The position numbers and the translations under genes are program-made. The notes below the pieces were generated by a model. It did no database searches, was not told the origin of the DNA, and was given only the letters and a program-made list of their open reading frames with translations. From Umbilicaria muhlenbergii (taxonomy: Eukaryota > Ascomycota > Lecanoromycetes > Umbilicariales > Umbilicariaceae), in contig KK106985.1 in NCBI GenBank assembly GCA_000611775.1, positions 2,580,527-2,644,526 on the forward strand: 64,000 nucleotides of DNA. Direction: 5' to 3'. Position 1 is the stretch's first letter. The number at the start of each line of letters is the position of its first letter. Positions 1 through 64,000 of this stretch are shown here, piece by piece.

Positions 1-476
1 TTAAAGTGTCTCAGTATTAATGTTTATGTCAATTGATTCTTCAGTTCCTTGAAGGCTTGAAGGCATTATTTAATTTATATATTAAAAAATATGTTTTTGC
101 CTGTCAGTCTGATTAAAGGCTTTGCAATTTTAGAATATTCCTTTATGAATCATCAGTAAAAGTTACAAAAATCTAAGAATGTCTGCAGTTGTTTTAAGTT
201 GATCAGTATCTTTTAAATCTTAATGACTGTGATCTTTTCAAGATTCACTCAGATGTCATGACATTTTATGATTAATTTTAAATATTAAGTTTCAGTCTTG
301 TGAAATTTATACTTCTTGATTTCAGTCTGTAAATTCACCTTTCTCAGTCATTCTAAAACAGTTCAAACATGAGTTTAATGTTCAGATAAAGACTCTGAAT
401 AGATCAAGATATCATTCAAATATGCTGTACAGTATGTGTTCAATAAATCAAATAATACATCATTAATAAAGTGCTG
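1..476 (-). pseudogene. Ty3/gypsy reverse transcriptase, second half (gypsy-0, part 2)
   Basis: On the minus strand this reads as the C-terminal half of a gypsy reverse transcriptase. It opens with QHFINDVL, followed by the catalytic palm motif in mutated form ([10 protein letters not shown], normally YLDDILIYS), and ends in the connection region with LDFCNFY..FIKEYSKIAKPLIRLTGK. Several Arg codons now read TGA or TAA. The first half of the same RT, ending in SATF, lies 22.9 kb away at about 23,390, so a large insertion split this one element. RNase H and integrase should lie left of the window. Family assignment is firm from motif order. The element is dead. Confidence 0.85.
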
Positions 477-699
477 ACATCCGCAAAGTGGCAGCCCGCT
501 CAGATATTTTCACTTAAAGAGATACAGTTTTAGCGCTTATATTCTAAATCTGAGCACTCATTTAGCAACTTGTTGTTGCCATGAGCGCACATTCATCACA
601 TATACATAATTAATATTTCCCTCAGCCAGTCATCCTGCTCATCATTGATTTATGCTAGGTTACTTATTTTACATTTAAAAGCTCTGATCAACATCTCTC

Positions 700-3400
700 T
701 TCCTCAACAAAGTCAGCTCCTGAATGACTTGCTTCTGCTCTTTATTCCTCATATTCTTCTGATAAAGGATTATCCTCTTCATTCTCTTTCATCAAGACAT
801 TCAGTTTTCTAACCTCTTCTCAGTCATCTTCAATGATGAAACCTGAGTAATCATGCCTGTCAAGAGCTTTCTTTCATGCATTCATAAATCACGCCTTGTT
901 GAACCTAGACTTGCTTTCATCCTCAAGATGAGCACTGAGGTTGACGGTGAACTCATTGATGAAGTCAACCAGGTCTGCCTGGATTTGCTTTGAAAAGGTA
1001 ATGATGTTGAGGAGGTCTCAGTCATCATCATAAGCCTGCTGAAGTGCTTCATTGATCATGAGCATCTGATGCATGATCTTTTTCAACTTGTTTTTCATCT
1101 GTGTCACCTCTTCACTCACTACCTTCCTGATTGCCTTCTTCTCCGTCGCGTCATGATTTTTAAGTGTATTACTTGAAGATTGTCCTTCTGACCTGATGCT
1201 CATGCTCAACAGTCTCAGCTTCATCTCTGAGGGTTGATCTACCCTCATCAAGCTCAGTAATGCTGGTTCTCACATGATCAGTCATGAGGTCTTCAGTTGA
1301 GCAGGCTTTTCAGTCAGCAGTGAGAGCTTCATGAGCTGTACAGGTCTTAGGTGCTTACCTGATCTTAAAAACCTCATGATGATGACTGTGTAATCAAATC
1401 TAGAGTCTCCTTGAATGAATGACCTCTCACTCAAACTTCACTCACTTGCTTTTCACTTCTTTACCTTCTTTTTCATGTCTTTCTTCAATATCACTGAATC
1501 CCCTTTCCTTGCCCCTGCCTCACTGATGAACTCATATTGGCCTCATCAGACCTGATTGTATCATTCAGCCCCTCAGTTTTCTTCATCAGACTGAACTTTG
1601 AGCTTGATGGCTGAGCTCAGACTGTATCATATGACCCTAGGAGCTTCATTTGCATCAAAGTCTGCCTTGTATTGAGTCACTCAATTATTGATAATGAGCT
1701 GTTTCATCACCTGTTGCATCAGGTGATCAGTGAGCCTCACATTCACTGATGAAGCTGTGTTTATGTCTTTCACGTCATATGAACTTCAATTGAACTCATG
1801 ATAGTAGACTGATCAGTCTGCAAAGTTCATGTTGATCAGAGCTTTCTTGCAACTCATGATGATGTTTCTTCTGACTGATCCTCCCTCCTTGTATACCTTC
1901 AGAACATGAGGTGAGCTTGAGATCTTGATCTCATCTTTCTGATTGCTTTCTTTGATGATTGTTTTCACTCTCTTCAGTTCAGGAACCTCAGTTGACACAG
2001 GATTAAGATGATCATCCTTCTTCAACATCTTAAGTTTCACTGAATTAAACTGAAGACCTGGCCTCAACCTTGCTTCTCTTGAGGTGCAGGTAGGCTCTGA
2101 GGTAGAAGCTCACTTTATGATGTCAGTCAGCTGAGATGCCGTGAGATGAATGATGTCTGATGTTACATCATGAGGTGTATGAGGGCTTATGAGCTGTGGT
2201 GAGAGGATTCTTGATCAGGTTTCAGGCTTTGAACGTGTCTGAGCAGGTGAGTGATTGTTGATGATAAAGCCTGATGCACTGAGTTTCATTCTCAATGAGG
2301 TCATGTGTAATGCAGGCTTGATGAAGTTAAACTCATCTTTCCTTAATGCTGATGAAGTCAACGCAAGGTATTCCTTGATTAATGAGGGCTGATTGAGTAT
2401 GAGTAATGACCATGGTTCTTTTGACGTGGAATGGCTCATCAGGTGAAATGTATCAACTAGGCTGTCAAACCTGACTGACTGAGCTGAGTGAGGCAGGTGA
2501 TCTCATGACAGAGGTGATATAATCAGCTCAGCATGATCTGATGTTTCACTCACTGAGTGAGGTGAATTGAAATGTAACAGAGGGCATTGAGTGAGTGAGC
2601 TGTCATGAGGTGAGTTTTGACATGTGAGCTCAAACTGTCTTTTCTGATGAGCCACTATTTGCAAAAACTGGTAACCGGAGGTTAATGAGTGAGGTTGAAC
2701 AGCAGATGAAGCTGAGTCATTTGTCAAGGTTGATCTTGATAAGGTAGCTGTGTGCATGATATCAGAATTGACCTGACTTTGAGTAGTCTCACCTTGACTG
2801 ATTGTATTCACTCTCTTCACAGTGACATCCTGATCCTTGAGCTCATCTGAATCCTCTCTTTGAGATTCAGTAGCTGATTTCTCACTGCTGTTCTCTTCAT
2901 CACTTCTGTCTGCCAGCTCTTTAGCCTCTTCATTCACTGTCATGTTTTTAAATGCTTCAGTGAGTTTGATGAGATCAGGTTCTGAGTTCAGCTCTCTCTT
3001 TCACTTATCATATAAAGCTTTAACTGCCCTGAATTTAAAATCATAATCAGTCACGCCTCCTCACGTGACTGCTGAGACTGATTTGAAAGATCTGAAAAGG
3101 TCATCACTCCTCACTCAGTAGATATTCAGATCATGCACCTCAGACAGCCTGACCCTCAGATCTGATGAAATCTGATGCTGAATGCACTCCTTCTCAGCGT
3201 CACTCAGGAAGTGATATAGGTCGTAGAGTAGCAGTTGATATGATGACACAAGAGGAATTATTCAGTTGCCTCAGTAGTCCTTTATCATTTGAAGGATTTC
3301 ACGCTCAGTTGCATGTGCATACTTCAGCTTTTCAGCTCTCACTGCATCATAGAGTGTGCTTAGATCAGGCAGGTCATTCAAGATCTCACTCTTCATGAAG
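700..3400 (-). pseudogene. Mutated coding relic, charged and coiled-coil rich, unidentified
   Basis: Minus-strand reading gives long open stretches interrupted mainly by TGA. From the 5' side, a segment with FRAVKALYDK..RELNSEPDLIKLTEAF runs into an acidic Ser/Glu-rich stretch (2,503-2,943). A Lys-rich section follows (1,813-2,067), then a probable coiled coil with KNKLKKIMHQMLMINEALQQ (around 1,018-1,251), and an acidic tail near 700-900. The open stretches and the TGA-at-Trp/Arg pattern suggest one protein-coding gene of the inserted block that later decayed. I recognise no family. It could be two neighbouring genes. A palindrome array lies farther upstream at 4,258-4,308. Confidence 0.35.
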
Positions 3401-3904
3401 AGTCCTCTGAGGTTTAAGCTCATGTTGTATGACTCTGATGTCATATCCTTCTCACGGGTGTTGAGTATTGTGGATTAATGATAATATTCATGCGCATGCA
3501 AACAAAGTGACTTAATAAGCTTGAAATGAGGTTTCATCACCTGGGCAGGAAGTTGAATTTAATGAACTTGTGTGACATGAGGTCAGACTGATCAGTATAA
3601 CATCACTCACACTGATGTAAAGTGACAGTGAGGGGTTTTGTCTCATTCAATAATTACACTCTGATCACAAAGTCCTCTATGTCCACTGACAGTATAAATG
3701 ATGTAGAGGAGAAGGGGTCTCAGATTCATCTGTTAAATTCACTCAGCAGCTCTGAGTGCTTCTGAGGTTGAATGAAAGGTTATGAAGGAGTTTCATGCAT
3801 CTGACTGATAAATGTTATGTCTCACTCCTGCTCATTTGAGGACTTCATCTTTCACTGTAGATTTTAAAGTGACTGCCAGATGATGAGCTATTGCTACAAT
3901 GTAT

Positions 3905-4215
3905 CATCATGATGAGAGTGTTGCTGAGAGAAGCAGAAGGTGATGTCATGAAGATTAAAGAGAGTGTTCAATGAAGAGGATAATGAGGGGCAAGGAGAGT
4001 GTTGATGAAGTGAGTTGTGAGATGATGCAGCACTGCTGATGATAACAGATTGATGAATGAGTCATGATGAAAGTGTTGATGAGAGTAGCAGAAGGTGATG
4101 TCGTGAAGGTTAAAAAAAGTGTTCAATGAAGAGGGTAGTGAGGGGCAAGGAGAGTGTTGATGCAGTGAGTCATGAGGAGATGTGATGCTGCTGATGATAA
4201 CAAATTAATGAATGA
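3905..4215. repeat. Tandem duplication, two copies of about 155 bp
   Basis: The segment with GAGAGTGTTGCTGAGAG followed by AAGCAGAAGGTGATGTC at 3,911 recurs at 4,066 with a few transitions. Both copies contain GGGGCAAGGAGAGTGTTGATG. It lies just before the palindrome array at 4,258. Differences between copies are mostly G/A or C/T, so the duplication predates at least part of the mutation process. Confidence 0.75.
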
Positions 4216-4257
4216 TGAAAAATATCTGAACCACTGTTCTGCAACATTTGTAAGCAT

Positions 4258-4308
4258 GTTCAATGAATGATAGATGTGTTCATTGAATCAAACTCACATT
4301 CATTGAAC
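4258..4308. repeat. Phased palindrome array A (3 x GTTCAWTGAAC-like)
   Basis: Three 11-bp near-palindromes at 4,258, 4,278 and 4,298, exactly 20 bp apart: GTTCAATGAAT, GTTCATTGAAT, ATTCATTGAAC. The spacers are unrelated. The array belongs to a set of eight such arrays in the window and lies between two coding relics. Confidence 0.7.
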
Positions 4309-4827
4309 TGAATGAAAAGAACACATCAAGGGTGTGTGCTTTCTTCACAATTTTGATCATGACATGTTATCTTGATTGAGGTTCTGCTACATTAGTATAT
4401 GCTATCTGTTGAAACCGTGCAGGCAAGGAAAGCTGTAATGTCATTGAAAGAGATTTAAAGAGTTGAAGTGTCTCTCAACTCACAGATATCTGCATTGCAC
4501 ATCAATGAAGAAAGAGACTGATCATCATTCTGCAGAAACCCTGAGTTTCTACCTTATCCTTTGTGCATTTCACCCTATAGTGGTATAGTGAAGGCTCAAC
4601 ATATCAGAATGACTGTATCATCAATCTAGATACATTTGTGTAACCCTGACTATCAACTCTGAAGATACTTGCATCATGACAGTGAGACACCTGTATAATG
4701 TGAATGAGATCAGAAGGGTGATGTCAGTTTTCAAGCATCATGAAGACTTCTTTTGTTAACTTTAAGCTCAAGATGTTTCATGAGAAGGTGATCAATTTTA
4801 GCAAGTATTCATTACAACTCTGCAGCT

Positions 4828-5205
4828 GATGATGTTCCTGATACTTCTTGCATGCTGAGAAGAGACTGATGACTCAGGTGAAGCTCATATCATTTCAACT
4901 CTTAATGTTGTCAGGCTGCATTCACGTGCATGACAACCTGTAATCTCAAGTGAAGACTGATGACCTGAGCATTAATAATAAGACATAAGAGGCAACACCT
5001 GCATCTCATCAGCTTCATGTTGATGAATTTGTGACTGTGTCTTGAAGACAGAGGAGTTCAAACTGTAGCAATGACATGATGTAGTCAGGTCAGGAAGTCT
5101 GTTCAGAATATTTCTTAAAATGATGATTAATGACAGGTGCTCAACAACATACATTGAGTATACAAGCTTGCTGATGAGAGAACTTGATGAAAGGCTGTGC
5201 ATATT
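4828..5205. repeat. Dispersed repeat, copy 1 (partner at 13,432-13,812)
   Basis: About 380 bp shared in direct orientation with 13,432-13,812. Long matching blocks include CTGTAATCTCAAGTGAAGAC and GACATGATGTAGTCAGGTCA. Most differences are transitions. On the minus strand both copies keep a similar open stretch with LTTSCH.YSLN.. and EADEMQVLP, so the repeat may once have been coding. The function is not recognised. Confidence 0.75.
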
Positions 5206-5911
5206 TCTTTCAATACCTGAACAACAATGAAAACTTTGCTAAGAATCAGTCATATATCTCCTGTGTAGCAATTATCAACTGAGGATTGAAGTTTTAATTA
5301 AGGCCTCCTTTCAAGCCTTCTGCAGCGTGGACAAGCTTCTCTCAGTTTTCAAAGTTATCAGGATCCTCAAGCTAGACATCATGTTAACAAGACTGTATCA
5401 GCGTGAACAGCACATATGTTATCAGACATATCACTTCAGTGTTAAGCTTCTTAAGTTCCGTGTTCTCCTCCTCTGTACCACCAAAGCTGTAATCACTTAT
5501 CACACAGAAAATCAGCACAGTGCTGTGTGAGAAGTAAATTACTGAGTAGTGAAGATGTCTGTCTAATGATGAGAAGTTATGATGCTGTAACATGAGTTGC
5601 TAGTTCAGTTTTCTAGGCTCAGGGTGAGGCTGAGAAAGGTGTAGAAATTCCTTGCCTTGCTCATCTACAACATTTTAAGTGGTGAGTTCAGGCAGGTGAG
5701 CAAGATGAGGAACATCACTGATTGATTCATTTACACCTGATCTTTACAGCGTCTCAATCACATGAGTATAGAGTATATGTTCTGAGATGAGAGTGCCATG
5801 ATCTTATCAGTTCTTTTAACTTGACAAATGCATCATTTTTAATCATCTTGCCTGAGGCCCTCCTGAAGGTCATGTTTTAAATGATAATACTACATGTGCT
5901 TATGATCACTG
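5206..5911. other. AT-rich mobile-DNA remains without recognisable gene
   Basis: Sequence with the same TCA/TGA-rich composition as its surroundings, between the dispersed repeat and the PRP28-like relic. Short open frames on both strands show no family motif, and I see nothing I can support here. Confidence 0.4.
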
Positions 5912-6830
5912 TCAGCCTCTCTTGTCAGTGAAGCTGCTGTTATCCTTGATCTTCTTCTGCCTGCTGTCTTTCTGTGATTTCTGTTGCACTGCCTCATGTT
6001 TCTGAAGCTCCTCAGGAACCCTTGAGATCAACAACTTCATCAGCATTTGCTTAAGATCATACTTAGAGACCAAGTCAGTAAAATGCTCAAAAGTCATCAG
6101 TCACTGATAGATAAATCTTACATAATGTCAGCATCCTCATTGTCAAGAAACATAATAACAACATCACTCTTATCAGCATGACCTGTATGATCAATTCAAT
6201 GCATGTAGCTCTCAATGTTCATTGTCATGTTGAAATTAATCACAAGACTGATGTCTTGCACATTAATACCTCTACTGGTGAGATCTGTAGCAATCAGAAC
6301 ATCAGTAATGCTGTTGTGTACAAATGTCAGCACAGCCTCTCTCTGCTCTTGTGTTTTATTATCATGAAGAGTGACTGATGAAAAGCTCATATGCTTTATG
6401 TCTTTAGCAACAGCATCACAGTTTCATTTGATATTAACAAAGATGATGATTGAAGATGTGAATTCCCTTGAAGATAATATCTTCAAAAGCTGTTTCTTCC
6501 TCTTATCTTCTTCATTGATGAATTCAATGCGCTGTTTAATCATTTTCACAGCCTCACTCATGTTACTTATAATAATGATAGCAGGCCTGCATAGATATTT
6601 TCTGATGATGTGCTCAACAGCTGAGGGCATAGTGACTGTGTACATCATTGTTTGTTTATAATGATCTTTGCCACTCAAGTGCTGACTCATCATAATGGCA
6701 TCCTCAGCCTCTTCTGAGTCCGGCTTCATGTTTGCAACAGGCAGGGTGTTCAGAATCTTATTAACTGATTTTTTAAAACTGAGGTCCTTCATGTTCTGCT
6801 CTTGAGGCTGATCAACTTTGAAGCATTTGC
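5912..6830 (-). pseudogene. Mutated C-terminal half of a PRP28-type DEAD-box helicase
   Basis: Minus-strand translation follows the C-terminal half of the spliceosomal DEAD-box helicase Prp28 (DDX23) almost codon by codon. It starts near VNKILNTLPVANMKPDSEEA and continues QTMMYTVTMPSAVEHI, GEAV-like and FI.EEDKRKKQLLKILSS, then motif IV (IIIFVNI), the SSVTLHD.KTQEQREA block, motif V (ATDLTSRGINVQDISLVINF) and a ruined motif VI (HRIDHTGH for HRIGRTGR). It ends with DLKQMLMKLLISRVPEEL and KHEA.QQK. Gly-to-Asp, Arg-to-His and Arg-to-stop changes fit C-to-T mutation on either strand. No intron is visible, and the N-terminal half, including the Walker A region, is absent. Known Prp28 acts in 5' splice-site exchange from U1 to U6. 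This copy is dead and was probably captured or duplicated from the host. Confidence 0.8.
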
Positions 6831-6954
6831 TGCCGCAAGATGAAGGTGTGGTATGAGTGTAAAGTTTATGATTATTCAAGCATATGTTTTCTTCACTGTA
6901 GTGGAGTCCTGAGCAGATGTCATAATGATAAATGCTTGCTGTGTTGTCTCCTCA

Positions 6955-7610
6955 GTCTTGAAGTAGTAGTCTGAATGACATCATTTGTCTCATCATCCCT
7001 GCTTGTTGAATCCACATAGCTGCTGCTACAGAGGCGTCACTTTTTCCTTGATGTTGAAGCCTCACAATCAAGGTCATCAAGGTTCATGAATCTCATATCT
7101 TTCTGTGCAAACAGCGCTTGCAACTCTACTGTTGCTGATCATGAGCGCTTCAGACTCTGTTGATTCACAACTTGAATGATGTTGGCTGACTGCTTGCAAG
7201 TATTAGAGTCAGCCTCACATTGAGCCTGAGTAGTGCAACATGATGACACTGTTTCTTGACTACATGATGACGCCGTTTCTTGAGAAGTAGTAGTCTGAAT
7301 GACATCATTCATCTCATCATTCCTGCTTGTTGAATTCACATAGCTGCTGTTACAGAGGCGTCACTTTTTCCTTGGTGTTGAAGCCTCACAATCAAGGTCA
7401 TTAAGGTTCATGAATCTCATATCTTTCTGTGCAAACAGCACTTGCAACTCTACTGTTGCTGATCATGAGCACTTCAAACTCTGTTGATTCACAACTTGAA
7501 TGATGTTGGCTGACTGTTTGCAAGTATTAAAGTCAGCCTCACATTGAGCTTGAGTAATGCAACATGATGACACTGTTTCTTGACTACATGATGACATCAT
7601 TTCTTGACTA
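6955..7610. repeat. Tandem duplication, two copies of about 323 bp
   Basis: The segment containing CTGAATGACATCAT at 6,971 recurs at 7,294, and GATCATGAGCGCTTCAGACT near 7,137 recurs as GATCATGAGCACTTCAAACT at 7,461. The copies differ mainly by transitions, so the doubling came before the mutations. Minus-strand reading gives a Ser/Thr/Gln-rich, Cys-containing open stretch (7,139-7,339). This sits just upstream of the PRP28-like fragment and may have been the 5' part of the same transcript. Confidence 0.8.
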
Positions 7611-8273
7611 CTGTATCTGTGAGAGGATACCTCCAGCGTAGCAATATTCAGTGTGAGGCTGATGATGCCAGTGATGATTTGTTGATTTCAATCATGATGA
7701 TCTCATGCAACTGCCTCTTCACAATATGATAAGTGATCTTCACTCATGGCTTTCATACACCTGGATCTCAACTCATAAGACTTCAAGGTAACTGTTTCAT
7801 TTCATTCAGAGTGAGTTGACTGCATGTAATTCAGCCTTCACTCTTGTCTTGTCATAAATTCTTGAAATTGAGCCTGAACAACATAGAAATTGTGACTCAG
7901 CTTGTCAAAGTTTATAATAGTGACTGCCTGCTCTGCTTGAACATGATTCATATCATCATGCAGTTTCTCCTCTTGTACTCTTCTTTCTTGTTTAAGATTC
8001 TTCCTTCAACTCAGATACTGCAATCATCTCTGTGTTTCTGAATCTTGCTTGAGTAGTGACTTCATATCACACATCAACCAACCTCATTTCAAATCACACT
8101 GGTAATATCAAGGTGGAAGTGCGGCTGTAGTAGTATGTAGGGCAGTTGTGATAAATGATTGATAGATGTGATGAGACTACTAATTCAATTGAGTGAGCAG
8201 ACAGTGAGTAAGTGAGATAAAGCTTTGCTGACAAGTATCTTAATTACATGCATCCGTGCAATTGAAGTTCTGT

Positions 8274-8327
8274 GTTCATTGAACCACATTTTGTGTTCAT
8301 TGAATCACGGTTTCATGTTCAATGAAC
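8274..8327. repeat. Phased palindrome array B (3 units)
   Basis: Units at 8,274 (GTTCATTGAAC, perfect), 8,295 (GTTCATTGAAT) and 8,317 (GTTCAATGAAC, perfect), spaced 21 and 22 bp. The flanks keep rare CpGs (CCGGGTACCGCC), so this spot is less mutated than its surroundings. It lies between minus-strand relics, upstream of the PRP28-like copy. Confidence 0.75.
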
Positions 8328-8599
8328 CGGGTACCGCCCCTGTTTGTTGACGTGTTATGATATGTGAGGGGTCTCAAAATTAACGCTTCTAAGTTACAGT
8401 AATTTAGAAAGAGCTCAGTCTGTATACCTGATGCTATGTTTCACATATGTGAAAGAGCACATCACTGGCTTTGTTATTAAGTGCTGATACTTCATGATGC
8501 AATTATAGGGAACAATTCCTAATCTTGAGTGTATGCTTGCATTGTGAATTATGATATGTTATCTGACTGCTCAAGACAATGCTTTAACACCCTCATATG

Positions 8600-11500
8600 A
8601 TATTCATCTGCCTCAGCCCTTCTGATAGCTTATCTTCTGATGCAATGACTTGTAATTCATCATTGACGTCATCCTGCAAGCCCTGTTGAAACACATCTTC
8701 AGTCATCATCTTTGTGTTAAGGGTTAAGTTCATTAATCACATCTGATGATGCTGATGATCATATATGGCCCTCTCTATGTCTGACACTTGACACTGAATT
8801 GCATATGTCAGTGTTGATCACTTCTGCTCAATTCAGTTGACTCATTTCTTCACTTGTTGTTGATCACATTTCATTCATTCAGGTTCAAACTGAACCTGTA
8901 TTCAAGCCTTGTGCAGTGTATAATCTACATCAATAAGTTTCATCATCAACATAATGTAAGTCAGCAGTCTTTCTTTTAAATGAGCTGTCAACGTCATGAG
9001 CTCCTCCTGAAAGAGGTTCATGATCTTCATTACCTTAGTCTTGAAGAGGTTTTCATGCATTAATGCCGGCTGTCCTTCAATAACATTGCAGAGGAACTGC
9101 TTCATGATCAGCTGTCAGCACAATAATCAAGATCTTCATCATCAACACTGTTTCATCAGCAGAGAAGAGTTAGCTGGTTCACAAAGATGAACTTACTCAG
9201 TATAAAATTAAAGCGCTGACAGCTGTTTCATCAGCAGAGAAGAGTTAGCTGGTTCACAAAGATGAACTTACTCAGTATAAAATTAAAGCGCTGACAGGGG
9301 ACATGCAGCAGAATATTACTTTTTCACCTGTGTCTCATTCTTCTGTGATGAGGTGATGTATAGCTGCAGCCTTTGAGGAGTTCTTCTTGTCCTCAATTGT
9401 CATCATCAGTGCTTCATAAGGAGAGTTTGCTGAACTCTGCAGCTCATATAATTGATTTAATATCATTTTTGCTCACCTGTTGTCCTGAATCTCCTCAGCA
9501 GTTCAATTCAAGTCTTTCATGATGAGATGCACCCTCAACAAGAGTCAGAAACTTAGAATTCTCATCTTCTGTACTCATCTGATTCATTGTCTCACATTTA
9601 TTTTCAGAGGGTCCCTCTTGAAGTCTTGAGTCACCTCTCATTTCATCACTGCAACTCAGTGCTCCTTCATCATCTTTGAAGAAGCTGTTATCACTGATCT
9701 GTTGATCATTTCATGAAACTGCTCTGGTAGGCCACAGCTGATAACAACATGCATGTTTGAGATATGTTCAGTAAGTGAGTTACTGAAAAATTTAAACATC
9801 TCTGCTGATCTCTTTAGTCATAAGGTTGAAATCACCTTTTAAATGTTGACTATGTATTCTGATGCAGTGAGTCAGCCTCCCTTATCACTGCCTTCAATGA
9901 TGTGTTGATGCTCCTTTCCTAGCGCTACAAGTGCCTGAGTTGTACACATGTGAAGGTTCATGTGATGAGCCTGTTTTTCTTTTCACACAGACATCAAGAT
10001 TTTCATCATTCATGATTCATCCTGTAACATTCCTGCTCAATGTGTCATCTGAGCAGAGGATTGCTTGAATGATGTCCTCATCAGGAATCACTTACGTGGG
10101 ATGAGACTCTGTCTCAATGCCAGGATGAGCCTTACAGCAAATGAACTTGCTGAGTACTGAGTATGCGCTTCATTGATGATGACTCAGCCTCAGCATAGCT
10201 GTCATTCTACTCATCATTGTGAAGGCTGTTTGCTTCTGGGTGTTGACCTTGCAGAAGTAAACCAATGTTCAAGTTTCTTCATGACATGCTCAGGATAACT
10301 CCCTGAGATGATGACACAAATCAGCTTTGATTATTTAAAGACAATTCATTTTGAGTCCTTCAGTTTTGTTGCATCAAGGAGTTGAGGAATAATCAGAGGA
10401 TGATTCATCTCTGAAAGAGCTGATGTGATCTTGTTGAGTTTTGAATCCTCATAGGCGTGTCAGATCTGCCACTCAAAATGAGAATCTTGTAGGTTCAGAT
10501 GTATCACACACATATTCATTCACTGCAGCATCAGGGCAGCAGGCATCAGAATGAGGTTCAGTCTCTTAATGAGAATCATCTGACTGACTGAGCTTGCATT
10601 CATGCAAGAGCATTTGATCCCGTAGGCATTCCTGAATGAATAAATAAATTCAAGTTGTTGCAGCACCTCCTTCATGCCTCATGTGAGGTGTAAATCAGTT
10701 CATTTCTCCTTTCAGGCAGACTTGACGCTGTGATGAGTAATCTTCAGGATTCACATTAACGTGATCAAGGTTAATTGCTCAACAGTTTATCACTTAGTTA
10801 GTGACATGAGTGCAGTGTGTACTGAATTGTTGCAAATCTTGCTGAGTCTCATGTCATCTGTGTTTCAACCCCCCCCCTGTCAACATTTCATCTCCGTCAT
10901 GATGAATACCCCAAATGCTTGATATGAGTACACGGGGGATTTCAACTCAGTGATTTTAATCTTGTCATTGTCAGTCACCTTGAGAGGGTTGTGACAGAAT
11001 AGGTGAGCACAGTCTTTTCAGCACTCTTGAGATAAATGTTCAGTCATGATAAAGTCAATATTCTTATACATTCTATGGGTTTATATTAGTTAGTGAGTTA
11101 ACTTGTCACATGAACTGACACTTACTCTTCAGCATTGAGAAGTTTCTCATCCTCCCTCATATTGATGTCTTGATCATCATTTGTGTCCACATCTTCCTGC
11201 CTCCCTGTATTGTTGATCTCAATACTCTCAATCATAAACTTCAGCTCATGACTTTTGACCCCTCACACATTCTCAGTGACTTTTATCCCTTTCTCAGCAC
11301 TCTCATTCTGACTGGCACTTACAACATCCTCATTGAAACTTTCTTCATCAGTTGAAATAGTTTTCACTTGATGCAGCCTTCTTCACCTGCTTTCTTGTTG
11401 ACTACTTCCTTGACCAATATTGTGTCCGCTCAGTGATCACTTCAACAGCAGTTTAGGAGGAGAGGGCTCTTGAGAAGTCTGAAGAGAGTTTATAAACAGA

Positions 11501-12360
11501 GTCAGCAATCATATCATTCACTCCTCAGGAGGATCAAGCTTATCATGAAAGATCAGTGATGAATGAATGCTAAACACGGCAGCTGATAAGCCTCTGACTC
11601 ATGCATCACTGATGGCTGCTTTGAGAAGTCTGGCGCTGTTGACACTCACAATATGATCAGTGAAGGAGTACTCAATTCAGTGTGTAATAATGTACTCAAG
11701 ATCAATCATCAGGACAGTTGATCACAACTTGAAATCAACCTGTGAAAGAGGTGTTCAATCAGGGGCCAGATTGTTCAAGATGATATCATTAACACTGACA
11801 TGAGAAATAGTGAAGGGTTTTCCCTCATCTAACAGTTGCGCTGTGATCTCAAAATCTTTCATGTTCACTGAAACTGCTGATGATGTTGAGGAGAAAGGGG
11901 TTTCAGATCAGTATGCATCAAATTCACTCAGCAGCTTAAGGGGCATTTTAGATTTGACTGAAGATTGTGAAGTGAGTTGATGCATCTTATTAGCAGACGC
12001 TCTGTCACTCTCCTGCCTCTTTCAGTACTTCATCTTGCATCATTGATTGTACAGCGCTCATCTGATGATGAATTTGAGCATGATGAAGATGAAATTATCA
12101 GAGTATTGAGTTCAGATATCATGGTGAAGTTCAGTCAGGATCACAATCATTGGTTTCAGCATTTGCTGATCAGATGCACTCTTCAATCCCTTCTGCTTCA
12201 GGTGATTCTTGATCATGTACTTCTTGATTGCGCTGTCAATCTCTTTCATATGATCATTCATGAGTCAAGGGATCATCTTCCTGACCTTCATCAGGTTTTT
12301 GTACTCTGAAATTTCTTCATTGACCTGATCCTTGCTATGTAATAGAGTCATGGCTCTCTT
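8600..12360 (-). pseudogene. Long mutated coding region, unidentified protein(s)
   Basis: For over 3.5 kb the minus strand keeps protein-like reading interrupted mainly by TGA. It begins with a Lys-rich stretch (KNLMKVRKMIP, then HMKEIDSAIKKYMI) near 12,250-12,330. It passes SEFDAY.SETPFSSTSSAVSV near 11,900 and ALVALGKEHQHIIEGSDKGG near 9,890, and ends with MHENLFKTKVMKIMNLFQEE near 9,030. The block at 11,870-11,950 resembles 3,620-3,770, so two related genes may lie in the insertion. I could not match any helicase, transposase or recombinase signature. Gln codons are largely intact. It may be one very long gene or two. Confidence 0.35.
9148..9297. repeat. Perfect tandem duplication, 2 x 75 bp
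   Basis: Positions 9,148-9,222 and 9,223-9,297 read identically (starts CTGTTTCATCAGCAGAGAAG, ends AAAGCGCTGACAG). Identity inside a heavily mutated block implies that the copy arose after mutation ceased, or is an assembly artefact. Confidence 0.9.
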
Positions 12361-12439
12361 TGAATTCTCAGCTGACATATTAGGGTTAAAGGTGAGGTAA
12401 GAGGTGAGGTGAGGTGAGGTGATGTGTTTATCAAGCTTA

Positions 12440-12507
12440 ATTCATTGAACTGTGTGATGTTTAATAAACCTTGTGACGTTCAGTGAACTATGATCCATTC
12501 AATGCAT
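12440..12507. repeat. Phased palindrome array G (4 units, 19-bp spacing)
   Basis: Units at 12,440 (ATTCATTGAAC), 12,459 (GTTTAATAAAC), 12,478 (GTTCAGTGAAC) and 12,497 (ATTCAATGCAT), each 19 bp apart. It is followed by a purine-rich minisatellite. It lies immediately upstream of the long minus-strand coding relic, where a promoter would be expected. Confidence 0.6.
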
Positions 12508-12509
12508 AA

Positions 12510-13140
12510 GTGAGAGTTTCAATAAGGAAAGAAGAGTCTTGAGGAAGGAAGATGAATGTCAAGTGAATAAACATGTAAGGCATCAAACAAATACATGAAT
12601 TGTGAAGACGTGTTGAGGCAGAAAGAAGAAAACTGATGAGTACAGAGAAGAAAGCAAGCTTACAGTGTTGAGGCAGAAAGAAGAAGACACACAGTTCAAT
12701 GAATCATATTATATTCAGTGAACTATGCTTCATTCAATGCATAAGTGAGAATCTCAAGAAGGAAAGAAGAGAGTCTTGAGGAAGAAAGATGATGTCAGGT
12801 GAGTAATTAAGAAGGCATCAGATAAACATGTGAATTGTAAAGAAGTGTTGAGGCAGAAAGAAGAAGACTGATAAGTAAAAAAAAGAGGACAAGCTTACTG
12901 TGTTGAGGAAGAAAGAAGAAGATTGATGAGTAGAGAGAAGAAGACAAACTTACTGTCTTAAGAAAGAAGAAGAAAGAAGACTGATGAGTAAAAAGAAGTT
13001 GAGAAAGAGGAAGAAAGAAGACTGATGAGTAGAGAGAAGACAAGCTTACTTGACTTGACAACTAAACAAGTTAATGAATGAAGAGAGGAAGAAAGGAGAT
13101 GTGTGATGAGTAAGAAAGAAGACAAGCAGTGTCAACAAGA
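12510..13140. repeat. Purine-rich minisatellite, imperfect units of about 60 bp
   Basis: Repeats of a unit with GAGGCAGAAAGAAGAAGACT, GATGAGTA.AGAGAAGA and CAAGCTTACTGTGTTGAGG. The plus strand is nearly all A/G in long runs. The unit drifts and shortens toward 13,100. No gene is seen. The long frame on the minus strand here is only the repeat read through. Confidence 0.7.
12694..12742. repeat. Phased palindrome array H (3 units, 19-bp spacing)
   Basis: Units at 12,694 (GTTCAATGAAT), 12,713 (ATTCAGTGAAC) and 12,732 (ATTCAATGCAT). It is a second copy of array G, and the following bases (CATAAGTGAGA) also match, so the array was duplicated with the minisatellite around it. Confidence 0.6.
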
Positions 13141-13431
13141 CTGTCAAGCAAGTAAATGAACATAAATATGCACATGAGATGTAGATGCAGTGTAACATGA
13201 ATATGAAGCATGAAGCAAACTTGAATGCTCTGTGTCACAGAATCATCAATCCTGATTCAGAACTTTGTTCTGCATGTGAGGCTTCTTTCATGAGGCACAT
13301 GATGTATTATCATCTTTGAGAACAGTCACTGATGATTCTACACTCAGATATCTTCATAACATGCTTGTTACAATGTAAATTCATGCTCAGAGATCACTCA
13401 CCTTATCTTCTCTGTAGTCATTGCAACTTTG

Positions 13432-13812
13432 TCATCAATGACATTCCTGATACTCCTGCGTGCTGAGTGAAGAGACTGATGGCTCAGGCAGAAGTCATAT
13501 CATTTCAACCTTTAGTGTTTCTCAGATGCATTCACGTGCGTGATAATCTGTAATCTCAAGTGAAGACTGATGACCTGAGCATGAATAATAAGACATAGGA
13601 GGCAACACCTGCATCTCATCAGCTTCACTCTGATGAATTTTTGACTGTGTCTTGAAGACAGGGGGGTTCAAACTGTAGTAATGACATGATGTAGTCAGGT
13701 CAGGAGGTCTGTCTGAAATATTCCTCAGAATGATGATTAATGACAAGTGCTTGACAACATACACTGAGTATACAAGATTGCTGATGAGAGACCTTGATGA
13801 AAGGCTGTGCAA
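13432..13812. repeat. Dispersed repeat, copy 2 (partner at 4,828-5,205)
   Basis: Direct-orientation partner of 4,828-5,205 with transition-type differences. Here the sequence keeps slightly more G/C (GGAGGTCTGTC; ACAGGGGGG), so this copy is less mutated. It sits about 1 kb upstream of the Plavaka-type transposase relic. Confidence 0.75.
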
Positions 13813-14790
13813 TGACACTGTTATCATTATCAGCCATCAACAGGGCGGGACTGAAGTCATTAAGATGTTATATGAGGATCAAACCTGATTATACAAAGCT
13901 GAGGGTTGACTCAACTTAGTTCAGCGCTTCATTCCTCCGTGAAAAATAGTCACTTTTGAAATCAATGGTTAAAACTGCCACAAAACCTCAGGAACTGCAG
14001 ATTGAAACAGCACTTTCATCATTGTCCTGTACACTCTCCATGCCGTGAGAACTAAATAGCATATTACACACTGTTAAAAGGACACTGCTGTCATCTTTAT
14101 GCAGCTGTGTCATTGCTGCTGTCACCTCATCATCTTGCAATCAGTCTGTTCCTTTAACCTGATATAACCCTCATCTACTGTCAAGCTATGGCTGATACAA
14201 TGAACAGGTTTTCACTGTGTCATTTTCATTCTCTCTTGTGTCTTCTATCAGTCCTGCCTTCATCACTACATCTCATTCTCTGCGTCATCTGCATCATTCA
14301 CCTCAGCTCAGGGTGCTGTTCTCTGCCTTAAAGTTGTTTATATTCTTGCTGCTGTGCAGGACCTGATCTCAACATTAAATTTAAATGTGCTGTCATGATC
14401 TTTCATTGAGGGTTTGACAGATCAGGCTCATTGGCTTTGCCTTGATTGATCAGATTCAGGGACATAAAGTATTGCAACAGTGTCAAGGGAAGTCCTGAGT
14501 GAGGAGGTGTTGTCAAGAGTGTAGTGCATTTAAATAAAGTCTTGATTGACTCACACACCTCTGAGAGCATCAGATCAAACTTCTCAACACTGTTTTCACT
14601 GAGAGGTTGTGCAGATTACTCACTGATCTCTCTGTTCTTCAAAGGCTTATTCATGTTTTGTTGTCTGCCACACCTTGAGGAGTGAAATGTTTACACTGAC
14701 TTCATTGAAAACAGATACAGCTCACACCCGTGTTGACATTAATCATGAGTTGATGATATTAATATTGAAACATCATCCCGGTCACTGCAT
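13813..14790. other. AT-rich spacer before the transposase relic
   Basis: No recognisable coding motif on either strand. Composition is the same as in the rest of the block. It could hold the promoter or terminal region of the Plavaka element, but I see no terminal inverted repeat that I can pair. Confidence 0.35.
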
Positions 14791-14799
14791 CTAGACACT

Positions 14800-17700
14800 C
14801 AGGCAACTAAACATTGACAAAGACAGTTTGTGCTTTGTTGAGAAGCATGTTTCATGTGTGTGATGATTATGAAAAGAGTGTGAATAACAGTAGTGCATTG
14901 AAACATCATATAACAAGGTGCTCAGTTCATGTTCATAATCAGCTGCAGAGAATCTCACAGTGTGAACTGTCATCAATGCCCCTAGCAACAAATGAACAAA
15001 ATGACACAGACTGAGAGACTATCAAGACAATACTTAAGGAAACAGAAGAGGTATCAGAGGAACAAGGCAATGAGTATATGAACTTTGAGATGAATTACAA
15101 TGTCAACATGAATGACAGCCTCCTGAATATTTCTGACAACCAAGGATGTTCAATTCCCTGAAGAACATCAACTGATTCACAGTCATTTATGAAACAAGGA
15201 TCAATGCAGGCAGAAGGCATATCAGTTCAATTTAATCTTTTGTCAACATCAACATCCTTATGAGTCAAATCATTTCAAGAGGCAACAGGCCGCTGAGCTG
15301 AAGGCATTCTAAATACAGCTCATTCAGAGGCCTCTATAAATTATGATCACAAGCAGAGCACAAATGCATCTATTAACACAAACTATCACCTGTTTTGTAG
15401 CAAGACAGACTATGCCTTCACTTTCTGACTGCATCAGACTCAGGCAATGAAAGGAAGTGTGAACAGATTCTTTAAGAATCCTCATCTGCATCACTTTCAT
15501 TCACTTCTAAGTTTCAAGAATGCAGAGGAATGGCTAGATAAGCTACATCAGATTTCATACAGTATCAGCTCTATAAGGGGTGAAGATGAGTGAACATCTC
15601 AGATCTTTACAGTGAAATCTACCTATGATGAGGTAATGAACATTGCGTATTGAATACAGTACAGAGACATCATCAACACTCTCTGATTTTTATTAGATCA
15701 TCAAGCCTTCAACAGTAATCTGACATATGCCTCAACTCAGCAATATAACTCTGAAAACAAGAGGGTCTATAGTGAGATGCATACTGAAGACTGATGATGA
15801 GAGACACAGATGAAACTTTCAGATGATGCAACAATAATGTCACTGTTGATTTTCACTGACAAGACAGTTCTGACACAGCATCAAGGTGATTTATCAGCTT
15901 GATCAGTATACTTAATCATAGGGAATTTGAACTGATAATCAAGACGCTTTCAGACATGATCTGATCTAGTACTTCTGAGTTTCCTGCCAATTGTGAGGAA
16001 TGATGATGATAACATCAAAGCAAGAGTCTGGCATATGGCACTGTCATTGATTCTAAAGCATATGTACTTCACACGCTCACAGCAATTCAACTAAGACTGA
16101 TGAGTATTAGCTGTTGAGACAGCTGCTAGAGAGGATATCTTGATAAAGTGTGCAGATGAGAAGATCAGATGCTGCTACTCTGTTATTGCAGGCTTCATGA
16201 TTGATTATGAGGAACAGGTGTTGATCACAGAGGTAAAGATGAATCAACACTGCACTATATGTCAAGTCCCTCTCAACAAGTGTGAAAACCTGAAAGGCAA
16301 CTGACCTTCAAGAACTCATCAAACAACAATGAATCAAATTCAGCGCCAGGAGGAAGAAGAGATACTGAATAATGACAGCACTTGAATTCATTTCATCATC
16401 AATTTCACATGAGCTCACCATCAAGTTAACATACATGAATTCATGATGATTGATGTACTTCATCAACTCTTGAAAGGGACGGTTACTTACCTAGTTTAAT
16501 GACTGAGTGAACTTATTGAGGAGAGTGTTTCCACTGCAAGAAGAAGAAAGAGGGTGTGAGGTTTAATCAACTTCACCTCAGAGGTGATTCAACTTGATCA
16601 GAGATTTCATCTGATTTCAGCATTCTCAAGCTTGAAAAGATTCACAAAGTACAGCAGTGTCAAACAATGAACTGAAGCAGATCAGAGATCAATTGTTCAT
16701 CAGATTATTTCTGTAATTGCATCACTCTTGACTCCTCACGCTCCGGCAGCAGTGCATTTCACATGAGCAATGATGAACTTTGTTACTTTGGCACAGTATC
16801 ATTCACATGATGAGGACATCCTTTGATACATGCAACATGCTTTGTTTTAAATAAACAGACTTAAGAATGTCTTCTGTCATCTGAGGCCATCTGAATCTAG
16901 TATGAACAAAGGGCACTTTAACATCTCAAAACTACATGTGATGACTCACTACACTGAACACATTCACAAATACGGCGCTGCAGACAATGTTGATACAGAA
17001 CATAATGAAGCCGCTTACAAGTACTTAATAAAAGCATACTTTAACTGAACAAATAAGCAGAAGACCTTTCAACGACAACTGTTGCTTCATAACACTCATC
17101 ATTTGAAACTACTGGCTATGGAAGACATCATCTTACACAGTGATATCAGGGACAGTCAAACATCACGCAATGCAATGATAGCTTCAGCTACCAAATTCAG
17201 CTGAGCTTATTCACTCAAGAAGCTGAAAGGCCTCTCAAAAAGAAGTGAAGCCTCATTAATACAGTCAGCAGAGCTCAACCTCAAAATGTGATGCTCTGTT
17301 TTAACTCTCACTGATACTCTTGATATCCCGGGCTTACTAGATGCCCTGACAGGTTTTGTAAAAGAACATCAGGATGCTATGAACAGCATTATAATATCAG
17401 ACAGGGATTTGAATCATAAGGCAAAAGACTCATCTTGAATTGAATCATATCACATATGTGTACACGGGTCGCTGAAGTGCTGAAAACAGGATGAGAAGAA
17501 TGTGAATGATCTTAAAGTTCTGATAGCTGAGAGAGTATATTGCACGCCTGACTGACAAAACAAGCTTAAGAATTGAAGGCGTGACTGTGTCCTGATTCAA
17601 GAACAACTTAATCATATCACTGATGCACCTGACATATTAAATGAGCGACTACCAGGGAAATTACAGCTTATTGCATCAGTGATAGATTCACTGCAGTGAA

Positions 17701-18040
17701 ATGACAAGGGAAAGAACATTCATCATACTGATGCTTTAATTGACCTATTCAAACCACTCAACAAGGCACGCCAACACGGTGTACATGACATGATTGAACT
17801 GAGTGATTGATCAGAGCGTTCCTCAAAGAACTCTCAGTCTGTGAGGGGCCAAAGGTTCTATATGATGTTCACAATCATAAGGAGCGTACACATCATATCA
17901 GTGATGACAAGGAAAACCTGAGAACATAAGGGGACTATTTATTATCTCAACAGTTTCAGTGATTGAGACATGTACAATTCAATCTACAAAGAGGACTTTC
18001 TTGAGTGAGGAGTGCAAGTGGCGTTGTATTACAGTTGAGG
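14800..18040 (+). pseudogene. Plavaka-type (CACTA superfamily) transposase relic
   Basis: Plus-strand reading follows fungal Plavaka transposases over about 3.2 kb. An N-terminal zinc-finger-like start (C.DYEKSVNN..ALKHHI..C near 14,850) is followed by YASTQQYNSENKRVYSEMHTED and LSDDATIMSLLIFTDKTVLTQHQGD near 15,800-15,900, holding the catalytic-type Asp of TDKT. Then come VYLIIGNLN, FLPIV, a central MMIDVLHQLLKGTV block near 16,450, HYTEHIHKYGAADNVDTEHNEAA near 16,960, and a C-terminal IPGLLDALTGFV/VHGSLK section. Trp and Arg positions are repeatedly TGA. The enzyme family moves DNA by cut and paste. This copy is dead. It is the only transposase seen in the 22.9-kb block and so the best candidate for having mobilised it. 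Confidence 0.75.
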
Positions 18041-18048
18041 GAGATAGC

Positions 18049-18122
18049 ATTCATTGAATGTTGATTTTCATTCAATGAACGTTGGTTTTAGTTCAATGAA
18101 CGTTAGTTTTCATTCAATGAAC
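18049..18122. repeat. Phased palindrome array C (4 units, 21-bp spacing)
   Basis: Units at 18,049 (ATTCATTGAAT), 18,070 (ATTCAATGAAC), 18,091 (GTTCAATGAAC) and 18,112 (ATTCAATGAAC), each exactly 21 bp apart. The spacers also resemble each other (GTTGRTTTT, GTTAGTTTT). It lies just after the transposase relic and before the next plus-strand open frame. Confidence 0.8.
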
Positions 18123-18611
18123 CAACTGCATATTTGACTGAACATGTTTACAATGATGACTATCATGACGTTCCTGGAATAGAGGCGTGTGATATACTGT
18201 CATCATTTGTATAGAGAGACCTTTACTGAAATTTTCAACTCATTCATGAAGTCACAAAACCTTCAGCGTCTGCCTGCAATGAAGTATTAATCAGATTTAA
18301 ACGCAGTGAGGGTCTCAGGGGAACCAGTAGCATCAAAGACCTCATTTTGCATTTTAAACACCAGGTCACTGCATGTTTCTGAATGCTGCATCAAAAGCAC
18401 CTATCCATCATCCTCAACAAACTACATGATGAAGAATTCAGAGGAAGTCAGCTCAACAGCATGAATAAGTAACCTGATACACAATCACCTTAATATTGAT
18501 GACTGCGTGTATGCCTTAATATTAACACAACTGCAGACTTAAATGAGAAACCTGAGTCTCTTAAGGGGCTGACTAAACACAAGCAGGATCAAAGAGCTAC
18601 TATGATGAGCT

Positions 18612-19214
18612 TTTAAATTGATGTACCTTGAATTTGATCACATCTTCTGCAGCGTTTCTGACAAGTGGCGTGACAAATGCCTCACATTTATGGCACAACA
18701 GTGCAATTACAACAAGAGGAGGCGGGTGAAGGGCAAGAGAAGATTAAACCCTCATGAGGAATCAATCTCTTCAATCTCAAGTCACATGACTGACACATCT
18801 CAATGTTCAGCCGCAGGACCCGTCTCACAAACAGATAATGAGAAAGGTGAATCAACAAAAGTCATTCAATATATTATGATACAGGTTCATTAAGATGCGC
18901 ATCACAGCACCTCCTGTAAATCACAGAATCTGCTAAAGACTGAGGCATCAAAGAACACAACTACTGTGAATGATTTGAACTTCCCCGCCTTCCTGACATT
19001 GGTTGCCCGGGAGTTGAACTACCAGGATGATGAGGATGTCATATTATATGAGTGTAAGAGAGTGATGAGCATGCACATCACAAATGAGCAGGAATGGAAG
19101 ACGGCCCTGAAAGAGATGCACACTGAGAGATCAATACATTTCTTCTTCATGATCAAAAGGAGTGAGATTTCAGGTGTTCAAGGTACATTTCAAGAATCAC
19201 TGCAAGATTAAATC
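18612..19214 (+). pseudogene. Relatively preserved open frame, unknown protein, one internal stop
   Basis: One plus-strand frame runs about 200 codons with a single TAA near 18,892. It starts around MYLEFDHIFCSVSDKWRDKC, has a basic stretch (YNKRRRVKGKRR) and a Ser/Thr-rich linker. It ends in a compact domain-like part with FPAFLTLVARELNYQDDEDV, ILYECKRVMSMHITNEQEW and HFFFMIKRSEI. CpGs and intact Trp codons (TGG) are more frequent than around it, so it was less exposed to mutation or arrived later. I do not recognise the family. The C-terminal part looks like a small alpha/beta domain. It may be an accessory gene of the Plavaka element. Confidence 0.45.
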
Positions 19215-21239
19215 ATCTAATCATCTGTAGACGCCCTGATCAACAATCAGCAGGTCAATGCATGTTTGCTGTAAAATTAACATCAACACAGTATAAATAC
19301 CTACTCCTAGGTAGAAAGTCAACTCTGAAAATCATTCACTCATTGCTAATTGCATCTAGATGGCGACGGAAATGAGCCTTTGAACAGAAGTTATTAGTAG
19401 GTATCACAATCAAACAGACATTCTCAATCATATGAAGCAGGCTATGAAGTCTATGAGGAAGGTTTGATTCTGGGAGGAAAAAGCCTTCACTGAGGCGTTT
19501 TGGCTCAATATCAATGAACAAAGGAGCAGGAAACTGATATTCATTAATCTGAAGATCATCATGTAACCTGCTGTCATCAGATTGTGATCATGACCTATTA
19601 AGACATGTCATCATCAGTATTACCTCAAGCCTTGTGCGCTCTGTTCCCTTCTAGTATCCCACACTCAAGCCTTTGAGCAGGACACTATGCCGGTGTGTAT
19701 ACATTACACAGTCAATGCATCAGCGCTCAAGAAGAAGTCAGCATTACACAGCTGTGTTACTGTTTTGAATATAAAGACTTAAAAGAAACTGTGAATGACA
19801 GCATCTGATCTCTTGTACATCTCTTGCCTGCCAGAACCATGATCACTGGTTAAAACAACACATCAGAAGAGAAAGTCTTGAAGTTACATCACAGATTACA
19901 AGCTGCAAGGCTCTGTCACAGCATCTCTTGTTATGATGGCATTTCTAGTCAACTGCTCACATTTCTAGTATCAGTGACTGTCAAGACTCACAACATCTTC
20001 TTGATGTTCATTAAACAGGTTACTTGCAATCCTGCATGTGACTGCACAAACCCCTGCTAGTTCACTGACACGTCACTAATTTATCAGTGTGACACGTTGA
20101 AATAACAGCACCCCTCTCAAAACAATCTTTCAAAACAACCTTTCAAAACAGCACCGTGGAATAATCCTTTATATTTATCACATCATCCTGTCTCAGTCAA
20201 TCAGTGTTGAGCATCATCAGCACTATGAAAGGTCATGATCTGAATACAGAATAAACAGTAAACACTGTCTACTTTAAATTGATTCAAGCAAATGCAAAAC
20301 CTAATTACTTACAGGTGAAGCGCAATCATTCAGAGGCTGTAAGTCATGAGAAGACATCAAAGAGGCATTGAGTCCTTGCTATAAAGCAGGTGCAGAAACA
20401 GCGTGATAATGATATCATATTCAGTTTCATAGGTGGTGACCGCATCAGTATGAGGGTAGGTGTTTACCACACAGAGAGTGCAGTGATTCAATACTAACAG
20501 TCTAGCAGTTCAGGTCAGCAATTGAATATCACTTGAAGCAATCACTGAGGCATTTTACAAGAGAAGTGATCTCTACTTCACATTCATCTTCTACTGAAAA
20601 GTCAACCTCGCAAAATCACAACCTCAATTCAGATTACAATAGCGAAAATTCCTCAGATATCTCAACTCAGTACTTATGAGGAAAGGCATCCTGCTGAGGG
20701 TCTTGTCATTCAACGTCAGATCATGAACTGTTGATGTCAGTTTGTACAGCGTACTTGAAGGCATGAATACTCAGCAGCAATGCTGAACCAGAAAGCACCT
20801 CATGATCAGATATTAACAAACAGTGACTTAATGACAGGATGAGTGACACTTGAACAAGAATGACTTGATGAATGAGAACAGTCACAGGCAAGAAATGTGC
20901 TGAGGTGCAGAATGTTCTCACTGCTGTGAAGACCTGCAAGATAAGAAGAGCTGACTTCTTATATAAATCATAGTTAACATTGACAGCTCTATGACTCATT
21001 TGATGCCTTTCACAGTCACTCAATGACTCAGATATGACAGTTGATTGTCAGCTCCTATGACTGGCAGCTGCAGATGTCATGTGAGGACATCAAGAATCTT
21101 GCAGAATGATTGCTTGAGGCAGATAATTTCACATGTGACAAGGTAAGTGACTTGAACCTGTGTTGAGTGCTGATCATTAGTTGATGAAGATGCAGTCACT
21201 CAAGGCTAGATTCTGTGCCTGAATCATCATCAATGAATT
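19215..21239. other. Mobile-DNA remains, mixed decay
   Basis: Short open frames on both strands, none longer than about 100 codons and none with a motif I know. The part at 19,330-19,560 keeps several CpGs and a minus-strand frame with EPKRLSEGFFLPESNLPHRL, which could be an exon of a decayed gene. Nothing else can be supported. Confidence 0.3.
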
Positions 21240-21955
21240 AATACAGATGATGTACATGAAAACAAATACAAGTATAACCTACCTAGCCTATATGAAAGAC
21301 ATGTTTGATTCACTGCCGGTCAACATATTACTCTTCATGGTAACAATGATCACACATTGCATCAGAGAATATGAATCAGGGGTATTTAAGCTCAAGAGGT
21401 TTAATAACTCAAGGGTTATGAGTAAGTGATGACCTCAAACACAGGGAGAGTGTGCTAACATCATAATGCTGCAGTTATATGAAATCAAGTACAGCACACT
21501 TGGTATGCTCAGGTTGAGACTCAACAAACTGTTATTTTGAGTATTTTGCTACACCAGGTACATCAGCAGATCAGAATGAATAAAATTGAAGAAGCAATGA
21601 ATGTTAAAGCAGTTGACAACTCATATGCTGACATGTTGAATGACCTGCCAATGTATGAGATGAACAGCCAGTGGTTTTCAAGCTCATCATCACATTTGTC
21701 AAGGGATTGAAACAACCCTTTTAGCTCAGAATCACTGAATAGGAGCACTTTCTACAAAGATTGACTGAAGCTGAAGAGCAGTAAGGAGGACAACAGTGAT
21801 GATGAAGAGAAGTCTGAGAGGAACAGCAATGAAGATGACAAAGAAAATGAGAGTGAAGAAGAGGGTGAGGACAAGAATGAAGAAGACATTAATGATGAAG
21901 ACAAGGAAGAGGCAAGACATATCAAGCTGTCACTTATGATGAAGCGCTAATGTGA
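21240..21955 (+). pseudogene. Relic of an unknown protein with an acidic C-terminal tail
   Basis: The plus strand opens with YLAYMKDMFDSLPVNILLFM and VTMITHCIREYESGVFKLKRF (21,280-21,410). After TGA stops and frame changes it ends in a strongly acidic Asp/Glu/Ser/Asn tail from about 21,779 to the TAA at 21,948. The pattern of a helical domain followed by an acidic tail resembles proteins often found beside fungal DNA transposons, but I cannot name the family. Confidence 0.35.
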
Positions 21956-22639
21956 CATAGAACATCACAAGGCATGTTAAACATTCAGCAGTCAAGAATC
22001 AGCTCAGTTCTGAATCAACAGATGAACTCAACAACACTGAGAAGCACAGCCTTAACATTAAGAGAGTGAACCCTTATATGCTGTTGATAAAAATGAAGAA
22101 GCATAAGAAGCCACGTAGAGAACCTGCTGATTAAGGTTGAAACTGAACACAATTCACAGGACAGGTGAAATTGAACATCATGAAGATGAAACACTTCTGA
22201 GTGAGTAACAGTATCATTGATGATCAGGTCAACTATGAGAAATTTGTTGATACTCACAGAGACAAGAAGACAGTGACTGTGTTATGAGAGAAGAGAGAGA
22301 TTCAAGAGAAGGAGGATTAAACACATAAATCTTTTAAATCCTTGAAAGACTTGTTGAACATGTGAATGCATTAATAACAACATTCTAGCTAGCACTCTCA
22401 ATGTTAATGATGCTTGAACTGTGACTCATTTATTCCTTTCTCTCTTTGGCTGTCTTCCTTTGTTTTAACATTGCTTAAATCAGGCTAATGATGTGTTCTT
22501 GATAATCAAAGCCTACACTACTGAATTAATTCTATCATTCAGCACTTTCCTGAGCGTTAGATGTCATTTGAGCAATGAAAGCTGAGTGTGGCCTCAGCGG
22601 GAGCTGAGTGTAGCATCAACATCAACATCAGGGAGTTGC

Positions 22640-22880
22640 AGGCTGAGGAATGAGGCTTCAGCAGTGATGATGATGATGAGTATGACAGCGCTGAAGTCAC
22701 AGAAGCAGTATGAGATCAAGGATCTGTTCAAGCAGTTGCAGCTGCATCATATGATGATGATGTTCAGGGTGATGATTACAAGTCAGCACATGACGTGTGA
22801 ATTGAAAGACTAAGAGACAATCTGCAACCTGCACTACACATATACCTTATAGAAAGGGATGATGAATGGGTCTACAGTTG
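22640..22880 (+). pseudogene. Short coding relic with acidic start
   Basis: One plus-strand frame reads SDDDDEYDSAEVTEAV, then QAVAAASYDDDVQGDDYKSA, then IERLRDNLQPALHIYLIERD, with two TGA stops. It is protein-like but too short to identify. It may be the 3' end of the relic at 21,240-21,955 or of a neighbouring gene. Confidence 0.3.
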
Positions 22881-22952
22881 TTTAAGGTTAATCATGTATA
22901 GATGTATCTTGCAATGTCTGCATTATACACAATATTCTCTCATGACTTGAAA

Positions 22953-23003
22953 GTTCAATGAACTCACACAATGTTCATTGAACAACAAGTATGTTCAATG
23001 AAC
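22953..23003. repeat. Phased palindrome array D (3 perfect units, 20-bp spacing)
   Basis: GTTCAATGAAC, GTTCATTGAAC and GTTCAATGAAC at 22,953, 22,973 and 22,993. All three are perfect inverted repeats of GTTCA around a central A/T, and the spacing is exactly 20 bp. It lies about 380 bp from the right edge of the 22.9-kb insertion. Confidence 0.85.
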
Positions 23004-23278
23004 ATTCATCACCTATAGTACTTCAAACATGAAAGATGAACATAGCACTGAATTAACAATGCGCAAACTCAACAACATCATCACGTAAATCATAAGAATC
23101 AGATGGAATAAACCTAGCGCTCAGTGAACTATAATGATGTTGACAGTTGAGAGTGACATCATCAATGTTATTGACTTGTATACATTATGCGCTCTTATGG
23201 ATTTCCACGGCAAAGCTGCGTGAAATAATAGCATTGATAAAAGCAACATTTGCGCAATACACAAATGACACAAATAAA

Positions 23279-23332
23279 AGCGCTCTGAGCGGCCATGAGC
23301 TATGACATGAGATCAGCAGATCAGAGCGCATT
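23279..23332. repeat. Short hairpin element with GCGCTCTGA/TCAGAGCGC ends
   Basis: GCGCTCTGAGCGGC and, about 35 bp on, GATCAGAGCGC form a 9-bp inverted repeat. The inner part (ACATGAGATCAG) and TCAGAGCGC recur near 48,365-48,395, and a related GCGCTCAGAGC/CTCTGAGC hairpin stands at about 47,371-47,395. It is CpG-rich compared with its surroundings. It could be a small non-autonomous element or a hairpin end of a larger one. Confidence 0.4.
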
Positions 23333-23382
23333 GCACTAATGTTAAGTGAATGATACTAGCTCATATTCTCATCACTAAATCA

Positions 23383-26058
23383 CTGATGGAAAAGTGGCTG
23401 ATCTGTTAATGAGTTCAAAAGGTAAGATCTTATATTTGTAAAAGTCATGCTTTGTTCAAAAGGTGATCAGGTCTTCAGATTCAGGATTCATTTATATACA
23501 GTGAAATGCCTGTTATATATTAATCTTAATGAAGTATTTTGTCTTTAAAATCTGAGTCAGGGTTTCCTCAATTAAAGATAATGAATATCAATCTTTCTTC
23601 ATAATTGAATTCAGCTTTCAATAATTAATGCACAGTCATAAAGACCTGTCTTTCTTTCATATAAATAGAATCAGTGAGGTTACTGATGACTGACTGACTT
23701 TAATAAACCTTTTTTGTAAGTTGTTCTTTATGTAGTTCTTCACCGCTATCAGTTCTTCATGTGACATATTGTAGAAGAGTGTGTATTTTAGCTTTTGCTC
23801 ACTCTTTAAGACAATCTTGTAATCATAAAGTCAATGCAGAGGAAGCTCATTAACAGTCTTTTTAAAAAAGATATCAATCAGATCATGATATTTAGAAGAG
23901 AGAATCACCTTGATATTTAATTTACTTAACTTCAGTTCAAGATTCAATGCTTTTTTAATCTGTTAAATAAAGATAACAAAGATTTTATTGCCTTCCTTCA
24001 TATTCAATGTGAATAATGTCACATCAATCATCTTGATATTGACTGCATGTGAGGGGTTATTACTCTTTGATGCAGAGGCTGATTCAGGATCTGCTTTTAT
24101 AATGAATTTCTTCAAGATCTGATAAGTTTTCAGTGATTCAGATTCAATCATTCAATTTGTTTATTTATTCAGTGTTCAGTCCTTCAGTTTAGTTCATTCA
24201 TTTAGTTCAGTTCAGTTGTTCAGTTCAGTTCAGTTGTTTAATTCAGTTCAGTTGTTCAGTTCTGTTCATTCATTCAGTTCAGTTCATTCATTCAGTGAAA
24301 AAACCACTACCTGATTCACAGAGTTGATTAAAATCCAGGTGTGATTCATTCAAGAGATTTTCAATATAATGTTGAGATCTTTCATGTCTACAATCATCAT
24401 GAGGTTGAATCACTGAGAATGACTGCAGACCTTCATAATTGAATAAATTATGTATATAACTCATCTCACTGTCTTCTTCTGAAAATCATGTAGGGTTCAG
24501 AGCTTTGGCAATGATACTGTCTTAATTTCAGATCATTCAATCAGAGTCTTTATCAAGTTAGCATTAATGAATGCATATTCAGTTGACTCAATATTAAGTA
24601 GAGCTTTGACTCATAACTTGACCTCATTCAAAGTGAGCTTGCAATTCACTTTGAATGATGTTCAAGTGAACAGAATGTCTTCACTGATTATCAACACTGA
24701 TATCACAAGAGAATTATCATTATTCTTTATCATGACTTTAATAAAAAAACATCTTTTCCTGAATCTGATTCAAAATTGAAGTCAGAGTTGAATATAATTC
24801 ATTGCACACATTTTAATACTGAAGTCTCTTTCTTTTTATTCTTGTTTAAACAGTTTAAGGCAAGGTGTTTTTGTTCATTGCATTTAAAACAACATTCTTT
24901 CTTCATCTGTTGTTCTTTGACGGCGTCTGAGTGTGATGTTCAGTTCAGTATTCAGGAAACTGACTCAGTGATCATTCAGATAGTTAATTTTAAGGTTTTA
25001 ATAAAACATTCAATCCTTGTATGAGTTTAACTTGTGAAGAAGAATGTCTGATTCAGTTTAATAATCTTCTTTGCATTAAGCAGTCATAAAGTCTGATCAA
25101 TTCACTGACAGCACTTAATGAGTTCATAAAGATCTTCAAGTTTATCATCATCAGTGTTTAATTATCATTGAATGATGTTGTTCACCTTGTTCAGAAGTTT
25201 TTTTATTCAGTATGAATCAAGAAACTCCTTTAGTTCAGTAACATATTACTGAAAATCAGCTCAGAAGGATGAGAAGTTTTTAAATTCTTAATAAAGTTTA
25301 CAAAATTCATCAATGACAGTACATTTTTAATCTGAGTTTTTATAAATCTGAGTCAAATGTTTTAACAGTTCATTAATATTCAAATAAGCTGTTTAAAATG
25401 TTGAATTTATTTGAGATCTTATGTGCTTGACAGAGTCACCCTCAATTTTTATTTTCACATATGTTATTTTCATCTGTTCAGTGAGGTATTATTCATTCAT
25501 TGTTAATAAGTAGTTTCTGATCTTCACTACTCATTCATCATATTTTGAACAGTTGTTGAAGAACATCAGTGAATTAAGAAGCTTTAATAATCTTGATGAT
25601 TCTTCAACTGTGAGTTGAGGAAAATCAGGTCAGAAGGTACTTGTAGAAGTAATCATGATTCTTCATTCAAGATATATTATCACATCAGCTTGTTCAGTAA
25701 CTTTTTTCTTCAGTTTCTTGTTCTTATCCTTCATTCTTTCATAATTCACTTGTAGTTCTTCATGAGCCTTTATAATGATGTTGATTTCATTCAAAGACTG
25801 CTCATGATCAGTGATTAATTATCAAAGAGTAATCATTGCTTCAGAGAAATGTTCTTATAAGAGATTAATCAAGATCTCTGCAGTCAAAGCTGTCAGAATC
25901 TGATTAATCAGGTTTTTGTTCAAAGTAAATTGTTCATCATTCACAGAAGTCAACAAAGACTCTTTAATTCATGAGTAAATTATGTTATCAGTTTCTCTGA
26001 TCATCATGATTAATTTCTGATTCTGATTCTGATTCTGATTCTGGCTTGATTTCAATCT
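23383..26058 (-). pseudogene. Ty3/gypsy gag, protease and first half of RT (gypsy-0, part 1)
   Basis: Read on the minus strand, gag starts near 26,058 and has a coiled coil (NYERMKDKNKKLKKK), then the capsid-like section (KYDEWVVKIRNYLLTMNE, then EQMKITYVKIKI). A nucleic-acid-binding zinc knuckle with all four ligands intact (C-F-K-C-N-E-Q-K-H-L-A-L-N-C) lies near 24,855-24,900. The RT begins near 23,800 with YNMSHEELIAVKNYI, and after a Lys-rich stretch shows QAFHCI and KYKILPFELINRSATF near 23,395. There it is cut by the 22.9-kb insertion and resumes at 476. Stops are mainly TGA and TAA at Trp, Arg and Gln positions. The assignment is strong from motif order. Confidence 0.85.
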
Positions 26059-27547
26059 GATTCAGAATTCATTCAGGATACCTTGTGACAGGAGATAAAG
26101 AAAGAGATTAAAATAATATTAAAATTATGCAAATTATAAATCAATGCATGTGTTTTAACAGCTGATGTTTAGCTACAGAGAAGAATTCTAATCTAAGAAG
26201 CAAAAAGAAGAAAGAGCATGAAGATCAAAATCTTTATATACATGTTAAACTCATTAATTTAATCACTGTTAATTTGTTTAATCTAATCACCGCTAACCTG
26301 TTCAGTCATTCAGTTCAGTACATCATTTAGATCATTTGAATCATTCAGTTCAATTTAATGTTTAAGTGTAAACCTGACAGGTTCTGCCCTTAACAGTTCA
26401 AAAAAAGTTAATTTTAATTTCAAAAGTTTTAAAAGTAGATTATCTTCTTCAATTTAAAGGTTTTAAAAACTTAAATCAGACTCAATACTTATGCAAAGTA
26501 GCTTAAAAGTCAGGTATATAATAATGCTAAAAGCTTTATTAATCATATTATTAATGAAGGAAGGAGTAACTCATTATCATTAAAAATTTTAAAATTAAAA
26601 GTATAACCTGATCCTTTAAAAGAAACATGTAAGAAAGACTAAAATTAAATACAAAAGCATATATAAAAGGTAAATCAGAAACATAAAACAAAAAAATAAA
26701 TGAAATGATTTATCTTTATGTGCAGAACTCACTTATAATCTTTTAAAAGTTAAAAATGATAATTAATTAAATTAAACTGCACTTATTCATTAAGCTGCTC
26801 AGACTTAATTGACATTAAAGGTGATTAAAAGAGAGAAGTGACTTATAAATTGTAATAATTGTAATTTATAAAAACTCAGACAATTTTTTCTTTATTATGT
26901 TTCAGAAGTTGTTCTTCACTGCAGTTTAAATCTTATCACATTCAGTATAAAATTGACATCAGTGCATTTACTTAATCACTTTAAAGGTTTCTTCTTTCAT
27001 GATGATGACTGTGATGTTAGTATTTTCATTCACTTTTAAATTCATAACAGGTTTTTGACAAAGTTAATTTCTGTCATTGAGGCAGAACTTTTGTCAGACT
27101 TTTATACAGTTATTTTAATCAACTTAATCTTTGCATAAGTGAGCAGAATTTCTTAAAAAGGCAGTGTATTTCCTTTTTTACAAAAGAGTCAGTCATCATT
27201 GATTAATATGTTTAAAGTGTTAAATTCAATTTAAAAAGACTTTCTCAAAAAGATCATTCACAATGACTGTATCAGAAATGACATCAGGAGTGTAATGAGT
27301 GATTATAAACATAATAAACATGATTAAAACAGAAGAAGAAGACAGGCAAAATTAAATATAAAATTAACAATGTAATTAAAAGTAACAGGTATTAAAAATA
27401 AATAAAAAAAGCAGCAGTCAAAGGCTAAAAACTGACAATGAAGAGAAAACAGATGAAAAAGCAAAAACAAAACACTTTTATACACATAAAAGACAGAAAA
27501 TTATCTTAAATGAGTGTTATTTACTAATTTTTAGCTAAACATTAAAT
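26059..27547. other. Very AT-rich stretch, probable 5' leader/LTR of gypsy-0
   Basis: Upstream of the minus-strand gag, where the 5' leader and LTR would be. It is rich in TTAAA and AAATT. I could not place LTR ends because the partner LTR lies outside the window. No gene is visible. Confidence 0.3.
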
Positions 27548-28270
27548 AATTAAAATGTGCATACACTGAGTAAATTTAATAATCACTGCAGACATCATTG
27601 CATGATCATGACATTATCAGTTAAAAAAAGCTTTAAAAAGCAGCATTAGTGTTAAAATATATGTATGTTGTGTAAGTCTTGTGTGTTTATCTAAAAGGTA
27701 ACGTGGCATATATGCTCATTAACATCATACAGAATAATTATAACCTAATAAAGCTAAAGAGATTTCATAATAAAACTGTAACAATTAAGTCATTTATGAA
27801 AAATTCAGTCAATTCATGAAGAATTCAGTCAATTTATAAAGAAACTGATTAATTTATAAAAAAAGCAGTCACTTTATAATTTATGAATAAAAGAGCAGTT
27901 CATGACATAACTGAGTTACTTCACAAATTTTACATAATTCATGACTTAATTACAACAATAACACACTGTGTTATACATAACATAAGAAGTGACAGTGTTA
28001 TAATTAAGTCATGAATTATGTAAAATTTATGAAGTGACTTAGTTGTGTCATGAACTGCTCTTCAATTCATAAAGTGACTGCTTTTTTCATAAATTAATCA
28101 GTTTTTTCACAAATTGACTGAACTCTTTATGAATTGACTGAATTCTTCATGAGCCACTTAATGTCACTTTTTAAGGCTCATTTTAACTGACAATGTCATG
28201 ATTATGCAATGATGCCTGCAGCAGCTATTAAATTTACTCAGTGTATGCACATCTTAATTATTCAATTCTT
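27548..28270. repeat. Large foldback (inverted repeat), about 720 bp
   Basis: AATGTGCATACACTGAGTAA at 27,555 pairs with TTACTCAGTGTATGCACAT near 28,232. Inner arms (GAATTCAGTCAATTTATAAA near 27,822; CATGACTTAATTACAAC near 27,940) pair with their complements up to 28,165. The inner arms carry a short repeat of the type TTCATGAATTGACTGAA about every 20 bp. It marks the right edge of the AT-rich block. It is probably a non-autonomous foldback element, like the one at 33,115, though the two sequences differ. Confidence 0.75.
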
Positions 28271-28913
28271 GATGAATTGGCTTAATTGTTAATGTAGGAA
28301 GTGTGTCAGTTTTATATGATATTTCAGTAGTAAATTGGCAGCAGTTGAACAGCGTGATGTGCAGAGATTCTGAAGTTGATTTTCTATGAGCAGGCAGGTG
28401 AGGGGTGACGGCTGAGGCATAGAAAGGAGGAGGGCCTGTCTGAATGACTTGAACTGAATGAAACAGTTAATCTTTGAATTTTAAGGCTTGCTACATAGCG
28501 ATGGAGGGGGGAGGCATGCAGGCAGACAGAGCTCTCTGAGAGAAAAAGCAGCTTCAGTCAGGTCATGAGTTCTTCAGTTGACTCATGACAAGACGTCTAT
28601 TCATGAATTGACTGTCAATTTTTGAATGAACTAGTCACGTTGCAAATAGACTGGGTTGGTTCGTGAATCTTTCAAATTCGTGAAACAACTACAACAGCAG
28701 AGTTTAGGCAGCAGGCTTGGCTAACACGTGTAAAATGTGTAAAAATAATGTGCGCAGGCACCTGAGATTCAGCTCATTTTCAGCTGTGCCAGCCTGTTGC
28801 AGGGAAAAGCCTGATAAAGCGGCCATGGCCACATCCTGGGGTCACGATCGGAAGAAGCCACAATTGGGGTCATGAGAGCCTAAAACGGCACTGCAGTCAT
28901 CACTTGATGGAGC
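28271..28913. other. Transition from mutated block to gene island
   Basis: CpG dinucleotides and G/C runs return between about 28,380 and 28,800. TTCGTGAATC and ATTCGTGAAAC near 28,659-28,687 look like unmutated versions of the TTCATGAATTG repeat of the neighbouring foldback. No coding region is recognised. Confidence 0.4.
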
Positions 28914-29033
28914 AATTTATACACAGACCCACGAGATATTGGGCATCCCGTCCGCTCTGCCATACATAAGCTTGAGATCGGCAGATCAGTAGTTGGGTGG
29001 GTGACCACCAGCGAATCCCTGCTGTTGTATGTT
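28914..29033 (+). rRNA. 5S ribosomal RNA-like gene (dispersed), diverged 5' part
   Basis: The 3' two thirds match fungal 5S rRNA closely: CCCGTCCGCTCTGCC, the internal control region with AGTAGTTGGGTGGGTGACC and ACCAGCGAATCCCT, and the end TGTTGTATGTT. The 5' third (helix I partner ACATAC and the ACGACCAT block) is poorly conserved, and the sequence reads ATACACAGACCCACGAG there. Helix I would therefore pair badly, which suggests a pseudogene or a variant 5S type. Dispersed single 5S genes and pseudogenes are normal in filamentous ascomycetes. The start is set from the usual length of about 120 nt. Confidence 0.8.
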
Positions 29034-29054
29034 TTTTGTTTTTGTCTTTTTTTT
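29031..29054 (+). terminator. RNA polymerase III T-run terminator
   Basis: Directly after the 5S-like gene come three runs of T (GTTTTTTG, TTTTTG, CTTTTTTTT), the usual Pol III stop. A strong terminator suggests that this locus was recently transcribed. Confidence 0.7.
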
Positions 29055-30408
29055 AATCACCCCCCATCTAGGGCCTGCTACACAGCAATAACGTGGCACA
29101 GTAACAGCATCTGCCTTCGTTCCTGAGTTGGGCTCACAGAGTTGACGGACAAGCCCTAAGGGCCTTCTGCTGAGAGTGAAGGAGCCTGGCTTGATTTTAC
29201 TTCTAGAATGTGTAAGTAGGAGCGAAGCTCACACCACTCTTCAGACACAGCCGCCCGTTCAGTATAGCTGACTCAGAACATCGTCTGCCCCGGGACACCC
29301 AAGAGATGTGTGCTCGGGAGGCTACGAAAGCTATGCAACAAGCTATACACATGATCAGGGCATGCTAACAGCGCCACCCGAAAACCTTTTGTTACTGGGA
29401 ACAACTTGTAGATTACATCACACCATGTTTGAATAGTCAAACAACGACACTACAGGAACTTAAGCTCTTCGATATACATACTGACTAGAATGCCCCGTCA
29501 TCACGGCTACCTATGTTCCCATTCCACAAGGCTCATTTGGACGACCCACGGTCAGGTCCCCGAGTTATAATTCTTGAGGGCTTTCCGTCCCCACATTGCA
29601 TTTCTCTACTGGGTTCGCAGACGTGTCTCCGCCCAGGGCTCTTCTCAAGCCACCTTGACGTTACCCAGAAACAATCTCAAAACCCATAGCTTTTTTGAGT
29701 GGCCGACAATACGCTCCAAACGAGACAACATAATCCACATTACGTTTACTGGCCTTGTCAAATCTCTAGTAATTCGTTCACTATAGCTTCATGCGCCGAG
29801 CTGGGTTCAAACGCCAAGGTCAGTTGCCAAAAGGAGCTCTTCAACGAGAGAAGATATGGAGCAACTCGATTCCGAGCAACTCACACCCGCGACTCACAGT
29901 TTCTAAGCGGTGAGCAGATGGTTTCTTTCTGTGTTTCAGATAAAGAATCTCCGTGCTGAAATGGTGGGTAAACTCCATAGCCGAAAATGTTAATAATCTT
30001 TTAGGTATCTTTCTTCTTAATCACAGACAAAGCCTAAACGACAACCAACGATTTTTATGGTCTTGCTACAATGCAAGTGGTAGACCCATGGGCACATTGC
30101 CTTTAGCTCCGTGCAAAAGCTTTTCCAATATATATGAAGTGCCTTCGCTATGGAACAAACTAGACAAAAATATACTCTTAAACCTGAATCAGTTCCACAC
30201 CTTGAAAACAAAGGGTTCACTGAATGCCCTGTGATACCTTGCGAGGCAGGCGAGGTGGGATTCACGCAGAGCAATGAATGCAAGCTACCTTACCTACCTA
30301 GGTAGTTTGCGGCAAAGCTGACCCCTCCTTTAGGCAGAAGTCGTGTTGAACATAAATGGGAATGAAATCAGTTCTTCTCAAAGTTCTAGATACCTCATCA
30401 TCGTAGGT
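29055..30408. other. Intergenic region of normal composition
   Basis: Normal G/C and CpG content, with short open frames on both strands and none with a recognisable domain. The frame at 29,953-30,234 (93 codons, plus strand) has no motif. A palindrome CTACCTAGGTAG lies at 30,293-30,304, about 105 bp before the amidase start, and may belong to its promoter. Confidence 0.4.
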
Positions 30409-32872
30409 ATGGCGCTAGATAGGCTTGTTCATCCAATATTCGGAGGGATACCATACTGGGTTCATCCGCAGCTTGTGGTAAGAAACCGTTCCGATGCAAG
30501 TGTATGGAAGTTGCTAACAGCTTCACCTTGCTAGGGCAATATTGAGCCTGAGGGTCCAGTCGATCAAAGATTGAAACCTTCAGTCATCGTGTCCTCATCA
30601 AGTGGCGATTTCAGTACCGACAGCATTCTACATGCCATCAATACTTTCGCGCATGCCGATGACGTGTTTTCTGAGTATTTCAAAGGGTCTCTAATACTCC
30701 AAACCATCGAGGGTATCGAAGATGCCTCTATACTCGAGAAGCTCCGTTCTTCGCTGCAGTTCAAGTCGGTGCAAGCGTCAAGAACCAGCTCGCCAGAGAA
30801 GCTCTTGCCTTCCGGGCCATACTTTCTGCAAGGGCACAATATTCACCAAGCATGGCGCCTGTATCCAGATGAACTTGATGCTTTCATCATCACTGTCGTT
30901 CCCGAAGAGATATCTTCACCTAACTCGTAAGTTGTGCTTGCTTCACATTTTAGGCATTGGGCCTGACTAACCACTCTACTAGATTCTCTGTCCTAGATGC
31001 AGTGTCCCCCGAAGGCATTTGGAGACAAGTAGCTGTACCAAGTCGAATGTACGCCAAGCCAACAGTGCATCAGCCTCTAGCTGGGGCACGTATTGCCCTG
31101 AAGGACAATTATCATCTCGCCGGGGTCAGAACAACGATGCTGAGTCGAGCATACACAGAGCTCTATGGTCCAGAAATGGAGAGTGCCGATTATGTTAAGA
31201 AGCTATTATCACTGGGCGCTGTCATTGTTGGCAAGACTAAGATGTGTGCCTTTGCTTCTTCCGATGAGCCCACAGATCAGTGCATTGATTTCACATGTCC
31301 TACAAATCCGCGAGGTGATAGATACCAGAGTCCATCAGGTAGCTCAACTGGTGCCGCCGCTGCCCTCGCTGGTTACCCATGGCTTGACTACTCTTTAGGA
31401 GCAGATAGTGAGTCCAATATTCAGCGTCACTACTACTCTTGGCTTACTTGATACAGCTGCTGGAAGTATCCGGGCGCCTGCGACTTGCAATGGGCTCTTT
31501 TCTCTCCGCACCAGCTTTAATGTGACGTCAATGAAGGGTATCCAGGAGTCTTGTCCGTACGTAAATGAATCTTTCTGTAGCGGCTCAGTATTCCGAACAC
31601 TCCGCCCCAATTTTCCCTGGGTGGATAGCCCGTGTGTTTATCCCGCCTTAGCTCAAGCGAAGGGTGTTCCAAACACTTCCAGCAGTTGTGGCAGATCTAA
31701 CGGTCTTAACTAGCAATTTCGACGTCGTAGGTATTCTTGGGCGCCAACTCCAGTCGATTCATAGCATTGCAGCGGCTACTCTCGATCTACAGGACGGAGA
31801 GAGATACCCCTCTAAAATCCTTTACCCCACAGACTTTTTCCCGCATAGTAACAAGAATCAGCAGGCGATGGTCGAGGAATTTGTTTCCGTCTTAGAAAAC
31901 TTCTTAGGCACGAAGAGGACCAGGTTTAGCTTCGCTGATCGCTGGGATAAATGTCCGCCTGCAGCGGCAAACGGCAAGCCAATCAAGGAGTACTTGGGAA
32001 AGGTCTTACTATAATTTCTACAGCTGCAGCAATAGAGCTGACGATTGCAGAGCGCGTTCTGGCCTATGTGCTACGACTATTACCACGCATTCGACCAATT
32101 CCGTAGCGACTATAGAGACAAGTTTGGCAAGAATCCCTACACAAGCCCAGTTACACAGTTTAGATGGTGAAGGATTCTTACCATGATACGAAATCGTGGC
32201 AACTGACAGTTTATCAGGGACGTGGGTAGAGGTGTTTCTGAAGAGGAGTACGAGCAAGGCTGGGCCGACTTGAAGGTTTTTCGTGAGTGGTTTAATGGAA
32301 ACGTGCTCTCCTCCCACCCGGAAACTCGATCGGATGCAATTATGATTATGCCTTATGGAATGGGCCGGCCCAAGTATCGCGATAGCCTTAATGAGTCTGT
32401 CTATCTTTGGGTCTTGGCTGAAAGATCTTGTGCTAATTCTTGGACTAGAAAGCCGTCAACGTCAGGAGGTTTTGCGGAGAGGTTCATTTCACCAATCCTC
32501 GAAATTCCCCAATTAGTCGTTCCAAGTAAGATACCTATCTTCTCCACGCAAGTAACCCCAAGCGTTTCGACCTGACTATGTCTCTGTAGTTGGGCAGAGT
32601 TCGTACGAGTCCAGAATTACAGGAAACTTGGAGTACCGGCCGATTGCCAGTACGATTCTAGGCGCAAGAGGTAGATCACAACCGCAAAATAAATACATAG
32701 ATGCTAATGGTGAATTCTAGGTAGCGATTTGATGCTCGTTAACCTTGCAAAAGCAGCACTTGAGTCAGCGTCATGGCCTACCGAGATCATGACTGGCCGC
32801 TATATGTTTGAGCTTGGAGACAACGTGCGCAACGTTGCCAACCAACCTTCGGGGCGTTCAGGGCATGCATAA
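30409..32872 (+). CDS. Amidase-signature protein, fungal Arp1-like type (ten exons)
   Basis: Exons: 30409-30477, 30535-30926, 30983-31407, 31457-31556, 31714-32002, 32051-32166, 32218-32394, 32449-32525, 32590-32670, 32721-32872. They join to 1,878 nt (625 residues) in one frame with GT..AG introns throughout, so the gene looks intact. Residues 1-150 form the N-terminal region seen in fungal proteins annotated as scytalone dehydratase-like Arp1. The amidase signature domain follows: Lys194 (IALKDNYHLAG), Ser275 (PSGSSTGAAAA) and Ser299 (GADTAGSIRAPA). This is the Ser-cisSer-Lys triad, with the 24-residue Ser-Ser spacing of the family. These enzymes hydrolyse amide bonds; the substrate is unknown. 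An alternative start at 30,356 gives MGMKSVLLKVLDTSS but would need an impossibly short intron, so ATG 30,409 is preferred. The 157-bp intron 4 is the least certain. It stands alone between two transposon blocks. Confidence 0.85.
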
Positions 32873-33114
32873 GTCTGATGGGCAGCATGGCTTAGATGCA
32901 GGTTGACATGGTGGAGCGAAGATAGTATGTTAAATGTCTAGTTTTCAAGAAGATGTACTTGACCTAGGTTCGTGTCTAGCTTTGCGTATTATGTGCTCAG
33001 CATCAATCATATGAAAATAGCGTAATGAGCCTGCCCAATGATATACAATAACACAATTGTTGCAAGACTTCTGGCCAGAGACTGATCGATCGAGGTTCAA
33101 TATCACTTACAAGC
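32873..33114. other. 3' flank of the amidase gene
   Basis: Normal composition; holds the amidase 3' untranslated region. No other gene is seen. Confidence 0.4.
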
Positions 33115-33867
33115 CTGTTGTATAGAACGATTATTTAGAGGCCAAATAAAATTGTTGAATGGAGCGTCTACTACTGTACTCAATTAGGGTTAGTGCATTA
33201 GGGCTGAGAACCTCACGTACGCAGTTAGCGTATGCACAAGGCGCTAGCCTTAGCGAGCTACTATAACATGAGTAGTCTGAGCATACATCGCATGATGTCC
33301 GCTAAAACTATGAGAGTGTGTGCTTAAATGCAAGGACGTACATCAATACATCATCTATTCATTAAAAATGTATTATTGCACTAGCTAAATATCAGTTCAA
33401 AATTGAATAAAATGAACGTAATAAAGAAAGCAGGAACTTGAGGCTTTCAAGCTGTTAATATACATATTTAGAAGCTTTTCACTAAGCTTAAACATACATA
33501 CACCTATGACGTGACTGCTTTTCCCGCTAGAACCTCTGCCTTAAACCCTTGCCTCAAACCCCTGCTCAGCGGTGAATCAGTGAATTTCAACAAAGCTGAG
33601 ACATGACCCTAATCAATCAATTCAATGAAATATGTTGAAATTCACTGATTCGCCGCTGAGTAAACGTCATTGAAGCAGAGGTTTAAGGCAGGGGTTTTAG
33701 TGAGAAAAGCAGTCATGTCATGAGTGCATGTATGTTTAAGCTTAGCGAAAAGCTCCTAAACATGTATATTAATAACTCAAAAGCCTCAAGTTTCTGCTTT
33801 CTTCCTTATGTTCATTTTATTCAATTTGGACTGATATTTAGTTAGTGCAATAATACATTTTATTTGA
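33115..33867. repeat. Foldback element, left end, left arm and most of right arm
   Basis: The outer inverted repeat starts CTGTTGTATAGAACGAT (33,115-33,141) and is matched in reverse at 53,036-53,062. Inner arms of about 230 bp run from 33,363 (AAAATGTATTATTGCACTAG) to 33,591 and back from 33,632 to about 33,862 (AGTGCAATAATACATTTT), around a 40-bp loop. Without the copia insertion the right outer repeat directly continues the right arm (TTTTATTTGACCTCTAAATA), so this was one element of roughly 775 bp. The 33,142-33,362 part has no partner, is CpG-normal, and may be an insert in the left arm. No transposase is present, so it is non-autonomous. Confidence 0.75.
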
Positions 33868-33872
33868 CCTCT

Positions 33873-34078
33873 TGTTAGATATGCATCTAGGGCTCAAGGG
33901 CTCTAAAGCTCAAGAGCTCAAGTATAAAGTTAAAACAGCTTAATAAGCTGTCACTAGTGATGACTGATGAGGTCACATAACATGCAGAGTTTGCATCATT
34001 TACTCATGATTGAGCTGCACAACATCTATTATATGCTTAGATACCTTTTATCTATCTATCTATTTAGCATATTTATTA
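33873..34078 (+). repeat. Copia left (5') LTR
   Basis: It runs from TGTTAGATATGCATC to GCATATTTATTA. Compared with the right LTR it differs by 20 transitions, in every case with A or T here, and one transversion. It contains the tetramer run ATCTATCTATCTATT near its end. Confidence 0.92.
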
Positions 34079-34079
34079 A

Positions 34080-34090
34080 GTTATGAGCCT
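34080..34090 (+). promoter_or_regulatory. Putative primer-binding site (initiator tRNA-Met anticodon arm)
   Basis: Two bases after the left LTR stands GTTATGAGCC, complementary to the anticodon arm (GGCTCATAAC) of eukaryotic initiator tRNA-Met and not to its 3' end. Priming by a cleaved tRNA-iMet half is known for Drosophila copia. The match is short (10 nt) and sits in mutated sequence, so it is suggestive only. Confidence 0.5.
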
Positions 34091-34179
34091 GAGGAGCATT
34101 ACTGCTAAGTAATAACATAATTCTGAAAGAATCACCTCTGTCATACAGAAATTGCATCTGACTGCTCACCCCTCATACC

Positions 34180-35734
34180 CCTAAATCATCATGGCCAACA
34201 ACAATCACCAAGACTCAGCGTGATGAGAGGAGAAGTTGAAAAGAGTAGAAAACTGATCAAGATGATTTAACATGACAATGCTGAATCTTAAGAAGAAGAA
34301 GTATTGAGATATAATCACTGATGTTCATACAATCAGAACCACGGCGGCAGCAATTATTAATTTCAACTGAGACATCACTGAAGCAGTTGAGATCATCAAA
34401 AAAGAAATAAATGATGACTTGTTCAAGAACATAAAAGACACAGATAACTCATCTGAGATTTAAGACATTTTGAAGACTGTTTGCACACAAGTTGAGCAGA
34501 GTGTGATGTATGCTGAATTATGCTCTTTGTTGTTATACCCCTTCACAACAAAGGCTCAAGGTCATGAGAAATCAATTAACATGTGAGTCACAGATGTAAT
34601 GAGCATGATAAAGAAGATTAAGACTGCTGTCATTACTGAATGAGATGTGTGAGAAGATATCACCTTGATTACTTTACTTAAGAGCTTATCAGAGGAGTAT
34701 GACTCAAGGAAGAATCATATACTTAATTAAAAGAAAATAATTATGATTGATGCTCAACAAATTCTGACCTCTGAAGAAGTATGAATCAAAGTGAATTATG
34801 AAGTTGACCTTATACTGAGCTCAACCTTAATCATATGAAAAACAGGACAAAGAACAAGATGAGAAATGAAAGAAAAAAAATGTTACAACTGCAGAAGACT
34901 GAAACATTTAATAAGAAACTGCACAAGGCCTCATTTTGATAATATTCATACAAATGATTCTACAAAATGACGTGGCACTGTTAGCTATGATATCAGTTGA
35001 AAATCAAAGCATCAGATACAAAGGATGAGGGAGTATAATAATGAGAACAATAATGCAGAGCTGTTCACATCTGATGAAGAACAAATGAATATGATTGCAA
35101 GCATCAAGAGCAATTCATATGATTGATACATTAATTTCAGAGCTTCAGAGCATATCACAAACCAGTGACACTTATTTCTTAATATTAAATCATATGATAA
35201 GAAATTTAAGATCATGAGTGAAGACATAATATCAGCTGTTGAGAAAGAAGTTGTTGAGATTTGTATGAAGACTGAAACTATCAGGATCAAAGATGTAACC
35301 TTTATTTCACAGATGATGTTGAATTTAATATCATTAAAACAGCTTCAGCAAAGCAGCATCATTTATCATGATGAGGACATCAAAATGACTCTTAAGAAAA
35401 AAGAGAACACAATAATCAATGCACAATGAATCAGTAATTTATACATTTTAAATATTATCAACAACATGATGATGACTGTTCAAGGCTGACTCAGTTTCTT
35501 ATGCACATCAATCAAGAAACTACAGCTATGACATCAGCAGTTAACTCATTCAAGAATCATATGAGTTAAACATGTAAGTCAGATCATCACTGAGATGAAC
35601 ATCACAGCACAAGATAACAGTGAAATCTTGTGAAGTGATGATGATTTGAATAATGACAATTCAAATGAACATATAACTTCAGTCCCTTCATATGACTCAC
35701 AACAAGCAGTGTGTAAGCCTTGTGTCATCAGCAA
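34180..35734 (+). pseudogene. Copia gag, zinc knuckle and protease/pre-integrase region
   Basis: The plus-strand frame runs through a helical gag part to an intact zinc knuckle at 34,881 (C-Y-N-C-R-R-L-K-H-L-I-R-N-C). The protease-type motif follows as FRASEHITN (family: DSGASEHIT) near 35,130, then VTFISQMMLNLISLKQL and the pre-integrase part. Trp and Arg positions read TGA. The frame is cut at 35,739 by gypsy-1 and resumes at 42,261. Confidence 0.8.
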
Positions 35735-35778
35735 ACAGATGTAACAGGTGATGTTGTAGTGATTGAAGTAATATTATC

Positions 35779-35829
35779 ATTCAATGAACTATAAGTACTG
35801 TTCAATGAACTGAACAAGATTCAATGAAC
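35779..35829. repeat. Phased palindrome array E, inside gypsy-1 LTR
   Basis: Units at 35,779 (ATTCAATGAAC), 35,800 (GTTCAATGAAC) and 35,819 (ATTCAATGAAC). The same array in the other LTR (F) starts at 41,887. Its presence in a retrotransposon LTR shows that the motif is not limited to the DNA-transposon block. Confidence 0.8.
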
Positions 35830-36149
35830 TATCATGATCATATAACAACCTTAAGGTTAGGACCAAGTGAGGGAATTAATAATCATAAATTTAAGAGATT
35901 GCATTTAATACATGAGTTGAGCATGAACTTTTAACTATGAATCTACCTGTGATTATATAGACTCTAGGAAACTCATGTGATTGAGATGATCATAATGATT
36001 GAACTCTCAATCACTCTGAACAGCTCAATCACCCTGATTGAGGTGATCAAGGTGTTCAAGCTCTCACTCATCTTAATCACTTTGATCAGTATCAGCTGTT
36101 CACTGCAAGTGCATACTTTCAAGTACTGTTTTAACTAAGTCATAACATT

Positions 36150-39100
36150 AACTCCCCTCACAAGGTTTTCATCCTCAGAAATCAAAGCCCCTCATGTCTT
36201 ACTTCAGTGACAGAAAGATTGCTCAATCCTTAATTCACTGCTTTCACTTGACTGATCATATCATTAATTTCAGAAATCTTGTCATGTGACCTTGTCATCA
36301 CTGTGTCTCTGATGATTGTGAGTGTTTCATGTCTTTAAAATCTGACTGTTGCAGTTCTTATGTTCAGTCAGGTGTTGCTTGTGACCTTGTAATATCTTCA
36401 GCTGAGTTGAATCATGTCAGGGAGAAACTCCTTCATTTATAAAAGAAAAAGACAGATGTTTCTGCTAAAAAGTGAAAGTTGAAGATGAAGAAAGAGAGAC
36501 TTTGCAAATAAATTATTCTCTTTAAGAAGTGACAGATGAATCTGATTCATACTGAGCTTCAAAATATCAAAGAATTGAAGCAGGAGGAACTGACTCAGAG
36601 TTAAATTACTGATCCTCTTCTTAACTTCTTCAAATCCTTCATCATTCTTGATGACTGACTGGCAGCAGGTTCCTCTGACAGAACTGATGTAACTTCATTG
36701 AATAATGAGTAAGATTCTCTTCTGATTCTCATGTGTTCCCTGCCGTGTCATAACCTTTTCATTTAATTAAATAATGAGGCTCATCATTTATCTCCTGTTG
36801 ATTTAGAATCTTCTTTACTTTGAACTCAACATCTTGACTCTCAGGGTTGATCTCAGGTGAATTATCTTATAACAGTGTTTTCAAGTCTGCTGATTCAAGT
36901 AAAGATATGTGAAATACTGAGTGTATTCACATGACTGATGAAAGTTTAAATTCATAGTTGACACTTCCTTTCTTCTTTAAAATGTGAAATGATCTCAGCT
37001 TCTTGTGATTCAACTTGTTGCTTAATCACTTCATCTTGATGTTGTGATGCAGAAAGTATACTTTATCTCTTTCTTCAAGAGTAGATCCTTTATCTCTTTT
37101 TTTATTATGATATACTGCTGATCTTTCTGAGATAAATTTTATGTTTCATTAAAGTTCCTGATGAAGGTTCTTTAGGTGATTCACTTGTATCTTTGTTTTT
37201 TGTGTTATCATTATCAGCCCCCTCACCTCATTCATTGATGAGTTGAATTCATAATTAACATAAAATGATGACACTCCTGTTGACTCTGTTGCTGCTGTAT
37301 TGTAAGTTAACTGAGCTACTGGTAAGAGTTCTACTCAGTTGATTTGTTGATAATTAACATAGCAGCGCAAGTACTGTTTCAATGTTTAATTTAATCATTC
37401 AGTCTGTTCATCTGTTTGAGGATGATATGCAGTGAACAGCTTGTGATGAACTCTTAACTGATTCACTAATGACTTTCAGAACTTGAAGGTGAAGAGTTTA
37501 TCTCTGTCTGAGATTATTTCTTCTGATAGCTCATGGTTGATGATTATAATTCTTAAAAATGTGTACATTAGTTCTTCTGCTGATGATGATTTCTTATATG
37601 ACAAGAAGTATCTGTACTTCATGAGTCAATCTGTTATAATCAGTATTGCATCATACAATACTTTCATCAGGGGTTCTTTTGATTTTGAGAGTTTTATCAC
37701 AAAATCTAGTGTGATGCTTGACCATGATTGTGACAGTGTTGATGATGACTTTAATAATTCATATGATTTATGATGTTCTGCTTTATTCTTTCAGCAGGTA
37801 TCACATTTCTGAACAACTTCTTCAACTTTTTTCCTCAACCGTGAGAAGTAGTACATCTGTGTGAGTCATTTCATTGTCTTTTCAACTCCTTGATGTTCAT
37901 TTATTTTGCTGAAATGGCATTCTTTTATCAGCGTCTCTCATAGGCTGACTGATACATAGATTAAGTCTTGAAAAAGTAAGAGGCCTTCTTGCTTTTCAAA
38001 GCTTTCATGATTGTTGATATTTTAAAGAACTTGTTGTGCTAACTTGTTGTTCTTCAACACTTTTTGAACTCAACTATCAAAAATGTTATTCTCAACTCTT
38101 ATCATAAAGTTGACTTCTTTATTGTATGTTATGCTCTCTTGCTCATTCTTTCAAAGGATGACCTGATTCATGATTAACTTTTCCTGCAGATAATCAGCTC
38201 ATCTGTTAAGAGCATCTGCTTTGATATTCTCTAATCCTTTTCAGTAATGAATCTTGAAATTATACTGTGATAATTCTTCTGATTAATGAACTTGTCTTCA
38301 GTTTAGGACCTTCATTGTCATGAAGTATAACAGATTCTTATGATTTGAATACATCTGAACCTCATGCTTTGATCCTTTGAGATATACACGTCATTGCTTA
38401 AATGTGTTAACAATAATTAATAACTTCTTGTCATGTATCTTGTAACTCTGTTCAGCGTCTAAAAGCTTTCATGAGTAGTAGATTATTGATCACAGACATC
38501 TCTTATCATCTGATTAATTAATGCACACTTTTATTGCTCTGTCTGATGTGTTCATCTTGAGCGTAATAGATTTCTCAGGGTTGAAACTCACAAGAATTAA
38601 TTATGATGTGAAGTGCTTCTTCAGCTCTTTGAAGGATTTTTGTGCTTCAGTAGATTAAATAAATTTTCAGTCTTTCTTCATCAACTCTGTTAAGGGTGCT
38701 GTGATTTTAAAATATTTCTTGATGAACTTTTTATAGAAGTTTGCAAAGCTTAGAAAGGATTGTACTTCCTTAACATTCATCAGAACTGATCATTTAATCA
38801 TGAAATTAATTTTTTCTGAGTTCATCTGTAGATCTTCTGATGTGATGATAAATCTGAGGAATTGAACTTCCTTGACATGAAAAAGACTTTTCTCAGGCTT
38901 AACTCATAAGTCAGCATCCTTTAGCGCTTGTAAGACTTTCTGAACATGTTTGACGTGTTGCTCTTTCATTTTCAAGTACATCAGTATGTCATTGAGGTAG
39001 ATGATCATGAACTAATTTAAATACTGTCATAAAATGTTGTTGATAAAAGCCTAAAAAGTTGCAGGGGCGTTGGTTAATCTGAATGACATTATCAAGTACT

Positions 39101-41840
39101 CATACAGCTCTGAGCATGTTTGAAATGCTGTTTTTCATTCATCACCTTCTTTTATTCATATCTGGTTGAATGCCTCTGAGATGTCAAACTTCATGAATTA
39201 TTACATTCTCTGAAATCTGTCCTGCAATTTTGATATGAGCAGCAGTGAGTAACTGTTCTTTATCATTATGTTGTTTAATGCTTTATAGTCAACACACAAC
39301 CTCAATGATCTGTCAGATTTCAGGATAAACAATATTGAATATTCTGTCAAAGATTGAGATTCTTGAATGAATTCTTTTTGTAAGTTCTTCTTTAAATATT
39401 CTCACAATGCATTTAACTTCTGAGGTGACAATGAGTATATGAGTTACTTCATTGATTTGCACTCTTTTATGATATTGATTTCATGATCTTATTTTTAATG
39501 TTTCAGTAAGGCGTCCTGTTCCTTTACTGCTGTAAATAACTCTTCAAAGTCTTTGTATTCTTTAGGGATAGATAACTTGATAATAAAGTCTCAGTTGTTG
39601 TTGACTCACCTAGTTCACAGTATTTTTGCATCAGGATTTTTTAATTCCTCACATGTTTCTTCTGCTGTCATAGTGAAGACTTTCACTCCTTCAGGTGAGT
39701 GTAGGACTGAATATAACTTTATAAAGATATTGCCTTTGATGAAGTATATCTCATTCTCAGCTCAATCAATCATGAGATTGACTGCTCAGAGTTAAAATAT
39801 ACTTAAGATTATGTCACTTCCTGACTGCTCTGTAATGTTGAAACTGATTTTCTCTCAGTGTCAACTTATCTATATTGATGTCAGAATGATTTATTCATTC
39901 ACATGATTATTGTTGTGTTTCATAAGGGTTTCATCAAACCCTTGAAGTGAATAAGGATTCCGCTTTTTCTGAATTTCTATCTTATTCAATTTTGTGAATC
40001 ATGAATTCAAGAAATTCCCTATACAGTCACTGTTGATTAACAGTCTGGCTGAGTGGCCTTTTACTTTAACTCAGACACAGAAGTTGCTCATGTCTTCTGT
40101 GACAGTGATTTCTTTAGCAATCACCCCTTTCAGAGACTTTAGTTCAGGCGTCTTCAGAGGCCTCTGACTCAGAGGGCCCTCTAGTTTTTTGAACTAGATG
40201 AGAGGAATCTCAGATTCTCTCTCACATACTTGAAGTCTTTTGAGTTGACTTTCTTGTTCAGGTATCATATCAGGTTTAACTTCAAGTATTTACTTCAAAG
40301 TTCTTAAACTTTCATGCATAGTTTTCTTGAGATGTGTGCTCTGTTGAGGGTAATATATTCTCCTTTCATGATGAACTTTAAGCTTTTCAATGATGTTTCT
40401 TTGAGTATATTCTGATAATTCATATTCTTGATTTCATCTTTCTGAGTGAATGCATCTTTAATTATTCACAGGATTCACTCCTGCAACTGATTTACATGAT
40501 TTTCATAATTCTCAGGAGATTCTTTCATCACTTTAAATACTTCTTCATAAGTTTTCAACCACTGTTCTTCATGAGTGAATGCTTAAACATCATCATTCTT
40601 CTTGATGAGTTCTTTTGAATCATCAGAGTTCATTACTTTCATGAAGTCTTCCTCCTCACTAAATGAGAGCATTGTTTCATGACTGTTAACATAATTGCCT
40701 TCTTGGCTGAACTGATCTCATTAAACTTGTTATTTCTTCAAGTCTGTGGCTTGATTTAGATGAGAGGTGATGACATATTCTCTTATTCTTTTAAGTTAAC
40801 ATGAGAATCACTCAGAGCTGTCTTTATCACTCTGATGTGTGCAACAGTCATCATCATAATATGCTGTTTAAGACATAATGTTATAATTGACTTTGCCCTT
40901 TACTTCTTGCGTGGCAGCATATGTCTTTTTTGATTGAACAGTCTTTTCAGGGTTTCAACAGTCTCAGGTGAAGTGTCTCAGTTTTTTATAATTATAATAA
41001 TTATTTTCATGAGGCTTCTCTTTCTTTCCTGAGTTCTTCCCTGGTACTTTCCCTCGCTGAAATTGATTCACTCAAGTAACAGCATCAATTTTCATGAGTT
41101 GAGGTTCATAGTAGAGTTGATTGTTATACTGACACTCATGATTCTTCTCAGCCCTTCATGATACAAGAATCTTGTGACTCTTCTTTAAACTTCATTCATA
41201 AGCTCAGTTGTCAATAATGATTGATCATTCAATCATTTCTGAGAGCATGGCAAGGTATTCAACTTTAAAGATTTCATCTTTCATCACATCCTTCAGTCCC
41301 TTATAATATTGCATCATCAAAGCAATATCATCTCAATTCATATGTGAGGTGAGTCTTTGAAAGTTTATCATGTATATAGCAGCTGCTTCATTCTGCTGAA
41401 TATTACAGATTTCTCACTTCATCATTCTCTTTTCATTAATTGTTTTAAACATTATTCTTATTTGCTTCTTGAATTCCTTTAATGCATGAAAGATCTCATT
41501 AATCAAGTTATCCTGATCTTCACTCTTGTTGTCAAGATAATCTCAGAGGATAAGTTCAAATCAGTTCAAAGCATTTAACCTCAGAAATGAGGAGGTGAAC
41601 AACACTTTCTCTGATTTTAACACAAATAAAGACTTGTTGAATCACAGGTACATGTCAAGCTGAGTGAATAACAAGTTTAATAATCTTCTCTCATCAAGAA
41701 ACTTATCTGATAACAGAATCTTAACTCAGATTACTTTGTCAGAGAAATGTTCAGTGACTGATTCTTTTCTGTCAGAGGATTTGAACATCTTGAGACTGAT
41801 GAGTCAGTTTGTTGCGTGACTGATACCCTGTAAGTTGATG
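36150..41840 (-). pseudogene. Gypsy-1 gag-pol relic with C-terminal chromodomain
   Basis: Reading the minus strand from 41,840 down: gag ends with a zinc knuckle near 41,000 whose Cys codons are partly Tyr (YYNYKKLRHFT for CYNCGKLRHFT). The RT palm reads IIYLNDILMY near 38,990-39,015. Integrase shows the zinc part as VEEVVQKCDTC near 37,820 and the DDE core as IITDR, SDRDKLF and HPQTDEQTE (37,370-37,680). A C-terminal chromodomain follows (VKKILNQQ, HYLIK.KGYDTAGNT.ESEENL) at about 36,690-36,840, with Trp codons turned to TGA. Chromodomain integrases direct insertion to heterochromatin in this lineage. Every domain is present but dead. Confidence 0.88.
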
Positions 41841-41847
41841 CTCAAAG

Positions 41848-42255
41848 TGTAACAGGTGATGTTGTAGTGACTGAAGTGATATTATTATTCAACAAACTAT
41901 AAGTACTGTTCAATGAACTGAACAAGGTTCAATGAATTATCATGATCATATAATGACCTTAGGGTTAGAACCAAGTGAGGGAACTAATAATCATAGACTT
42001 AAGAGATTGCATTTGATACATGAGTTGAGCATGAGCTTCTAACTATGGATCTACCTGTGGTTATATAAACTTTAGGAGACTCATGTGATTGAGATGATCA
42101 TAATGATTGAATTCTTGATCACTCTGAACAGCTCAATCACCCTGATTGAGGTGATTGAGGTGTTTGAGCTCTCACTCATCTTAATCACTTCAATCAGTAT
42201 CAGCTGTTCATTGTAAGTGCATACTTTCAAGTACTGTCCTGGCTAAGCCATAACA
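41848..42255 (-). repeat. Gypsy-1 5' LTR (right copy), with palindrome array F
   Basis: 408 bp, the partner of 35,740-36,147, and generally richer in G/C. It holds array F at 41,887 (ATTCAACAAAC, decayed), 41,908 (GTTCAATGAAC) and 41,927 (GTTCAATGAAT). The middle unit is conserved in both LTRs. Confidence 0.9.
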
Positions 42256-42260
42256 ACAGA

Positions 42261-42525
42261 CTTGAATCATTCAGCATGAATTAATGTGATTCATCACATG
42301 TAAGCTTGAATGAGTTCACTCTGACTTTTGAGGGCTGCATGATTCATCATCATTTGAAGACAGTTCATATGCGGGGATACTGATTAATAATTTTATAAAA
42401 AAGTCATGAGTTTTGTTCCTGTGAACAAAAGATTAATACTTTAATAAGATGAAGATTTAATTACAACAGGCAGAGAATAAAGCTGATGTTAAAATGACAT
42501 ATTTACATATTGATGAGGGAGGAGA
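42261..42525 (+). pseudogene. Copia pol fragment between the two gypsy insertions
   Basis: A 265-bp piece of the copia element left between the duplications ACAGA and ATTTG. It continues the pre-integrase/integrase part that resumes at 48,737. It is too short and mutated to show a motif on its own, and is assigned by position. Confidence 0.7.
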
Positions 42526-42879
42526 ATTTGTGTTACAGTTAATTATATCACTTCATAAACAGATCTAGAATTGTTGCAAGAGGTGAGTTATTTGAACTTA
42601 AAAAAGTACAAAGAAGGAAGCAGTCTTGTGAGTGCAGTCATGACATAAATGTCAAGGTGTCAAGACACACTAGTTATAATTTAATTTAATGTCAGGTAGT
42701 TCAATATTCATCAGTGTTAATTGATCATGTCATAACATCACTCCTCTTTAGACAAGAGGATTGTTCTCAGTTCTCATCTTAAGTCTTTTATCTTGACTGC
42801 TTCTTGAATTCTCTATTGATTGTCATGTTGTCTTTATTCATCAAGTTCAGCTCTTCACCTGACTTGTAAGCATTTAATT

Positions 42880-45800
42880 AAACTTGTAATCTCCTCAGTG
42901 ACCTCACCTCATTCAGATAAGCATCATGATAATTTTTTACCTTTTGAGGTGACCTTATAAAGTCATCAGCATCATATCATTCAGAGTCTGAATCATATCC
43001 CTCTCAAGTCACTTGATATTACAAGATATTATTGTGGATCTGACTTGCTAGGATTTTTTTCACTGTGTACTCAGGCTGATCATTAACTTCAGTCAACAGC
43101 TCTGAGTCTTGAATTTAATTCAGCATTGAATCATTCACCGCCTTCCTTAAATGATCAGCATGAAAGATGTTGTTCATCTTCATGTGTTCAAGTAACTTCA
43201 GAACATAGAAGTGACTTTTCATGCTGAGAATTCAGTAAAGGCCTGTCACTTGATGATTCAACTTTAAGTTAAGTCTTTCAGTGGTTCAACCCTTTCAAGT
43301 AACATAAACTCAATCATTAATGAAGAAGTTCAGTTTCCTTCAGTGTTCATTTGCTTGATCTGTTATTCTATTTTAAGTCTGTTTGAGGTTGCTTTTTACT
43401 CATTTTACAGTGTCATGTGTTCTGATGACAAAGGTTTAAGCCTCCTCACATGTGAGCTGCTCTCTCACTGTGTTTAAGGATTGCATTCACTCTTTTCAAT
43501 GAAAGTGTAAATGAGGGGTCTGTCTCAGCTTCAACTCATAAGATGACATGCTTGTAGACTCATGAGTGAGAATCACTTGAGTGAAATTCATTACTGATAA
43601 AAGGTCTGATCAGTTGTCTTGAAAGTGATTCACAAAGAGATGAAGCTGTTGATTAATGTACTGATTCAGTACCTCAGTGCTTTCATCAGTCTGTGAGTGA
43701 TATGCTGTTGAAAGCTTTTGCTTTATCCTCACAAGCTTGCAGAATTCATTCATGAATGCTGAGATGAATTGAGGATTTTAATTTGATGTTGTTGTTTCAA
43801 ATGTTCTGTAGATCCTTCAGATGTATTCATAATATAATTATGCAACTTGAGCTGCTGTAACTGTCTTTTAACATGACAGTGAGAAGGCCCTTTTTTTAAA
43901 GTAATTGATAATGATGAATATGTTGTCAAAGCCTTTCTTGTCCTGTGAGAAGGATTTAAAGTTGAATGAGACATGCTGTCAGCACTTATCTTCAATTAAT
44001 AACAGATGAAGTAAGCCTGAGGTCTTGTCTCAAAGTACATGCATTCAGTGATATGTTCAGCAGTTTGAAATAAAGATAAAACAGTCATTTGACAGATCTG
44101 ATCAGTAGTATTGAACTGATAATAACTTTGTCATCTTAATCTTGCCTGAGTGCACTGTCACTGATGTTGAGTGAGCCTCATTAATCAAATGAGTCTGTAA
44201 AGTGTTCATGTTCAGCATCATGAGCTTTTCAAATCATGTAAGAAGATTGTTTTAAAACTTTTAACCTCATTTTTTCTTCCTTGTCATCTGATGATACTGA
44301 TTCAGTGATTCATGAGAGTGATTGACTTGCAGAATTTGATTCATCAGCTGATAAAGATTTTTCACTTGTTCAGCCTCATTTGATGAATTATTCTCAACAT
44401 TCATTGAACCTTCACCTATTGTGGCTATTATGCAATTAGGATTCAGAAACAGTTATGTTCATGCAGTGATGTTCTTTTCTTTCTGAGTGATCAACTCATC
44501 ATGTTTTCTTGTCAGAGCATCAACAATGATGTTGACTGTTCTTGAGTGATAAGTAATCTTGAAGTTGTAATCTGTCACAATGTCAGCTCATTTAGCCTGC
44601 CGTGAGTTGAGCAAGCACTTGATGATGAAGTATTTCAGCATTCAGCCTCAGTGACATGCTGTATAAGAAGCTTGAGGTCAGGTTGTTTTCATCTTTTAAG
44701 ATGATATCATGATTCACTTTTTTTTTATGTAGAGACAGCTGATCTGATGTCATCTTGCTGAAAACCTTCACAAACTTTTAATACTGATGAGGTAATTTTT
44801 CCTTTACTTTTTAATTCAGCTTTATTTCATTTTATAATAGCAGACAGGGGTTTCTTCAGTTCTTTATTAAGTGATTAACCTCATAAATGTTAATGACACT
44901 CATAACAACTTCTTTTCTTTTAACATTGTGTAGGAAGTTTTCTGCTTTCAGAAATGTAATATTCACTTCTTGATAAAAAGAAGATTTATGATCCTTTGAC
45001 TTCTTCATGTTTAATAAACTTCAGCCTTCATTCATTGAATTACTCATGTGGTTCATTAAATCTTCTTTTTTGTTCAACTGTTTTTTCATCTCATTGATGT
45101 TGATCTGCTGCTGAGCTCTTCATGTCTTTGACTGTGCTCACAATTGTAGAATTGACTTTTTAAGCAGTTCAATGAACCTTTCCTTTCACTCATTTAATCT
45201 TGTTGAATGTTCAGTATCCTCAGGATCAGCTTTATTAAATGTTATTATGATTTTATTTCTTTCTGCTCTTCTTAAAATCTGAGTCAGTGTTGCTGCCTCA
45301 TGCAGATTATCACATCATTCAGTATCTGTCTGATGCTTTGATATGAGTTTTAATAATTGAATCTTTCACCTTGACATTATCAAGTTTCTGCTTGCCTGAT
45401 ACTGAGCTTCCTCAGGTCAAATCAGCTTTTGATTGAAATAATCAATCAAGATTTAAGTCTTTTCAAATCATTTCCTTTTAATCAAAACATCATGCCTGCT
45501 GATATTATAAAATAAGAAGTGAGTAGAGATTCATCTTCTGTTAATCATTAAGTTTACTGTAAATGCTCTGAAGATCACTTCAGCATTTTGATTATTATAT
45601 TCTGTTAAAGAAATTAACCTCTGTGCTGTTCTAATGTATAGCTGCAGATGCTTTTTCACAAATTTAAAGTGCTTCTTATGAATGAAAGTCTTCTCAGCAA
45701 CATTGATGTTTAACAGAGCTGTTATCCTCATGATTAAGCTGTTGACTACAAGTTAATAATCTCAGGTCAATAATGATTTTCTTAAAATGTTTAACATTTT

Positions 45801-47160
45801 CATCTTGCTTATCTTTGCTCCCTCTGTTGACTTTAAAGTGAAGACTTCATTTAAAGTAACTCATTTTCTGAATCTGAATGATCAGAGTCTACAACCTTTG
45901 CCTCAGCTTTCTTTGATTTATCAGGATAATCTCTCATCAGGTGTTCTTTCTTATTGCAGATGTAACAAGTTACATTAATTAACATTAACTTAATTGCTTC
46001 TTATGCAACAGTGATGATTGTGATGATTGTCTTCTTTTTAAATTTAAAAGTTGACTGCTTCCTCTGCAGCTTCTGCTGATTCTTTCATTTCTTGATTCTT
46101 TCATCAACTTTAACAAGACCTCTCATGAACTGTTGAGCCTTTTTACAGTAAATGTCAAATGACATGTCTTTATCAACAACATAAATTTTCATTTGAATTT
46201 GAAGTGAGTTGTATGACTTGTCATGAACTTTTTTCTTTCACTGATCTGTTGACATCTTCACTGAATTTGCTAGCTGTAAGAATTCTGACTGAAACACATT
46301 AAAGTTCTCAAGATAAGACATCTTGAACTTCTTCAGCTGCTTTCATGTCTTCAAGTGATGATCTGAATCCTTAAAGATGTTCTCAAGACATTGAATAATC
46401 TCTTCAACATAAATTTCTCTTCCTGACTGAGTCTTTAATCATGAATAGAGGTGTTCAGCAGCCTTGTCATCATTTCACATCTTGATGTAAATCACTTTAA
46501 CATGTTCAGCTTCATCTAGATCTGATTGATTGAATTAATCATTATTGATTCATAGCTTGCTCTTCATCTGATCATTTCATACCTGAAATGTGAGCTTAAG
46601 ATCATCATTCAGAATTAATGAATTTGAAAACTTCACTGAACACTTTTTTATTATGTCACTTGCATTCAATTTAAGTGTGCCTTCTCTTGGCCTCTCTGCT
46701 TCAGGGTTGTTAAGTTGTCAGGTTAACTTCAACACATCTTGTTTTAATTCTTGTTTCTTAATTGTTAACTTCTTTATCTGAGAGTCTTTCTGATTATTTT
46801 GTTCTTTTAGATTTTGAATCTGTGTCTTGTAGAAATCTCTCTGATTTAGCATCTTCAACACTAAACAGCAGATGTTCTCTGAATCATGTATTACTCATCA
46901 CTGTAAATTTTCAGAAGTCACATCATCTCAAGAGTTCATCTTCATGATGTTTACTGTTTTTGATTTCTCATGATCATCTGACTGTCCTTCAGTCAAGGAT
47001 AATTTTTTAAATTAAGAAGAAGTCCCTCCCTCTTGATGTGATTTAATCATGATTTCTTTAATGCTTCAGACACTTACTTTTAATGCTGAGATTATTCAGT
47101 TCAGAACCTTGCTCTTTCAACTGCCTCTACTGCAGTTGTTTGTGCCTATAAATAAGTCTT
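42880..47160 (-). pseudogene. Gypsy-2 gag-pol relic with chromodomain
   Basis: Minus-strand order: gag from about 47,160, with a zinc knuckle near 45,930-45,965 (CYICNKKEHLMRDYP, last Cys now Tyr). RNase H and the adjoining linker near 44,490-44,640 read NSRQAK.ADIVTDYNFKITY and then VNIIVDALTRKHDEL. The integrase region is down to about 43,200, and the chromodomain at about 42,910-43,060 reads VKKILASQ, Y.VT.EGYDSDSE.YDADDF. Trp codons of the chromodomain read TGA. RT motifs between RNase H and gag are poorly visible, so part of RT may be deleted. Confidence 0.8.
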
Positions 47161-47409
47161 TTTATTTGTTGACTTCTCATAATTACCTGTCATTGTGACA
47201 GAGTGCTTCTTGATCATTCATTGCTTACTTCTCATAAAACTTGAGAATTGATTATTGATAATCAATTGATGAATTTAAGATGTTCTAGAAACCTCCTGAT
47301 TACTCAGTAGATTAAATCATTCACAACTTGACAACCTGCTCAAAAATAAGATTTTAGTTACTAGTACTTTATGCGCTCAGAGCACTCTCTGAGCAGTAAA
47401 TGAGCTCAT

Positions 47410-48290
47410 ACAAATCTTACACTTTAAATAACTATTATACCTTCATGAATAATAAGAAACTTTTTATTGAAAAGTTTTAAATCTCTTTATTCTGTACACT
47501 TTACAAACTAAAGATTTCTTCATAAGTTTTAATTTGCAATAGTTATGAATTAAAAAACTTTTAACTAATTATAAATATATTAGCATATTGAATAACTATT
47601 GCGCTTTTATACTTATGATAGAACTTTCAGTTTATAAGTTGTAGAGAAGAAACTATTAAACAGTTTTATAACTTAAAGTTTTTTTATAACTGTTGTTGTT
47701 AAAAAGTTACATTGATTTCAAACTTTCAGTGACGAAAATCACAACATTAATAAACAGACTTTTAATGACTTTTTGAATAACTCAACAACAACAACACATA
47801 AAAAAAAACTTTGTATAAGAAAACTCTTAAACAGCTTATTCTCTACAACTTATAAACTAAAAGTTATATCATAAGTATAAAAGCGCAATAGTTATTCAAA
47901 GTATATGACTTTTTTTGAAAGATTTTTCGCTATTAAAAACTTGAATTAAATATAACTTAACAACAACAGCAGTTATGAAGAAACTATTAATTTAACATTA
48001 ATAGAGAATACTGTTCTTTATAACTTATGCATTGAAAGTTTCTTCATATCTGTTGAGATGCAAAAGTTATTAAAGTGTGTAGATTTTTAAGTGACGAAAA
48101 TCTTGAAGTTCTTTAAATATTCAGAACTCAACACTTATACAGTGCTTTCAGACTCAACAAATCATGATTTTTATTTGCAGAAAAGTGAATTTTAGCAAAA
48201 GTTTACTTATTATAAATTTTACTGTTATTATAACACTGTGTGTGTACTTGTTTAAACAATTGTTTTAATAACTGTTTTCTTATCACAAAA
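47410..48290. repeat. AT-rich inverted-repeat region inside gypsy-2
   Basis: ATAACTATTGCGCTTTTATA at 47,613 pairs with TATAAAAGCGCAATAGTTAT at 47,876, and the arms extend about 80 bp around TTATAAGTTGTAGAGAA. GTGACGAAAATC occurs at 47,730 and 48,091, and GATTTTTCGC at 47,922. This is probably a separate foldback element that inserted in the gypsy-2 5' leader. Confidence 0.6.
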
Positions 48291-48736
48291 TTTTGATGTT
48301 CCGCTCAAGATTTAAGGTTGAGCTCAAAGTGCTCAAAGGGTGCTAAGAGCGGCTGTTAGCTGAAACATGAGATCAGAAGCTCAGAGCGCTCAAAGTGCTA
48401 AAAACTAACTCAAAGCTAGATGTTTGATGATGTTGAGGAAGAATTTTTTCATCAACACATGTGTTTGTCTCAGCTGGTATTCTGTCACCTTCAGAGGTTG
48501 AAAAGAGTGTAGGTACTTTTCTAATGTTACAGTTAATTATTTCACTTCATAAGCAGGCTTAGGACTGTTGCAAGAGGTGAGTTATTTAAATCTAGAAAAA
48601 TACAAAGAAGGAAGCAGTCTTGTGAGTGCAGTCATGACATAAATGTCAGAGTGTTAAGATACACTAGTCTCAATCTAGTTTAACATCAGGTAGTTCAATA
48701 TCTGTCAGTGTCAATTGATCATGTCATAACAATTTG

Positions 48737-51571
48737 TAAGTCAAGCAATGATCAATTATATTGTTGATCATGAGGTTACTCTTGAGTTTTCTGCTCTGTA
48801 CACTCTGAAGCATAATTCAGTAGCTGAATGATACTGATGAATCATTCATATGATGAAGAACTTCATGTTACTGAATGTTAAACTGCTTAATAAGTTCTGA
48901 GCTGAAGTCATGAATACTGTGAACTACCTTAGGAATCAGCTATCAACTCATGTTAAAATTATAACTTCAGAGGAAGCCTGAACTGAACAATGATCAAGCC
49001 TTAAGCATGTTCAGATATTCAGTTCACTTTTATACATACACATATTAACTGAACAATGAGTCAAGTCAGATCTAAACTGAACTTGAAAAAGAATTTTTGT
49101 CAGGTACATCAACACTAATAAGTAAATTAAAGTGTGAAGCATGAAGACTAATTTTATACACCTCATCTTCACATATACTATTGATGAGTTCAGCAGGGGG
49201 TTCAACCTTATAGAAACACTTTTACTCATGCTTACATGAATAAGATTACAGGACAGGCAATCACCTGATGCATCATGTAAACACAATCACTCACACAAAT
49301 TAATTATGAATATCAACATCAATGAAGCTCAACAAAATCATATGAATTATGATCAAGATTCAAATTCATTTAAAGAGGCTGAGGAGGACATATCAGCACT
49401 GCTTTTATAAAAGAAAGAACATCTCATGAATTCTTTATCAACTGATATTTTTAAAAGAAGGTTGATTGATACACAGTCAGTTGATTCCTCTACCTCTGAT
49501 AATTCTGCTGCGTTCAGAACTATAGTGATAAGTGATGAACACTCATTAAAGGTGAGTGCTGAGGCAGCTGAGCTGCCTGCTGCATTAAATCAATTCACTC
49601 TCATGAAGCTAAGTATCAGGGCAAGCTGTAACAAGTGAGCTACATATGAAGCAAGTGCAGATGAAGTTGCATTTTTAAATAAAAAAGATATAGCTGAGAC
49701 ACCTGAGACAGAATGAATGTTAATGAAGTTGAAAAAAAAGGCTGAAGTCAATGCTGTGAGGCTTATATGAACTGTCAAGAGTCAGGGCAAGAGAAGATCA
49801 ACTGCTGAGAATCAAGATAAGAGAAGATCAACTGTCAAGAGTCAGAGCAGAAGAGATCAGAGCATTATTAATAATAAAAATGTTCATGAGGCTGAGAGTG
49901 TGAGTCATGATAAAGATAACTGATCAGCATAAATTAAGAAATCACATTTATATAAAGTGACTGTGAATGACCTGACATTCAAAAGGTAGTGATGAGAGAT
50001 CATTGAAGACAAATTAACAAATCTGAGATCATATACAGTTTAAGTCATTGAATCATTGCTGCAGAGCAGGAAGCCTGTTGAGTGCAAGTAAATTTTTAAA
50101 ATCAAGTATGATGAGAAGAGGAGAGTATCAAGGTTTAAAGTCAAGCTTGTAACTCAAGGATTTTCACAAATTTATGAAGTGAATTATCAAGAAATGTTTG
50201 CCCTGACTGTTTGTAAAGAGTCATTAAGAATGTTTTTAGCCTTGATAACTTTATATGACTTGAAACTTCATCAGATGAACATCAAAGCGGCTTACTTATT
50301 AAGAGAATTGAACCATGAGGGGGAGAATATTTATATGCATGTTTCAAAGAGTGTGATCATCAAAGACTCTGATAAGATGACTTGTTGAATTGTGAAAGAA
50401 CTATACAGGCTGAAGTGATCAATGAGGCTTTAACATAAGAAGTTAACTGATCTTATGAAGATTGAAGATTTTCAGGTCATGAATGCAGACCTGAGCATAC
50501 TGATTAAAAAGATTCATGAAACTGTCATCATTATTAATGTTTATGTAAATGACCTTCTTATCACAAGTCAGACAATGCAGGAAGTCAACTGCATGAAGAT
50601 TATTCTTAATGAAGCATTCAAGATGTCAGACCTTGAAGAAGCAAGAGTTATTATTAATCTTAAAATTATTAAAAATCAGCATAAGGGTACTTTGACTCTT
50701 AATCAGACTTCATATATTGAAGAGGTTCTTTAAAAAGAAGAGATGCAAGATTATTCACCTGTTGAAGTATCAATGAAACTGAGATCATTCATTACATTAA
50801 ATGAATCAAAAGACTCAGATGAAGTCAGTCAAAAAGATTTATAATAAATTATTAAAAAGTTGATGTATATTGCCTGTGACACACGCCTTGATATTACTTT
50901 CACAGTAGGATGTCTTAATCAAAACATCATTAATCCTTAAGCTGAACACATTAAGGCGGTCAAGTGAATTATGTGATACTTGAAAGACACTACAAGCTTT
51001 GATTTAATGTTCAGAGTTAAAGAAAATGTTCATATGAATTAATTTATAATGATATCATACAGTTATTCAGACAGTAATTATGCTGAAGACATCATAAACT
51101 GAAAGTCAACTATGAGATATGTTTTTATGCTAAATGATGATGTTGTTGCATGAATGTCAAAGAAGCAATGCACTGTGTCAACATTAATCACTGAGGCAGA
51201 GTATATCATGTTAAGGTATGATGTGAAGCAGAGTGTCTGAATGTGAAGATTTATTAACAAGTTAAACCTCAATCAAGCAACCCTTAATATCACACTGCTG
51301 AGAGACAATGAATTGAGCATAAAGCTTGTACAAAACTCAGAGCAGCACAGTCATATGAAACACATTAATGTGCAACATCACTACATTTGAAACATGGTTG
51401 ATGACAGGGAGTTAATTGTTGATTGAGTACTTACAAGGGAAATATTGACTGATGAATTAATAAAGATGTTGACAAAAGACACATTCAAAGGTCACTGTCA
51501 ACAGTTAAAGCTCATACAACTTGCTGAAACTTTGAGGGAGAATGTTAAGCAAGGAAAAACCCCTTCACAGT
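48737..51571 (+). pseudogene. Copia integrase, reverse transcriptase and RNase H relic
   Basis: Plus strand: integrase core end with VTLEFSALYTLKHNSVAE and VNYLRNQLSTH (48,770-48,950). The RT follows with KYDEKRRV..FKVKLV, NYQEMFALTVCKESLRMFLA, LHQMNIKAAYLL, and the palm INVYVNDLLITSQ (YVDDLL with one Asp lost) near 50,530-50,575. RNase H follows with DITFTVGCLNQN, SKKQCTVSTLITEAEYIML and a final HINVQHHYI..MV. From about 50,930 to 51,430 I count ten in-frame stops, eight TGA and two TAA, at positions normally Trp or Arg. Gln codons survive. Confidence 0.88.
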
Positions 51572-52820
51572 AATATGTTTAATATCATCATAATAAGGCT
51601 GCTCATGCTTACAAATGATCACTGATAATGAACACTGAACACTCAAATACTGAATGTTAAAACACTGAACACAGAAAGCAACTATCTACCTATTTACAGA
51701 GGTTCACTCAGAAAATGCAGCCTCATCACTTTTTTCAAGCTGATGAACAAGCTCATCAATTCTATCATCTGAAGGCTGATAAGTAAAAGAGTGAAACCTG
51801 TCACCTGTTGAGAGCTGATGAGTGAAGGAGTGACTTCTTCACTCAGAGCTCCTTCATGAGCAGCTCCTCAACTCATGATTTCTTCACAATATCAAGTGCT
51901 CACCTGGCATCAGCATGTCATTCATGTTGACACAGATGAAGGCCTTAATGCCTTAATGATCATTAAGTAAAGCAGGAGGAGGAGAGAAAGAAGAAGAAAT
52001 GAACTTAAATAAAGAAGCAAGATCTGCTGAATATAATGAATTTAATAATGTTAATAACACTCAATTGTGACGCCTGAATTTATATGAAACCTATGAAAGG
52101 AACACTCAATTGCAATGTGTTTAAAAAGACAATCCTCACATGTGCCTTGACTGACCTCACGTTGAGTGATGTAGAATTAAAAGATCAGGTCAGAAGCTTC
52201 TTCAGCTTTCTTATGAGCACAACAAGTGCAGAGAGATCATGCTTAATGTTCATAACTCTGTCAACATGTCAGTCAAAAGTGAAAACATCAAAATGAAAAA
52301 CATCAAAATGAAAAACATCAAAATGAGAGTGAAGTAAATTTAAACAAACAGTGCCTGCGCCTCCTGTGAATGAGTGATGTTGAGATCACTCACGCTTAAA
52401 CAGCCTGCTCAAGTGAAATGAATGAGTCTTGAATCATGCTGATCAGTGAGTGGTCAGTGATCAGAATTTAAGTCAAGAGAAGAGAAACATCAACAGTAAT
52501 CATCTGTTGATCTTGTTCAACTAAACCACAGATCAGTCAAAAGTGACAATAATGCAACTACAATTACAACAAGAACACTTACTGATCATGATAATTAAAA
52601 TAAAGGCCCCTGAAGAGACAACACTGACATTGTCAATCATGATTGTTGTATGATTAAGGAGGAAAAGTTGATGATGTATGAATATCAAGATAAGGTCCTT
52701 ACCCCTCATTATTCATTAACATGATTCACAGAAAACATGATTACTCTTATTCATTAACATGATTCACAGGATTACTCTATGTCTATGACTATGAATTAAA
52801 GAGCAGCTTGAGGCTAGCTG
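51572..52820 (+). other. Copia 3' region, no recognised gene
   Basis: Sequence between the RNase H end and the right LTR. A 70-codon frame (52,084-52,293) has no motif. A 15-bp unit (AAAACATCAAAATGA) occurs three times at about 52,284-52,326. It may be untranslated sequence or a small captured piece. Confidence 0.4.
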
Positions 52821-52829
52821 CAGGGGGAG
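52821..52829 (+). promoter_or_regulatory. Copia polypurine tract
   Basis: CAGGGGGAG stands directly before the right LTR (TGTTAG), where second-strand DNA synthesis of an LTR retrotransposon is primed. Confidence 0.7.
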
Positions 52830-53035
52830 TGTTAGATATGCATCTAGGGCTCAAGGGCTCTAGGGCTCAAGGGCTCAAGTGTAGGGCTAAGACAGCTTAG
52901 TAAGCTGTCACTAGTGATGGCTGGCGAGGCCACATAGCATGCAGAGTTTGCATCACTTACTCACGAATGAGCTGCACAACATCTACCATATGCTTAGATA
53001 CCTTTTATCTATCTATCTATCTAGCATATCTATTA
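52830..53035 (+). repeat. Copia right (3') LTR
   Basis: 206 bp, TGTTAGATATGCATC to GCATATCTATTA. Much less mutated than its partner; it keeps GGGCT repeats and GGCTGGCGAGGCC. It borders normal-composition DNA after the CCTCT target duplication. Confidence 0.92.
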
Positions 53036-53062
53036 CCTCTAAATATTCGTTCTATACAACAG
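53036..53062. repeat. Right terminal inverted repeat of the foldback element
   Basis: CCTCTAAATATTCGTTCTAT and the following ACAACAG form the reverse complement of 33,115-33,141 with one mismatch. The first five bases are the copia target duplication. It marks the right end of the whole 20-kb nest. Confidence 0.85.
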
Positions 53063-53082
53063 AATAGAGCTTCGGGCATTAG

Positions 53083-54029
53083 AAAAAAAGGAGCGGTGTC
53101 GACTTATCTATGGACCTTACCAAGTTCATTCGGGCAAGGCTAAGTCAGGAAAGAGTCGACGTCGAGACCAGCGCAGCGGAGAAGATTGTCCATCAAATCG
53201 GCTATTTACCGTTGGGGATATGACAGACAGCAAACCTAATCGTCAATGATTCGAGTAGCTTACTGACTTCCTAGAAGCATACATCAACAGGGAGCTGATT
53301 AGAAATCCTCTGTCGACCTATCAGTATTCATTGGGTAATTTCTGGAACATGAACTTTGAATGACCTACTACGGACCGTCAAAGCCTAGTCAACATCATGG
53401 CTTCCTTCGACCCGGACCGTATCCACATAGATCTGTTGGAAACAGGCGCATCAAAGAGTTCATATCCTGGATTGTATTTCATCTCTACGCCTGAAATTTG
53501 AAAAAAATGTAAGGTAGCTCTGCTTTGGAGCTCATTAGTCTCACAGGACGAAGAACTCCGGGAGCTTGGGATGCATAGGCTCGTACAAGCATTCTGTCAC
53601 TTACGCATGAATGAGATGGATCGTTGTCGCTATTTCAGCATGGCGGTTTCACAAAACTGCGGATGCGTTGCACAAACTCGGATGGCACTTGCACGGAAAC
53701 TACAACGACAAGAACTCAGTGTAAGTTCCACGTCTATGATATTCTCGCAGGCCTCTTTGCAGCGCAGCTGACGAAACCTACGCCTCAGTGTGAAGCTCAT
53801 ACAAGCTCTGGTCATGTACAACAGCAACACAAACTTCTTCTAGAACGAGATCGCACGCACCACGTATAAACTCGGGTGCGTATATCAAGATCTAGGTGAC
53901 AAGGAGAAAGGTCGGGAGGCCATCGAGAAAGCGGAGAGACTGCGGAAGGAGATAGTGCCGCCTGAAAAGTGGGCACCCGCACTGTACGAGGAGAGCTTCG
54001 ACGAGATTGTCCAGTTTTGGAGCCATTGA
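53083..54029 (+). pseudogene. Broken NLR gene (NB-ARC end plus TPR-type end)
   Basis: Plus-strand pieces in different frames match fungal NB-ARC/TPR NLR proteins. AAEKIVHQIGYLPLGI (53,171) lies in the ARC part, followed by a stop and frameshift. Then come DFLEAYINRELI, YQYSLGNFWNMNFE and SLVNIMASFDPDRIHIDLLE (53,267-53,440). Next is LLWSSLVSQDEEL..LGMHRLVQAF (53,520-53,600), and finally a C-terminal LGDKEKGREAIEKAERLRKE, IVPPEKWAPALYEESFDEI ending at TGA 54,029. The nucleotide-binding P-loop half and most TPR units are missing. Composition is normal with many CpGs, so decay came by stops and indels, not by the RIP-like process next door. Intact relatives act in non-self recognition and programmed cell death. 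Confidence 0.75.
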
Positions 54030-54723
54030 CAATGTTTCTGCAGCCCTATCACTAGTTGTACTGCCCCATTCATCTATGCTATGGTCTCTACGTGGTGTTA
54101 TTACACTCGGTCCTGGATGAACATTGCTGATTAGTTTGCGGAGGATTCGTAGTAGTTGGTGTGCAAATAAAAGAACCTGATGACCTACCTGTTCCAAGGA
54201 CCATGAACTGCAACGCGTTGATACATTCCGATCTCAACCTCGCTCGGTTTGTCATTCAGAGCCAACGGAAGTTACACATTCTCGGGCATCATGGTCTCCA
54301 CCGTAAGGTCTGCTAAAGTCTAGGAGCTAAATCAAAGGCCATCCTGTACTACGGAATTAGGATGGTAGTAGTTCTAATTGATCCTATATGGTCGGTCCAA
54401 AAGCCAGAACCGGACTGGAATAAATGCATTTAGTATATAGTCGGTCCGGACCACTGCCGACGATGTACGGAATCCTTTGATGTAGGTATCTCTGCTGTTC
54501 TCTGTTACTTGCTCCTTTTTCTTCCTACACACTCCATGTAATGCCTACCTACAAAGCAATTGATATGATGAAAGGTAGCTCCACCTCGAATCAGTTCTCC
54601 AGCATCGAATTTTATACCCACTTTTAAGACACCCCCGCTATGCTAAACAAACAACCCTTACCATCCCTCCACCAATGCAGACTTCGTAAAGTCATAAGCA
54701 ACATCATAAACCATCATCGCCAG
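54030..54723. other. Intergenic region, 3' side of GCN1
   Basis: About 690 bp of normal composition between the NLR relic and the GCN1 stop codon. It should hold the GCN1 3' untranslated region. I see no gene, and the small frames have no motif. Confidence 0.4.
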
Positions 54724-57700
54724 TCAATCCCCAAACGCGCCTTCCCCCAGATCCACCTTCCCCACACTCCAAATCTCCCTCTCATCCTCCCGCTCATCAT
54801 TCGACAGCCCCAAACCGCCCTGGCCCCCCTCCGCCTCTTTCCGCTCCCGCGCCTGGCCGCCAAGTCGAACCGCGACTCGCTTGAAGTAGTCTTGCATACT
54901 CCTTTTCGTAGTCGGGTTCAACTCCGCTCCGGCGCCAGCCAAGTATTTCTCGAATACGGTACTTTCGGACTCCACGACGGAGAAGATGGCTAGGAATGCG
55001 GCTTCGGCGGCAAGTTTGACGGGGATGACGGGGTCTCGGACGCTGGCGAAGATTGGAGGGGCGAGCAGTGGGAGATGTGGCCGGACTGTGTCGTTGTGGA
55101 TGCGGCTGACAGTTCGGATAACTACTAGTGCAAGGCGACGAGTGTCGACTGGGCTGCCGGGTTGGACCACTGCAGCGAGGGCTTCGAATATGGGTTTGCA
55201 GTGTTCAAAGCTTCGGTCGGCGTTGTCTGCTAGGAGGTACTTGCCGGCTGCGAGGACGCAGTTGTCTGAGACAAATGTATTTTTGCTCTGCATGCCCTGG
55301 CAGATGATTGATCGAGTGTCTTCAGCGAATGAGTCCGAGAGCGAGGACGGAGATTCAAGGAGGACTGAGTTTAGGCTCAAGACCGAGGCATTGCTGAAGT
55401 GGGATGTCAGCACTCGGTGTTTGATTAGCCCTATGGCGCTAGCTGGTGGGAGGTTCTTGATCAGGGCTCCCAGGAGTCGTGCATGGGTGATAGCCATGGA
55501 AGCGTCTGCGTCGCTGGTATCGCTGTCGATCAGTCCCACGATTGAAGCACGGGACGCTTCGCTCATGTTTGCACCAGCTTTACCAACAACCTCGTAGAGT
55601 GCCTTCAGCATGGCATTCTTAACGCCTTGATCCTGTGTTTTCGATCCGGTCACAAGCTCTATGGGAGTCTGTCAGCGCCAGTGGCCCAAGCTCAGGTTTT
55701 AGGGTTCATACCTGCGATCAACGGATCTATGCGAGGCGTTAGAGTGATGAGTGTGCCTAATGCTTTCGCCGCTCTTGTCCGCAAAACTTCACTTGAAGTA
55801 TCTGCTAAGGACTTCGCAAACGTTCGCTGTAGCTGTGGCAAGAATGGTTTCAAGAATGTAGGAATCTTCTCGAGTAGGTTGTTCAACGTGAGGAGGATAG
55901 CAGCTGTACGAAAATTAGTGTTATATTAACAGTAGACTAAGACTCGAATACTTACATTTGACATCCACTGAGCGCTCGGAGACGACACGAATGAGTGGAC
56001 CCGTGATTTGCGTGACGAAAGGCTTTATAGCTTCAGGACTTGTGCGATCGATGATATCTGAGATAGCCAAAGCGGACTGCGTCCTCTGCTCGGCCGTGCC
56101 ATTCATCAAACCCTGTAAGAAGATGGGCAATATAGCATTGATACCCTTGGGTAAGGAGAATCCAGGGAGGTTTGATCCAGCTACCCCAACTTGTTGCAGC
56201 ACCTGTCGGGTCGAGAAAACCAGCGATTCCATCTCTTCTTTACGCAGCCGCTTGGTCAACTCAGTTAACGCAGTCCATGCTGCCTTAACCACTTCAAGGT
56301 CACGATCGTCGAAAGATATCAACAACGCCCGGATGAGGTCTGGATTATAGCGAGAAATGTCAATATCAGTATTGGCAAAGAACCTGCTAAGATGCATGTC
56401 CGCGGCTGCTCGTTTCCGGTGGTCGTCATGTTTCACCAATGCAAGCATGACACTCATGGCAGTATTGAGGCCATCAAACTCGTCGATTGAGAGTAGAATC
56501 GCGTCGAATGAGCTCTCAAGGTCGCTACGAAGCTCATCGTCTTTACAGGCCACAATGTTGTCCATAAGAGCATTGAGGATGGTCGGGAGCCTCCGAGTCA
56601 TCGCCGGTCCCGCAACTTCCGATAAGGAAGCAATGGCTTTGGCATTAAAGTGGGAGATCGGAGACACCAATAGAGTAGGTACAAGATTCGGAAGAATGAT
56701 GTTCGATCGCGTGTTGTCGGTAAGTAAAGTGAGTAGAGCTGAGAGAGCGTTTTCAGCCTCGCCGTCTGTTCGGAGAAGATTCAATAGATATGGCAGAACT
56801 TGGTCGACAGCTTTCTTGCCAAAGATTTTTTGCAGAGAGTCGAAAGCCTCGGCAGCCGCATCGCGAACCTCGTCGTTAGGGTCAATCAAGGCCGTGCGAA
56901 CGACCGATATTAGTGTCTTCTCGTAATCCTCGATAGCCTCTAGAGACGCAGATGAAATGATTTCGCGAAGTGCAATGCAGATACCTTGCTTATTGTCTGT
57001 ATCTGTCGATGTCTGCAGGCCTTCTTCTAACGTTGGCAGGAGGCTAGCGAGAACACCTTCCCCAGATTTGCGGATCAGTTCTCCGAGAGCTGTGCCAGCT
57101 ATAGTCCTTTGCTCAACATTCGGGCTTGCAAGACGCCGAATGATAAGTTGGGTGAGAGTAGGAACGAGCTCTTTCAGTGTCCTGGGAGTCGCCACCAGCG
57201 CCTTCCAAACATTGATGGCTGCGCTACGGACCAAGCCCGAAGTATCGCAGCGGCAGATATACAACGAAGATAGAATCTTGTTCCGCTTCTCTAGACCCAG
57301 TACATCGAGCAAGGACTGGCCAGCTTCAACTGCACCTTCATCCTCTTCTTCCTGCTCTGTTTTGCCACTTATTCCAGTCAAGTTGAAGAGAAGATCCCCG
57401 ACCAATTCTACAGAGCTGAGACGGATTCGGTAGCTATCGTCCGCAAGTCCTCGGTCGAGCTCTGGTAACAGAAGGTCTATAGCCTTGGTTGCAAAGTTTT
57501 TAACAAGGAGCCTACCGGCACGCAAAGAAGTTTCTCGAATAGACTCGACTTCGTCCGCTAAGCCAGAGAGTATGGGCGGTATGATCTTGCTCAAATAAGT
57601 TGAGAAGCTGTTACCAAAGCAGGTAGGTAAGAAGATAAACAAGGACATGAAGCCCTCCCGAACTGTCGCCTTCGCGCTCGCCACGTTTTGAAGGATGGTG

Positions 57701-60700
57701 GGCAAGATCTCTTCCAACCGTCCAGTCCCGAGGCCAGCAAGTACCTCACTTAGTGCCTGGGCTGAGCCTAATCTATCTCCCGCACCTGTCTCTGACTTCA
57801 GAGTGGACATAAGGCCTGGTATGAGTTCCGGTAGTGCGTCTTCTCCAAGCTTCTCGACCAATGATCCAAGTGCTTTCGATGCGGTCGCCCGCGTAGTAGG
57901 TACTGGATCGACGACAGCAGACTTCAGCCCAGCAACAAGGATGGGAAGATGAGATACTAGATCTTTCCGCTCCGTAAGATGAGCCAAGCTACCAATGATT
58001 TGGGCTGACTTGCGCTTCGTCGCTGACCGATCTCCAAGACCGCGCTCGAGGATGCGTACAACAAGAGCCAGAGAGGGCGAGTCGAGATAATGAATGAATG
58101 ATACCTTGATGAGCGCATCAAGGGCCTCGTCAGTATATTTCGTAGGGTCGCTTAGTGCCTTTAGTAGTATTCCAACAAGCCCTTTGACTTCCGGGTTGCT
58201 GATGACTTCTCCAAAGCGTTGGAGGCTGCGATTCGCAGCTTGCCGTACTTCTTTGTGACTGTCGTTTAGGACGTTGGTAAGAGGTGGTATGATTTCCGGG
58301 AGACTTAAAGCGAGTTGCTGAGGATCCAAATAAGCCATCGCGCCGAGAAGATCACAAGCACCTTTTTTGCTCCGCCATTGCTGCTCCTGTAAACCCTCCA
58401 GGAGCGTCGGTAGGATTTGTCTAACACCGTAAGAACTAAGACTCCCGAAACAGGTCTTGGCTGCGTCTAGACAAGCTGCACGCACATCTGCGCTCGCATC
58501 GCCGAAGCTTGACAATAACTGCGGCACAATCTGTATTACGTATGGTTCGAATATCCTTCCAAGAATAAGTGATAGAAGCTCGTAGGCAAAAAGAGCTCCC
58601 TCCCTCTGGTTCTGATCTTTCTTGTTGTCAATGGCCCCTCTTAGTGTCGACATAATCCGGTACTCCCGCAGAGCAGAAATACCTTTCCCCTGGACTATCC
58701 CAGCAAGGCCATATGCGGCACCTCGGCGTGCTGCATACCGTTTCGACTGGAAGAGCTGGTCCAGCACCTGCTGTATATAGTCAGGTACCATCTGGCTCGA
58801 GGTTCGAATCAATGGAGGTAAGCAAGCAGCAACCGCATATTGGACTGTTTCGGAGGGTGTGCTCAAGGTCAGAAGCAACCTTTGAACCACTTTGGGCACT
58901 CGCTCGTCACCGGCATCTAGATGACGAGCCAGTGCACCGTACAGAATGATGATGGCTTCGTTAACTAGATCTGTTACGTCGAAGTCTTTGTTCGACTGCT
59001 CTAATGTTATCTCAAACATTGTCATAAGCTCTTCCACCTTGTTGTCACCGTGTATTGCGATGACTGCGGTAGCACTTTCAATCATCTCATCTCTGACTGT
59101 AGCATTTCGATCACCAAGGGCCGAATCATTGATGAGGAATTCGATGAAGGAAACAAGCTTCGAAGGATCAAAGATGGATGCCAGTTCTTTGAACGCTAGA
59201 GCTATGCCACTTCTTGCTTCCCAGGAATCAGCCAGGTTTGTTTTCTTCAGCATTCCATACTCATCCCGCTCCGGTACGATGGGCTTCGCTTCCTCACGAT
59301 ACTTGTCTGCCAGATAGTTCAGGATATCTCCAAAAGTAGCTCGGTCCTCACCAATGCACTCTGCCAGAGACCGTGATGCCGCTTGTCGAAGTTGTTTGTC
59401 GGAGCTTTCCAGGTAAGGCAGGATTTTCTTTGCATCGGCGGGCTCAACTTCCAGTGCATTTTCTTCCCATATCGCCCGCCCAAGCTCCACGTTCTCCTCC
59501 AAATCGTCATGACAGGCAAGCCAAATTTCGTCAGAGAAATCGAGATCTGTCAAGTCAACTTCTGCCCTGATTGCTTCTAACACAGACGTCCTGACAGACG
59601 ATTGGGGAACAATGGCGCCCTTTAGGAGGATGGATGTCTCGGTTTCCGTTATGTTCGCCGCGATAGACCTACATAGATCAAGCAGGCAATCCTTGATCAT
59701 CTTATAATGCTGAGGAAAGGCCTGCATCGAAGAAATCAAGGTGGAAATAGTCTCGGCACGGGGGAGGTGGGGATGTGAGCCTATGCATGATCGGTCAATC
59801 AAATGTCCACGTCTTGGGGTATGAGTAGGGGCCCACTCACATGAGTCTGCATGGAATGATAGGAATTCTAACGCAAGAGTAACTTGTTCGTCGGCTTCAT
59901 CGCCAGCCGGCTGGCCGATACCGTGCATTTGCAGAACGAGGAATACAAATGGAAGGATGTAGATCAGTGACACGGGGTCAAAAGGCCGCTGTTCACTCGT
60001 GAGACGAAGGCGGTATAGAATCCTTGTAACGAGATCTGCGAAGGTGTAAGTACGGACACTTCGCTGCTGGATATATGCCCCGTACCTCCTAAACGTTCTT
60101 GCTCCAGATCACTCGCTAGATGGGATGCGCCCAGCGAACGGAGCGTGGCAACGCCGATGAAGCGGCGGGCTGGACCCAGACGAGAAGAAACGAGATTAGC
60201 GCAAGAGATATACGCAGCATCAGCGACATCGCCAACAAGGAGGCCAGCGCCAGCGCCTATCACGTCAAGCAGAGTCCGTAGAGATTGGCCCAACCACAGA
60301 TCTGCCTCAGTGGGAGGTCCAGTAGCCAGACCATGTATTAGTCCGATGCCCCTCCTCAACCTTCTCTCCAGCCCAAGCACATTCCGTCTTATAATGGCTT
60401 CCTTGTGAAGTTGAGTATTTACCTTGGCTTGGTCATCGGCAGACAATTTCTTCTGTTGCCCCTTTCTTTGTGCCAACTGGCTTCGAAGCTCTTCCTCCCA
60501 TTTGAGGGTATCGTAGTCCCTCGAATTCTTGTCCAACAAGGTACTCTGCCCCTTCTTGCTAAGAACGTCAACAAATGCGGTCCCTTCCGGTGTCCGAGCA
60601 ATTGCGACCTCGGTAGGCCCATATTGCCGCACTTCCTCAATCTTGAGGTCACTCTTTATCTGCTCAACTATCAAAGGTGTCATTATATCAGGAGCCACGA

Positions 60701-63030
60701 ACGCCAACTCGGCAGCAGTGTTATACGCTGCGAGCGCGATGGTTTCCGAAAGCGTTCCATTGTAGTCGGCGTCGAGAGATTGCAAGATTTGGTTAAGGCA
60801 TCTTGTGCCATTTGCTCGAGCTAGGGTTCCAGGATCTTGACCTACTCTCAAGCATGTCTCAATCCAACTGACTCGAGGAAGAAGTTCTGGACGACATAGC
60901 ACAAGCATCTCTATGAGTTGTGTTTGCAGAACCTCGCTACCAATCCGCCCACATGCGAAACGTACATCATCAGGTGGCAGGCAGATAGCACGTACAGCCA
61001 GATGCAGTCTAGAAGTGCCTGTTTTAGCAGCCACTGCTGCTGTGTCCTTATCTGATAACTCTACGTGTCGATGCCAATGCCAAAGACCTTTCACGACGAG
61101 TTCCGCTATTGCAGCGGGCTGCGAAATGTAAGCTTTGGTTAATGCTGCCGTGGCGTCCTGGCGTACGCCTGGTGCTACAGTAGACGCTGTCATCAGATAA
61201 AGTAGAGTCTGCATCCAGGCATCACGGGCGGTGGACTGTACGAAAGCTGCTGTGAGCCCGCTGGAGCATGCTGCAACAGCACGGACGGCCCATGTCATAT
61301 CCTCTTCCACGGCCAACTTGGTGTAAACTTTTTGATTTAGTAGAAAAGACGGCTTGGAGTCGAAGGTGAGAGCCTGACTCTGCACATTAGCCTTTCGCAG
61401 TAGATTGACTAACTTCTCACTTCCTGTAAGCGCAGATAGATCTCCACTAAGCGCAGTGATGACATAGGCAGCCACTACTAAGCCCGTTTGGCTGGCTGGC
61501 AATGGGTTGGCTGCGACCTCGTTAAAAGCCTCGAGTAGCTTTGGCACAATTGCCTCCGTGAATTGAATCACGGGCTCCGTTCGGATAGACTTTTCGTTGA
61601 ATCTCCAAAGTAAACCTCCAGCCTTGAGTGACCACATCTTTCGGATGGGTGCCCTCTTGTCACTGATCCCTTTGACAAAGACATCGAGAGCGGAATTGTC
61701 AACATTTGAGTCTGACTTGATAACAAATGTAAGATGGTGAGCCAATGCAGAAGCCTCAGCACCGAGTGCGGCCTCGTTGGGTTCTTTGTCAATAATTATT
61801 GGTAAACTTTTGCAAAGGGTCGCTGAGCGGGAGGGAACAGGCTCTAGCAAGCAAAGCATTCGAGCGTACAACACGCGTTGATCAACGGCGGGTAATTTCG
61901 ATGTTGTCAGCGGTACAGAGACTTCATCTGTAATCTTCTCGAGTGATACCTCGTTGTGGCACTTCCCAATCAAGACCTCGAAAGTTGATAATGCTCCACC
62001 GCGTATGGCCGCATTGGTGGATTTGGTATTAGCCAGGAGCGGTTTCAACAAATGGTCGGATGCCAGCTCTGATAGATTGACCTTTTGAGATAGTGACCGG
62101 ATCATGGAAGACAAAAGGTCATCCAGGACCACTTCAGGCGACCTAAGTAGCGCCTTCTCAAAAGCAGGCACAACCTCTCTTTGGAGATCTTGCAAAGTCA
62201 CAAAACCTGAGATGAAGTCATGTAGAGCCGTTCGAATATGTGGGGATACGGCGGTTCGTGATCCAATAATCTCTCGTATATAAAAAGAGAGATAATGCTC
62301 TTTCAACCCTTCCATGGTAGGCTTCCCCTGGGGTATGCGAGCACAAACACCCGCAACAACACCCAGTAAAACCGCACTCCTATTTCCAAGCGGCTGGGCT
62401 TTCGTGGTAAGCTGTACCACAATTGCTTTGATTGCATCTTTTCCAATGTCCGGGCTTCCAAATACCTTGCGCAAGGCTCGCCGTGTTACTACAAGAGCAG
62501 ATTGTCTGAGACTGTCTCTCGCATCGAATGAGATGCACAGATCGAGTATCTGGGCGTCCGAGGTTATAAGATCCAGTCCGCAGCTTTTCCATGCCTCCGG
62601 ATGGGCCCCGCAATGTTGAAGGACCAGAGAGCACCACTCAACCAGCACGAATGCATTCGATGGGGCGAGCCCTATCTTCGAAGTTTCCGCTCTGATGGCC
62701 TTCGCCAGTACTGAGAGACAAGCGCTGTACGTTGGTGTTGCCAATAATGATTGAAGGCAGCCTTGAACTGCGCGGCGGGAACCCCTGTCATGGTACAGAG
62801 GGTAGGTCTTAAAAAGGAGTTGAAGGACTGCGCTCACATCGGCTTGAGGAATGTCTAAAAGTCGCCATAGTTAGAGCACATGCGTAGTATGGGCAGCCAA
62901 GGCTTTACAGACCTGAGTTTCGTATCCTGTGTTGCAGAGTCTGTAGCTCTGTTTTGCGTCTTGTTGTAGAGCTTGCCAGTAAAGAAGCGCTTAAACCTGG
63001 CAGGTCAATACCTGTGGTACCATCGCTCAT
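54724..63030 (-). CDS. GCN1: GCN1, HEAT-repeat activator of the Gcn2 kinase
   Basis: Exons (minus strand, 5' to 3'): 63030-62913, 62854-60086, 60035-59841, 59780-55956, 55903-55712, 55658-54724. The five introns are 50-60 bp with GT..AG borders; their removal gives 8,034 nt, 2,677 residues, near the 2,672 of yeast Gcn1. The protein is HEAT repeats throughout. Residues about 1,450-1,750 form the eEF3-like part ([40 protein letters not shown]). The C-terminal third, which in yeast binds the RWD domain of Gcn2, is complete and ends GEGAFGD. Known role: with Gcn20 on stalled ribosomes it passes the uncharged-tRNA signal to Gcn2, which phosphorylates eIF2-alpha. Start ATG 63,030 ([13 protein letters not shown]) is in frame with the first spliced exon. 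The gene shows no mutation damage. It is divergent from the DEAH helicase gene. Confidence 0.95.
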
Positions 63031-63261
63031 CGCCTCCTCCATAACCTCCTATCTGCTTTGGGATTATGTAGGAGCATGCGGTTGTGGAATTATTTTGCTT
63101 AGCGGGTGATGCTACTGCTACCGCACAAAAAGTATAAAGCGGCATTGCATATCTTTCAACGGCACCCCCTCTCCCTTCCGAATGTCATCGCACACAATAT
63201 TTGCGCACTACTAAATGAACCCGGAAGCTCTAGACTAAAACGTCATCTATGCAGGAACAGA
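63031..63261. promoter_or_regulatory. Divergent promoter between GCN1 and the DEAH helicase
   Basis: Only 231 bp separate the two start codons, so both genes must draw on the same region. CACCCCCTCTCCC (63,165) is a pyrimidine-rich stretch of the kind common before fungal starts, and ATAAAG lies at 63,134. No specific factor site is claimed. Confidence 0.6.
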
Positions 63262-64000
63262 ATGGCTCCAAACAGGAAGAAGAAGAAAACTGCGAGCAAT
63301 CCCGCTCGCGGTTTCGCTACAACTTCTATAGCTTCCAAGCCAAAAGAAGTTGATGTGACCGAGGAGTCAGAGGTAGCGGCGCCAATTCAAGACGAGGAAT
63401 TTGTCAAAGCCGACCCAATGGTCTCAAGCTCTATAGCTGTTGATTCAACCTCGAAGGAGCTCCATGAACTTAGTCCCGAGGAACTTGAAACGCAACTTGA
63501 AGAGTCTGATCTGCAGCTCCTGGTGGAGAAGCACGGAGAAAGATCTAAAAAGAATGCATCACGCCAGATCTCTAGGTTACAGACCGAACGCCGTGTGCTA
63601 CGCACCCAGGCAGAGCCTCTCAGCACTCACCGATGGCTACCTCCAGAACTAATGCTGCAGATTACTGATCAGCTAGTGGCGCAATTGAGCTCTGGAGGGC
63701 TGCATGTAGAGTTTGATAATAAAGCAAGACCACAGTCTATACTAGAAGACGACCTGAGTGTAAGGCTGTGGACCCTACGGCAGGTTTTGGTGAAGCTGGG
63801 CTTTTCGAAAGCCAGGGCCCACGAGGCGATTACCCAAGTGCTTCAAAACGAGCAACTAGCTAGACATACTACCATTGCTCAAACCAAGGACTTCATCTGG
63901 GGCCTCGAAGAATGCTTAGACTGGCTCAGCCTAGTGTGTGAGCCTGGGGAAATGCTCGACTATGAGGCGGGCCGGCATGATACCCACCAAAGGCGATGGC
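63262..64000 (+). CDS. DEAH-box RNA helicase, DHX29/ucp12 type (N-terminal part)
   Basis: Starts MAPNRKKKKTASNPARGFATTS and is open for 246 codons to the window end. The Lys-rich start, the ARGFATTSIASKPK motif, LHELSPEELETQLEESDLQL, the Arg-rich SRQISRLQTERRVLRTQAE, LPPELMLQITDQL and a UBA-like helical region (LVKLGFSKARAHEAITQVL, residues about 190-215) match the N-terminal extension of large fungal DEAH helicases related to DHX29 and fission-yeast ucp12. The helicase core lies beyond the window. DHX29 helps scanning 40S ribosomes through structured leaders, but for the fungal relatives the role is inferred. No intron is seen in this part. Confidence 0.75.
   Translation, partial: MAPNRKKKKTASNPARGFATTSIASKPKEVDVTEESEVAAPIQDEEFVKADPMVSSSIAVDSTSKELHELSPEELETQLEESDLQLLVEKHGERSKKNASRQISRLQTERRVLRTQAEPLSTHRWLPPELMLQITDQLVAQLSSGGLHVEFDNKARPQSILEDDLSVRLWTLRQVLVKLGFSKARAHEAITQVLQNEQLARHTTIAQTKDFIWGLEECLDWLSLVCEPGEMLDYEAGRHDTHQRRW

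What the first reader, a model, noticed from the sequence alone, without database searches (positions are those of the whole stretch)
33873..53035. RIP-like mutation that spares CpA
Aligning the two copia LTRs by eye gives 20 transitions and one transversion. In all 20 transitions the left LTR has A/T and the right G/C. Contexts of the mutated C: CpT 9, CpC 7, CpG 2, CpA 2. In the copia RNase H region, ten in-frame stops are eight TGA and two TAA, with no TAG, and CAA/CAG codons survive. Classical RIP mutates CpA and would give TAG from TGG and destroy Gln codons. The usual (CpA+TpG)/(ApC+GpT) index should therefore score this DNA as not RIPped.
Basis: partly seen in the sequence, partly recalled or inferred. 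Interest (0 to 1): 0.75.

Follow-up and report, generated by a model that had tools for sequence, protein, structure and literature searches.

The report
RIP-like mutation with shifted target
In this fungal genome transposons are wrecked by C-to-T mutation, as in the known defence called RIP, but the mutated C is picked out by an A two bases downstream instead of one, so the standard tests for RIP miss it.

Summary
CpA is the least mutated dinucleotide, but "spares CpA" is not the rule. The rule lies one base further out: C is mutated when the SECOND base downstream is A and the first is G, C or T (C-B-A; CGA, CCA > CTA >> CAA). The C share at C/T-B-A sites is .45-.61 in genic kilobases and .02-.14 in AT-rich ones, with no like drop at CpA. 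In the copia LTR family, CCA in spared copies is TCA in mutated ones in 456 of 462 comparisons. The signature recurs genome-wide in retroelements and DNA transposons: 809 TGA, 19 TAG, 155 TAA in 193 scored domain copies. Genic DNA and an old non-transposon duplicate lack it. The composite RIP index flags 1 of 91 AT-rich windows. RID-, DIM-2- and DNMT5-like genes are present. Best reading: RIP-type mutation by a RID/DIM-2-class enzyme whose target moved from C-A to C-B-A. Enzyme, sexual timing and species are not shown.

The parts
33873..34078 (+). left LTR of the copia element, partly mutated (C share at C/T-B-A .22)
52830..53035 (+). right LTR of the same element, spared (C share .51)
48736..51495 (+). 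copia pol frame (integrase end, reverse transcriptase, RNase H; domains named by eye) with 27 TGA, 11 TAA, 1 TAG and no TGG or CGA codon left
35740..42190 (.). nested LTR element (LTRs 35740-36082 and 41848-42190), mutated; 353 first-look candidates for its LTR in the genome, 40 scored
42531..48735 (.). second nested LTR element (LTRs from 42531 and 48525), mutated
33873..53035 (.). AT-rich block with C-B-A sites almost gone
   Evidence: 1-kb C share .02-.11 from 34001 on
1..28000 (.). second mutated block; its first 22 kb stay at 39% G+C although C-B-A is almost gone
   Evidence: 1-kb C share .02-.14
28800..33300 (.). genic island between the blocks (an amidase-like frame at 30954-31451, named by eye), C-B-A kept
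   Evidence: C share .45-.54 in the kilobases from 29001 to 33000
53036..64000 (.). genic flank (long minus-strand frames that look like GCN1, named by eye), C-B-A kept
   Evidence: C share .45-.61

Best explanation
A RIP-type process converts C to T on either strand of repeated DNA at C-B-A (B = G, C or T). Shown: the preference (G or C at +1, A at +2, A at +1 disfavoured), its concentration in repeats and AT-rich blocks, its action on retroelements and DNA transposons alike, its on/off regional character, the loss of CpG in the same copies, and the presence of RID-, DIM-2- and DNMT5-like genes. Inferred: that it is repeat-induced and premeiotic as in Neurospora, and that a RID- or DIM-2-class cytosine methyltransferase sets the target by reading the +1 and +2 base pairs. 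DIM-2 is my first guess, because in the published DIM-2-DNA structure R1145 and D1173 contact those two base pairs and both residues align unchanged in this genome's copy.
For: Rates by +1,+2, position model, locus bootstrap C-B-A .595 (.566-.623) against CCB .383, CAA .319, CTB .187, CAB .094, with CGB .636 (.511-.755). Directional counts spared>mutated: CCA 456/462, CGA 163/224, CTA 1024/1983, CAB 185/2505, reverse T>C 262/11754. Closest pairs (94-98.5% identity): CCA 21/23, CGA 15/23, CTA 71/268, CAA 46/589, CAB 87/1183. Window profile; bimodal share in 454 windows from 75 loci. Stops in RVT_1 (150 of 877 candidates scored) 682 TGA, 15 TAG, 106 TAA and in DDE_1 (43 matches of 52 candidates) 127, 4, 49. 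One additive process fits the 16 contexts, r = .92. Spared copia LTRs hold 3.5 CpG on average, mutated ones 0.1. Dnmt genes, contacts of DIM-2 (PMC11315935 section 11). Control: DNMT5-like gene and its broken copy, 80% alike, show no bias (C-B-A 17/62, C-B-B 39/154, CpA 18/98).
Against: No cross, methylome or enzyme test. 19 of 28 copia LTR copies are spared, and of eight DDE_1 loci cut out four are not depleted. CCG (4/73) falls below the additive model. Spared copies differ among themselves at C-B-A a little more than elsewhere (.145 against .042-.058), which slow decay could also give. R1175, needed by Neurospora DIM-2, aligns with F here, which may mean that this DIM-2 works differently or not at all.
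Confidence: 0.68

Rival explanations
1. Slow decay: repeats are methylated (DIM-2, DNMT5 at CpG) with a C-B-A bias and lose C by deamination over many generations, with no RIP event.
For: DIM-2- and DNMT5-like genes exist; CpG is among the most mutated contexts; spared copies show a slight bias of the same kind.
Against: 20:0 split within one element; bimodal C share with 5 of 454 windows between .15 and .25; spared LTRs directly next to saturated DNA.
Confidence: 0.22
2. Two processes: CpG decay after methylation (DNMT5) plus a RIP-like process at CCA and CTA.
For: CpG without A at +2 is also strongly hit (CGC .61, CGG .47, CGT .71); a DNMT5-like gene exists.
Against: CpG is kept in copies whose C-B-A is kept and lost where it is lost (r = .87 over 28 copies); one additive model fits.
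Confidence: 0.25
3. Mutation during reverse transcription by a cytidine deaminase.
For: The window's mutated elements that I could type are LTR elements.
Confidence: 0.02
4. Classical CpA RIP misread through base composition.
For: AT-rich blocks and RID- and DIM-2-like genes.
Against: CAB is the lowest class (.094.082-.107); CpA keeps its C share; 19 TAG among 983 stops.
Confidence: 0.01

Closest known systems
Classical RIP (Neurospora crassa, RID pathway; CpA)
   Same: C>T on both strands in repeated elements, genic DNA kept, AT-rich relics, RID- and DIM-2-like genes present
   Different: target A at +2 and not +1; stops TGA and not TAG; RIP indices negative; sexual timing not tested
CpT/CpA RIP of Magnaporthe, Botrytis, Sclerotinia (PMC4352252, passages read)
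   Same: departure from pure CpA in ascomycetes with RID-like genes
   Different: described there by dinucleotide only; here CpA is lowest and +2 A decides
TpCpG hypermutation of Microbotryum and other Pucciniomycotina (PMC5381629, passages read)
   Same: a trinucleotide target in repeats
   Different: that context is 5' T and 3' G; here the 5' base has little effect and RID- and DIM-2-like genes are present
CpG-biased mutation (Rhizoctonia, Heterobasidion, Coccidioides; PMC4014442 and PMC5870257, passages read)
   Same: CpG is lost; TGA favoured among stops
   Different: here CCA and CTA are hit as well, and CpG is only part of the pattern
DIM-2-dependent RIP beside repeats (mentioned in PMC12543289, passages read)
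   Same: could fit saturated interiors between spared LTRs
   Different: its sequence context was not found in the passages that I read; DNA transposons without LTRs are hit here too

Membership tests
Classical CpA RIP | C:G to T:A transitions concentrated in repeated DNA | tested here: met
   C/T against transversion differences at C 68029:3039; bimodal share
Classical CpA RIP | CpA is the preferred dinucleotide | tested here: not met
   CpA lowest of four; CAB .094
Classical CpA RIP | RIP product, substrate and composite indices | tested here: not met
   1, 0 and 1 of 91 AT-rich windows at the thresholds of PMC7882544
Classical CpA RIP | RID homologue present | tested here: met
   L010: DNA_methylase in two exons around a short intron; the RID/Masc1 assignment rests on layout and motifs that I recall, not on a tree
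Classical CpA RIP | Single-copy DNA spared apart from leakage | tested here: inconclusive
   genic DNA of the window and of other loci kept; flanks of L118 and L120 kept or less mutated; copy number of the flanks not measured
Classical CpA RIP | Occurs before meiosis in the sexual phase | not testable with these tools
   no crosses
TpCpG hypermutation of Pucciniomycotina | T at -1 and G at +1 | tested here: not met
   the -1 base has a small effect (C +.31, T +.07, A -.11, G -.27); CCA and CTA are targets
CpG methylation with deamination only | Excess confined to CpG | tested here: not met
   CCA .84 and CTA .55; CCA 456/462 in copia LTRs
DIM-2 | BAH and C5-methylase domains, full-length similarity | tested here: met
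   L009: DNA_methylase over cut-off, BAH 30.3 bits just under its cut-off of 30.8; PDB 9bap E 3.8e-173

The most novel reading that the evidence does not exclude
RIP targeting is not fixed at CpA: in this lineage the methyltransferase that executes RIP reads the base pair two positions downstream, so the target moved from C-A to C-B-A. Such register-shifted RIP is invisible to CpA indices and may have been scored as absent in other fungi.
Probability: 0.55. Interest if true: 0.85.

Novelty: new variant of a known kind. Interest (0 to 1): 0.75.

Why it matters
A 2025 k-mer survey of 1,239 fungi concluded that RIP-like defences share a preference for CpA (PMC12543289, section 9 read), and common tools call RIP by CpA/TpA indices (PMC7882544, PMC2621366, passages read). 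Here is heavy repeat-directed C>T mutation that those indices score as negative, in a genome with RID- and DIM-2-like genes. It gives a simple new statistic (C share at C/T-B-A), a natural variant for finding which residues set the target of RIP, and a reason to look again at genomes listed as RIP-free. It also leaves TGA as the typical stop, the reverse of the TAA/TAG rule used for nematode-trapping fungi in PMC3828140 (passages read).

Tried and rejected
Rejected: plain CpA avoidance (CAA is hit more than CAC, CAG, CAT); a strong 5' context; origin in reverse transcription (DNA transposons); genic background (GC-rich parts of the window: CCA 1.11, CGA 1.13, CTA .95 of expectation; DNMT5-like duplicate without bias). 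CpA hits in my first family count were inflated by CA/TG double differences, which I read as ancestral CpG decayed on opposite strands (259 and 254 cases); later counts require the neighbouring base to agree in both copies, except the directional count, which reads the context in the spared copy only.

Led nowhere: strand runs; naming the species (aldolase against PDB; paper searches); a paper search for TGA stops with CGA (0 papers). No species is named; "ascomycete" is an inference from RID- plus DIM-2-like genes (PMC4352252).

Rows dropped before counts: family alignments kept copies that cover at least 70% of the query and one of each identical set (copia 30 to 28, D2 33 to 31, D5 37 to 30, D3 9 of 9). 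Copia LTR: 20 of the 32 matches not cut out were fetched. D3 repeat: 20 of 25 matches fetched. D2 and D5 LTRs: 30 loci each of 45 and 41 matches, themselves from 40 scored of 353 and 138 candidates. Pair counts use 1,316 alignments of at least 250 bases at 70-98.5% identity among what was fetched; the pairs are not independent. RVT_1: 150 of 877 candidates scored, so the most decayed copies are missing; one search tallied all 150 and all 43 rows, the four-column lists being copied by hand. Loci were chosen as relatives of the window's repeats, so "genome-wide" rests on these families plus the RVT_1 and DDE_1 searches, not on the whole assembly.

Print check: searches over the open PMC library; no listing or passage that I saw describes a C-N-A or C-B-A target. 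Clutterbuck 2011, a comparison of many ascomycetes, I know only from recall and from citations in the passages; it could hold a related observation.
Full report
1. Observation. The two LTRs at 33873-34078 and 52830-53035 flank one element: the target-site duplication CCTCT stands on both sides. A 20:0 split has P = 2e-6 under equal decay. The pol frame and its stops are as described, and the dinucleotide indices come out opposite to RIP.

2. The real rule. Counting by two downstream bases changes the picture. Over 1,316 alignments between fetched repeat copies, the share of aligned C sites that differ by C/T is .93 for CGA.84 for CCA.55 for CTA and .32 for CAA, but .26.05 and .40 for CCC, CCG and CCT.16.20 and .19 for CTC, CTG and CTT, and .10.03 and .13 for CAC, CAG and CAT; CGC, CGG and CGT stand at .61.47 and .71. 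A position model from -4 to +6 finds its largest effects at +1 (G +1.55, C +.47, T -.63, A -1.39) and +2 (A +1.43, T -.10, G -.65, C -.69), smaller ones at +3 and -1. Resampling whole loci gives C-B-A .595 (.566-.623), CGB .636 (.511-.755), CCB .383, CAA .319, CTB .187 and CAB .094.

3. Direction. In the copia LTR family 19 of 28 copies are spared (C share .40 or more at C-B-A), 7 are mutated (below .30) and 2 lie between. Reading contexts in spared copies, the mutated copies have T at 456 of 462 CCA, 163 of 224 CGA, 1024 of 1983 CTA, 245 of 640 CGB, 375 of 1122 CCB, 86 of 514 CAA, 242 of 2062 CTB and 185 of 2505 CAB sites; the reverse, T to C, is 262 of 11754 (comparisons of copies, not independent). 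Spared copies keep 3.5 CpG on average, mutated ones 0.1, so CpG is lost in the same copies. Spared copies also differ among themselves somewhat more at C-B-A (.145) and CpG (.295) than at other contexts (.042.058), which tells slightly for a slow component.

4. Where it acts. Along the window the C share at C/T-B-A is .02-.14 in the AT-rich kilobases and .45-.61 in the genic ones, with .18 and .22 in the two kilobases at the borders; the share at C/T-B-B changes far less (.25-.49 against .41-.48), and CpA runs from .34 to .76 in AT-rich DNA against .51-.68 in genic DNA. In 454 half-kilobase windows from 75 loci the C-B-A share is bimodal (358 below .15, 5 between .15 and .25, 91 above), while CpA is unimodal. 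Stops read by the genome search are 682 TGA, 15 TAG and 106 TAA in 150 RVT_1 copies (150 of 877 candidates scored) and 127, 4 and 49 in 43 DDE_1 copies. The signature is therefore spread over the genome and not tied to reverse transcription. Of eight DDE_1 loci cut out, four are depleted inside (.07-.14) and four are not (.38-.59); two of the depleted ones (L118, L120) have clearly less mutated flanks, the other two do not. A DNMT5-like gene and its broken copy, 80% alike, differ without any such bias (17/62 against 39/154).

5. Edges. The internal DNA of the copia element is saturated (.04) up to the right LTR, which is untouched (.51), while the left LTR (.22) lies in a gradient of some 400 bases. 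Of the eight loci L001-L008, five (L001, L002, L003, L005, L007; L003 and L005 look like copies of one locus) show a spared LTR between saturated DNA on one side and kept or less mutated DNA on the other, and three (L004, L006, L008) are solo LTRs with their own 5-base duplications and are spared. Of 60 loci of the two nested LTR families, three lie beside kept DNA: two of the D2 family (.20.22, its least mutated members) and one of the D5 family (.11, not spared). Tract ends thus follow element ends, with terminal sparing of varying degree. I do not know why the step at the copia LTR is so sharp. A DIM-2-like process acting between repeats would leave flanking repeats spared, but this is a guess.

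6. Machinery. Four DNA_methylase matches exist. L009 is DIM-2-like: methylase domain and a BAH match just under its cut-off, E 3.8e-173 to PDB 9bap and 4e-151 to 9baq over the catalytic half; that these entries belong to PMC11315935 is my inference from recall and matching residue letters. In that structure R1145 contacts the partners of the +1 and +2 bases and D1173 the +1 base (PMC11315935, section 11). Read by eye with an inferred numbering offset of two, R1145, D1173, T1164, T1166 and T1167 are kept, and T1144 and R1175 are F; R1175A abolished activity in Neurospora DIM-2. L010 has the RID/Masc1 layout with a short intron. L011 is DNMT5-like (E 8e-64 to PDB 7r76, named Rad8 there; that this is Cryptococcus DNMT5 is recalled) and L012 a broken copy of it. 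One Pre-SET match, as expected for a DIM-5-like gene, was found. No test separates RID from DIM-2.

7. Comparison with print. PMC4352252 (passages) lists CpA, CpT and CpG signatures; PMC5381629 (passages) the TpCpG type; PMC2621366 (passages) works by dinucleotide; PMC12543289 (passages and section 9) concludes for a shared CpA preference from k-mers of two to four; [quoted passage not shown] PMC5870257 and PMC4014442 (passages) describe CpG bias. None of what I saw describes A at +2. Opened by passages only as well: PMC7882544, PMC13207899, PMC10234303, PMC13297926, PMC12210899; PMC11315935 by passages and section 11.

8. Verdict. The hypermutation and its C-B-A preference are well supported (my confidence about .95). 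That it works as RIP by a RID/DIM-2-class enzyme is likely (.68). It fails the defining CpA feature of classical RIP, so I file it as a RIP-like variant, not as a member of classical RIP.

Noticed in passing
52700-53040; L002, L003, L005, L007: Copia LTRs at the edge of mutated elements are spared although the adjoining internal DNA is saturated almost to the junction; the cause of this sharp step is unknown.
   Followed up: partly
L011 (G000:C5:2349218) and L012 (G000:C1:6527376): A DNMT5-like methyltransferase gene and a broken second copy on another contig, 80% alike, without the C-B-A signature.
   Followed up: partly
27541-28266: Cluster of nested inverted repeats (arms of 64-108 bases) at the border between an AT-rich block and genic DNA.
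   Followed up: no
1-23000: Long block that stays at 38-43% G+C after its first kilobase although C-B-A is almost gone, so motif loss and low G+C are separable.
   Followed up: no
9148-9297: Two identical 75-base head-to-tail copies inside a mutated block.
   Followed up: no
48525-48735 and G000:C3:7809-8019: This nested element's right LTR is 100% identical to a copy near the end of contig C3 although the family is heavily mutated, which suggests a recent duplication or exchange.
   Followed up: no
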